A stretch of 37,401 nt of DNA from a virus, in the IMG/VR virus record IMGVR_UViG_3300047323_000180, positions 1 through 37,401 of that record. One strand, 5' to 3'. Position numbers and translations under genes: made by a program. How positions within the stretch are numbered: position 1 is the first letter of the stretch; every line of letters begins with the position of its first letter. Of the stretch, positions 1-37,401 are shown one piece after another. Below the pieces are notes generated by a model that saw only the letters and a program-made list of their open reading frames with translations, was not told the DNA's origin and did no database searches.

Positions 1-342
1 TTCCGCATCGATGCGGGCGCCATGCGTAGCCAAAACCGCATAGTTGATCGCGTAATAGTTGGTCTTGTCCCAAGGGTTATCCGCCAGCTTGGCGATGTCG
101 ATCAGCCCGTCACCGCGCAGCTTGGCGATGATCTTGCGGATGGTTTCCGGCTTCCAGAACGGGAACTGCTTCGCCCAATCCTCATAGGTGTTGTAGACCC
201 AATGACGGTCATCGTGGACGAACTTGCTGTGCGACAGCCAGTAGTGCATCTGTTGCAGGACGATCGCTTCCTGTAGGCCGATTGCGCAGGCTAAGGTAGG
301 GGATACGACAAGCGGCGGCTCGTCGAATAACATGGTTGCCAT
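1..342 (-). CDS. Phage replication initiator, O-like/winged-helix (N-terminal part, runs off the left edge)
   Basis: The minus strand is open from an ATG at 342 (or 333) to the window edge, 114 codons without a stop. The protein begins MATMLFDEPPLVVSPTLA and contains IVLQQMHYWLSHSK, VYNTYEDWAKQFPFW and TNYYAINY. This is the N-terminal winged-helix pattern of phage replication initiators that act beside a DnaB-type helicase. A GAGGAAAG ribosome site precedes the ATG. The strand and the presence of DnaB at the right edge suggest an O-P-like pair in the full genome. The C-terminal part is missing. Transcription probably starts at the promoter at 402-430 and would be blocked by the repressor encoded divergently at 571-1002. 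The family assignment is from recognised sequence pattern, not a search. Confidence 0.75.
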   Translation of the reverse strand, partial: MATMLFDEPPLVVSPTLACAIGLQEAIVLQQMHYWLSHSKFVHDDRHWVYNTYEDWAKQFPFWKPETIRKIIAKLRGDGLIDIAKLADNPWDKTNYYAINYAVLATHGARIDAE

Positions 343-387
343 TACTTTCCTCGGATGGTGCGCTTGAGCGGGTCGTCCCTCTCAAGA

Positions 388-430
388 GAAACGATGCCGT
401 AATAGTACGCGATGCTTTTATAGATGTCCA
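388..430 (-). promoter_or_regulatory. Early (PR-like) promoter with operator box
   Basis: On the minus strand, TGGACA (430-425) and TACTAT (407-402) are separated by exactly 17 bases. GAAACGATGCC (388-398, plus orientation) covers the expected start site. It would drive the replication gene that starts at 342. The same box recurs at other promoters in the window, so repression by the protein from 571-1002 is inferred. Confidence 0.55.
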
Positions 431-525
431 TGAAAACGCGTTGCAGCATGCTCTAAGTGCGTGAAAACACTAGAAATAGGCTCCTATTGCGGTTGCTTTT
501 TAATTTAAAACACAGGAACATACTG

Positions 526-536
526 GAAACGATGCC
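526..536 (+). promoter_or_regulatory. GAAACGATGCC box upstream of the repressor gene
   Basis: An exact GAAACGATGCC lies 35 bases before the GTG start chosen for the repressor, so it may mediate autoregulation. If the gene instead started at the GTG at 457, this box would lie inside coding sequence, which argues for the later start. Confidence 0.4.
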
Positions 537-570
537 GCGGGCACACGGCGCACTTACCAAGGGACTGAAA

Positions 571-1002
571 GTGACAATCGAAACAGTGGATCAGGTTCGT
601 CGACGGAACCTGAAATTCTTGTTGGAGCAATTCAAGGACGAGATACGGGCGCAGTATCCAGAGCACCCAGAGCGCGGCATGCTCAAGCTGTTCGCCGAGA
701 GAGTAGGGATCAGCGTCATCAATTTCCGCCAGATCATGAGCGGTCACAAGCTGGCGGGCCCGAACATCCGGGATCGCATAGAGGACGCGCTGAACCTTCC
801 GCGAGGTTGGCTTGACTCCGATCACTCGCAAGACCAGCTCGCCAAGGATGACGACGCTAAGGCGTTCAGTGACTCTGTGATGGCGCTCTACAACCAGGCG
901 CCAGAAGCGACGCGCAGCGCCATGCTGAAGGTCATGAGCGCACTAGTGACGAACAAGCCACTAGAAGTGCTCGTTGGCGAGCAAGGAAAACGCAGGAAAT
1001 GA
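571..1002 (+). CDS. Phage repressor-like helix-turn-helix regulator
   Basis: This 143-residue protein begins MTIETVDQVRRRNLKFLLEQ. An N-terminal helical DNA-binding domain (about residues 8-75) contains LKLFAERVGISVINFRQIMS and ends in ALNLPRGWLD, the pattern of XRE/Cro-C1 type phage repressors. The remaining C-terminal part is short and helical. It shows no LexA/CI-type Ser-Lys protease domain, so SOS autocleavage is not expected. The GTG at 571 is preferred because AAGGGA lies 7 bases upstream; the frame is open back to a GTG at 457, which lacks a ribosome site. The gene is divergent from the replication gene at 342 and probably maintains lysogeny by binding the GAAACGAT boxes. The binding specificity is inferred. 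Confidence 0.75.
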   Translation: MTIETVDQVRRRNLKFLLEQFKDEIRAQYPEHPERGMLKLFAERVGISVINFRQIMSGHKLAGPNIRDRIEDALNLPRGWLDSDHSQDQLAKDDDAKAFSDSVMALYNQAPEATRSAMLKVMSALVTNKPLEVLVGEQGKRRK

Positions 1003-1156
1003 AAGATTTCCATAAGAAGCCATTGAATCTATTACGCATTTAGCTTTCGGTTGACAGAATAATTACAATGGTCGGGAATTATTTCGGTAACGTTTGCGCC
1101 GAGTAATATTTCCTTACCAAGCCGACAAAAATGCAACATTTCGCAACGGAAAGGTC

Positions 1157-1211
1157 TTGCTTCTGCATATGATAGGGCTTATCGTTATGCCATCGTTTCA
1201 GCAGAAACGAT
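1157..1211 (+). promoter_or_regulatory. Promoter with palindromic operator
   Basis: TTGCTT (1157-1162) and TATCGT (1180-1185) are separated by 17 bases. Just downstream, ATCGTTTC-AGCA-GAAACGAT (1192-1211) is a perfect palindrome with 8-base arms, placed over the transcription start. It is the most symmetrical copy of the box found at other promoters here. It would drive the small gene at 1242. Confidence 0.6.
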
Positions 1212-1241
1212 CCCCTAACAGATTTGTGAAGGCAACAATAA

Positions 1242-1445
1242 ATGACCGGTGCTCAAACTACGTCGGCGTCGTCTAATCCCATCGTGGCCCTCGCTCTGCC
1301 GTCCGAGTTATCGGATTCGTGGACGGACTCACAAGTCATCCGCGCCTTCTGCCGCGCTATCCCGGCCGACAAACGCCAGGATGCCCTCGCCGCGCTTCTC
1401 GCGCTGGCTTGCTGCCAGCAAAACGATGCCAAAAAAGTTTCATAA
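1242..1445 (+). CDS. Small hypothetical protein downstream of the repressor
   Basis: This 67-residue protein starts at an ATG with GAAGG about 9 bases upstream. It opens with a Ser/Ala-rich stretch, then an alpha-helical part (SDSWTDSQVIRAFCRAIPAD) and a helix LAALLALACCQQN. I do not recognise the family. It follows the repressor on the same strand but has its own promoter and a perfect palindromic operator, so it is probably repressed in the lysogen. A role in the lysis/lysogeny decision is possible from position only. The two competing frames over the same bases have poorer starts. Confidence 0.5.
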   Translation: MTGAQTTSASSNPIVALALPSELSDSWTDSQVIRAFCRAIPADKRQDALAALLALACCQQNDAKKVS

Positions 1446-1450
1446 GACGC

Positions 1451-1620
1451 TTGACGCATCTGCATAAGATTCGTATCATATCGCTACCATGTCTTCATTG
1501 CGTCTGACGCGCTGATGCAGGGTCATTCCGCTGCCTCATAGGCAGTTTTGCTGCTCGCCTTCTGGCTTGAGCGGCGCTTTTATTCCTAAGCCGTCGCCTG
1601 AGAGATCATGCGGCGGCTTT
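1451..1620 (+). ncRNA. Candidate small RNA with its own promoter and 3' hairpin
   Basis: TTGACG (1451-1456), 17 bases, then TATCAT (1474-1479) form a strong consensus promoter, yet no gene of useful size follows on the plus strand. Only an eight-codon frame from the ATG at 1489 is present. Downstream are a hairpin CTGCC-TCATA-GGCAG followed by TTTT (about 1530-1548) and a larger one whose arms AGCCGTCGC and GCGGCGGCT precede TTTGTGCTTT (about 1589-1620). The predicted transcript is roughly 135 bases. Function is unknown; it could also be a leader or a decayed region. Confidence 0.35.
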
Positions 1621-1671
1621 GTGCTTTATGCCACCGCGACTCCCGCATCGCTGACTGCTGGAAAGACAGCC

Positions 1672-1700
1672 CAAACAAAAAGCCCGCGCTCGGCGGGCTT
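1672..1700 (-). terminator. Intrinsic terminator for the gene at 1704-2051
   Basis: Read on the minus strand, arms AAGCCCGC and GCGGGCTT with a 5-base loop are followed by TTTGTTT. The hairpin lies 4 bases after the stop codon of the gene at 1704-2051. Confidence 0.75.
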
Positions 1701-1703
1701 GTC

Positions 1704-2051
1704 TCAGTGGCATGGGTGATTGGGGCTCTCTAGTCGCTCCATCCATTTCACCGCCTGCTCCCTGCTGTCGACGCGAATCCACATCTCGACGAGCGCGGCC
1801 AGGATGCCATACGCCTTCGCGCGGTCAACTTCTTTGATGGCAGACCGGATACCCGGCAAGAATCCTTCAGCATAGGCGCTCTGAAGCGCGCAGATGATGT
1901 CATCGTCAGACATGGCTTCGATGCGCTGCGAGGCAAGTTCGTCGCGCTTCTGTGCAATCAGGTTTATGCGCTGCTCGGCCGCGTCAATGGCGGCTTCGAT
2001 CTTGGCGTCGGGCGCTTCGTGTAAGCGGTACTGGATGTCGGCTTGGTTCAT
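1704..2051 (-). CDS. Hypothetical helical protein
   Basis: This 115-residue protein begins MNQADIQYRLHEAPDAKIEA. GGAG lies 7 bases before the ATG. It is predicted almost entirely helical, with a charged N-terminal half that may form a coiled coil (about residues 14-45) and a more hydrophobic middle (AYGILAALVEMWIRV). No family is recognised. It is a single-gene unit: the promoter at 2082-2110 lies directly upstream and an intrinsic terminator directly downstream. That promoter belongs to the same set as those at 28525 and 34474, so it is likely expressed with the early genes. Confidence 0.6.
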   Translation of the reverse strand: MNQADIQYRLHEAPDAKIEAAIDAAEQRINLIAQKRDELASQRIEAMSDDDIICALQSAYAEGFLPGIRSAIKEVDRAKAYGILAALVEMWIRVDSREQAVKWMERLESPNHPCH

Positions 2052-2078
2052 GGTTTCTCCGGTAGGTGAGTGCGTGAT

Positions 2079-2110
2079 GAAACGATACTAATAAAGCGTC
2101 GTTTTAGCAA
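2079..2110 (-). promoter_or_regulatory. Early promoter with GAAACGAT box
   Basis: On the minus strand TTGCTA (2110-2105) and TATCGT (2087-2082) are exactly 17 bases apart. The -10 is part of the GAAACGAT box (2079-2086), and a second half-site, AAACGAC, lies just inside the -35. Architecture and sequence match the promoters at 28525-28553 and 34474-34502. Confidence 0.6.
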
Positions 2111-2198
2111 GTGTTTTTCGTAAGCGAGCGAGATCGTGGATACAGAGCGATCCTCGCGCCAAATAAGCGAATCGGAAAAAGATACTCGGGAGGGTCAG

Positions 2199-2456
2199 AT
2201 GATCGTGAGCATTCTGTTCGTCGTGCTGTTCGCATTGGCAGTGCTGGCGATCGTCATGTGCGCCGCCGAGTACGACCGCGGGCTTGAAAGCAAGCGTGAT
2301 CCGCACGCCGATCTGGCCGACGACATGCACCTTGCCAAAGTGGCGCGGATGGCTGAAGCGATGATCGCTGATCGAGAGAAGGCATTCGCCGACTACCTGC
2401 AAACGCCGGGTAACGCCGTACCGGTAATCCGGAAACAGACAGGGGATAGCGCTTGA
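2199..2456 (+). CDS. Small single-pass membrane protein
   Basis: This 85-residue protein starts at the ATG at 2199 with GGGAGG seven bases upstream; an earlier in-frame ATG at 2136 has no such site. The first 21 residues are strongly hydrophobic (MIVSILFVVLFALAVLAIVM), giving one N-terminal transmembrane segment. A charged cytoplasmic-type tail with a helical stretch around LADDMHLAKVARMAEAM follows. The stop overlaps the TTG start of the metallophosphoesterase gene, so the two are translationally coupled. It is the first gene of the late plus-strand block. No function is recognised. Confidence 0.6.
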   Translation: MIVSILFVVLFALAVLAIVMCAAEYDRGLESKRDPHADLADDMHLAKVARMAEAMIADREKAFADYLQTPGNAVPVIRKQTGDSA

Positions 2457-3619
2457 TTGATCCGAAACTGCGAGATTGGGCGACGCCGCGTCAGATCGAA
2501 TTCTTGGATGCCATCGAGAAGCATGGATCGGAGCGCAAGGCCGCGTCCAAGCTTGGACTGAGCCGCGGAACGGTTGGTAACGCCATCGCCTCGCTGAAAC
2601 GGAGGGCCGCACGCTCGGGATACAGCCCGGATCACGACATGCAGCACGTCGTTCCTGATGGCTTCATGGTGAAAGGCGTTTCGACCTACTACGGCGACGA
2701 CGGAAAGCCGCGCGGCCAGTGGGTCAAGAGCGCCGTCGACAATGACCGGCAGGCCGCAATCATGCAGGAAGCATTCGCCGCGATGGCGCAAGAGCTTCCG
2801 CGCGTCGATCCGGTTGCTGCGCCTGCGGACACGAAAGCCGACCTGTGCAACGTCTACACGTTGACGGATTGCCATCTCGGCGCGCTTGCCTGGCACAAAG
2901 AGGGCGGCGCAGATTGGGACGTGAAAATTGCCGAGCGCATGCTGGTTGCTGCGTTTGAGCAGATGGTCAACTCCGCGCCGGCCGCGAAGACAGGCTTGAT
3001 CGCGCAGCTCGGCGATTTCCTGCATAGCGACGGCATGCTTCCGGTCACGCCGACCAATGGTCACATTCTGGATCAGGACGGCCGATTCTCGAAGATCGTC
3101 GGCGCCGCGCTTCGCGTGCTGCGTCGAATCGTCGACTTCGCGCTAGAGAGACACGAACAGGTTGTCGTGCTCATGGCGGAAGGCAATCACGATCTGGCGT
3201 CAAGCATCTGGCTCCGCGCCATGTTCAAGGCGCTCTACGAGAACGAGCCGCGCGTCAAGGTGATCGAGTCGGAACTGCCGTACTACGTCCACCAGCACGG
3301 CGAGACGTTGGTCGCGTTCCATCACGGCCACATGAAGCGGAACGACGCGCTACCGATCTTCTTTGCCGCTCAGTTTCCGAAAGTGTGGGGCGCGACAAAG
3401 AAGCGTTACGCGCACACAGGGCACCGGCACCACGTCGAGGAAAAGGAGCACAGCGGAATGACTGTGATCCAGCACCCGACGATCGCCGCGCGCGACGCAT
3501 ACGCTGCGCGCGGTGGCTGGCTGTCTGAGCGCGCCGCGGTGGCGATCACGTATCACTCGCGATTCGGGCAAGTGGCGAGAACGATTGTCACGCCGGATAT
3601 GTTCGAGGGTGCGACATGA
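2453..3619 (+). CDS. Helix-turn-helix plus metallophosphoesterase protein
   Basis: This 388-residue protein combines an N-terminal helix-turn-helix (about 12-50, with RKAASKLGLSRGTVGNAIAS) with a calcineurin-like metallophosphoesterase. All metal-binding motifs are present in order: TDCHLG (138-143), GDFLHSD (187-193), GNHD (244-247), HGH (291-293) and GHRHH (323-327). The start is a TTG overlapping the upstream stop, after GGGGAT. Genes of this build occur next to phage terminase genes; their substrate is not established. The DNA-binding domain fused to a nuclease/phosphatase fold suggests a role in DNA processing before or during packaging, which is inference. Confidence 0.8.
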   Translation: MIDPKLRDWATPRQIEFLDAIEKHGSERKAASKLGLSRGTVGNAIASLKRRAARSGYSPDHDMQHVVPDGFMVKGVSTYYGDDGKPRGQWVKSAVDNDRQAAIMQEAFAAMAQELPRVDPVAAPADTKADLCNVYTLTDCHLGALAWHKEGGADWDVKIAERMLVAAFEQMVNSAPAAKTGLIAQLGDFLHSDGMLPVTPTNGHILDQDGRFSKIVGAALRVLRRIVDFALERHEQVVVLMAEGNHDLASSIWLRAMFKALYENEPRVKVIESELPYYVHQHGETLVAFHHGHMKRNDALPIFFAAQFPKVWGATKKRYAHTGHRHHVEEKEHSGMTVIQHPTIAARDAYAARGGWLSERAAVAITYHSRFGQVARTIVTPDMFEGAT

Positions 3620-3828
3620 GCCGAATCGACCCGCACGTCGACATAGACATGCTCTGTGACGCGCTGGCTGTCGCCATGAGCCACATGTACGCAACAGGTG
3701 CGCTCGACATGAGCGAGGACGCAGCGAGGCAGATAGCAGACCGCACAGACTGTTACGAAGACGACCAACTGATCGACCTGTTCGAAGCCGCAGCCAAGAT
3801 CATGGCGCGCGGCAGGGCAGCGCACTAA
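3616..3828 (+). CDS. Small acidic hypothetical protein
   Basis: This 70-residue protein begins MSRIDPHVDIDMLCDAL. Its ATG overlaps the stop of the metallophosphoesterase gene (ATGA), so translational coupling is likely. It is acidic and helical, with methionines clustered in AVAMSHMYATGALDMSED. I do not recognise a family. It lies in the operon leading into the terminase genes. Confidence 0.55.
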   Translation: MSRIDPHVDIDMLCDALAVAMSHMYATGALDMSEDAARQIADRTDCYEDDQLIDLFEAAAKIMARGRAAH

Positions 3829-3847
3829 GACATCACCCCAGGCGCAG

Positions 3848-4150
3848 GTGGGAAAACAGCGTCAGCTCGCACAGGTCATGGAAGCGCCCACTCCGCCCGA
3901 AAGGGAACTCTGGTCGCGCCGGGTGCGGCATCTTCTCAATCACATGGAGCAGAAAAAAATGCCGGCTTGGATCATCCTCGCACTCAGTATCGTCTTCGGC
4001 CTCTGGTCGCTGGTGGAGGTTCTAGGGTTGTATGCATTAGCGACAAGGCCGGGCGTCACATACTCGGCTGCATCAGCGCGAGCCACTATGGTCTGGTTCG
4101 TCTGCTTGATCTTCGGCGGCTGCTACCTAGCTTCCCGCCTGTTCGTTTGA
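3848..4150 (+). CDS. Membrane protein with two transmembrane segments
   Basis: The protein is up to 100 residues long, from a GTG at 3848; an ATG at 3881 would give about 89. A charged N-terminal 35 residues is followed by two hydrophobic segments: PAWIILALSIVFGLWSLVEV (about 39-58) and TMVWFVCLIFGGCYLASRLF (about 80-99). The layout resembles small phage inner-membrane proteins. A holin role cannot be excluded, but lysis genes lie elsewhere (22619-23793). It sits just before the small terminase gene. No family is recognised. Confidence 0.5.
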   Translation: MGKQRQLAQVMEAPTPPERELWSRRVRHLLNHMEQKKMPAWIILALSIVFGLWSLVEVLGLYALATRPGVTYSAASARATMVWFVCLIFGGCYLASRLFV

Positions 4151-4235
4151 CTTCCCCGCGCGCTCCCGGTCAGGGCAGGAACCCGGATCATATACGGGCC
4201 GGTGAGCGCGCACCCATCACTAGACAGGATCACAC

Positions 4236-4868
4236 ATGGCGCAGGCTGAAAAGACCGCGCCGGATTGGGAGCGCATCGAAGCCGACTACCGGGCAGGCGT
4301 GCTGTCGGTCCGGGAAATAGCATCCGCGCATGGCGTGTCACACACCGCTATCAACAAGCGCGCGAGCAGAGACGGATGGGAGCGCGACCTATCCGCAAAG
4401 ATCAAGGCGAAGGCCGAAGCGCTGGTTTCCAAAGCCGAGGTTTCCAGCGAGGTTTCCAAAGCGAAGGCGGAAACCGATCGCGTGATCGTCGAGGCGAATG
4501 CAGAGGCAATCGCTCGAGTGCGGCTGTCGCACCGGTCAGACATTTCCCGCTCGCGACGCCTGGCAATGGCGCTGCTCGAAGAGTTGGAAGTGGCGACCGG
4601 CAACATCGAACTGTTCCAAGAGCTAGGCGACTTCCTGCGAAGCGATGACGAGAAGGGCGCCGACAAGCGCAACGACGTCTACCAGCGCGTGATCTCAAGC
4701 GTCGGCCGCATCGACAGCATGAAGAAGCTATCGGACACGCTCAAGACGCTTGTCGGGCTTGAGCGCGAGGCATACGGCATCACTGAAGCGCCCGAGGCGA
4801 CGCCCGGCGCCGGCGCAAGGGGTGAATTCGTGTTCAAACTGATCCGCCCGCAAGCAGATGGAAATTGA
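4236..4868 (+). CDS. terS: Terminase small subunit
   Basis: This 210-residue protein has an N-terminal helix-turn-helix (about residues 10-45, with SVREIASAHGVSHTAINKRA), followed by a long lysine/glutamate-rich helix and a C-terminal helical part. It overlaps the large terminase gene by 11 bases. This architecture and position are those of TerS, the packaging-site recognition subunit that recruits TerL for headful packaging. The ribosome site is a weak GGAT before the ATG. Assignment rests on domain order and neighbour; sequence of this subunit is poorly conserved. Confidence 0.8.
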   Translation: MAQAEKTAPDWERIEADYRAGVLSVREIASAHGVSHTAINKRASRDGWERDLSAKIKAKAEALVSKAEVSSEVSKAKAETDRVIVEANAEAIARVRLSHRSDISRSRRLAMALLEELEVATGNIELFQELGDFLRSDDEKGADKRNDVYQRVISSVGRIDSMKKLSDTLKTLVGLEREAYGITEAPEATPGAGARGEFVFKLIRPQADGN

Positions 4869-6264
4869 CCTGATTGAAGCATTCGAAATGCTCCCGGCGC
4901 CGAAGCGGATCAAGTGCTTCTTCGGCGGCCGCGGCGCCGCGAAGTCTGAGACATTCGCCGAAGTGCTTGTCATCCTGGCATATGCGCGCGGCGATCGCGT
5001 GCTGTGCGGCCGGGAATTCCAGAACTCGATCGAGGATTCGTCTTATGCGCTGATCGTCGCGAAGATTGACAAGCTCGGGCTGCGCGATTTCTTCGACATT
5101 CAAGCGACGGCGATCTACGGCCGCAATGGCTCGTGCTTCAAGTTCGTCGGCCTGGCGCGCAACATTCAATCGCTGAAATCCAAGTTTGGCTACACGATCG
5201 CATGGATCGAGGAAGCCGAGACGGTCGGCGAGAAAACGTGGAACCTGCTTATCCCGACGATCCGCGCCGCGGGCTCGGAAGTCTGGATTTCGTTCAACCC
5301 GAATGAATCCGTCGCGGCGACCTATGCGCAGTTCGTCACCCCGTATCTGGAAGCGATCAACGCGCAAGGCTTCTACGAGGACGAATACATATACGTCCGT
5401 AAGGTGTCGTGGCGCGATAACCCGTACTTCCCGGACACGCTTCGGCAGGAAATGGAACGCGACAAGCGCGCGAACTACAAGAAGTATCTCCACGTTTGGG
5501 AAGGCGAGTGCAACGCCGACTACACGGACAGCATCATCGAGTCTGAATGGGTCGATGCCGCGATTGATTCGCACCTGAAGCTGAATCACAAGCCGCGAGG
5601 CGAGCGCGTGCTGTCCTTCGACCCTGCCGACAGCGGCCAGGATGCGAAGGCGACAGCGATGCGATATGGAATGCTCGTGTCGAGCGTGAAGCAATGGCGC
5701 GACGGCGACCTGTCGAGCGCTATCGGCCTGGCGTTCGATGACGCATTCGAGCATCGCGCAGACATTCTCGTCTACGACAGCATCGGCGTCGGCGCAGGTG
5801 TCAAGGTTGGGCTGCAAGAGCGCATTGCGGGCCGGCAGATCGAAGTGATTGGCTTCGGCGGCGGAGATTCGCCCACACCTGGCAAATACAAAGGCGACCG
5901 GCTCAACGAGGACGTGTTTAAGAACAAGCGCGCTCAGTTCTGGTGGTTGCTGCGTGACCGGTTCGAACGCACGTATCAGGCGATCGAGCATGGCGAGTAT
6001 GCCGACCCGGCCGAAATGATAAGCCTGTCGTCGAGCATCAAAGACCTTGACCAACTGAAGGCCGAGCTCGTGCGCCAGCAGCGAAAGCGCAGCGCATCGT
6101 CGCGCCTGATCCAGCTAATCAGCAAGGATGAAATGCGACAGCAAGGCATCCCGTCGCCGAACATGGCCGACGCGCTGATGATGGCGTGGGCGATTCAGGC
6201 GCGCAAAAAGAAAGCGGATCACGCATACACAACACCGGCCCGCGCAGGCGGCTGGATGGGCTAA
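4858..6264 (+). CDS. terL: Terminase large subunit
   Basis: This 468-residue packaging motor has an N-terminal ATPase with Walker A GGRGAAKS (about 23-30), Walker B IAWIEEAE (about 114-121) and coupling motif SFNPN (about 145-149). A C-terminal RNase H-fold nuclease follows, with acidic residues at FDPADSG (D255), VYDSIG (D307) and MADALMMAW (D438). This is the Terminase_3/PBSX-type arrangement used for headful packaging. It translocates DNA into the procapsid through the portal encoded next. The length is normal for the family and all key motifs are present. Confidence 0.93.
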   Translation: MEIDLIEAFEMLPAPKRIKCFFGGRGAAKSETFAEVLVILAYARGDRVLCGREFQNSIEDSSYALIVAKIDKLGLRDFFDIQATAIYGRNGSCFKFVGLARNIQSLKSKFGYTIAWIEEAETVGEKTWNLLIPTIRAAGSEVWISFNPNESVAATYAQFVTPYLEAINAQGFYEDEYIYVRKVSWRDNPYFPDTLRQEMERDKRANYKKYLHVWEGECNADYTDSIIESEWVDAAIDSHLKLNHKPRGERVLSFDPADSGQDAKATAMRYGMLVSSVKQWRDGDLSSAIGLAFDDAFEHRADILVYDSIGVGAGVKVGLQERIAGRQIEVIGFGGGDSPTPGKYKGDRLNEDVFKNKRAQFWWLLRDRFERTYQAIEHGEYADPAEMISLSSSIKDLDQLKAELVRQQRKRSASSRLIQLISKDEMRQQGIPSPNMADALMMAWAIQARKKKADHAYTTPARAGGWMG

Positions 6265-6266
6265 CT

Positions 6267-8393
6267 ATGGCACGTAAGAAAAAGGAAGGCGATCGATCCG
6301 AGAAGATCATCGCCGAGGCGCGCAAGCGTTTCGAGCGTTGCGTAAGCGCCGAGCAGGATTTCCGCAAGCGCTTCGTCGAGGACGTCAAGTTCGCCAATGG
6401 CGACGCTGACAACGGCTGGCAATGGGCCGAAGACATGCGCAAGCGCCGCGACACGATGGGGCGGCCGTGCCTGACGATCAACAAGGTTCGCCAGCACTGC
6501 CTTCAGATCATCAACGACGCGAAGCAGAACAAGCCGAGCGTGAAGTGCTTGCCGATCGATGGCCAGGCTGACGTTCAGATCGCGAAGATTCTCGACGGCA
6601 TCATTCGCCACATCGAGTACAACTCGCACGCTGAAATCGCCTACGACACAGCGACCGAATTCGCAGTGCAAGGCGGGCTCGGCTTCTGGCGCGTCGTGAC
6701 TGAATACGCGCATGACGGCTCGTTCGATCAGGAAATCTTTATTCGGCGCATCAAGAATCCGAACAAGGTCTATCTCGATCCGGACATTCAATCCGGCGAC
6801 GGCAGCGACGCGAAGTTCGCATTCGTGTTCGAAGACATCTCGAAAGAGGAATTCGAGGGCACATACCCCGACGAGATTGCGGCTGACGTGAACTTCCAAG
6901 TCGGCGGCGACGGCAGCGAATGGCTTATGAGCGATCGCATCCGCATCGCTGAATACTTCCGCAAGTCGACGAAGACGGCGACGCTCGTCGCGCATCCGAC
7001 GTATGGCCCGATGCTGCTGTCCGATCTGCCGCCAGAAGAACGTGCCGCGGTCGAGGCTGATCCGTCGATCCAGCGTCGCACGGTCGAGGAACCCGTCATT
7101 ACGTGGTTCAAGATTGCCGGCGACAAGGTGATCGAAGAAAACGAATGGCCGGGCCGCTATATCCCAATCGTGCGCGTCGTCGGCGAAGAGATCGACATCG
7201 ACGGCAAGATCGAGCGCAAGGGCCATGTGCGCCCGTTGAAAGACCCGCAGCGCATGTACAACTTCATGAGCTCGGCTCAGGCTGAATACATCGCGCTTCA
7301 GACGAAAACGCCATTCGTCGCGCCGGTCGAGGCGATCGAGGGCTTCGAGTCGCTGTGGGCGAATGCGAACCACGAGAACGCCGCGTATCTGCCCTACAAC
7401 AGCCGCGACGAGAACGGCAACGCAATCGACCGTCCGCAGCGCGAGCAGCCGCCAGTCGGCGCGCAAGCGTATCTGACGGCCATGCAGACGGCGCAGCAAG
7501 AGTTGATGATGGCGTCGGGCCAGTATCAGGAGACGTTCGGGCAGCAGTCGAACGCCGATGCAGGCGTGGCGATCGCAGCACGGCAGCGCCAGGGCGACAA
7601 AGCGACGTATCACTACATCGACAACCTGGCGCGTGCGATCCGCTTCACCGGCCGCATTCTGGTCGACCTAATCCCGAAGGTGTACGACACGCGCCGCGTG
7701 ATGCGCATCGTCGGCGAAGACGGCAGCGAGGATTTCGCCACGATCGACCCGAACCAGAAGCACCCTGTCGGCAACGAGCAGGGGCAGCCGGTGCAGATGG
7801 GTCCGAACGACAAGCCGACGCCGGAACAGGCTGCGCAACTGATCTACAACCCCGGCATCGGGCGCTATGACGTGACGGTTGAAGTCGGACCTAGCTTCGA
7901 GACGCGCCGCGCTGAAGCGTTCCACGCGCTCACGCAGATCATGGGCCAGGATCAGGAACTGATGAAGGTTGCCGGCGACCTGCTGTTCAAGGCGGCCGAC
8001 TTCCCGATGGCGCAGGACGTTGCCGAGCGGATTCGTCGCACGATCCCGGCTGCGATCTTGGGCGATGGCCCGAGCCCGCAAGAGAAGGATATGCAAGACA
8101 AGATGGCTCACATGGGCCAGATGATCGAGCACCTTACGCAAGAGCTTCAGCAGGCGAAGCAGGGCAAAGAGTCGCAAGACACGAACATCAAGGCATACGA
8201 CGCGGAAACCCGGCGCCTTGCCGCGCTCGGCCAGCCGCTTGATCCAAACGTCGTTGCGCATGTCGCTACGCAAGTCGTGATGCAGATGATGCAAACCGGC
8301 GCACCGGAAGGCGCTTCGCAAGGCGCGATGCCTGACCCGATGCAAGAAATGCAGCCGCAACCGCAACAGCAGGAACCGCAGCAAGCGATGTAA
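6267..8393 (+). CDS. P22-type portal protein
   Basis: This 708-residue protein starts at the ATG at 6267, two bases after the TerL stop, with GGATGGG upstream. Residues 60-140 carry the P22-family portal pattern, including GRPCLTINKVRQHCLQIIND and AVQGGLGFWRVVTEY. The C-terminal third is helical, and the last about 40 residues are Gln/Met/Pro-rich, comparable to the extended barrel of P22-like portals. Length is close to the 725 residues of P22 gp1. The product would form the dodecameric DNA channel at one capsid vertex and bind terminase and the gp4-like closure protein. Confidence 0.9.
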   Translation: MARKKKEGDRSEKIIAEARKRFERCVSAEQDFRKRFVEDVKFANGDADNGWQWAEDMRKRRDTMGRPCLTINKVRQHCLQIINDAKQNKPSVKCLPIDGQADVQIAKILDGIIRHIEYNSHAEIAYDTATEFAVQGGLGFWRVVTEYAHDGSFDQEIFIRRIKNPNKVYLDPDIQSGDGSDAKFAFVFEDISKEEFEGTYPDEIAADVNFQVGGDGSEWLMSDRIRIAEYFRKSTKTATLVAHPTYGPMLLSDLPPEERAAVEADPSIQRRTVEEPVITWFKIAGDKVIEENEWPGRYIPIVRVVGEEIDIDGKIERKGHVRPLKDPQRMYNFMSSAQAEYIALQTKTPFVAPVEAIEGFESLWANANHENAAYLPYNSRDENGNAIDRPQREQPPVGAQAYLTAMQTAQQELMMASGQYQETFGQQSNADAGVAIAARQRQGDKATYHYIDNLARAIRFTGRILVDLIPKVYDTRRVMRIVGEDGSEDFATIDPNQKHPVGNEQGQPVQMGPNDKPTPEQAAQLIYNPGIGRYDVTVEVGPSFETRRAEAFHALTQIMGQDQELMKVAGDLLFKAADFPMAQDVAERIRRTIPAAILGDGPSPQEKDMQDKMAHMGQMIEHLTQELQQAKQGKESQDTNIKAYDAETRRLAALGQPLDPNVVAHVATQVVMQMMQTGAPEGASQGAMPDPMQEMQPQPQQQEPQQAM

Positions 8394-8437
8394 TCCGTAC
8401 CGGTGCGGCATCACCGGGCTAAATCACTTGGGCGACC

Positions 8438-9169
8438 ATGAGCGAAGAATTGCAAGACGTGATCCCGACGTCGCCGGAAACGGCGGAACAGGAGCAGCAG
8501 GTCGAAAACATCAGCTCTGAAGCGACCGCAGAGCAGGAAGTGGAGCAGCAAACCGACGAGCAGAAGGAACAGGAACGCAAGAAAGAACCCTGGTTCCAGA
8601 AGCGCATCGGCGAACTGACCCGCGAAAAATACGAGGCAAAGCGTGCTGCTGACGACGCGCGACGTGAAGCGGACCAACTCCGCCAATCGATCGCACGCGG
8701 CCAGCAGGGCGACGTGCAGCAACCGGCAAGCGACGTGCAGACGTTGGCTCGCCAGGAAGCAGAACGCATCGTCGCCGAGCAGCGGCTTACCGAATCGACT
8801 GACAAGGTGTGGGCGACAGGCACGAAGGAGTTTCCCGACTTCGCGCAATCTGTCTCCAATCTTCAGATGGTCGGCATGGATCGAGCATTCATCGAACTTG
8901 CTCTGACTACTGATGCACCGCACAAGGTACTTCAGCACCTTGGCAGCGATCTCGACGAAGCCGCTCGCGTCCTCGCATTGCCTCCTGTCCAGCAGGCGCG
9001 CGAACTGACGAAGCTTGAAATGAAGCTCAGTCAGCCGCCAGCGCCTAAACCTGTCTCGCGTGCGCCTGCACCGATCAAGCCTATCGGCGGATCGGGCACG
9101 GCTACCGGTAGCGGCTTGTCCGACGATCTCCCGATCGACGAATGGATGCGTCGCCACAACAAACGGTAA
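8438..9169 (+). CDS. Scaffolding protein
   Basis: This 243-residue protein lies between portal and coat. The first 60 residues are very acidic and Gln/Glu-rich. The middle is a coiled-coil-like stretch (KYEAKRAADDARREADQLRQ). The C-terminus ends in a short basic helix, DEWMRRHNKR, resembling the coat-binding tail of P22-type scaffolds. Such proteins guide procapsid assembly and leave before DNA enters. The call rests on position, composition and the basic C-terminal helix. An intrinsic terminator follows 22 bases after the stop. Confidence 0.8.
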   Translation: MSEELQDVIPTSPETAEQEQQVENISSEATAEQEVEQQTDEQKEQERKKEPWFQKRIGELTREKYEAKRAADDARREADQLRQSIARGQQGDVQQPASDVQTLARQEAERIVAEQRLTESTDKVWATGTKEFPDFAQSVSNLQMVGMDRAFIELALTTDAPHKVLQHLGSDLDEAARVLALPPVQQARELTKLEMKLSQPPAPKPVSRAPAPIKPIGGSGTATGSGLSDDLPIDEWMRRHNKR

Positions 9170-9190
9170 GCCTGGCGCGAACCCAAATTG

Positions 9191-9213
9191 AACCCGCTTC
9201 GGCGGGTTTTTCG
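9191..9213 (+). terminator. Hairpin terminator directly before the coat gene
   Basis: AACCCGC-TTCG-GCGGGTT is followed by TTTCGTTT. The coat start codon lies only about 24 bases downstream, with its ribosome site in between. It may limit scaffold/coat read-through, or act as a 5' hairpin on a processed coat mRNA. Confidence 0.75.
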
Positions 9214-9231
9214 TTTCTAAGGCACTGATAA

Positions 9232-10428
9232 ATGGCTAACTCGCTCCTTACTCCGACCGCAGTCACCCGCAAGGCGATTGCGATTCTTCACCAGAAGCTG
9301 AACTTCATCGGCTCGATCAACCGCCAGTACGACGATTCGTATGCGATCCCCGGCGCGAAGATCGGCGACACGCTGAAGATTCGGCTCCCGAACCAGTACA
9401 CGGTTCGCACCGGCTCCGCACTGTCGACGCAAGACGTGCAGGAAAACAGCGTCACGCTGCAGATGGCAACGCAGAAGGGCGTTGACTTGAACTTCTCGTC
9501 GAAAGACCTGACGCTCACGCTCGACGACTTCTCGACTCGCATCATCGAACCGGCCATGTCGGTTCTCGCTGCGAACATCGAGGCGGATGCGCTGAACATG
9601 GCGCTCGACGTCTACAACGTTGTGAACAACGTCGGCTCGGCGATCACGCTGAACAAGGCGCTCGGCGCGCGCAAGCTGCTCGTCGACAACCTGGCGCCCG
9701 GCGATGCCCGCACGCTGATCCTGAACACGCAAGATAACCTGGATCTGGTCGACGGACTGAAAGGTCTGTTCCAAGACTCGAAGGAAATCGCGCAGCAGTA
9801 TCGCGAAGGCAAGGTTGGCCGCACCGCTGGCTTCGGCGACATCTACGAGAACACGCTGCTCGCGTCGCAACTGACGGGTACGTCGGCATCGGCGACCGGC
9901 TACACGGTCAACGGCGCAGTGACGGCCAACGGATCGAGCTCGGTTGTCGTCCAGACCGGCACGACGACGTTCAAGAAGGGCGACGTCGTGACCTTCGCCG
10001 GCACGAACCGCGTCCATCCGGAAACGAAGGCAGATACCGGCGTGCTGCATAACTTCGTCGTGACGGCAGACTATGCCGGCGGCGCTGGCACGCTTCAGAT
10101 CGCACCGGCCATCTACACCAGCGGCGGCCGTCAGAACGTCGTTTCGACCGGCATCGCGAACAGCGCAGCCATCGTCAAGGTCGGCGGCGCATCGGCGGTC
10201 TACAAGCCGTCGCTCGCGTTCCACAAGGATGCATTCGCATTCGTGTCGGCCGACTTGATGATGCCGGACGGCGTGGACTGGAAAGCCCGCGAAGTGTTCG
10301 ACGGTATCTCGATGCGGATCATCCGCCAGTACGACATCAACAGCGACAACCTGCCGTGTCGTCTCGACGTGCTGTATGGCTACCAGACGCTTCGCGCGCA
10401 ACTGGCCGCTCGTATCCTGAGCAACTAA
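9232..10428 (+). CDS. Major capsid (coat) protein, P22 gp5 family
   Basis: This 398-residue protein begins MANSLLTPTAVTRKAIAIL. It shows the P22-coat pattern: early GDTLKIRLPNQYTVR, the helical spine around EADALNMALDVYNVV, a beta-rich insertion with GTTTFKKGDVVTFAGTN (about 240-260), and the C-terminal DVLYGYQTLRAQLAARI. It assembles on the scaffold into the icosahedral procapsid. It is a little shorter than P22 gp5 (430 residues). AAGG precedes the ATG. Intrinsic terminators lie directly before and after the gene, so its expression appears insulated. Confidence 0.92.
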   Translation: MANSLLTPTAVTRKAIAILHQKLNFIGSINRQYDDSYAIPGAKIGDTLKIRLPNQYTVRTGSALSTQDVQENSVTLQMATQKGVDLNFSSKDLTLTLDDFSTRIIEPAMSVLAANIEADALNMALDVYNVVNNVGSAITLNKALGARKLLVDNLAPGDARTLILNTQDNLDLVDGLKGLFQDSKEIAQQYREGKVGRTAGFGDIYENTLLASQLTGTSASATGYTVNGAVTANGSSSVVVQTGTTTFKKGDVVTFAGTNRVHPETKADTGVLHNFVVTADYAGGAGTLQIAPAIYTSGGRQNVVSTGIANSAAIVKVGGASAVYKPSLAFHKDAFAFVSADLMMPDGVDWKAREVFDGISMRIIRQYDINSDNLPCRLDVLYGYQTLRAQLAARILSN

Positions 10429-10433
10429 GCCGC

Positions 10434-10467
10434 AAAGCCCCTTGGTCACAAGCCAGGGGGCTTTTTC
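10434..10467 (+). terminator. Terminator after the coat gene
   Basis: The arms AAGCCCCTTGG and CCAGGGGGCTT (one G-T pair) with a short loop are followed by TTTCATTT. The U tract runs straight into TGAGG, the ribosome site of the next gene. Confidence 0.75.
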
Positions 10468-10480
10468 ATTTGAGGATCAC

Positions 10481-10705
10481 ATGACGCGATGGCCGCACAA
10501 GCCGCCCGTGCCTTACGTGCATCAGGAATACCCCAAATTCGTGAACGACAGGATCGTCCTGTCGGCTGAAGAAGAAGCTGCGTTGCTTGGCGCCGATACG
10601 GCAGACGAGCGCACAACCCTGATCGAGATCGCTGCCGCGCGCGGCGTGAAGATCGATAAACGCTGGTCCGATGACAAGATTCGGGCCGCAATCGAGGCTG
10701 CTTAA
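10481..10705 (+). CDS. Small protein with HeH/LEM-like C-terminus
   Basis: This 74-residue protein starts at the ATG at 10481, with GAGG about 5 bases upstream. The N-terminal part is Pro-rich (WPHKPPVPYVHQEYPK). The C-terminal about 30 residues (LIEIAAARGVKIDKRWSDDK and the following IRAAIEAA) look like the helix-extension-helix fold seen in small phage head proteins. Its stop overlaps the ATG of the gp4-like gene. A capsid accessory or assembly role is inferred from position between coat and head-closure genes. Confidence 0.65.
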   Translation: MTRWPHKPPVPYVHQEYPKFVNDRIVLSAEEEAALLGADTADERTTLIEIAAARGVKIDKRWSDDKIRAAIEAA

Positions 10706-11421
10706 TGACGACCGCTGTCGATCTGATCACACTCGCGCTGAAGGATCTCGGCGTACTCGGCGTCGGGCAAGCCATCACGGCCGACGATACGGCCGACGCG
10801 CTCGCGACGCTGAACATGATGCTCGGCATGTGGCAGGGCGAACGACTGAGCATCTATCACGAGATCGACGTCGTGAAGCAGGCGACGGGTGCGCTCTCAT
10901 ACACGATCGGAGCGGGCGGCGATTTCAACGTCGCGCGGCCGACCGACATCAAGGCTGCATTCGTGCGCCTGAATAACGGTGCGCTGCCGGTCGACTATCC
11001 GCTCGACGTGATCCGCTCGCGCGAGGATTACGACCGCATCACGACGAAATCGCTCGTCAGCCTGCCGAATTGCGTGTTTTATGACACCGCATACCCGCTC
11101 GGCAACCTGTTTTTCTATCCGGTGCCTAGTGCTCAATACGAGCTCCACGTGACGGTGCTCGACGCGCTTCCGCAGTTCGCCGCGCCCGCGACGTCCATCA
11201 GCCTGCCGCCCGAGTATCTGGCCGCGATCCGATACAACCTGGCGCTGTTCCTCGCGCCGTCGTATCAGCTTGACCCCTCGCGCGCACTGGTCGGACTTGC
11301 GGTGAACTCAAAGCGTGTCATTAAGCGCATGAACGTGCAAATCCCGTCTATGACAATGCCTTCTGGCGTCATGGGTAACGCCGGCCGATACAACGTGTAC
11401 GGTGATTCATACAATAGGTAA
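10705..11421 (+). CDS. Head-closure/tail accessory factor, P22 gp4-like
   Basis: This 238-residue protein contains VDLITLALKDLGVLGVGQAI, then DALATLNMMLGMW, and a later helix LPPEYLAAIRYNLALFLAP. This is the pattern of the P22 tail accessory factor gp4 family. In P22 gp4 binds the portal after packaging and begins closure of the head, and it has reported peptidoglycan-hydrolysing activity. Here it lies upstream of the gp10-like gene, in the same order as P22. It is longer than P22 gp4 (166 residues); the extra length is C-terminal and Gly/Asn/Tyr-rich. Confidence 0.85.
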   Translation: MTTAVDLITLALKDLGVLGVGQAITADDTADALATLNMMLGMWQGERLSIYHEIDVVKQATGALSYTIGAGGDFNVARPTDIKAAFVRLNNGALPVDYPLDVIRSREDYDRITTKSLVSLPNCVFYDTAYPLGNLFFYPVPSAQYELHVTVLDALPQFAAPATSISLPPEYLAAIRYNLALFLAPSYQLDPSRALVGLAVNSKRVIKRMNVQIPSMTMPSGVMGNAGRYNVYGDSYNR

Positions 11422-11424
11422 TCG

Positions 11425-12849
11425 ATGCGAATCCCTCTTTCTGGTGGCGCCTACGCCGCGAAAAGCATCATCGCCAATGCGCAACGGTGCCTGAACCTGT
11501 ACGGCGAGCTCAACCCGAAGGATTCGCCGGCCCCGATGACGTATTACCCAACGCCGGGCCTGACAGCCGTTTCAACGCCGCCCGTCGCGGGCGAAAGCCG
11601 CTGCATCTATACGGCGACGAACGGAAAACGGTATGAAGTCGTCGGCGGCAATGTCTACTACGTCGACGCGGCAAACGCATACACGAAGCTCGGCGCGCTG
11701 AAATCGACATCCGGGCACGTATCGATGATCGACAACGGGTTCAACGCGTTCCTGGTTGACGGCACACAGATCGGCTTCACGATCGACATTGCGACGAACG
11801 TCATGAAGCAGTGCGCCGACGCGGCGTTCTACGGCGCCGACAAGGTTGATTTCGTCGACGGCTATTTCGTGTTCAATAAGCCGAATTCGCCTCAGTTCTA
11901 TATCTCGAAGTACGCCGACGTCGCATTCGATTCGCTCGACATCGCGAGCAAGTCGACCTATGCCGACAATCTCGTCACGCTCGCTGTGATGCACCGTGAA
12001 ATCTGGCTGTTCGGCGAATTGACGACCGAAGTCTGGTACAACACGGGCGCTTCCGACTTCACGTTCGGCCGCATGCCGGGCGTATTCATCGAGCACGGCT
12101 GTGCGGCGAAGCACTCGGTCGCGAAGATCGATCTCGCGCTGTTCTGGCTGGCGAAAGACCTGCAAGGGCAGGGCATCGTGTTCGGCGGCAAGAACTATGC
12201 GGCCGAGCGAATCTCAACGCACGCGCTTGAGGCCGAATTCGCCACGTATGCCCGCATCGACGATGCGATCGGCTTCTCGTACATGCAAGGCGGTCACGGC
12301 TTCTACGTGCTGACCTTCCCGACCGCCAACAAAACGTGGTGCTTCGACACGGCAACGGGCGAATGGGCGCAGCGCGGCTATCTGGAAGCAGACGGCTCGA
12401 TCAGCCGGCATCGGATGAACTGCCATTCGGTGAACGGCGGGCGCAATCTCGTCGGCGACTGGCAGACAGGCAAGGTGTACGCGCTCGATCCGAACGCCTA
12501 CACGGACGATGGCAACACGATCCTGTGTCTGCGCAGTTTCCCGCACATCAGCGCCGCTGATGGCAATCGCGTTCTGTTCCGCCAGTTCATCGCCGACATG
12601 GAGGTCGGTCGCGGGCTTCCCGATGACTCGGCTGCGCCTGAAGTGCGCTTGCGATGGTCGGACGACCGCGGCGCCAGTTGGGGAAATTACGTGACGGCAT
12701 CGGTCGGCCAACTCGGCGAATACATGACGTCGATCCAATGGCAGCGCTTGGGCTATGCGCGCGACCGCGTGTTCGAGCTGTCGTGGTCGGCGCCCATCAA
12801 AACGGCGCTTAACGGCGCGTATGTCGACGTTTCGAGGGCTCGCACATGA
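11425..12849 (+). CDS. Packaged-DNA stabilisation protein, P22 gp10-like
   Basis: This 474-residue protein matches P22 gp10 (472 residues) in length and pattern. It opens with RIPLSGGAYAAKSIIANAQR and CLNLYGELNPKD, then shows beta-rich repeats throughout, including EIWLFGELTTEVWYNTG and VFIEHGCAAKHSVAKID. gp10 forms the hexameric hub plugging the portal/gp4 channel and carries the needle and tailspikes. The gene begins 3 bases after the gp4-like stop and overlaps the next gene by 4 bases, so the closure genes form a tightly coupled set. Confidence 0.88.
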   Translation: MRIPLSGGAYAAKSIIANAQRCLNLYGELNPKDSPAPMTYYPTPGLTAVSTPPVAGESRCIYTATNGKRYEVVGGNVYYVDAANAYTKLGALKSTSGHVSMIDNGFNAFLVDGTQIGFTIDIATNVMKQCADAAFYGADKVDFVDGYFVFNKPNSPQFYISKYADVAFDSLDIASKSTYADNLVTLAVMHREIWLFGELTTEVWYNTGASDFTFGRMPGVFIEHGCAAKHSVAKIDLALFWLAKDLQGQGIVFGGKNYAAERISTHALEAEFATYARIDDAIGFSYMQGGHGFYVLTFPTANKTWCFDTATGEWAQRGYLEADGSISRHRMNCHSVNGGRNLVGDWQTGKVYALDPNAYTDDGNTILCLRSFPHISAADGNRVLFRQFIADMEVGRGLPDDSAAPEVRLRWSDDRGASWGNYVTASVGQLGEYMTSIQWQRLGYARDRVFELSWSAPIKTALNGAYVDVSRART

Positions 12850-13901
12850 GTACGCCGGCGAGCTTTCCATCTGGCGACCCGATCGATCCGCAGGGGCGGC
12901 TTTCCCCGCAATGGCGGGCGTTCTTCCTCGCGCTATTCACGCGCTCGGGCAGCACGGCTGGCAATGACACATCAACGCTTCAGGCTGCGATAACGAAGGC
13001 GAACGCCAACATCGCCGATCTGCAGGTCGATGGCGCGCAGGGTGTGCCGACGCCGGATATGGCTGCGCTGTTCGGCCTGATCCATGCAGTCGAGGCGATC
13101 GCTGCTCAGGCGATGGCGACGGCGACGCGACCGCATGACGAACGCGGCGAGGCGGGCGATAGCGTGTCGGTCACGCACCTGTCGCAGCGCGTCGCAGAAC
13201 TCGAAGGGCAGATCGAGCAGTATCGAGTCGATGATTCGCTGCAGCTTCGCATCGCCGATCTAGAGACACGCATCGAAAGCCTTCAGCCGGTCATTGCCGA
13301 CGCCTCGCAGTTGACCGGGCTCGGCACGATGGCCACGCAGGATGCGAGCGCTGTTGCCGTTACGGGCGGATCGATCAATAACGTCACGGCAGGCGCGACA
13401 ACGCCCCTGCAAGGAATCACGAATACAGGTCTCTATACCGGCCAGCGGTTCGGAGCATCTGGTGCGCTCGTGCTGCGCAGCGCGGGCGGCACGCAAGCCG
13501 TGCCGACGCAGATTTCTGCCGCAACGCAGATCGCGCTTATGGTCATGCGCGCCTACAACGACGTGGGCTCATACAGCGACGTTGCGTCGTTCGGCGTCGG
13601 CACTGACGGCGCGGTAACGAGCACCTCGGCACCTGGTTATCTGACCATCAACACGACGGCGAGCGGCGCAACGAGCGTCACTGAGCGCGCGCGGGTGACG
13701 TCGGCCGGCCTGTTCCTGATTGGCCGAACGGCTGATGACGGATCGGGAAATAAATTGCAGGTCAACGGCGGCCTATCCATCGTTCCAGCAACAACGACGA
13801 CGGCGCCGACCGCAGGCGCTGCGGGCGCTCTGCCGGCCACGCCGACCGGATACGCGACGATCCGCATCGGCGGCACTGACCGCAAGATCGCTTACTACTG
13901 A
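12846..13901 (+). CDS. Coiled-coil needle/fibre protein in the gp26 position
   Basis: This 351-residue protein has three parts. The N-terminal about 45 residues include PQGRLSPQWRAFFLALF, a common attachment motif of phage tail proteins. A central coiled coil (about 95-155) contains LSQRVAELEGQIEQYRVDD and ADLETRIESLQPVI. The C-terminal beta part contains LFLIGRTADDGSGNKLQVNG, a repeat unit frequent in tail fibres. It sits where P22 encodes the trimeric tail needle gp26. A trimeric needle or short fibre is therefore likely; direct homology to gp26 is not claimed. Confidence 0.7.
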   Translation: MSTPASFPSGDPIDPQGRLSPQWRAFFLALFTRSGSTAGNDTSTLQAAITKANANIADLQVDGAQGVPTPDMAALFGLIHAVEAIAAQAMATATRPHDERGEAGDSVSVTHLSQRVAELEGQIEQYRVDDSLQLRIADLETRIESLQPVIADASQLTGLGTMATQDASAVAVTGGSINNVTAGATTPLQGITNTGLYTGQRFGASGALVLRSAGGTQAVPTQISAATQIALMVMRAYNDVGSYSDVASFGVGTDGAVTSTSAPGYLTINTTASGATSVTERARVTSAGLFLIGRTADDGSGNKLQVNGGLSIVPATTTTAPTAGAAGALPATPTGYATIRIGGTDRKIAYY

Positions 13902-13909
13902 GGCAATCA

Positions 13910-14236
13910 ATGATTACGTGGAAACAACTCTGTCAGAGCGTTCTGACCGGGACGGCTGCGGCTGTCTATACCGCTCCGACTGGCACGGCGACCGCCATCC
14001 ATCAGGCAAGCGCATGGAACCCGAGCGGAAGCGTGGTTGCGCTCAAGCTCTACATCGTGCCGGCTGCGGGCGCCGCGGCTGATGCGACGACGATCTGGTC
14101 GGCGAACGTGCCGGCCGGCGCATCGGTGCAAATTCCGCAGGTCATCGGCCACAAGCTGCAAGCAGGGCAGCAGCTTTATGCGTCTGGCGCGGGTGTGACG
14201 CTGACCGCATCGGGCGCGGAGAACGTGCAGCAATGA
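13910..14236 (+). CDS. Small beta-rich virion protein
   Basis: This 108-residue protein begins MITWKQLCQSVLTGTAAAVY. It is rich in Ala/Thr/Val/Gly and predicted all-beta, ending ASGAGVTLTASGAENVQQ. Its stop overlaps the ATG of the next gene. Proteins of this look are small structural or fibre-associated subunits in phage tail modules, but no exact family is recognised. Position between the needle-like and ejection genes supports a virion role. Confidence 0.6.
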   Translation: MITWKQLCQSVLTGTAAAVYTAPTGTATAIHQASAWNPSGSVVALKLYIVPAAGAAADATTIWSANVPAGASVQIPQVIGHKLQAGQQLYASGAGVTLTASGAENVQQ

Positions 14237-14700
14237 GCGAACTGAACCCGATCGAAGTCGTTGCGGGCGCGATCGACAAGCACGACGCGCCGGCGCTGCG
14301 CGACAAGGTTGTCCGGCTTGAAAGCGAAATGTTCAAGCAGCCGCAGGTCGAGATCGAGACGACGCATCACTTCGCGCCAGGCATCTATGCGCGCGAAATC
14401 TTCATTCCGAAGGGCACGCTGCTTACCGGCAAGATCCATAAGACGGGCCATCTGAACATTCTGTCGAAGGGCGACATTACGGTTCTCACAGATAGCGGCA
14501 TGAAGCGAATCAAAGCGCCTTGCACGTTCGTGGCAAGCCCCGGCACCAAGCGCGCCGGCTACGCGCACGAGGATTCAGTGTGGACGACTATCCACGCCAG
14601 CGACGAAACGGAACTCGACAAGCTCGAAGCCGAATTGATTGTGCCGTCATTTGACGCGCTGCCTGCCGCCGAAGAAGTAAAACTGTTGAAGGGGGACTGA
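14233..14700 (+). CDS. Cupin-like virion-module protein
   Basis: This 155-residue protein has a central beta-barrel-like stretch: GIYAREIFIPKGTLLTGKIH, then NILSKGDITVLTDSGMKRIK, then APCTFVASPGTKRAGYAHED. It has the spacing of a cupin fold with a conserved-looking histidine after the first glycine turn. Similar proteins occur next to ejection genes in podophages. Enzymatic activity is not evident. The gene overlaps its upstream neighbour by 4 bases and is followed 2 bases later by the gp7-like gene. Confidence 0.65.
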   Translation: MSELNPIEVVAGAIDKHDAPALRDKVVRLESEMFKQPQVEIETTHHFAPGIYAREIFIPKGTLLTGKIHKTGHLNILSKGDITVLTDSGMKRIKAPCTFVASPGTKRAGYAHEDSVWTTIHASDETELDKLEAELIVPSFDALPAAEEVKLLKGD

Positions 14701-14702
14701 TT

Positions 14703-15575
14703 ATGTCTTGGGTAGCAGCAGCAGTTGCCGGCGCGGCCGTCGTTGGCGGCGTTGCGTCGGCAACCATCGGGGCCAGCGCCTCGAAAAGCGCGGCGCAAAC
14801 ACAAGCAAATGCCGCACGGGATGCCGCGCAGATTCAAAGCGATCAATGGGACCAGACGCAAGCTAACCTAAAGCCCTATATGAACTTGGGCGAATCGGCG
14901 ATTAATCCGCTGATTCAGGCGATTGGCTACAACGCGATCCAAGACCCGGCGACCGGTCAATACACGTTCACGAAGGACGGCAGCAGCCCGCTCAACCAGA
15001 CGTTTTCGTATGGCGCATTCAGTGCGCCGACAGCGGCTGAAGCGCAGGCGACGCCGGGCTATCAGTTCACGCTAAATCAAGGGTTGAAGTCGACGCAGAA
15101 CAGCGCGGCGGCTCGCGGGCTTGGGACGTCGGGCGCGGCACTGAAGGGCGCGTCGACCTATGCGACCGGCCTTGCTGATTCGACCTACAACGACGTGTAT
15201 AACCGCGCACTGAACGCCTATAACGCCAACTACAACACGGCGCAAGGCACGTTCACGACGAACTACAACAGCGCGGCGAACAATGCGAACCGCCTGTCGT
15301 CACTGGTGAGCAGCGGCCAGAATGCGGCGGCGACGAATGGCTCGCTCGGCGCATCAACTGCCAACAGTATCGGCAACACGCTCACGAGTGCGGCCAATGC
15401 GAGCGCATCCGGAACGATCGGCGCGGCCAATGCTTTGTCTAGCGGCGTCAATAGCGCGGTGAATGGCGCTACGACATACGGACTGATGCAGAACAACGCG
15501 GGCAGCACGGCGGCCGCAGCAAATCCGACCTACGGCACGACGGCAGCAGGCAACCCGAACTACTTCACGGTATAA
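14703..15575 (+). CDS. DNA ejection protein (gp7/gp14-like, p32-type)
   Basis: This 290-residue protein begins with a hydrophobic glycine/alanine stretch (WVAAAVAGAAVVGGVASATI), followed by an Ala/Gln-rich amphipathic helix (KSAAQTQANAARDAAQIQ). The middle has TPGYQFTLNQGLKSTQNSAA and GLGTSGAALKGASTYATGLA, typical of phage DNA-transfer proteins. The second half is low-complexity Asn/Ala/Ser. Such proteins are packaged in the head and injected to form a conduit across the envelope. GGGGG precedes the start 8 bases upstream. It is the first of three consecutive ejection genes. Confidence 0.75.
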   Translation: MSWVAAAVAGAAVVGGVASATIGASASKSAAQTQANAARDAAQIQSDQWDQTQANLKPYMNLGESAINPLIQAIGYNAIQDPATGQYTFTKDGSSPLNQTFSYGAFSAPTAAEAQATPGYQFTLNQGLKSTQNSAAARGLGTSGAALKGASTYATGLADSTYNDVYNRALNAYNANYNTAQGTFTTNYNSAANNANRLSSLVSSGQNAAATNGSLGASTANSIGNTLTSAANASASGTIGAANALSSGVNSAVNGATTYGLMQNNAGSTAAAANPTYGTTAAGNPNYFTV

Positions 15576-15577
15576 CG

Positions 15578-17068
15578 ATGCCACTTGATACCTCAATCGC
15601 ATTGAATGCGAGCGCGCCCGCGCCAATCAACCCGCTTCAGCAGGCGCTTCAGGTCGCTCAGTACCGCGCCTATAACGCGAACGGGCTTGCCGCGCAGCAA
15701 GGGCTCGACGCGAACCGCGCCATCTCTAGGGCCTACCAACAGGCTACCGACCCGACGACTGGGCAGGTCGACAACAACAAGCTTATGGCGCTGATAAGCC
15801 AAGACCCGTCGGCCGGCTTCAAAATGGGCGACGTGGTGCAGGGCATCAACACGCAGAGGCAGCAGCAGCAGACGCTGGCGCGTGGCGACATCGCACTGAA
15901 CAACGATCAGCGCGACAACTACGCGAGCGGCACGAAGTTCCTGACGCAGCAGATGGCAACGGTCGATCCGAAAGACCCCAACGCGGCAAAGAAGATCATC
16001 GATATTGGCACGGCTGCCGTTCAGCAGGGGCATATTCCTGCCGCGATGTTTAAGTCGGTTGTCGCGCAGTTTCCCGACGACGCAAGCCAATGGCCGCAGT
16101 TCATCCAGAAGCGGCTCGCATCGTTTCAAGACCCTGGCGCGCAGCTCGGCTCGATCACGCCGCAAACTGGCTCGGTCAACACTGGCGGCGGAACGCAATT
16201 CACGAATACCGACCGGCTCACCGGCAAGGTTACGCCGACCACATTCATTGCCAATACCGTCTCCCCGGAAACGGCTGCGCAGCAAGTATCGGTCACTGAT
16301 CCCGACGGCACGAAGCGGCTGGTTCCGATGTCGTCCGTATTGCAAAGGCAAGGGATGGGCGGCGTCCTTCCGCAGCAAGGAGCGCCGCAGGCAGTCGGTA
16401 GTGGGCGCTATCAGGGAGGCGATGGTTCGTTCCAGACGGCTCCCGCTGCGGGCGTGGTCGATGCGAACCAGAAGGCGAACGCGGCAGGCGGCGACATTCT
16501 CGTTTCCGACCAGCAGTCCAACGCGCAGTCGGGCTCGCGCATCAACATGCTGCAAAGCGCAGGCGATGCGCTGGCGAAGGCGCAAACCGGAACGGGCGCA
16601 GACAAGCTGCAAGCGATCAAAGGCGTCGTTGCCATGCTCGGCGGCCCCGCAGACGCGGCCGCAGACTACGACAAGGCGAACAAGTACCTAACCCAGTACG
16701 CGCAGCAGAAGGCGGCCGGCATGGGCGGCGGTACTGACGCGCAATTGGCGGCGACCGTCTCGGGCAATGCGAGCACGAAGATTAGCAACCTCGCCGCGCA
16801 GGACGTCGTTAAGGTCAACATGGGGCTTGAGCGCATGGAACAAGCCAGAATGAAGGCTTGGGAAAGCGCGAATCTGCCGCCGTCCGACTATGCCAAGTGG
16901 AAGTCTCAATTTGGCTCGACGATGGACCCGCGCGTGTTCGTTGCCGACCAGATCGACCCGAGCAAGGTTCAGGGAATGGTCAAGAAGATGAACCCGAAGG
17001 AACAGGCGACCTTCCGCACGCAATACAACTGGGCGGTTCAAAACGGCTTTATTAACGGTCCCCAATAA
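15578..17068 (+). CDS. DNA ejection protein (gp20-like position)
   Basis: This 496-residue protein has an Ala/Gln-rich helical N-terminus (NPLQQALQVAQYRAYNANGL), a Gln-rich middle (QGINTQRQQQQTLARGDI) and a helical C-terminus ending KMNPKEQATFRTQYNWAVQN. No enzymatic motif is visible. It lies between the gp7-like gene and the transglycosylase-bearing gp16-like gene, where P22 encodes gp20. It is therefore assigned as an injected channel protein from position and composition. Its stop overlaps the ATG of the next gene by one base. Confidence 0.65.
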   Translation: MPLDTSIALNASAPAPINPLQQALQVAQYRAYNANGLAAQQGLDANRAISRAYQQATDPTTGQVDNNKLMALISQDPSAGFKMGDVVQGINTQRQQQQTLARGDIALNNDQRDNYASGTKFLTQQMATVDPKDPNAAKKIIDIGTAAVQQGHIPAAMFKSVVAQFPDDASQWPQFIQKRLASFQDPGAQLGSITPQTGSVNTGGGTQFTNTDRLTGKVTPTTFIANTVSPETAAQQVSVTDPDGTKRLVPMSSVLQRQGMGGVLPQQGAPQAVGSGRYQGGDGSFQTAPAAGVVDANQKANAAGGDILVSDQQSNAQSGSRINMLQSAGDALAKAQTGTGADKLQAIKGVVAMLGGPADAAADYDKANKYLTQYAQQKAAGMGGGTDAQLAATVSGNASTKISNLAAQDVVKVNMGLERMEQARMKAWESANLPPSDYAKWKSQFGSTMDPRVFVADQIDPSKVQGMVKKMNPKEQATFRTQYNWAVQNGFINGPQ

Positions 17069-19797
17069 TGGCGAATTACGACGATGTTTTCGAGGCTGCG
17101 GGTAAGCAATTCAACGTAGACCCGAAACTTCTGAAAGCCATGATGGCGCAGGAAAGTTCGGGCAATCCGAACGCCGTGTCTCCTAAAGGTGCGGCCGGTC
17201 TCATGCAATTGATGCCGGCGACCGCCAAAGAGGTCGGCGTGACGAACCCTAACGATCCCGCTCAAAACATCATGGGCGGCGCTCGGTATATGTCGCAGAT
17301 GCTCGATAAGTTCGGCGACGTTCCGACCGCGCTGGCGGCCTATAACGCCGGCCCTGGCGCCGTTTCCAAGGCCGGCGGAATCCCGAACTTTCCTGAAACG
17401 CAGAACTACGTTTCGCGCATTACGGCGAACTATCAAGGGAAACCAATGGCGCAGCAATCGACGATGCCGGGTTTGCCGCCCACTGCTGACGCTGGAAGCG
17501 CGGGCGATGACCCGTTTTCTAAACTCATGACGTCGGGCGGCAGCGCTCCTGCTGCTGCGCCGGCAAAGGGCGCCCCCGCTGCTGCTCCTGCTGGCGGCGA
17601 CGACCCGTTCAGCAAGCTCATGGCGTCGAAGCCTGCGGCGCCGGCTCAACCTGCCAAGCCGGGCGCACAGGGGCACGACACTGGCCCGCTCGACATCATC
17701 GGCGGCGCTGTCGAGCCGATCGCCACGATGGCAACTGGCGCGCTCGGCAGCCTGGCGGGCGGCATCACTCGCTTGGGCGCGGCCGCGCTCGGCAGCAACT
17801 ACAAAGACGCGCAGGCGACCGGCAACAAGGTCGCTGACGCACTGACCTATCATCCGCAGACGCAAGGCGGCCAACAGGCTCTGGCGGGCCTTAGCGCGTC
17901 CGCAACGGGCATTAAGAACGCCGTCATGGGCTCGCCTGTCGGCCCGGCTCTGTCGGCTGTCGGCAATGCCTATGACAACACGTTTGTGAAGGGCGCGACG
18001 AACCCGCTGATGGCGACCATCAACGATCAGGTTCCGACCGTGACGGCTAACCTTGTCGCGCCGGCAGCGATCAGCGCGATTAAGGGCGCACCGAACGCAC
18101 TGCGCGCGGCGGTTGCGAAACCTATCGCGGCGGCCGAGCGTGTCGAGCCGAGCATCGGCGGGGCGAACCCGGCACCGGCAGGCGCAGGCTTTCAGGATGC
18201 CAGCCAGCCAAAGTCGACGATGTACACAGGTGCCGACGGGACGACGTCGACGACCCCGCCGGCAGGCTCTCCTAACGCATCCGCACAAGGCGCAACGCTG
18301 CGCGGCGTGGGCGCGGCCGAAGCGAACATGAACCCGTATGCCGGCATGACAGGCGAAGAAGCGGCGCGCGGCGGCAGCAGTGCATTCCCGCAGGTCAAGA
18401 CGTCGAAGATCGCGGCCGACGTGCCGGAAGCCGATCAGATCAAGCGGGCCGACATTGTGCGGCAGATTCTCGGCGACGATAATGGACAAATCCGCCCGGG
18501 CGTCATCACTGGCAACGAGGACAAACTTCGCAGCGAGTACACGCACGCGAAAAGCTCGGACAACACGCTGGCGCAGATCGCGCTGCGTGAGCAGATCGCA
18601 CACGAGCAGACGGCGCTGTCAAACTACGCGCAGCAGCGTGTTGAGGCAACGGGCGCGAACCCGAACCTAATCAACAACGAGCAGCGCGGCCAGGTCATCA
18701 ACGACGCGTTTCACGGCGAAGGCGGCCTGTCTGATTACTTCAAGCAGGCGAAGAATCAGATTTACGATCGGGCCAAAGCCGAGTCGGGCGACAATCCGAT
18801 CCAATCAACGCACGTCGACAAGCTTCTAAATGACCCGAAGTTCCTGGCGGAAGCCGAGCGCAACGGGCATACGGGCGTCGTAACTGGCGCGCAGAAGCTG
18901 ATCGATCTCGCCCGCTCGACGGGGTTCGAGGATTCTGCGCCGGGAAGCGTTGCCGCGTGGGATGCCGTGCGCAAGTCGAATAACTCCGGCTGGTCGCCGG
19001 ACAACTCGCGCACGATAGGTGCCATTAATCGGGCCATCGATCAGGACGTCGCAGCCGCTGCCGGCTCGGACGCCTACAAGCTCGGCGATGCCGTCCACAA
19101 GGCCGAGAAAACGATCATGGACGTGCCGGCTATCTCGAAGATATTCGGGGGCGCCGATGCGAACGGGATCAAGGATGGCACGTCGCTCGAAAAGCTCACG
19201 TCGAAACTGAACAACATGCCGCTGGATCAATGGCGCCATGTCTACAACACGCTCGACGATCTTTCGCGCGGCATCGTCCGCGGCGCGCCGGATGGTATGC
19301 CGCCCGTCCCGCAAGAGCTTCAGCAACTGGCGGGCGCCGCGCGTAACGAGATTTCAGGGGCTCTCGCTCGGGAAGTTCACGAGCAGGGGGCGGGCAAGAC
19401 GGGCGCCTGGAATCAGAACAGCGTGAACAAGACGCTCAACTCGGTTGTCGGCCAGAAGATCACCGAAACCTTTCCGCCTGACGAAGTGCAACGCTTTCAC
19501 ACGCTGAACTATGGCGGGCAGATCATGCCGGGCGTCCACTCATACGAAGGCGCCGCGCTTCAGAAGCAGCGTCTGAGCAAGCCCGGCTTCTACGAGAACC
19601 ATGTCGCCAAAGCGGCGTCGGCTCTCGGCGGGGCGCTTGGGGGCGCCATCAGCGGCGGCGCAGCAGCGGGCGCGGGTGCGGGTGCGGGTTCGTGGGTCGG
19701 CAATAAGCTCGCCGGCCGCTCGGCGGCTTCTCGCCTCGAAGGTGAGGCGAACAAGCTGCGCGAGATCATGCGCGAGAACTACAAGCGCGGTCAATAG
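17068..19797 (+). CDS. Ejection protein with N-terminal lytic transglycosylase (gp16-like position)
   Basis: This 909-residue protein carries an SLT domain at residues about 5-125: catalytic Glu29 in MMAQESSGNP, GLMQLMP (44-50), AAYNAGPGAV (90-99) and the closing ETQNYVSRI. This would open the peptidoglycan during DNA entry. A Pro/Ala-rich linker with two DDPFSKLM copies (147-154 and 178-185) follows, then a long helical body. The C-terminus has a Gly/Ala-rich hydrophobic hairpin-like stretch (ALGGALGGAISGGAAAGAGA) before a basic tail. It is longer than P22 gp16 (609 residues), which has no transglycosylase domain of this type, so it combines conduit and wall-cutting roles. Confidence 0.85.
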   Translation: MANYDDVFEAAGKQFNVDPKLLKAMMAQESSGNPNAVSPKGAAGLMQLMPATAKEVGVTNPNDPAQNIMGGARYMSQMLDKFGDVPTALAAYNAGPGAVSKAGGIPNFPETQNYVSRITANYQGKPMAQQSTMPGLPPTADAGSAGDDPFSKLMTSGGSAPAAAPAKGAPAAAPAGGDDPFSKLMASKPAAPAQPAKPGAQGHDTGPLDIIGGAVEPIATMATGALGSLAGGITRLGAAALGSNYKDAQATGNKVADALTYHPQTQGGQQALAGLSASATGIKNAVMGSPVGPALSAVGNAYDNTFVKGATNPLMATINDQVPTVTANLVAPAAISAIKGAPNALRAAVAKPIAAAERVEPSIGGANPAPAGAGFQDASQPKSTMYTGADGTTSTTPPAGSPNASAQGATLRGVGAAEANMNPYAGMTGEEAARGGSSAFPQVKTSKIAADVPEADQIKRADIVRQILGDDNGQIRPGVITGNEDKLRSEYTHAKSSDNTLAQIALREQIAHEQTALSNYAQQRVEATGANPNLINNEQRGQVINDAFHGEGGLSDYFKQAKNQIYDRAKAESGDNPIQSTHVDKLLNDPKFLAEAERNGHTGVVTGAQKLIDLARSTGFEDSAPGSVAAWDAVRKSNNSGWSPDNSRTIGAINRAIDQDVAAAAGSDAYKLGDAVHKAEKTIMDVPAISKIFGGADANGIKDGTSLEKLTSKLNNMPLDQWRHVYNTLDDLSRGIVRGAPDGMPPVPQELQQLAGAARNEISGALAREVHEQGAGKTGAWNQNSVNKTLNSVVGQKITETFPPDEVQRFHTLNYGGQIMPGVHSYEGAALQKQRLSKPGFYENHVAKAASALGGALGGAISGGAAAGAGAGAGSWVGNKLAGRSAASRLEGEANKLREIMRENYKRGQ

Positions 19798-19945
19798 GCG
19801 CCGTGATGGCGTAAAGCCAGTCGAAGATCCAGTCGCTGTCTTTCTCGTCGACCATTGCCGCATAGATCATCAGAGGAATCCACGCCTGAGTGCAGATCAC
19901 CAGCACAAGCGCCGCAACCTGTAGCAACCATTTCATCGCGCTCAT
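19766..19945 (-). CDS. Small membrane protein on the opposite strand, in the position of P22 sieA/immI
   Basis: This 59-residue protein starts MSAMKWLLQVAALVLVICTQ from an ATG with AAGGAAAAG just upstream. Residues about 5-30 form one transmembrane segment. A short acidic turn (VDEKDSDW) and a second, weaker hydrophobic stretch (FDWLYAITAPI) follow. It overlaps the end of the ejection gene by 32 bases and is antisense to the late operon. In P22 the same interval, between gene 16 and the tailspike gene, holds the immI/sieA region. A superinfection-exclusion role is inferred from position and membrane topology only. Confidence 0.6.
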   Translation of the reverse strand: MSAMKWLLQVAALVLVICTQAWIPLMIYAAMVDEKDSDWIFDWLYAITAPIDRACSSRA

Positions 19946-19957
19946 TTTCTTTTCCTT

Positions 19958-19986
19958 AGCCCGCCTTCGTGCGGGCTTTTTGTTTT
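19958..19986 (+). terminator. Terminator before the tailspike gene
   Basis: AGCCCGC-CTTCGT-GCGGGCT is followed by TTTTGTTTT. It ends transcription of the head/ejection block. GAGG, the tailspike ribosome site, follows directly. Confidence 0.8.
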
Positions 19987-19996
19987 GAGGCCCTAC

Positions 19997-22570
19997 ATGC
20001 AGATTCTGCCGAACGGCAAATGCCAGTTCATCGACCAGAACGGCGCGCCTTTGGTTAATGGCTCGGTCTATTTCTACGCGCCCAGCACGACCAATCCGCT
20101 GCCGACGTATCAGGATTCGGCCGGCACGATTGCTAACACGAATCCTATCCAACTGGATAGCCGCGGGCAAGCGATCATTTGGGGCGGCGCGACATATCGA
20201 CAGGTTGTGAAGGATGCCAGCGGCGTGACGGTGTGGGATCAGATCGTATCGGCCGCGGCATCGGCTGCGGCGCTCGCTGGCTCTGGCGGCGCAGCACTGA
20301 TTGGTACACCGGACGGCAGCAACCTCGCCAGCGCTCTCGCGCTCGGGATCAATCATGTCGTAGATTCGATCGCGGCCTTGCGCGCTGTCAACCACACGTT
20401 TTATGCGCGCGCGTTCGTGACGGGCTACCGCACGCCGAGCGATGGCGGCGGCGGCGCATATTCCGTCGACACGAGCGACACGAGCTCTGCTGATAACGGC
20501 GGCACGATCATCGTTGCATCGGACGGCGCGCGTTGGAAATTGCAATTCCAAAGCTCGGTCGACGTGATGCAGTTCGGTGCCGATCCTGCCGGCGCGACCG
20601 ATAGCTCCGCAGCGTTCCAAGCTGCCGTCAATGCGTTCTCAGGCAAGGCCGGCACGGTCACAGCGAAGGCTGGCAACTTCCTGTTGTCGAGCACGGTCGC
20701 GGTCCCGCAAAACGTTCATCTGCAAGGCCCGGTGCGCAACGTGGGCGAGCAGCGCACGGCGCCGACTGCTGTCATGTACGACAAGACCGGCGCGACGCTG
20801 TTCGTGGCGACCGCAGGCGGCTTGACGTTCGGCGATGCCGCGTCGATCGACGGGTTCTGGATTCTCAATTCCGCGCTGAAGGGTGCGTTGCCATTTCCTG
20901 ATGGCGGCACGGCGCAATCGGCTGTCAATGCGTTCTCCGGCACGGCCATTACACAGGTCGGCGCCGACATGAAGGTGTCGAATTGCTGGATCGGCGGATT
21001 CGCCCAGGCTATCTACGTGCCGACGCATGAGCGCACGAAAATCGATTGGGTTGAGATCGACTGTACAGCCGGCGTCTGGATCGACAATTCAAGCGACATT
21101 GCACGGCTTCAAAACGTCCACGCATGGCCGTTCCTGACGACGCACCAAACCTGGTCGACCGGCTCGAATGCGCGGCGTACTGGCGCGGGCTTCAAACTCA
21201 CGACGCACTTCGATACGGGCGTGTGCACGAACTGCTTCACGTTCGGCTACGACATCGGCTTCGATGTGCAGGCGCTAAACACGATCTCGCTTATTGGATG
21301 CTTTGCTGACGGGTCCGGGCTGAGCGTCGGTCAGATCGGGTTCAAGATCACGGCTGCGGCAGAACTGATCTCGATCATGGGCGGCGGCTCATCGGGCGTT
21401 GATACCGGCGTGTATTGCAACACCACTGCCGGGAACGGTGCGATCTCGCTCAACGGTGTCCAGTTCTGGGGTAATCACGCGCACATCATCTCCGACCAAC
21501 ATAAGGTTCTCAGCGTTGACGCATGCTATCTACGCGACACGAATGGCGGAAGCAGAACCGGTGTAACGCTCAATAGCGGCGTTACGGGGCTTACGTCAGT
21601 CCGAAGCTGTACGTTCGACAACCTTTCGACTTCATGGAGCGTTCAAGCAGTCCCGCTCGCGCGCCTAGTAGCTAAAGGCAATCGCTTCAATGGCTCGCTC
21701 GCAGATGGGATTGGGGAGCGTGATGCCGCAGAAAACAGCACGAACGCCAAGCACTTTCTTGATCTCTACTCGGACGACTCTAACCCTTGGCAGTATGTCG
21801 GCCGAAAGGGGCGTGGGAATGCTGCTGCGCCGACGATCGTGCAGGGTAACGATCAATTGTTGTCGCTTTATGCGCAGGGGTACGACGGCGCAGGGTTTCA
21901 GCCCGCCGCGCAGATGCGCATGCAGATTCAGGGGGCGCCTGCCTCGGGCGTCATGCCGGCGACGCTGATCTTTTCGACGAATAACGGTAGTGGGATATCC
22001 GATCGACTTGCTGTTCATAACACCGGGTATCTGTACCCGATTACGGACAATGCTTATTCTCTCGGGCAGTCCGCGAACCGCTTTTCGACTGTCTATGCGG
22101 CAACCGGCACGATCAACACGTCCGACGGCAACACGAAAACGGACATCGAGAACGCGACGCTCGGGCTCGACTTCATCAGCGCGTTGCGGCCTGTCTCGTA
22201 CAAGTTCAAGGTCGGCGGGACGGAAGTCGTTCGTCAGGTGTTTCGCGATGCATCCGGAAACGAGTGTGATCCGAGCGCGGATGGCGCGACGCCGGCCGAG
22301 ATCATCACGCAGGAGCGGCCCGGATCGCGCACGCATTGGGGCTTGATTGCGCAGGAAGTAAAAGCCGTCGCTGATGCGGCCGGCATCGACTTTGCCGGAT
22401 GGACGATCGAGGACAAGAGCGATCCGAACAGCCTGCAAGGTCTGCGCTACGACCAATTCATTTCGCCGATCATCAAGGCGGTGCAGGAACTGTCGGCGAA
22501 GGTGGCGGCGCAATCCGACATCATCGACGGACTGGTCGATCGCCTCGCGTCGCTCGAATCTCGCGCGTAA
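19997..22570 (+). CDS. Tailspike: P22-like head-binding domain, beta-helix and S74 chaperone
   Basis: This 857-residue protein starts at the ATG at 19997, with GAGG 6 bases upstream. The N-terminal about 90 residues (MQILPNGKCQFIDQNGAPLV, NPIQLDSRGQAIIWGGATYR) resemble the virion-binding domain of P22-type tailspikes. From about residue 185, DVMQFGADPAGATDSSAAF opens a pectate-lyase-type beta-helix that would bind or cleave surface polysaccharide. Near residue 708, NTSDGNTKTDIENA starts a peptidase S74 intramolecular chaperone that trims itself after trimer folding, followed by HWGLIAQEVKAV. The central receptor part is probably the host-range determinant. The last residues form a coiled coil. 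Confidence 0.88.
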   Translation: MQILPNGKCQFIDQNGAPLVNGSVYFYAPSTTNPLPTYQDSAGTIANTNPIQLDSRGQAIIWGGATYRQVVKDASGVTVWDQIVSAAASAAALAGSGGAALIGTPDGSNLASALALGINHVVDSIAALRAVNHTFYARAFVTGYRTPSDGGGGAYSVDTSDTSSADNGGTIIVASDGARWKLQFQSSVDVMQFGADPAGATDSSAAFQAAVNAFSGKAGTVTAKAGNFLLSSTVAVPQNVHLQGPVRNVGEQRTAPTAVMYDKTGATLFVATAGGLTFGDAASIDGFWILNSALKGALPFPDGGTAQSAVNAFSGTAITQVGADMKVSNCWIGGFAQAIYVPTHERTKIDWVEIDCTAGVWIDNSSDIARLQNVHAWPFLTTHQTWSTGSNARRTGAGFKLTTHFDTGVCTNCFTFGYDIGFDVQALNTISLIGCFADGSGLSVGQIGFKITAAAELISIMGGGSSGVDTGVYCNTTAGNGAISLNGVQFWGNHAHIISDQHKVLSVDACYLRDTNGGSRTGVTLNSGVTGLTSVRSCTFDNLSTSWSVQAVPLARLVAKGNRFNGSLADGIGERDAAENSTNAKHFLDLYSDDSNPWQYVGRKGRGNAAAPTIVQGNDQLLSLYAQGYDGAGFQPAAQMRMQIQGAPASGVMPATLIFSTNNGSGISDRLAVHNTGYLYPITDNAYSLGQSANRFSTVYAATGTINTSDGNTKTDIENATLGLDFISALRPVSYKFKVGGTEVVRQVFRDASGNECDPSADGATPAEIITQERPGSRTHWGLIAQEVKAVADAAGIDFAGWTIEDKSDPNSLQGLRYDQFISPIIKAVQELSAKVAAQSDIIDGLVDRLASLESRA

Positions 22571-22578
22571 GTCTCAAC

Positions 22579-22604
22579 AGCCGCCTTCGGGCGGCTTTTT
22601 CATT
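22579..22604 (+). terminator. Terminator between tailspike and lysis genes
   Basis: AGCCGCC-TTCG-GGCGGCT is followed by TTTTCATTT. A GGA ribosome site and the holin ATG follow within 22 bases. Confidence 0.8.
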
Positions 22605-22618
22605 TCTGGATCTTCCCC

Positions 22619-22810
22619 ATGAAAGAAGCTGCTTCGGCCGTTGCGCAAACGGTCGCTCAAGTTGCGCCTCCGTGGTATGCGACCGCTCTCGCGTGGAGCG
22701 ACACGAATTTCCCGCGCGTGCTGCTCGCGCTATCGGTCATTTACACCGCGCTGCAGATTTACTCGTCGATCAAGCGCCTGCGCAAAGGGAATGCGAATGT
22801 CGATGAATAA
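22619..22810 (+). CDS. Small holin-like membrane protein
   Basis: This 63-residue protein has an Ala/Val-rich N-terminus (EAASAVAQTVAQVAPPWYAT), one clear transmembrane segment (about 32-50, VLLALSVIYTALQIYSSI) and a short basic tail KRLRKG. Size, charge distribution and position directly before the endolysin are those of small phage holins. Its 3' end overlaps the lysozyme start by 14 bases. A second holin candidate lies after the endolysin, so which one sets lysis timing is open; one may act as antiholin. Confidence 0.65.
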   Translation: MKEAASAVAQTVAQVAPPWYATALAWSDTNFPRVLLALSVIYTALQIYSSIKRLRKGNANVDE

Positions 22811-23249
22811 CGAGAACCTTCAAAAGCTGATCGCAGAGCTGCGCCGCGACGAGGGCGTTCGTTATTCGCCGTACAACGACACGAAGGGCATTCCCACGGT
22901 AGGCGTCGGGCACAACCTGAACGCGAAACCGCTGCCGGCCGGCTGGAAATATCCGCTCAACGATACGCAGGTCAATTCGCTGCTCGACGACGACCTCGAA
23001 GACGTGTTTCACGATCTCGACCGCAACCTGCCGTGGTGGACGGATCTCACGGACATGCGTCAGCGCGTGCTCGCAAACCTGTGTTTCAACATGGGAATCA
23101 ATCGCCTGCTCGGGTTCAAGAAGGCGCTCGTTGCCATGCGACAGGGCAAGTTCTCGACAGCCGCCGACGAGTTGCTTGATTCGACGTGGGCCACCCAGGT
23201 AAAGGGGCGGGCGGCCCGTCTCGCCGACATGATGCGCAAAGGGGTCTGA
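22797..23249 (+). CDS. Endolysin, T4-type lysozyme (GH24)
   Basis: This 150-residue protein starts at the ATG at 22797, preferred because AAAGGGA lies 6 bases upstream. The catalytic triad is intact: Glu19 in RRDEGVRY, Asp28 in YNDTKG and Thr34 in IPTVGVGHN, with the same 9- and 6-residue spacing as T4 lysozyme. The C-terminal motif LCFNMGINRLLGFKKALVAM is typical. It has no signal peptide, so it needs a holin for release. It cleaves the MurNAc-GlcNAc bond of peptidoglycan. Confidence 0.93.
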   Translation: MSMNNENLQKLIAELRRDEGVRYSPYNDTKGIPTVGVGHNLNAKPLPAGWKYPLNDTQVNSLLDDDLEDVFHDLDRNLPWWTDLTDMRQRVLANLCFNMGINRLLGFKKALVAMRQGKFSTAADELLDSTWATQVKGRAARLADMMRKGV

Positions 23250-23250
23250 C

Positions 23251-23793
23251 ATGGACTGGAAAGCAATTCTCGGTGGAGTCGCGCCGACACTGGCGACGGC
23301 TCTGTCTGTCGTCGGCGGGCCGGCCGGCATGGTGGCAGGCGCTGCATTGCGTGCGGTGAGCGGCGCCGTGCTCGGGCATCAGGACGGCACATCCGATCAG
23401 GTGACGCAGGCAATTCAAGCGGGATTATCGCCCGATGCGATTGCAGCGCTTCAGAAAGCCGACAACGACTTTAAGGTGTCGATGGCGCAGATTGCCGCGG
23501 CAACGGAACAGGCGTCGATTAAGGCCGGTTCTGACGCCATCGGCGACGTCAACCTGACGATACAAGCCGAATCCAAGTCGGATCACTGGCCGTCGTACAC
23601 GTGGCGGCCGTTCATTGGCTTCATGTTCGGCCTCTACGTCGCCTCGCTGTTCATCCTGCCGCTGTTCCACGTTCAGCCCGTCACGCTGTCGGCGGACATG
23701 ACGCTGACGATTGGTGCGGTGCTAGGTGTGGCGTCGTTCTTTCGAGGGAAGGCGCAGGCTGATCCGCGCGTGCAGGCCGATAGCCGCGGCTAG
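23251..23793 (+). CDS. Second holin candidate (3TM holin family)
   Basis: This 180-residue protein has an N-terminal Gly/Ala-rich hydrophobic stretch (about 12-45, TLATALSVVGGPAGMVAGAA), a soluble middle, and two C-terminal membrane segments: the first around WRPFIGFMFGLYVASLFI (about 112-133) and the second around LTIGAVLGVASFF (about 150-165). The WRPFIGF motif after a soluble region is typical of the GTA/3TM holin family. It begins one base after the lysozyme stop. No Rz/Rz1 spanin pair is visible in any frame nearby. Confidence 0.7.
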   Translation: MDWKAILGGVAPTLATALSVVGGPAGMVAGAALRAVSGAVLGHQDGTSDQVTQAIQAGLSPDAIAALQKADNDFKVSMAQIAAATEQASIKAGSDAIGDVNLTIQAESKSDHWPSYTWRPFIGFMFGLYVASLFILPLFHVQPVTLSADMTLTIGAVLGVASFFRGKAQADPRVQADSRG

Positions 23794-24140
23794 TCTCATT
23801 TTGAGCGACGTAACCCCGCGCATCGGCGCAGGCGAGGCAATAGAATTGAAATGGCCGTGTGGCTGTGTCGACGACTGACTGACATAGCTCGACTTCATGC
23901 GGCCATCCATAGAATGGACTGCCGGCGCATCGAGCCTTAGTTGCCAAGTCCGATTCCGTTGCGCCGGTGGCGTCTTTCATCGGTTGAAACCTATGCCACA
24001 TGATAGTTAAACGTTTGTGAGTGTGCCGGGATTCTATCCTCGGACAGCGCTAGGCGTCATGCCGCGAATACAACACTTGACATAATAGAGATTATCGGTT
24101 CTTTTTTAGGTGTCCAGCAATGGGACGCTAGGAACCGATT
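23794..24140. other. Non-coding stretch before the iterons
   Basis: No well-supported gene lies here. A minus-strand frame (23681-24001) contains two Cys pairs (YCLACAD among them), but it lacks a ribosome site and half overlaps the holin gene. At 24077-24110 there is an AT-rich segment (TTGACATAATAGAGATTATC and a T6 run) that could be the DNA-unwinding part of the origin. At 24111-24130 a degenerate iteron lies in inverted orientation (TAGCGTCCCATTG on the minus strand). Confidence 0.4.
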
Positions 24141-24266
24141 TAGCGTACCTGTAGCCGAACACTACGCTGCATGTGGATAACTTTAGCGTACCTGTGAGCG
24201 GACTCTAAATCTCCTAGCGTACCTGTGGCCGAACCCTAAACCGGCTTAGCGTACCTGTGGCCGGAC
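24141..24266 (+). repeat. Iteron array: four direct repeats, plasmid-type origin
   Basis: Four 20-base direct repeats with consensus TAGCGTACCTGTGGCCGAAC lie at 24141-24160, 24184-24203, 24215-24234 and 24247-24266. The last three start 31 and 32 bases apart, about three helical turns. The first is 43 bases from the second because a DnaA box is inserted. Their 12-base core TAGCGTACCTGT is identical in all four. They lie next to the Rep-like gene. The arrangement matches iteron-controlled low-copy plasmid origins. Confidence 0.8.
24172..24180 (-). promoter_or_regulatory. Perfect DnaA box inside the iteron array
   Basis: TTATCCACA reads on the minus strand, an exact match to the DnaA-box consensus. 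It lies between the first and second iterons. Host DnaA recruitment beside Rep-bound iterons is standard in plasmid origins of this type. Confidence 0.75.
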
Positions 24267-24276
24267 AAAACCATAC

Positions 24277-24897
24277 TTATATCTCTTCTATATCCTTCGG
24301 CGCGGCCGCGATCCGCCTCCGGGTGTCCATCAAACGGCGCACAGCAGGGTGCGCAGAATCCTCGTCGACCTCATCAGGCGGCGGCGCAAGTTCAGTTGTT
24401 GGAAGCGCAGCCTTCAGAACGCCTTCTGCAGAATCCCACCTAAAACCGTCTCCGGGAATGATTTCGCAGTTTGTGAGCGCTTCAGCATCGACGCGCCCGC
24501 GTTCGTTCACCGCCTCCCCGATTGCTTTTAGGCGCTCGCCAATCTTCATGGGGATATAGTCGACGACGATTGTGCAGAGAACTCGCGTTCCTAGTCGAAT
24601 GTCTAGACGCTCGCGGGCGATGTATAGCGTTCCAGTCTTGCCCTTGCCTTTCGTGATGACGCGCAGCATCTTGTGCTTTTCTAAGATCTTCACGCACTCA
24701 GATACGGTGCTCTTCCCCATTCCGGTCATTTCGGCAAGTCGGCGGATTCCCGGCTCGGCCTCGCCAGTGTCGAAGTCGGCGTGGCTCTTGATGGCTTGCC
24801 AAAGACCGAATGCGCTCATCCCAATCTGCGCGGCAATCCCTGATTCGAACAAGTCGCGCTGCATGGTTTGAAATGTCGTATCAATCTTGCTCTTCAT
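24277..24897 (-). CDS. Winged-helix replication initiator-like protein (Rep)
   Basis: This 206-residue protein begins MKSKIDTTFQTMQRDLFESG. A winged helix-turn-helix occupies about residues 30-100 (GIRRLAEMTGMGKSTVSECV, then a wing in KGKTGTLYIARERLDI). This is the DNA-binding fold common to phage and plasmid initiators. The C-terminal part is Pro/Glu-rich and helical. Its ATG overlaps the stop of the RHH gene (TGATG), with AAGGGG upstream, so it is translated from the par transcript. The iterons lie 11 bases beyond its 3' end. Initiation at those iterons is inferred from this arrangement; a transcriptional regulator is the alternative. Confidence 0.65.
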   Translation of the reverse strand: MKSKIDTTFQTMQRDLFESGIAAQIGMSAFGLWQAIKSHADFDTGEAEPGIRRLAEMTGMGKSTVSECVKILEKHKMLRVITKGKGKTGTLYIARERLDIRLGTRVLCTIVVDYIPMKIGERLKAIGEAVNERGRVDAEALTNCEIIPGDGFRWDSAEGVLKAALPTTELAPPPDEVDEDSAHPAVRRLMDTRRRIAAAPKDIEEI

Positions 24898-25208
24898 CAA
24901 TGCGCCCCCTTCTCTGCTTTTACTAGCTCGCGCACGCGCTTTTCGACTTCAGCACGAATCGCCTCAAGCGCAATGGAGTGCATCGATTCGGGCGTTTTCT
25001 CTGCCAGATAGGCGAGTTTCATGTGCAGCGCCTGCGGCAGACGCACGACAAACGGCTCTTTCACCTTCGGGTGTGCCGATTCCCACGGAAGCGCCGTGAT
25101 CGCCTTGGCGGGCCTCTCCGTGCGCGCTGGCACGACGTTCGCTGTCGGCGCTTCGTCGCTGGCCCGAACGAAAGCCATCGGATCGTGGAATTTCTTCTTT
25201 TCAGTCAT
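24897..25208 (-). CDS. Ribbon-helix-helix partition protein (ParG/ParB-like)
   Basis: This 103-residue protein has an unstructured N-terminal half (about 1-50, with basic residues in VVPARTERPAK). A ribbon-helix-helix follows: strand EPFVVRLP, helix QALHMKLAYLAEKTPE, and a second helix IALEAIRAEVEKRV. The layout is that of ParG-like centromere-binding proteins of type Ib partition systems, whose mobile N-terminus stimulates the partner ATPase. The ATG overlaps the ParA stop (ATGA). It probably binds the repeats upstream of parA and represses the operon. A CopG-type regulator is a less likely alternative given the neighbour. Confidence 0.75.
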   Translation of the reverse strand: MTEKKKFHDPMAFVRASDEAPTANVVPARTERPAKAITALPWESAHPKVKEPFVVRLPQALHMKLAYLAEKTPESMHSIALEAIRAEVEKRVRELVKAEKGAH

Positions 25209-25846
25209 TGCCAGACCTCGGCGGCCAGCGCGCGGATCTCCGAAACGGCCTTCGGATCGACCTTCGGGAATTCCGTCACAGCCATTCCATCGCGAGCCGT
25301 CAGGCGAAATGCCTTCCGCTCGCTGATGACGACGCCGAGCAGCGTGTATTGCTGAAGCGACGCCAGCGCCTCGCGCATGTCGGCAACGTCGCTCGAATTG
25401 GCATTCGTCGGCGCCCGGTTGACAACGGCCAGCGCGCGCAGGTCAGGGTTGAATCCCCTCGCCTGCTCGACAAGCCTGTCCATCGTGCCGAACGTGAAAA
25501 GATCGAACTGGCTCGTCTGCGCCGGCGTGACGATCGTATTGGCGACCAGCATTGCGCTGCGCAGCTCGGCGGCATCCGATCCGCGCGTGTCGATCACAAT
25601 GTCGTCATATTTCGGCGCCATCGCACGTACCTGGCTCGCCAGCGTGTCGCCGAACAGGCTGACGCACGTAATCATCGGGGTAATCCCCCCCCCCTCCCTG
25701 ATGGCGTTCCATTTCGTCGCAGACTGTTGCTTGTCCGCGTCGATCAGCAGGACGTCGCGCCCTTCCCCTGCCCGCATCGCAGCAAACGAAACCGCAAGCG
25801 TGCTTTTTCCGCTGCCGCCCTTCTCCCCGCCGAACAGTACGATCAT
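25205..25846 (-). CDS. parA: ParA-family partition ATPase
   Basis: This 213-residue protein has all ParA motifs: deviant Walker A KGGSGKST (9-16), DADKQQSATKW (36-46) and Walker B-like VIDTRGSD (84-91). It lacks the N-terminal DNA-binding extension of type Ia ParA, so it fits the ParF-like type Ib class. The start at 25846 is chosen because GAGGA lies upstream and the Walker motif is then at the usual distance; an open frame extends further upstream without support. It would move plasmid copies to daughter cells with the RHH partner. A run of ten G residues at 25694-25685 encodes its Gly-Gly-Gly (52-54). Confidence 0.88.
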   Translation of the reverse strand: MIVLFGGEKGGSGKSTLAVSFAAMRAGEGRDVLLIDADKQQSATKWNAIREGGGITPMITCVSLFGDTLASQVRAMAPKYDDIVIDTRGSDAAELRSAMLVANTIVTPAQTSQFDLFTFGTMDRLVEQARGFNPDLRALAVVNRAPTNANSSDVADMREALASLQQYTLLGVVISERKAFRLTARDGMAVTEFPKVDPKAVSEIRALAAEVWQ

Positions 25847-25860
25847 TGCCGGTTCCTCAT

Positions 25861-25963
25861 ATCGTTTGATTTGATTTCGTTTCAAACGATAGCATATGGA
25901 ACCAAATAATACGATTCGACTTCGAATCACGTCATTTCATATGGAATGATATGATTCGATTTC
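25861..25963 (-). promoter_or_regulatory. Centromere/operator-like repeats upstream of parA
   Basis: The AT-rich 100 bases before parA contain a perfect inverted repeat ATCGTTTGA (25861-25869) / TCAAACGAT (25882-25890). A second palindrome, GATTCGA-CT-TCGAATC, lies at 25913-25928. A direct repeat CATATGGAA occurs at 25893 and 25938 (45 bases apart), each copy followed by GATTCGA. This is the expected place and structure for a type Ib centromere that also serves as the par operator. Base composition differs sharply from the flanks. Confidence 0.6.
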
Positions 25964-25966
25964 ATT

Positions 25967-26416
25967 TTAGGCCGCCTGCCTCAGTTCGAACCGCTCCGTC
26001 GTTTGCCCTTTGCGGATCTGGACGGCCTTCCCGGCATTGAGTCGCTTTGTGTATTCGGCGCACGCTCGCGTGTACTGGCGCCGGCTAACCGTGTCGACAA
26101 GCGCCTCGAATACGTGAATCCCGCCATTCAACGCCCGCAGCTCGTCGCCCGTGAGAACGAAACTGCCGCGCATATGGAATCGCTCGGCGACTTCGATCAT
26201 GGCGTTCTGTGCGTCATACAGTGCCGCCAAACCGATCTCGCCATTGCCCGCGCTCTCACACAGTACGATGGCGATGTTCATGCCAATAACGAGCGTATCC
26301 CATTCAGCTTTCGTCGCCGTGCCGCGCGAGAGGGCGAGGGCGGCCATGTGAACTGACGTCAGCACTTCGAGCCGTTCTTCCCCATGCATCGGCTCGTCGG
26401 CGTTCTGCAGATACAT
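25967..26416 (-). CDS. Hypothetical early protein with apparently frameshifted 5' end
   Basis: This 149-residue frame from the ATG at 26416 is helical, with MHGEERLEVLTSVHMAALAL and HMRGSFVLTGDELRALNGGI. That ATG has no ribosome site, and the frame stays open and coding-like upstream (SRKPRKLREVKNHI) without any start codon. A well-placed ATG at 26478, with AAGGAG upstream and TAATG overlap with the preceding gene, is in another frame. It reads MAGNKNR before losing coding character. A single-base indel near 26440-26464 would join them. The gene may be broken or the sequence may contain an error. Function is unknown. Confidence 0.6.
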   Translation of the reverse strand: MYLQNADEPMHGEERLEVLTSVHMAALALSRGTATKAEWDTLVIGMNIAIVLCESAGNGEIGLAALYDAQNAMIEVAERFHMRGSFVLTGDELRALNGGIHVFEALVDTVSRRQYTRACAEYTKRLNAGKAVQIRKGQTTERFELRQAA

Positions 26417-26477
26417 GATGTGGTTCTTGACCTCGCGTAACTTGCGCGGCTTGCGGCTCGGTTCTTATTGCCGGCCA

Positions 26478-26735
26478 TTACTTCGGCTCCTTCGGTTCCG
26501 TTGCGGGAATGGGGGCGGCGTAGAACTTCGTCCCGACAGGGTAAGCGTGGGGGTTCTGGTCGAACCACTGCACGCCGTTGCCCCTCACTTCACCAATCGC
26601 CTCCTGCCCGCTCACAGTGCGGCGTGTCGAAAGCTCGGTGCGCAAATCCTTCAGCACTTGCGCGTTCTGGTGAATGCCTTCGCGCGTCATGAGGCCAATT
26701 GCAATTGTCAGCGCGGTAAGTTGTTCATCGCTCAT
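26478..26735 (-). CDS. Small hypothetical early protein
   Basis: This 85-residue protein begins MSDEQLTALTIAIGLMTREG. The N-terminal half is helical; the C-terminal half is Pro-rich (YPVGTKFYAAPIPATEPKEP) and ends in a short module resembling the YAAP endings of the preceding 482-residue protein. The ATG overlaps the upstream stop (ATGA). No family is recognised. It is in the minus-strand early operon. Confidence 0.6.
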   Translation of the reverse strand: MSDEQLTALTIAIGLMTREGIHQNAQVLKDLRTELSTRRTVSGQEAIGEVRGNGVQWFDQNPHAYPVGTKFYAAPIPATEPKEPK

Positions 26736-28180
26736 TTCTTCTCCTTAGCGGCTAGGATTGCGGCGATCATGTCGCGCGCTTCGCTCATTACAGCCTCATA
26801 CGCTTTCTTGGCAAGCGCAGCGATTGAAACTGGACAATTCAAGTCGTGATAGGGATAGTTCACGTCGCAATACTCGCAAGGCTTCGCCCCCGCTGTGTCG
26901 GCGTCCGCACGCGGGGCGGATGCAACGCGCGCCCGGTGGAACGCATCGGCGTAGTCGCGCATTTGATCCATCGTGTAGAGCGCGTCCGCACGCGGGGCGA
27001 TTTCGCGCATTCGTTCATCCGTCAGCGCCGCATCCTTTTCGGCGTCCGCACGCTCATTACTCGCGCCTGCTGCAACGACAGGGGCCGCTGCGATCATTAC
27101 TCGATAGCCTTCGTCCCAATCGACGTCCGTCTTAGACGTCCAGTCAAGGTGTCGCACAGCGCGCATCATTTCTTCGGTCGGCTCAACCGGCACCAGCTTC
27201 GCCCCCGCTGTGTCGGCGTCCGCACGCTCTGCGGACTGTGCAAGGGGTGCGGCTTTGTTCGCCGCCACACGACTCAAGCGGCAATAGGTGCATAGCTCTA
27301 TACCCGACGACGGCTCCACTTCGAAGTGATGCTCGTGCATATCAGGTCCGATCGTATCCGGCGCATCGCCCATAGCCAGCGCCTTGCGATAGATTGCGTC
27401 GCGTCTGTTCGCCTCTTGCTTGTCGCTCGGATTGGGCGCGTCGTCCGCACGCTCATTACTCGCGCCTGCTGCGTCGCCGGGTGCGGCGGGTAGCGGCATC
27501 CAGTGCGTGATATGCGATGCGTCTCCGACTCGGCCCATCATGTTTTCGAAGTAGCCGCCGTCATGATCTTCGCGCCATTGACAGAAATCGTGATCGGATA
27601 CGTCCGTCTCGAATTGGCGTCCGTCGTCCGATTCGCCATATTGAACAGCGTCCACCCACCCCAAAAACATGCGCCCATCTTTCGGCGCTGTTTCAATCGA
27701 CTGCCACGCCCCCGCCGTGTCGGCGTCCGCACGCACGACACCCGGATTGATCGGCGTAATCGCATAGCGCGGCGCGCCTTCAACGCCATCCAGTTCGAGC
27801 GTCAGGATGATCTTTTCGCCTTTCTGCTTCAGGCTTACGTGCTTCGCCTCGAAAGTTGGCGCACGCGGGGCGATAGGGGCGCACTCGGCTTGCGGGGCGG
27901 CATACAAAGGAACTTCATCAGGCTCGGCAGCGTGGCCCGTTTCGGCCCAATATACCCATGCGTCTTCGCCTTCGTCTTCAACGCGGTAAAGTTGCTCCCG
28001 CGTGATCCAGCAAACCGGTTTCACCGCCTCACCCTTGCCGCCATCGGCGCAGCCTGACAGTTCGGCGGCCACACGTACCGCGTAGTCCGGCGTGTCGATG
28101 CTGTTTGCGTAGGTCGCCATTGCATCGCGCAGAACAAGCGCAATGTCCGCATCGTCTGCCGCGCGTTTGTTGTCTGTCAT
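26732..28180 (-). CDS. Modular early protein with DUF551-like unit and repeated RADADTAGA linkers
   Basis: This 482-residue protein is built of short modules, most ending in AAP or SAP and joined by near-identical linkers (RADADTAGA three times, NERAD-type twice). One module (about 158-238) starts WQSIETAPKDGRMFLGW and ends HITHWMPLPAAPG, the DUF551 pattern. Others are CTYCRLS, the unit KLVPVEPTEEMMRAV with YRVMIAAAP, the unit DAALTDERMREIAPRADALY, and a Cys-rich CEYCDVNYPYHDLNCPVSI. Each module resembles small stand-alone phage proteins. The DNA encoding the linkers is repeated almost exactly. No biochemical function is known. It overlaps both neighbours by a few bases. Confidence 0.7.
   Translation of the reverse strand: MTDNKRAADDADIALVLRDAMATYANSIDTPDYAVRVAAELSGCADGGKGEAVKPVCWITREQLYRVEDEGEDAWVYWAETGHAAEPDEVPLYAAPQAECAPIAPRAPTFEAKHVSLKQKGEKIILTLELDGVEGAPRYAITPINPGVVRADADTAGAWQSIETAPKDGRMFLGWVDAVQYGESDDGRQFETDVSDHDFCQWREDHDGGYFENMMGRVGDASHITHWMPLPAAPGDAAGASNERADDAPNPSDKQEANRRDAIYRKALAMGDAPDTIGPDMHEHHFEVEPSSGIELCTYCRLSRVAANKAAPLAQSAERADADTAGAKLVPVEPTEEMMRAVRHLDWTSKTDVDWDEGYRVMIAAAPVVAAGASNERADAEKDAALTDERMREIAPRADALYTMDQMRDYADAFHRARVASAPRADADTAGAKPCEYCDVNYPYHDLNCPVSIAALAKKAYEAVMSEARDMIAAILAAKEKK
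26886..27733 (-). repeat. Linker repeats within the modular gene
   Basis: A 26-base element (GCCCCCGCTGTGTCGGCGTC plus CGCACG, plus-strand reading) occurs at 26886, 27201 and, with one change, 27708. A second element, CGTCCGCACG followed by CTCATTACTCGCGCCTGCTG, occurs at about 27043 and 27442. The 10-base core CGTCCGCACG also occurs at 26983. All copies lie in one reading frame and encode the linkers between modules. Confidence 0.75.
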
Positions 28181-28479
28181 TACTTGCTCCTTGCGATCAG
28201 CACAGTGCCGATCTTGATCTCTACGGGCTCGCTACAGCTAAATGCAATCAGCGAGGCAAATGCCGCGCACGCTGCTTGTACCTGCTGTGCTGTCGGCTTG
28301 ATCGCGAGGCACATGCTGTCCAGCGTCTGCTTCGCGTCCTTTCGTGTTGGGTGGTTCATCTCTCCGCGCTCTTTTAAGCGCGACAGCCAGGCGCCGCGCA
28401 GTTCGTGATCGTGCTCCCATCGACCGCGATGTAATAAGCGCGCGGCGAGTGCCGCAATCGTCCATCGGTTTATCTTCAT
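28180..28479 (-). CDS. Hypothetical early protein
   Basis: This 99-residue protein begins MKINRWTIAALAARLLHRGR, is basic in its first half, and contains TRKDAKQTLDSMCLAIKPTA. The stop overlaps the start of the modular gene (TAATG). It is the first gene after the promoter at 28525-28553, with the leader CACGGAATGAAGCC before its ATG. A nearly identical leader precedes the gene at 34033-34428. No family is recognised. Confidence 0.6.
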   Translation of the reverse strand: MKINRWTIAALAARLLHRGRWEHDHELRGAWLSRLKERGEMNHPTRKDAKQTLDSMCLAIKPTAQQVQAACAAFASLIAFSCSEPVEIKIGTVLIARSK

Positions 28480-28524
28480 GGCTTCATTCCGTGTGGTTGT
28501 TGTAGTGCTGCTTTATTGGTGTCA

Positions 28525-28553
28525 ATAATACTTATACGGCATCGCTTTGGCAA
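28525..28553 (-). promoter_or_regulatory. Early promoter
   Basis: On the minus strand TTGCCA (28553-28548) and TATTAT (28530-28525) are 17 bases apart. The spacer carries AAGCGATGCCG, a variant of the GAAACGATGCC box. It drives the operon beginning at 28479. Confidence 0.65.
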
Positions 28554-28565
28554 GTGCTAAAACAA

Positions 28566-28943
28566 CTATTTCCGCACGGTCATGCAAAGTGCTCGATGGC
28601 GATTCATCGGTGCTTCGTATCCGACGAGATCGGCCTTCATCCAGTCCGGCGTCTCTGCGCGCGTGGTCTTGCGCTCGACTGCTTCCCGTAAAGCATCACC
28701 TTCGAGCAGGCTGTATCGCACGATCACGCTCTTGCTGCTGCCGCTGCGGCGCCCTTCGCGCCATACGATACCCTTGCCGACGAGCGTATGCAGCGTGTCA
28801 CGCACCGCGGCGCGAGGGTGGTTCGGAAGCAGATCCATGATCTGATCTTGGCTATAGATCGTGTCGGGCGTCATGGCGTCGATCAGCTCTTGTTGCGGGA
28901 CGGTCTTCGCGGTCGAAGATCCAAGTTTCATCGTGTTTTTCAT
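28566..28943 (-). CDS. Winged-helix-like hypothetical protein
   Basis: This 125-residue protein starts MKNTMKLGSSTAKTVPQQEL, using the ATG that overlaps the upstream stop (ATGA) with AAGGA before it. Residues about 30-80 look like a winged helix: YSQDQIMDLLPNHPRAAVRD, then LHTLVGKGIVWREGRRSG with a basic wing. A DNA-binding role is inferred. It is the last gene before the promoter at 28525 and no terminator is obvious between them. Confidence 0.6.
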   Translation of the reverse strand: MKNTMKLGSSTAKTVPQQELIDAMTPDTIYSQDQIMDLLPNHPRAAVRDTLHTLVGKGIVWREGRRSGSSKSVIVRYSLLEGDALREAVERKTTRAETPDWMKADLVGYEAPMNRHRALCMTVRK

Positions 28944-29350
28944 GCTGCTTCCTTGTTCATTTTGCGAGCGCGGATCGGCTCCCATTCAGCGTAGGCGTCA
29001 TCGAAAACGCCAAACTTCGTTTCCCTGGATGACATCCCTTGGTCTAGCCAAGAGTGACACCAGTAGCAGCCCGGCACGGTGTAAATGTGATCGGCCTTCT
29101 TGGCGCCGCCTTTGCCGTGCTTGCTCTGGTTGCTGTGACAGGGCACAACGATGTCTGGCGAGGCTTCTCCGCCGCATACGACTCTCAGGTAGCAGCGTTC
29201 ATTGCGGCAGGCCGCCAGATACTTTGACCCTTCCGCGACCGTCGGCTTCTTCGCGCGGCGGCGCAGTGTCGTCTTGCGATCGGCCAGTGCGAACGGCTTG
29301 GGCTCTTTGCGCGCGAACCCGGTTCGCTTCATCGGGGCGGAGCGCTTCAT
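28940..29350 (-). CDS. YbcO-type (DUF1364) recombination nuclease
   Basis: This 136-residue protein has a basic N-terminus (KRSAPMKRTGFARKEPKP), then YLAACRNERCYLRVVCGGEA, VVPCHSNQSKHGKGGAKKAD and VPGCYWCHSWLDQG. This is the Cys/His pattern of the DUF1364/YbcO family, a zinc-binding HNH-like nuclease family found with ninB and rusA in lambdoid phages. Here it lies three genes from RusA. It probably acts on recombination intermediates. It overlaps both neighbours by 4 bases. Confidence 0.8.
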   Translation of the reverse strand: MKRSAPMKRTGFARKEPKPFALADRKTTLRRRAKKPTVAEGSKYLAACRNERCYLRVVCGGEASPDIVVPCHSNQSKHGKGGAKKADHIYTVPGCYWCHSWLDQGMSSRETKFGVFDDAYAEWEPIRARKMNKEAA

Positions 29351-29760
29351 CGCGCGGCCTCCGATGTGGCTGCGGTAAGTTGCCAGAATGGGTTGAACGT
29401 GCCGCGCTTGACCGCTGCCTTAGCGAGCAGCAAGCCCTTAAACTTTGTTCGGTAACGCGTCGAGGCATCCACCCGGGCGCGCTTTTTGTCGAACTCGATA
29501 TCGCGCTTGCTGCCGGCGCAATAGATCGGCGCAGCACCATCGCCGCCGCGCCCGCCGACGCGCTGATTCCAGCCGCAGATATAGACCTGCTTCGGCGTGG
29601 CCGTGTGCAGGTTGCTGATGTGCTTGCGCACGCCGCTGACTGACATACCCATTGCGGCCGCGATCTGCTGAAGGGTCGCCGGCTCTTTCTTCAACAGCTC
29701 GACGATTAGACGCCTGTTCTGATAGCGCGGGCTGTTCGGGTCTTTGGGGCTTCCTCTCAT
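29347..29760 (-). CDS. Helix-turn-helix protein
   Basis: This 137-residue protein has an N-terminal winged-helix segment (about 18-55, LIVELLKKEPATLQQIAAAM, then GMSVSGVRKHISNLHT). A Gly-rich turn (RVGGRGGDGAAPIY) and a basic C-terminus follow. The fold suggests a small DNA-binding regulator in the NinB-RusA cluster. Overlaps of 4 bases on both sides indicate tight translational coupling. Target unknown. Confidence 0.7.
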   Translation of the reverse strand: MRGSPKDPNSPRYQNRRLIVELLKKEPATLQQIAAAMGMSVSGVRKHISNLHTATPKQVYICGWNQRVGGRGGDGAAPIYCAGSKRDIEFDKKRARVDASTRYRTKFKGLLLAKAAVKRGTFNPFWQLTAATSEAAR

Positions 29761-30170
29761 GCTGCCAATCCTTCATATCCCGGATCTGCTGCGATCCGAA
29801 TGTCGTTGTCTGCCGCCCATGCGAGCGTGTATTCGATCAGGCTGTTAAGCCGCTTGACGCCCATCTGCGCGCTTGATTCGCGGATATTGCAAAACTCGCC
29901 TTCAAGGCCCGGAATCATGTCCGAGCCGAGCCCGGTCGCAACCGCGTGTCCGCTGATGAAGAGCGTCTTCCACTGGACAGCCGTCAGGCGCCGGCCGTGA
30001 AACTCGGCTTGCCTGGCGATCTGGCTGAATAGCGAATGGAGTAGGGCGTTCTGGCGGACGGTGCGTGTAGGCTCTTGGAGCACAAGCACATGACCGTCGG
30101 GGCGGCTGTGTACCGCGTCGGCTGCCATGCGCCGGTTCGTGCGGTTGAGGAAGATCGTGACCTTATCCAT
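29757..30170 (-). CDS. ninB: NinB-like recombination protein (Orf family)
   Basis: This 137-residue protein contains RTVRQNALLHSLFSQIARQA in the first half and the characteristic ESSAQMGVKRLNSLIEYTLA near the end, followed by AADNDIRI. These are NinB family signatures. Lambda NinB (Orf) is a recombination mediator that helps load annealing proteins on single-stranded DNA, substituting for RecFOR. The neighbours are RusA, YbcO and, further upstream, a Sak4-like ATPase with an SSB-like protein, which fits one recombination pathway. Confidence 0.87.
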   Translation of the reverse strand: MDKVTIFLNRTNRRMAADAVHSRPDGHVLVLQEPTRTVRQNALLHSLFSQIARQAEFHGRRLTAVQWKTLFISGHAVATGLGSDMIPGLEGEFCNIRESSAQMGVKRLNSLIEYTLAWAADNDIRIAADPGYEGLAA

Positions 30171-30171
30171 G

Positions 30172-30546
30172 TCACGCCCTAGCGATCATCACAGTGCATT
30201 CGCCGCCCTTGACGATCGGACCGCGCGTGACGAATAGCTCGTCTATCTGCTCGTCGTCGTCGAACACGCCTGCGTGCTCTAGCGCGTCGTTTAGCGCCTT
30301 CAGGCGGTTGTCGAGATCGGCCGCACGTCGGTCGCGCATGGACAGCTTGACGGCCATGAACAGGCGCGAGGAACCGAACTTGATCGCGTTGTGCTCGGCG
30401 ACGATCTCGGCGACCTTCTGGCGGAAGTCTTTGCCGGCTGCCGTAATGAACATTCCGCGCGGGCACTTACGCCAGTAGTTGTTGATGGAGGGCGGCAGGG
30501 GCAGCGTCAGAAACTGAGCGACGCCGGATAATGATTGGTCTGTCAT
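30172..30546 (-). CDS. rusA: RusA-like Holliday junction resolvase
   Basis: This 124-residue protein has the RusA pattern: LPLPPSINNYWR at the N-terminus, then the acidic core AADLDNRLKALNDALEHAGV with Asp77 and Asp79, and FDDDEQIDEL with a third acidic cluster at 96-98. These residues coordinate the metal used to cut four-way junctions. Length is normal. It lies one base from NinB and overlaps the methyltransferase gene by 4 bases. Confidence 0.9.
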   Translation of the reverse strand: MTDQSLSGVAQFLTLPLPPSINNYWRKCPRGMFITAAGKDFRQKVAEIVAEHNAIKFGSSRLFMAVKLSMRDRRAADLDNRLKALNDALEHAGVFDDDEQIDELFVTRGPIVKGGECTVMIARA

Positions 30547-31235
30547 GCCAGCAGCCCCATTTGCTCATGCTTGACCGCGGGCGGCGGCTCGAATAGCGAT
30601 ACTTGGCGCTGCGCTTCGTCGATTCGCTTGCATGCAATATCGAAATATTTCGGTTCGCGTTCGATGCCGACGAATGTGCGGCCGAGGCGCGTCGCCGCAA
30701 TGCCTGTCGTTCCTGATCCCATAAACGGGTCAAGGATCGTCTCGGGCATGCCGGCTTGCTCGATGCACCATTGCATGACCGCGATCGGCTTCTGCGTCGG
30801 GTGAACGCGCTGCTGGCCCTTTTCCTCGCCTGCGCGGATCATTCCGTTCCACAGGTGACGGAAAATCCGGACGGCTTTCGGCAGATTCGTCCATGCGAGC
30901 TCGCAATCGGCGAAGTCGCCAGTGTTCTGCTTGTCCCATATCAGCCAGCATGAGGCGGCGGCCATCGGGTAGTAATTCCCGCCGAAGATGACGGCATGCT
31001 TTCCTGCGGCAATGACAGCCTGCAGGAGGTCGTTGTCGATCGGGCTTTTGTCCCAATCGAACGAGCCGTAATCCGTGACGGCGGCCGCCTTCTGGCGCGA
31101 TGCAACTTTTTTGCTGTTCTCGTTGATCCCATAGGGCGGATCGGTGATGACGCAATCAACGCGGTCTAGCGTCGATAAAACCTCGCGGCAATCACCTAAA
31201 TACAGCGTGGCCTCGCCGATGATTTCTTTTTTCAT
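30543..31235 (-). CDS. Site-specific DNA adenine methyltransferase (beta class)
   Basis: This 230-residue protein starts at the ATG overlapping the upstream stop. The motif order is DPPYG at 32-36 (motif IV, catalytic), HPTQKP at 145-150 and DPFMGSGTTG at 169-178 (motif I, AdoMet). Catalytic motif before AdoMet motif defines the beta class of amino-methyltransferases. No matching restriction gene is visible, so it is an orphan enzyme. It may protect phage DNA or mark it for regulation; N4-cytosine modification cannot be excluded from sequence alone. Confidence 0.88.
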   Translation of the reverse strand: MKKEIIGEATLYLGDCREVLSTLDRVDCVITDPPYGINENSKKVASRQKAAAVTDYGSFDWDKSPIDNDLLQAVIAAGKHAVIFGGNYYPMAAASCWLIWDKQNTGDFADCELAWTNLPKAVRIFRHLWNGMIRAGEEKGQQRVHPTQKPIAVMQWCIEQAGMPETILDPFMGSGTTGIAATRLGRTFVGIEREPKYFDIACKRIDEAQRQVSLFEPPPAVKHEQMGLLA

Positions 31236-31414
31236 TGTGCTTTCTTGTCCGACTTGATAAACGCCCACAATTCTTTCTTCGCGCGCTCGGCGATCTCGTC
31301 ACCGGCTTTGCCTCTCACTCGCTCGACGATCGCCTTGGCGGCCCCGTATTCGCCGCGGCGGCCGTCGCGTACCGCCTGCATGAACGAGGCTAGGCATTGC
31401 TCTCGCGTCAGCAC
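31232..31414 (-). CDS. Small basic helical protein
   Basis: This 60-residue protein starts from a GTG that overlaps the stop of the small gene at 31408-31518, reading MLTREQCLASFMQAVRDGRR. It is highly charged and helical to the end (AKKELWAFIKSDKKAQ). Its stop overlaps the methyltransferase ATG. No family is recognised; the tight coupling suggests joint expression with the methyltransferase. Confidence 0.55.
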   Translation of the reverse strand: MLTREQCLASFMQAVRDGRRGEYGAAKAIVERVRGKAGDEIAERAKKELWAFIKSDKKAQ

Positions 31415-31518
31415 CAGCAGATCGCCGCGTAATCGACGCTTCGGCGGATGAACCAGCAGCCGCCAGCGTTGCCGTACTCGGTGTATGCGGATAAGTGAGG
31501 CAGGATGACGGTGTGCAT
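31408..31518 (-). CDS. Very small protein (36 residues)
   Basis: The frame MHTVILPHLSAYTEYGNAGG continues to ICWC and overlaps the next start by 7 bases. It fills the space between Gp157 (stop at 31531) and the GTG at 31414, leaving no gap in the operon, which supports it being real. The C-terminus has three Cys residues. The ribosome site is weak (GAGCC). No function is recognised. Confidence 0.5.
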   Translation of the reverse strand: MHTVILPHLSAYTEYGNAGGCWFIRRSVDYAAICWC

Positions 31519-31530
31519 GGCGGGCTCGAT

Positions 31531-32025
31531 TTAGCGGATGTCCAAACGCTGGCCGCGCACGAGGCGGCAGCCAGGCACTTCAAATCCATCTTTCAATGCG
31601 GCCGCGATCAATTTGCGATCGGGAGCAGGGGCGGGCGCGACTGGCTCCGTCTTGTAGCTCGCCGGAATCAGCGCTTCGTCGTCGATCGCGACGGCGGGCG
31701 GGTTCTGCGCGATCTTGATCTTGAAGAACGGCGTGCTGATGGCGTCGCGGCCGGCCAGTTGCAGCCCGTCGAGCAGGTACTTTCGGATGCGTGCAGCGCG
31801 GTTTTCCATCGCCTTAGCGCGCTCGGTCATCGCCTTTGCGTGCTCTTTGATCTGCTCGGCCGTCGCTTCCAGGTTGCGACACACGAAAGCGGTGTTCATG
31901 GCCTTCGCTTCCAGATCGCCGCTGATCGCTTCGAGCGTGTCGGCGAACGTGGCGTCATCCAGATCCAGGTCGACCAGCTTCGCGGCATCGGCGCGGTACT
32001 CGCTGGCTATTTCGAAGAGGTTCAT
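31531..32025 (-). CDS. Siphovirus Gp157-like protein
   Basis: This 164-residue protein has a long coiled-coil N-terminal part (about 1-95, NLFEIASEYRADAAKLVDLD and RKYLLDGLQLAG). A short C-terminal domain ISTPFFKIKIAQNPPAVAID and PASY precedes the last Arg-rich residues. This is the pattern of the Gp157 family (first noted in streptococcal phages), often next to ssDNA-annealing or Sak-type genes and possibly involved in phage resistance or recombination; its function is unproven. AAGGA lies before the ATG. Confidence 0.82.
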   Translation of the reverse strand: MNLFEIASEYRADAAKLVDLDLDDATFADTLEAISGDLEAKAMNTAFVCRNLEATAEQIKEHAKAMTERAKAMENRAARIRKYLLDGLQLAGRDAISTPFFKIKIAQNPPAVAIDDEALIPASYKTEPVAPAPAPDRKLIAAALKDGFEVPGCRLVRGQRLDIR

Positions 32026-32060
32026 ATCCGGTTCCTTGTCGTTGTTATCCGACGCCGTTT

Positions 32061-32098
32061 CGGCATCGGTTCGTCAATAATAGCGCGAAACGATGCCG
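32061..32098. promoter_or_regulatory. Long imperfect palindrome before the Gp157 gene
   Basis: CGGCATCGGTTCG (32061-32073) is mirrored by CGCGAAACGATGCCG (ending 32098), with an AT-rich centre CAATAATAG. The right arm contains GAAACGATGCC, the box shared with the other regulatory sites. TATTAT lies in the centre on the minus strand, so it could combine operator and -10 element, but no good -35 is visible. Confidence 0.5.
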
Positions 32099-32302
32099 TT
32101 ATAGGCTCGCTTCAGGATAAATTTTCGCTATGATTTCACGTGTCCGATTGCGCTCCTGCTGCTCGCGCAGATCGAGGATCAGGCGCAGGGCGTTGCGGCG
32201 CATGGTGCTCTCTGCGATGTCGATCTCGGCGTTGCGCAACTGCTCGCGGATGTGCGACAGCGGTACGATGGTGACGGGCAGGGTGTTGTCTAACTGGCTC
32301 AT
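32099..32302 (-). CDS. Small helical hypothetical protein
   Basis: This 67-residue protein starts at the ATG overlapping the previous stop (ATGA), reading MSQLDNTLPVTIVPLSHIRE. It then continues as one long charged helix with many Arg/Glu pairs (LILDLREQQERNRTREII). A coiled-coil small protein of unknown role. The regulatory palindrome at 32061-32098 follows immediately after its stop. Confidence 0.55.
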   Translation of the reverse strand: MSQLDNTLPVTIVPLSHIREQLRNAEIDIAESTMRRNALRLILDLREQQERNRTREIIAKIYPEASL

Positions 32303-32529
32303 TTCGTGATCCCTCTCCATTCGAATCCGCCCGCGTGCTTTGCTGCATCGCTCGGCGTTTCACAGTGTTCGTATGCTGCGATCGGCGTCTGATCCGACAG
32401 CCCCCAATGCTCGCCGGTCCAGCAGCTAAACCATCGCACCAGTTTCCCGTTTGCCTTTACGCGTACCTCGTACACACCGTGATGAACGGGCTTAACGTCG
32501 CGCGGAAACCACTCGCTGAATGCTTGCAT
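32299..32529 (-). CDS. Small hypothetical protein, beta-rich
   Basis: This 76-residue protein begins MQAFSEWFPRDVKPVHHGVY. The stretch VRVKANGKLVRWFSCWTGEH, followed by WGLSDQTPIA, resembles the short WF-DVKPV/W-G-W units common in betaproteobacterial phage early regions and related in style to DUF551. GGGGAAGG precedes the ATG. No function is known. Confidence 0.6.
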   Translation of the reverse strand: MQAFSEWFPRDVKPVHHGVYEVRVKANGKLVRWFSCWTGEHWGLSDQTPIAAYEHCETPSDAAKHAGGFEWRGITK

Positions 32530-32580
32530 GCCTTCCCCTTTGTGCGCCGCCAGCTCGTGCCAGCGGCGCGGTCGTTGTTT

Positions 32581-33207
32581 TTAGAACGGGATGTCATCCT
32601 CGAATTGATCGCCGGCCGGCGCCGGGACATACGACTGCTGCGTTGCCAACTTCTTCAGCGGTCGATCGCGCAAGGCGGCGACGAGCAGAGCCAGTTTTTG
32701 CGGCGACGTCTTGCGATCGAGGATTTCGGCGGCCGTCAGTTCGGTGTCAGCCTGGAACACGGCATTCAGGCGTGCGCTCCATCCGGTGCCGCTGCCGTCG
32801 CGCTTCTCGTATTCCTCCATCGCGAGCAGGATGCCGACAGGCTTGTTGAGCAGTTCCGGGAACTGCGTGAGCGTCTTGTTGACGTTCGCGCCGGCATCGC
32901 GGTCCCAAACCATCGAGGCGACTTGCGCCGGCTTGATGTCCTTGATTCCGAGACAGGTCATGATTGCCATCAGCGTGCCGTAGTCGCCGAGCCTTTCGCC
33001 ATTCGCCTTGATCGTGTAGATCGAAAAGTTCGACTTCTGGCCTTCGTTCGTCTCGAAGGTGAAGGCGATGCCGCGCGTTCCGCTCAACGCGGTGATGTCT
33101 TCGGCGCGGGTGAACTTTCCGACGTACTTGCCTTTCTCGTCGATAAAGCTGGTGCGTTGCTCGGCCTTGCGTGCGGCTTGTGCGGTTTCGTTGTTCAGTG
33201 CGTACAT
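32581..33207 (-). CDS. SSB-like single-stranded DNA-binding protein
   Basis: This 208-residue protein has a beta-rich core (KYVGKFTRAEDITALSGTRG, then IAFTFETNEGQKSNFSIYTI). Its acidic C-terminus GDQFEDDIPF closely matches the DDDIPF tail by which SSB proteins recruit partners. It lies directly downstream of the Sak4-like ATPase, a pairing known from phage recombination modules. It probably coats ssDNA and assists annealing. The core is not a textbook SSB OB-fold by eye, so the call rests on tail and neighbour. Confidence 0.7.
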   Translation of the reverse strand: MYALNNETAQAARKAEQRTSFIDEKGKYVGKFTRAEDITALSGTRGIAFTFETNEGQKSNFSIYTIKANGERLGDYGTLMAIMTCLGIKDIKPAQVASMVWDRDAGANVNKTLTQFPELLNKPVGILLAMEEYEKRDGSGTGWSARLNAVFQADTELTAAEILDRKTSPQKLALLVAALRDRPLKKLATQQSYVPAPAGDQFEDDIPF

Positions 33208-33230
33208 GGTGCGTTCCTTTGGTTCGCGAG

Positions 33231-33887
33231 TTAGGCCGTAGCCGGTTGGGTGATGCCGTAAAAGTCGGTGATGGCTGCGTCGACCGCTGCGATGTCGTTG
33301 TCGATGTGGTGATCGGCAAACATGTCGATCGGCGACTTGCAGGTGTCAGAGCCGTTGTTTTGCGTGCTGAAGATGTGTCGGCCGTTAATCAGCGCGGCAC
33401 GCAGGACGATCGTGAAAAGTGATTCGACCGGGCATTTTTCGTCGAGCATCTTTCCGATCGTGCGGGCCCGGACATGGCCGAGCTCGTCGGTCGATACGTG
33501 GCCGAGGAAATACACGCGCACGTCGTCGGGAAGGACAGAGGCGGACATCATCACGTCCCACGCGCTCTTTCCGATCTCGCTGAACTTCTGGAAACCCGTT
33601 TCAGCGCTGCGGCGCATGAACTCGTTGGTCATCATCAGGTTCCAGTCATCGAACACGACGACCTTGCGTTGCGTCTTGCTCATTAGCGTGATGATCTGGT
33701 CGGCCTTGTCGGTGACGAAGATGTTGCCGGCCGGGTTTTCCTTCGTGCGATACGACCAGCCTTTCGCACGGAAGGGCAGGGGCTTCTTAATCGCCTGGAT
33801 CAAAAGGGTTTCTGCGGGATTGAGATTGCGCAAGCTGGTCGACTTGCCAGTTCCGCTCTCGCCCAAAATCAAGGTTGCGATGCTCAT
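33231..33887 (-). CDS. Sak4-like RecA-fold ATPase (annealing/recombination)
   Basis: This 218-residue protein starts MSIATLILGESGTGKSTSLR, with CAGGAG before the ATG. Walker A is GESGTGKS (9-16) and Walker B is KVVVFDD. It also has the family-typical NEFMRRSAETGFQKFSEIGK and a later GHVSTDELGHVRART segment. Such AAA/RecA-like ATPases in phage early regions are assigned to the Sak4 group, which promote single-strand annealing together with an SSB. Here the SSB-like gene is next, and NinB and RusA lie in the same block. Confidence 0.8.
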   Translation of the reverse strand: MSIATLILGESGTGKSTSLRNLNPAETLLIQAIKKPLPFRAKGWSYRTKENPAGNIFVTDKADQIITLMSKTQRKVVVFDDWNLMMTNEFMRRSAETGFQKFSEIGKSAWDVMMSASVLPDDVRVYFLGHVSTDELGHVRARTIGKMLDEKCPVESLFTIVLRAALINGRHIFSTQNNGSDTCKSPIDMFADHHIDNDIAAVDAAITDFYGITQPATA

Positions 33888-33960
33888 TTGCTTCTCCTGT
33901 TCGCTCTTGCTCGTAAAGTTGCTGTTCTTCGCATTCGATTTGTTGCTGCCAGTCACTCAT
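33787..33960 (-). CDS. Possible small acidic protein overlapping the ATPase start
   Basis: The frame MSDWQQQIECEEQQLYEQER (57 residues in all) starts in an ATGA overlap with the small membrane gene upstream. Its first 24 residues have good coding character. The rest overlaps the ATPase gene out of frame for about 100 bases and has little. It may be real, or the tail may be accidental. Confidence 0.4.
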   Translation of the reverse strand: MSDWQQQIECEEQQLYEQERTGEANEHRNLDFGRERNWQVDQLAQSQSRRNPFDPGD

Positions 33961-34049
33961 GTCAGCAGCCGAAGGTTTTCGTGTGCCGCCCAGGCGCTGC
34001 CGCCGAAGCAGATCAGCGCGGCGATCGCCCAATCAATTGCGGCCCGCAT
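33957..34049 (-). CDS. Tiny single-pass membrane protein (30 residues)
   Basis: MRAAIDWAIAALICFGGSAW is one hydrophobic segment, followed by a short polar tail AAHENLRLLT. It begins inside the end of the 131-residue gene (17-base overlap) and ends in an ATGA overlap with the next frame. This continuous overlap chain supports a real gene. Function unknown. Confidence 0.45.
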   Translation of the reverse strand: MRAAIDWAIAALICFGGSAWAAHENLRLLT

Positions 34050-34428
34050 GGCTGATCTCGTCGATTTCATCGCGCAGGACGCGCGCACGGTTCACAAGGA
34101 GTTGCATCCACGCCGTCATATCGGCGGATGTCATTTTTTGAAGGGCCGGCCATTCAAGGTCGAGCTCGCGGAGGATCACGTACATGTCGGCGACCTTCTC
34201 GGAGATTTGCGACTGGCGGTTGATCTCGACCAGTTCTGCGACCGGGCACAGGTGCTCGTCGCCGGCCTTACGCAGTTCGGACATGAAGACCGATTGCGGA
34301 ACCGATGCCAAGGTATCTTTTACGGCATCGTTTGAGGACAAAACTTTACGCGCAACAGGAGCCTGTTGCGGGCGGAATCCGGTGATGCTTCGTAATAATC
34401 CAGACTGCATAAGGGCTTGAGGTTTCAT
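34033..34428 (-). CDS. Hypothetical early protein
   Basis: This 131-residue protein begins MKPQALMQSGLLRSITGFRP. The N-terminal 30 residues are basic; the rest is helical (VAELVEINRQSQISEKVADM and ELDLEWPALQKMTSADMTAW). It is the first gene after the promoter at 34474-34502, and its leader (CGGAATGAACTGCC before the ATG) matches that of the gene at 28479. A GGCATCGTTT match to the operator box lies inside its coding sequence (34323-34332). No family is recognised. Confidence 0.6.
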   Translation of the reverse strand: MKPQALMQSGLLRSITGFRPQQAPVARKVLSSNDAVKDTLASVPQSVFMSELRKAGDEHLCPVAELVEINRQSQISEKVADMYVILRELDLEWPALQKMTSADMTAWMQLLVNRARVLRDEIDEISHAGRN

Positions 34429-34470
34429 GGCAGTTCATTCCGTTGGTTTTGGTTGTTTTGCTGCTGTGAT

Positions 34471-34502
34471 GAAACGATACTTTAACCGATGCTTTAATGC
34501 AA
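34471..34502 (-). promoter_or_regulatory. Early promoter with GAAACGAT box
   Basis: On the minus strand TTGCAT (34502-34497) and TATCGT (34479-34474) are 17 bases apart. The -10 lies in GAAACGAT (34471-34478), and AAAGCATCG in the spacer is a second half-site. It closely matches the promoter at 2082-2110, including the TTTCATCAC downstream. Confidence 0.65.
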
Positions 34503-34532
34503 GCACTAAAGCGATCTTTTTTGTGCGATAGG

Positions 34533-35045
34533 CTACATTTCGTCGCGCGGCACCCATCCGCGACGATGGAACGCTGGCGTCAGCTTGGCGATGGTCGACT
34601 CGCGCAGCTCGGCGATGGTCTTGGCGATCTTGGATGCGACGCGCGATACGGTCGCTTGGTGTACAGCGCACTCGCGCGCGATGTCCTGCTGGCTCGGGCA
34701 GTAGCGCTCACCGTGCACGAACTCGCGCATCATCAGCATGCGAACCAGGGTGCGGTTCTGGTGGGCGCATAAGTGCGTCAGGCGTTCTACGCCGGCATGG
34801 CGCTCGCCGTTCTCGCCACCATAGGAGGCGTCCAGTAGGGCTCGTTGATCGCGGGATAGGTGTGAGGCTATGACGTCTAGGATCGGTCCCGCCTGCGCCT
34901 TCTTCTCGGATGCAGACAGAATCATGCCGCCGACCTTGCCGGTGTATTCCTTGATCTCGCCGATCTTTACCCCTGCTGAGGCTCGCCAGAGGTAGGCGAA
35001 CGATAACGCGCTCTCCATGCTGCGGAACATTGGTAGTCCGCACAC
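34533..35045 (-). CDS. Helix-turn-helix regulator of the late/early switch type
   Basis: This protein of about 170 residues begins near CGLPMFRSMESALSFAYLWR. A C-terminal helix-turn-helix contains CPSQQDIARECAVHQATVSR and VASKIAKTIAEL. The start is uncertain: the frame is open to an ATG at 35129, but that would overlap the Cys-rich gene by 78 bases more. The GTG at 35045 and the ATG at 35030 are better placed. Similar proteins in phages of this host group are early-region regulators; an antitermination or late activator role is speculation. Confidence 0.6.
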   Translation of the reverse strand: MCGLPMFRSMESALSFAYLWRASAGVKIGEIKEYTGKVGGMILSASEKKAQAGPILDVIASHLSRDQRALLDASYGGENGERHAGVERLTHLCAHQNRTLVRMLMMREFVHGERYCPSQQDIARECAVHQATVSRVASKIAKTIAELRESTIAKLTPAFHRRGWVPRDEM

Positions 35046-35206
35046 CGCCTCGTCATCACGCGCAGCTTTGCGCAGAGTGAGCGTTCCCCGAAGTTGATCC
35101 GTCCCACGGTCCACACACAGCCCTTGCATGATCGTTCCTCGCGCGTTATCAAGACCTCAAGAGGGTCTTTGTATTCGTATTGGCGTAATGGCTGCGGCCG
35201 CTTCAC
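34967..35206 (-). CDS. Small Cys-rich protein, probably metal-binding
   Basis: This 79-residue protein begins MKRPQPLRQYEYKDPLEVLI. A four-Cys pattern follows: CKGC (27-30), a Cys in SLCAKL and RRCADYQC. It is reminiscent of short zinc-ribbon proteins common in phage early operons. Its ATG overlaps the upstream stop (ATGA). Its last about 25 residues overlap the next gene and look non-conserved. Confidence 0.6.
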   Translation of the reverse strand: MKRPQPLRQYEYKDPLEVLITREERSCKGCVWTVGRINFGERSLCAKLRVMTRRCADYQCSAAWRARYRSPTSGEPQQG

Positions 35207-35301
35207 TCGCCGTCCTTCTTCTGCTCAGGCTTCGGCGCCGGGATCGACCAGGCGCGCGACATGACTTGAAAGAACATCCAGTAGGCGAGGGCGGGGCTCA
35301 T
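35203..35301 (-). CDS. Tiny protein (32 residues) with aromatic N-terminus
   Basis: MSPALAYWMFFQVMSRAWSI is followed by a Pro/Lys tail PAPKPEQKKDGE. Both ends have ATGA overlaps with the neighbours. The hydrophobic N-terminal segment could associate with membrane. It is too short for family assignment, but the double overlap makes it a credible gene. Confidence 0.55.
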   Translation of the reverse strand: MSPALAYWMFFQVMSRAWSIPAPKPEQKKDGE

Positions 35302-35507
35302 GCTTTCTTTTCCCTTTTGGCGATCTCTCGCTCGATGTAGAAGCGCGCCTTCTTCAGATCCTCGATCGCATCGGACTTCAGGTCGCAACGCCAGATGTAC
35401 TTGATTGCGTTGCCGAGGTTGAACCCCATGTGCTCGACGACTTCGATGCACTCCACGCCGCTAGGGTGCGACGTGTAGTGCTTCGGGTTGTTAACCGGAT
35501 CGCTCAC
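35298..35507 (-). CDS. DUF3310 protein
   Basis: This 69-residue protein from a GTG overlapping the previous stop reads VSDPVNNPKHYTSHPSGVEC, then IEVVEHMGFNLGNAIKYIWR and DAIEDLKKARFYIEREI. This is the complete DUF3310 signature (NPKHYT, GNAIKYIWR, DL-KA--Y). These small phage proteins are sometimes annotated as nucleotide kinase-like, but activity is unproven. An ATG at 35525 would add six residues. Confidence 0.9.
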   Translation of the reverse strand: MSDPVNNPKHYTSHPSGVECIEVVEHMGFNLGNAIKYIWRCDLKSDAIEDLKKARFYIEREIAKREKKA

Positions 35508-35737
35508 GCCGATTTCTCGTCGCACCAGACACGAACGCCGCCATCCGCTAAACGCACGACGAACCTCTTGCCGGTGCGCCGAGCATGCGAAAAAGCCGCG
35601 CGGCGGATAGATGCGATTCGATCCTCTGCATCAGCAACGAAGAACGACTCGCCCGGCGCCATCTCAGCGAACGGATAGAGCGCAGGACGGCCGCGGCGCG
35701 ACTCAGGGACAGGGATGTGCTTCTCGATCTTGAACAT
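35504..35737 (-). CDS. Small hypothetical early protein
   Basis: This 77-residue protein begins MFKIEKHIPVPESRRGRPAL. It then reads YPFAEMAPGESFFVADAEDR, and has a basic helix (IRRAAFSHARRTGKRFVVRL) and a terminal strand VRVWCDEK. The YPF-M--GESFFV motif is common in small phage proteins with an unknown, possibly DNA-binding role. It is the first gene of this operon. Two hairpins and a TATAAT element lie upstream. Confidence 0.65.
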   Translation of the reverse strand: MFKIEKHIPVPESRRGRPALYPFAEMAPGESFFVADAEDRIASIRRAAFSHARRTGKRFVVRLADGGVRVWCDEKSA

Positions 35738-35783
35738 TGGCTTCCTCGTATTTGGGCCAGTCTTATCGGTTTTATGAGTTAAG

Positions 35784-35821
35784 ATGCCTTTTCGGCATAC
35801 ATTTACATTGCCGGTTCGGCA
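35784..35821 (-). promoter_or_regulatory. Tandem hairpins in the leader of the early operon
   Basis: Read on the minus strand, TGCCG-AAC-CGGCA (35821-35809) and ATGCC-GAAAA-GGCAT (35798-35784) are two perfect 5-base-stem hairpins. Both share TGCCGAA. They lie between the putative promoter and the gene at 35737 and have no U tract, so they look like protein- or RNA-binding sites rather than terminators. Confidence 0.5.
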
Positions 35822-35899
35822 TTTCTACAACTGCCGTCACCTGATAACTACCTCTAGGGTGGTTGTCTAAGAAACGAATCTAATGCGGTACAGATTGCT

Positions 35900-35905
35900 A
35901 TTATA
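35900..35905 (-). promoter_or_regulatory. Possible -10 element for the early operon at 35737
   Basis: A perfect TATAAT on the minus strand lies in an AT-rich gap between DnaB and the next gene. No convincing -35 is present at 16-18 bases (CATTTG at 17), so an activator may be needed or the match may be chance. Confidence 0.35.
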
Positions 35906-35939
35906 GTATCGTATTGTCGCAACAAATGCACGTGATTTG

Positions 35940-37310
35940 TCAGTCCAGACCGCCGAATTTAGGGCGTCTCACGTCAGGACGCGCGCCGAATGAGCGCTCG
36001 TTCGCGAGATCCGCAAATCGTGTCTGTTCGCCGATAAACGCGAGCCCAACGACGCCCGTTTCCCCCTGGCGCTGCTTCGTGCAGATGACCTCGCACACTC
36101 CTTTGTCCATCGAATCCGGGTTGTAAACCTCGTCGCGGTACAGGAACAGGATCGTATCGGCATCGGCTTCGATGTCGCCTGAGTCTTTCAGGTCGGACGA
36201 CAGGGGGCGCTTATTCGGCCGTTCCTCGCACTTGCGCGAGAGCTGCGAGAGCAGGACGATCGGAATGTCCAACTCCTTCGCCAGATTCTTGAGCCCCTTC
36301 GTCAGCGCGCCGATCTGCAGGTCGCGCCGTTCCTCGTTGCCGGTTGCCATCAGCCCGAGATAGTCGACGACGAGCATCGACAGGCCATGCTTGCGCTTGA
36401 TCGCGCGGGCCTTGTTGCGCACTTCGAGCAGCGTCAGGTTCGGTTGGTCGTCAAGGTACAGGCGCAGCTCGTTGATGCGCTGGCCGGCATGCGTGACGCG
36501 CTGCCATTGCTCGTTGTCGAGCTTCGCCGGGTCGCGCAGTTGTCCCATCGGGATACCGCCCATTGCCGACACAAGGCGCTGCTGAAGCTGGACGTTCTTC
36601 ATTTCCATCGACAGGAACAGCACCGGCGCCGCCTGCGCGACGTTCGCCGAGATCGTCAGGGAAAACGCCGTCTTACCCATCGACGGGCGAGCCGCGACGA
36701 TCACCAGGTCGCCACCGTAGAAGCCACCGCCGAGCTTGCGATCGAGATCCGTCAGGCCAGTAGGGACGGGCTTAATCTTGCCGTCGATCTGGTGTTCAAG
36801 GTAGTTCAGATACTCCTGCAACGAGTCGGACGCGCGAACCGGCTCAGACTTGACGATTGCCTCGCCGAGCTTTTCGAGCTTCGTCGACGCACGGTCGATC
36901 AGCACCGCGGCGCTATCAGGCGTCGTGCCGACTGAATCCTGGATCTCGTGCGACAGTGCCAGCAGCCCGCGCTTCTGCGCCCGGTCGCGCACGATCTCCG
37001 CATATCGCGCGACGTTTGCGCTGCTCGGCGTGTTCTGCGCCAGGTCATTGAGATACGCGAGCCCGCCAACATCGGCCGCCCGACCCTTCGCTTGCAGGCG
37101 CTCGAAAACGGTCATCACGTCGGCGCCGACGCTGCCCGAGATCAGTGCGACGACTTCCAGAAAGATCGCCCGGTGGTCGCCGCGAAAGAAGTGCTCCGCG
37201 CGCAGGTCGCCGATCCGGTCGATTGCGTCGTTGTCGATCAACAGCGCGCCGATGACGGCTTGTTCTGATTCGATGCTCTGCGGGATTGCGCGTTGGATGT
37301 CGTTGTTCAT
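35940..37310 (-). CDS. dnaB: Replicative DNA helicase, DnaB type
   Basis: This 456-residue protein has the full DnaB layout: an N-terminal helical domain (PQSIESEQAVIGALLIDNDA), a linker, then a RecA-fold ATPase with Walker A RPSMGKTA (208-215), SMEM (234-237), Walker B LVVDYLGLM (313-321) and the DnaB-specific LSQLSRKCEERP with SGDIEADADTILFLYR. It unwinds DNA at the phage fork and is loaded by an initiator. It overlaps the upstream partial gene by 4 bases. A phage-encoded helicase makes lytic replication less dependent on host DnaB. Confidence 0.95.
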   Translation of the reverse strand: MNNDIQRAIPQSIESEQAVIGALLIDNDAIDRIGDLRAEHFFRGDHRAIFLEVVALISGSVGADVMTVFERLQAKGRAADVGGLAYLNDLAQNTPSSANVARYAEIVRDRAQKRGLLALSHEIQDSVGTTPDSAAVLIDRASTKLEKLGEAIVKSEPVRASDSLQEYLNYLEHQIDGKIKPVPTGLTDLDRKLGGGFYGGDLVIVAARPSMGKTAFSLTISANVAQAAPVLFLSMEMKNVQLQQRLVSAMGGIPMGQLRDPAKLDNEQWQRVTHAGQRINELRLYLDDQPNLTLLEVRNKARAIKRKHGLSMLVVDYLGLMATGNEERRDLQIGALTKGLKNLAKELDIPIVLLSQLSRKCEERPNKRPLSSDLKDSGDIEADADTILFLYRDEVYNPDSMDKGVCEVICTKQRQGETGVVGLAFIGEQTRFADLANERSFGARPDVRRPKFGGLD

Positions 37311-37401
37311 GCTCCCTCCGAATGTTCTCGTTGAACCTGCTTGCCGCGCGTCGTCAGACCGCAGCTACCGTCATCAGCGATAAACCACAACTTGAACCAG
37401 T
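37307..37401 (-). CDS. C-terminal end of an early gene upstream of dnaB (cut by the right edge)
   Basis: The frame reads WFKLWFIADDGSCGLTTRGK and then QVQREHSEGA before a stop that overlaps the dnaB ATG (ATGA). The overlap and absence of earlier stops support coding. It would be expected to be the replication initiator whose N-terminus is at 342-1 if the genome is circular, but joining the two window ends directly puts them in different frames. So either sequence is missing or it is another gene. Confidence 0.5.
   Translation of the reverse strand, partial: WFKLWFIADDGSCGLTTRGKQVQREHSEGA

Follow-up and report, generated by a model that had tools for sequence, protein, structure and literature searches.

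Gene content of the window

The window analysed here is the whole of the IMG/VR virus record IMGVR_UViG_3300047323_000180, a linear stretch of 37,401 bases in which a terminal repeat is absent. The following features can be found along it.

1..342, minus strand: second, lytic-type replication initiator (DnaD/O-like), cut (phrog_6493, 3.6e-34)
457..1002, plus strand: repressor/Cro-type regulator, temperate control (phrog_5736, 8e-7; phrog_12107, 9e-6)
4236..12849, plus strand: P22-type head genes for TerS, TerL, portal, scaffold, coat, gp4-like adaptor and head closure (PHROG matches)
9232..10428, plus strand: coat gene, within the P22-type head block
13910..22570, plus strand: short tail, ejection proteins and tailspike (PHROG matches)
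22619..23793, plus strand: lysis genes for holin, endolysin and a second holin-like protein, at the boundary of the slot that holds an integrase in relatives
24077..24120, no strand: AT-richer stretch adjoining the iterons, candidate unwinding element (GC 46-49% vs 60% overall)
24141..24266, plus strand: four iterons (TAGCGTACCTGTrrsCGrAC) 3′ of rep, putative Rep-binding origin, chance-controlled and conserved with Rep1
24172..24180, minus strand: perfect DnaA box TTATCCACA between iterons 1 and 2
24277..24900, minus strand: rep (Rep1), 207-aa winged-helix replication-initiator-like protein (HTH_36, PHROG, AF2)
24897..25208, minus strand: candidate ribbon-helix-helix (RHH)-like partition partner of 103 aa in ParG-like position (weak HMM, AF2, position)
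25205..25846, minus strand: parA, 213-aa Walker-type partition ATPase of type Ib size (HMM, ParF match)
25847..25966, no strand: repeat-rich region upstream of parA with ATTCGA and CATATG repeats, candidate centromere/operator (shuffles)
35940..37310, minus strand: DnaB-type replicative helicase of the early block (PF03796, 5.7e-86)

The sequence-only reading had described a P22-type podophage with a complete plasmid maintenance module. The virion part of this description is borne out by PHROG matches, as the P22 coat family, portal, scaffold, head completion and closure, ejection, tailspike and other short-tail genes are all present, and the virion and packaging genes expected of a phage-plasmid are thereby accounted for. 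The repressor/Cro-type regulator has relatives in the related contigs G001, G006, G041 and G051. The plasmid module is likewise complete. The window is not a whole genome, since its left end cuts the lytic initiator gene, of which 114 of about 261 amino acids are retained. Its right end lies 91 nt upstream of dnaB, which is on the same strand as the initiator. Judged from the length of phrog_6493-family proteins, at least about 0.45 kb is missing, and the record is best read as a circle opened within this early replication gene.

The early block also contains a long ORF (26732-28180, minus strand) with internal repeats of ASNERAD/RADADTAGA-type segments. A Mu Gam-like end-protection gene (31531-32025, minus strand; 1e-43) is kept in the early block of most of the relatives examined.

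Putative replication and partition genes with their repeats

The rep, RHH-like and parA genes form a tight minus-strand series with overlapping ends. Rep1 matches HTH_36 at E=5e-5, slightly below the curated Pfam cut-off, and PHROG replication families down to 1.6e-8. Its AF2 model has a confident N-terminal winged helix and a low-confidence C-terminus; in Foldseek this model gave no match at E<=1e-3, the hits being MarR-like, and a sequence search against solved structures returned chance matches only. Rep1 is 94-99% identical in five other contigs, while tblastn against phages and plasmids and a search of about 85,000 genomes, the latter sensitive to close relatives only, gave no match. The homology search of the Rep protein proposed with the sequence-only reading therefore yielded no direct plasmid match, and plasmid relatives were reached through a second type, Rep2. 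The Rep1 family has no name in Pfam or NCBIfam, and its best NCBIfam matches are regulators.

Four copies of the iteron TAGCGTACCTGTGGCCGAAC occur within 126 bp, at 24141, 24184, 24215 and 24247 (mismatches 1, 3, 0 and 1; start-to-start spacing 43, 31 and 32 nt). The number expected by chance is 0.00, none of 100 whole-window shuffles contained even a single match, and a separate shuffle control gave 0/200. The DnaA box TGTGGATAA at 24172-24180 is the sole perfect TTATCCACA in the window, against 0.05 expected. The TAGCGTACCTGTrrsCGrAC iterons are kept in all Rep1-type relatives and absent with other Rep types, and DnaA boxes also adjoin the repeats in Rep1', Rep2 and Rep3 elements and in plasmid pA29BJ2. 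DNA similarity of the window to G001 and G002 picks up again at 24077, where the AT-richer stretch begins. Iterons, DnaA box and AT-rich stretch are features of Rep_3-type origins, and all are present beside Rep1. No Rep3_N or Rep3_C domain was found in Rep1, though these domains occur in sister elements such as L140 and L151; the Rep1 replicon would thus work like a Rep_3 (pi/RepE) iteron replicon without belonging to that family. Beyond the iterons lies a small Cys-containing ORF (MWHRFQPMKDA...GYVAQN; 23681-24001, minus strand) that overlaps the end of the last lysis gene and has a conserved counterpart in G006 (16558-16836, plus strand).

The parA ORF opens at 25930, but its start is probably the first ATG ahead of the Walker box, at 25846, which gives the 213-aa protein. 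ParA matches phrog_164 at 3e-40 and NCBIfam ParA_partition at 5e-44 (under cut-off); its best solved match is ParF (2e-10), and it is 38% and 36% identical to the ParAs of KS14 and D6, respectively. Its type Ib features are its small size, the lack of an N-terminal HTH and a deviant Walker A motif, KGGSGKST. The RHH-like protein is the least secure identification of the module. Its HMM scores are marginal (HicB 0.009, Arc 0.08, Arc-like PHROGs about 0.01), and its AF2 model consists of a disordered N-terminus followed by a helix-helix C-terminus, so that the assignment draws on these scores, the position and the model together. Upstream of parA, repeated 6-mers number 25 in 25847-25966 compared with 9.4 in shuffles, and 0/500 shuffles reach this value; the repeats are partly kept in L129 and L130, which share the window's ParA.

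What had been proposed for this stretch is upheld as regards the winged-helix Rep-like gene, the iterons and perfect DnaA box, the type Ib-sized ParA and the repeats upstream of parA, which are non-random over 120 bp and a candidate centromere. For the ParG-like RHH gene, the gene itself, its position and its helix-helix model agree with the proposal, while HMM support is weak. As regards the genes expected of a phage-plasmid, ParA supplies the partition system, its RHH partner being the weakly supported part, and a plasmid-type initiator with its origin is indicated by homology, by the slot it occupies and by co-variation with the iterons.

A shared slot and interchangeable initiators

Matches to PF00589, PF00239 and PF00665 (tyrosine recombinase, serine recombinase and rve-type transposase) are absent from the 37,401-nt window, in agreement with the earlier statement that no integrase is visible. 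The search was extended beyond the window to G006, G041, G051 and G001, which are taken to span the full circle because their ends repeat or overlap themselves, G006 by an exact terminal repeat of 105 nt, G041 and G051 by an end overlap of about 1.1-1.3 kb at 93%, and G001 by an end overlap at 96%. All four are without tyrosine or serine recombinases and rve. The P22-family coat is found in three of them (G006, G041 and G051), the coat of G001 being unmatched to that family. Close relatives by coat protein are plentiful. Circular assemblies are no proof of a plasmid state, because terminally redundant virion DNA also gives circles.

Amongst 31 records, an integrase was found in 0/6 with a phrog_164 ParA and in 14/25 without (Fisher p=0.02); adding six more par-positive P22-coat contigs gave 0/12 versus 14/25 (p=0.0009), in counts whose records are non-independent and in several cases fragments. 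Several P22-coat records have neither ParA nor PF00589, and a missing integrase alone is therefore not diagnostic. G010 (L097/L098; 38,344 bases, 107-nt terminal repeat) is a complete-looking P22-coat relative without a PF00589 integrase or phrog_164 ParA.

Where an integrase is present in relatives, it lies just after the lysis or tail genes (G029, G023, G025 and G007). G029 has a homologue of the last lysis gene in the window (23251-23793), and its integrase match opens about 0.8 kb past the point where this homologue starts, on the opposite strand, as rep is in the window. In G023, the integrase lies between the tailspike and a leftward Gam gene. In G025 and G007 the integrase opens the contig and the lysis genes close it, as expected of an integrated prophage. 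The window's rep/par genes are flanked on one side by the last lysis gene and on the other by the leftward early block that includes Gam, and a P22-type tyrosine integrase/attP is absent from this late-early slot. Because the integrase of same-coat relatives occupies the same slot, the plasmid module appears to replace it, and the simplest reading is that rep/par stands in for int/attP.

The sister contigs, gathered with either the G006-type ParA or that of the window, differ in the gene that follows parA-RHH, which may be Rep1, Rep1', Rep2, Rep3, Rep_3 or RepL. Rep1' is about 53% identical to Rep1, and Rep2 and Rep3 are 20-30% identical to it. The Rep_3 proteins have both domains, PF01051 plus PF21205 (L140, 1e-33; L151, 1e-32), and the RepL proteins match PF05732 (L150, 6e-31). 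Each winged-helix type and Rep_3 has its own repeat set alongside, in most cases together with a DnaA box; L150 and L155 showed no iteron set next to their RepL genes. The iteron motif tracks the Rep type, a correspondence that is partly circular, as the motifs were read from the same elements, and that draws its weight from conservation within a type, for example between the Rep2 proteins of G006 and L125 (77% identity).

The partition genes vary separately. The Rep1 proteins of the window and of G001/G002 are 98-99% identical, whereas their ParAs are 33% and their RHH proteins about 22% identical; conversely, in L129 and L130 a ParA 97-99% and an RHH protein about 80% identical to those of the window accompany RepL as initiator. 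In all, three types of ParA are found alongside Rep1, ParA types in turn occur with several Reps, and the RHH gene co-varies with parA, not rep. The iterons go with Rep and the RHH gene with ParA, a pattern to be expected if Rep plus iterons make up the replicon and ParA plus RHH the partition system. The junction of lysis genes, iterons, rep, par and early block also occurs in G001, G002 and G003, where the lysis and rep/iteron parts are 80-91% identical at the DNA level, and a like junction is present with other Rep types in G006, G037 and G041.

Further arrangements were observed in individual contigs. The 9.9 kb contig L005/L101 has Rep1 at 94% beside a third ParA/RHH type, with structural genes unlike the window's, which suggests that the replicon moves between virion types. 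In G042 and G050 (L181, L178), probably contractile-tailed phages like KS14, the ParA-RHH unit with Rep_3 or RepL occurs on contigs that also have baseplate-wedge genes. Rep2-type contigs without a P22 coat (L125 and G031-G034) encode a short tyrosine recombinase of 266-303 aa, located in L125 at 7193-7993, upstream of parA-RHH-Rep2; this enzyme might resolve dimers and not serve as an integrase. In L139 and L133, the Rep3 origin is followed immediately 3′ by an acyltransferase-like gene (MTRNNNLDGLRGLAALSVVLGH...), assigned by eye, possibly a surface-modification (lysogenic conversion) gene.

Rep2 relatives (36-43%) are found on Polaromonas pA29BJ2 and Acinetobacter pRBH2-3, on both of which a ParA gene and then a single small gene immediately precede them. 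On plasmid pA29BJ2, the Rep2-like gene is followed 3′ by a palindromic repeat in several copies and by two DnaA boxes, and no second replication initiator is annotated. The circular A. baumannii plasmid record pRBH2-3 has a coat gene 100% identical to that of the isolated phage vB_IME_Ab2712, so this element occurs as both plasmid and phage. The stretch of pRBH2-3 that was read contains a primase-like gene and stops about 9 kb short of one end and 3.6 kb short of the other; as a second Rep may be present, the part played by the HTH_36-type gene is less secure here than on pA29BJ2.

A probable plasmid prophage and its counterparts

From these comparisons a phage-plasmid is clearly the best reading. 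We consider it very likely that the window represents a temperate P22-type podophage whose prophage is a low-copy circular plasmid, with 24.1-26.0 kb as an exchangeable maintenance cassette in the int/attP slot. The extrachromosomal state, and with it Rep binding, helicase loading, replication, copy control and partition, we infer from sequence. During lysogeny, the winged-helix protein Rep1 would bind the iterons 3′ of its gene; together with DnaA at the box between the iterons, this could open the adjacent AT-richer DNA, and Rep1 and DnaA would load the host helicase at the opened origin. Copies would be distributed to the daughter cells by ParA and its small RHH-like partner through the repeats upstream of parA. 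Once the repressor is lifted, lytic growth would proceed by the O/DnaD-like initiator and the early-block DnaB. Most likely, then, the element carries two replicons, Rep1-iteron-DnaA for maintenance and the O/DnaD-like initiator with DnaB for lytic growth; this division of labour is supported by G001 and G006, whose early block retains an O-like initiator and a DnaC-like loader. Phage P1 is a phage with two replicons.

It is improbable, in our judgement, that the phage integrates by a missed enzyme, an enzyme in the missing stretch or host XerCD at dif, with rep/par as an accessory relic. The record is indeed linear and incomplete, and KS14 and POI1126 retain recombinase genes despite being plasmids (PMC3091744, PMC5492332). 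The break, however, falls within the lytic initiator gene, the int slot is filled by rep/par, and the circle-spanning relatives are free of tyrosine and serine recombinases and rve transposases. A relic would moreover not stay intact and 94-99% conserved, as Rep does in independent contigs; ParA is conserved at 97% in two others.

The regulators amongst the best NCBIfam matches of the Rep1 family and the MarR-like Foldseek hits (none at E<=1e-3) would suit a 'Rep' that is a transcription regulator with the iterons as its operators, ParA/RHH having another role in a virulent or pseudolysogenic phage. We regard this as very unlikely, given that Rep_3 and RepL initiators fill the same slot, that DnaA boxes lie beside the repeats in nearly all winged-helix Rep elements examined, that the Rep-like gene of pA29BJ2 is the only one seen there, and that a repressor gene is present in the window. 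Least probable of all is that assembly joined a P22-type phage to a plasmid in a chimeric contig, as the metagenomic origin of the contig and strong mosaicism might suggest. This was rejected because the junction recurs in G001, G002 and G003, and in G006, G037 and G041 next to other Rep types; G006 also closes on itself.

Beyond the phage-plasmid reading of the window itself, we lean, if only slightly, towards a wider view in which the late/early boundary is a lysogeny-module socket. It would take either int/attP or parA-RHH plus an initiator from any of at least three unrelated families, with exchange independent of the virion and plausibly serving to escape plasmid incompatibility, and the small single-winged-helix Reps with 3′ iterons would be an unnamed plasmid-initiator family missed by present replicon typing. 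Such a family would supply a replicon for elements untyped in PLSDB, e.g., pA29BJ2 and pRBH2-3. The exchange also suggests that a virion type classically linked to integration can switch its entire lysogeny mode through a single cassette, and the naturally occurring combinations, in which one Rep meets three ParAs and one ParA several types of initiator, make incompatibility, copy control and cognate iteron recognition testable.

Phage-plasmids as a class, podophage plasmid prophages and int/par exchange are already known. Replication and partition genes are often exchanged between plasmids and phage-plasmids (Pfeifer and Rocha, PMC10879196), POI1126 is a podophage with a plasmid prophage (PMC5492332), and IMG/VR has been the source for a 2026 survey of phage-plasmid-like elements (PMC13221032). 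Our literature search, which did not include the Pfeifer et al. 2021 survey, returned no earlier P22-type phage-plasmid lineage with an integrase-for-replicon swap; what is new here is the P22-type example and the unnamed Rep family. A P22-type virion with a plasmid module and no integrase is thus present as the sequence-only reading had stated, although calling the combination unusual was an overstatement in view of the POI1126 plasmid prophage, the P22-coat genes on Leptospira plasmid records and on the integrase-bearing Acinetobacter seifertii pAS51-4, and int/par exchange in mycobacteriophages.

In phage P22, int lies between the late genes and the leftward early genes. The window resembles P22 in its coat, portal, and head and tail gene order, and differs in having rep/par where P22 has its integrase. 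The elements pRBH2-3/vB_IME_Ab2712 and pA29BJ2 share with the window the order ParA, small gene, HTH_36-type protein, and pA29BJ2 also iterons with DnaA boxes; pRBH2-3 is, however, a 75-kb N4-gp56-coat phage element and pA29BJ2 a 104-kb plasmid, and their Rep proteins are 28-30% identical to Rep1. Two ParA phages, Vibrio VPHZ6 and Pseudomonas PARCL1pr, were rejected as counterparts, having other virion types and an integrase. Amongst isolated phages with a related ParA, KS14 is the experimentally backed one, its plasmid prophage having been demonstrated by miniprep and restriction (PMC3091744). KS14 and FLC5/FLC10, all Burkholderia phages, have ParAs 36-38% identical to that of the window, but KS14 is P2-like with a RepB-type initiator and a serine recombinase, whereas the window is P22-type with another Rep family and no recombinase. 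POI1126, a Bcep22-like podophage of Ochrobactrum, matches the state proposed for the window in its short tail and plasmid prophage; it differs in its 60 kb Bcep22-type genome and putative integrase, and its replication genes were not identified (PMC5492332). In TP228 ParFGH (type Ib partition), a small ParA has a small RHH-type gene directly downstream and repeats upstream, a layout that the window's ParA, candidate RHH gene and candidate centromere repeats resemble, while sequence homology to the window's RHH-like protein is not recognisable. In cluster A mycobacteriophages, int is replaced by par in a like manner, with the partition cassette in the genome position of the integration cassette and with exchangeable replication systems that are RepA or RNA-based; these are actinobacterial siphophages, though, and their parABS systems use ParB instead of ParA plus a small RHH protein (PMC7157519).
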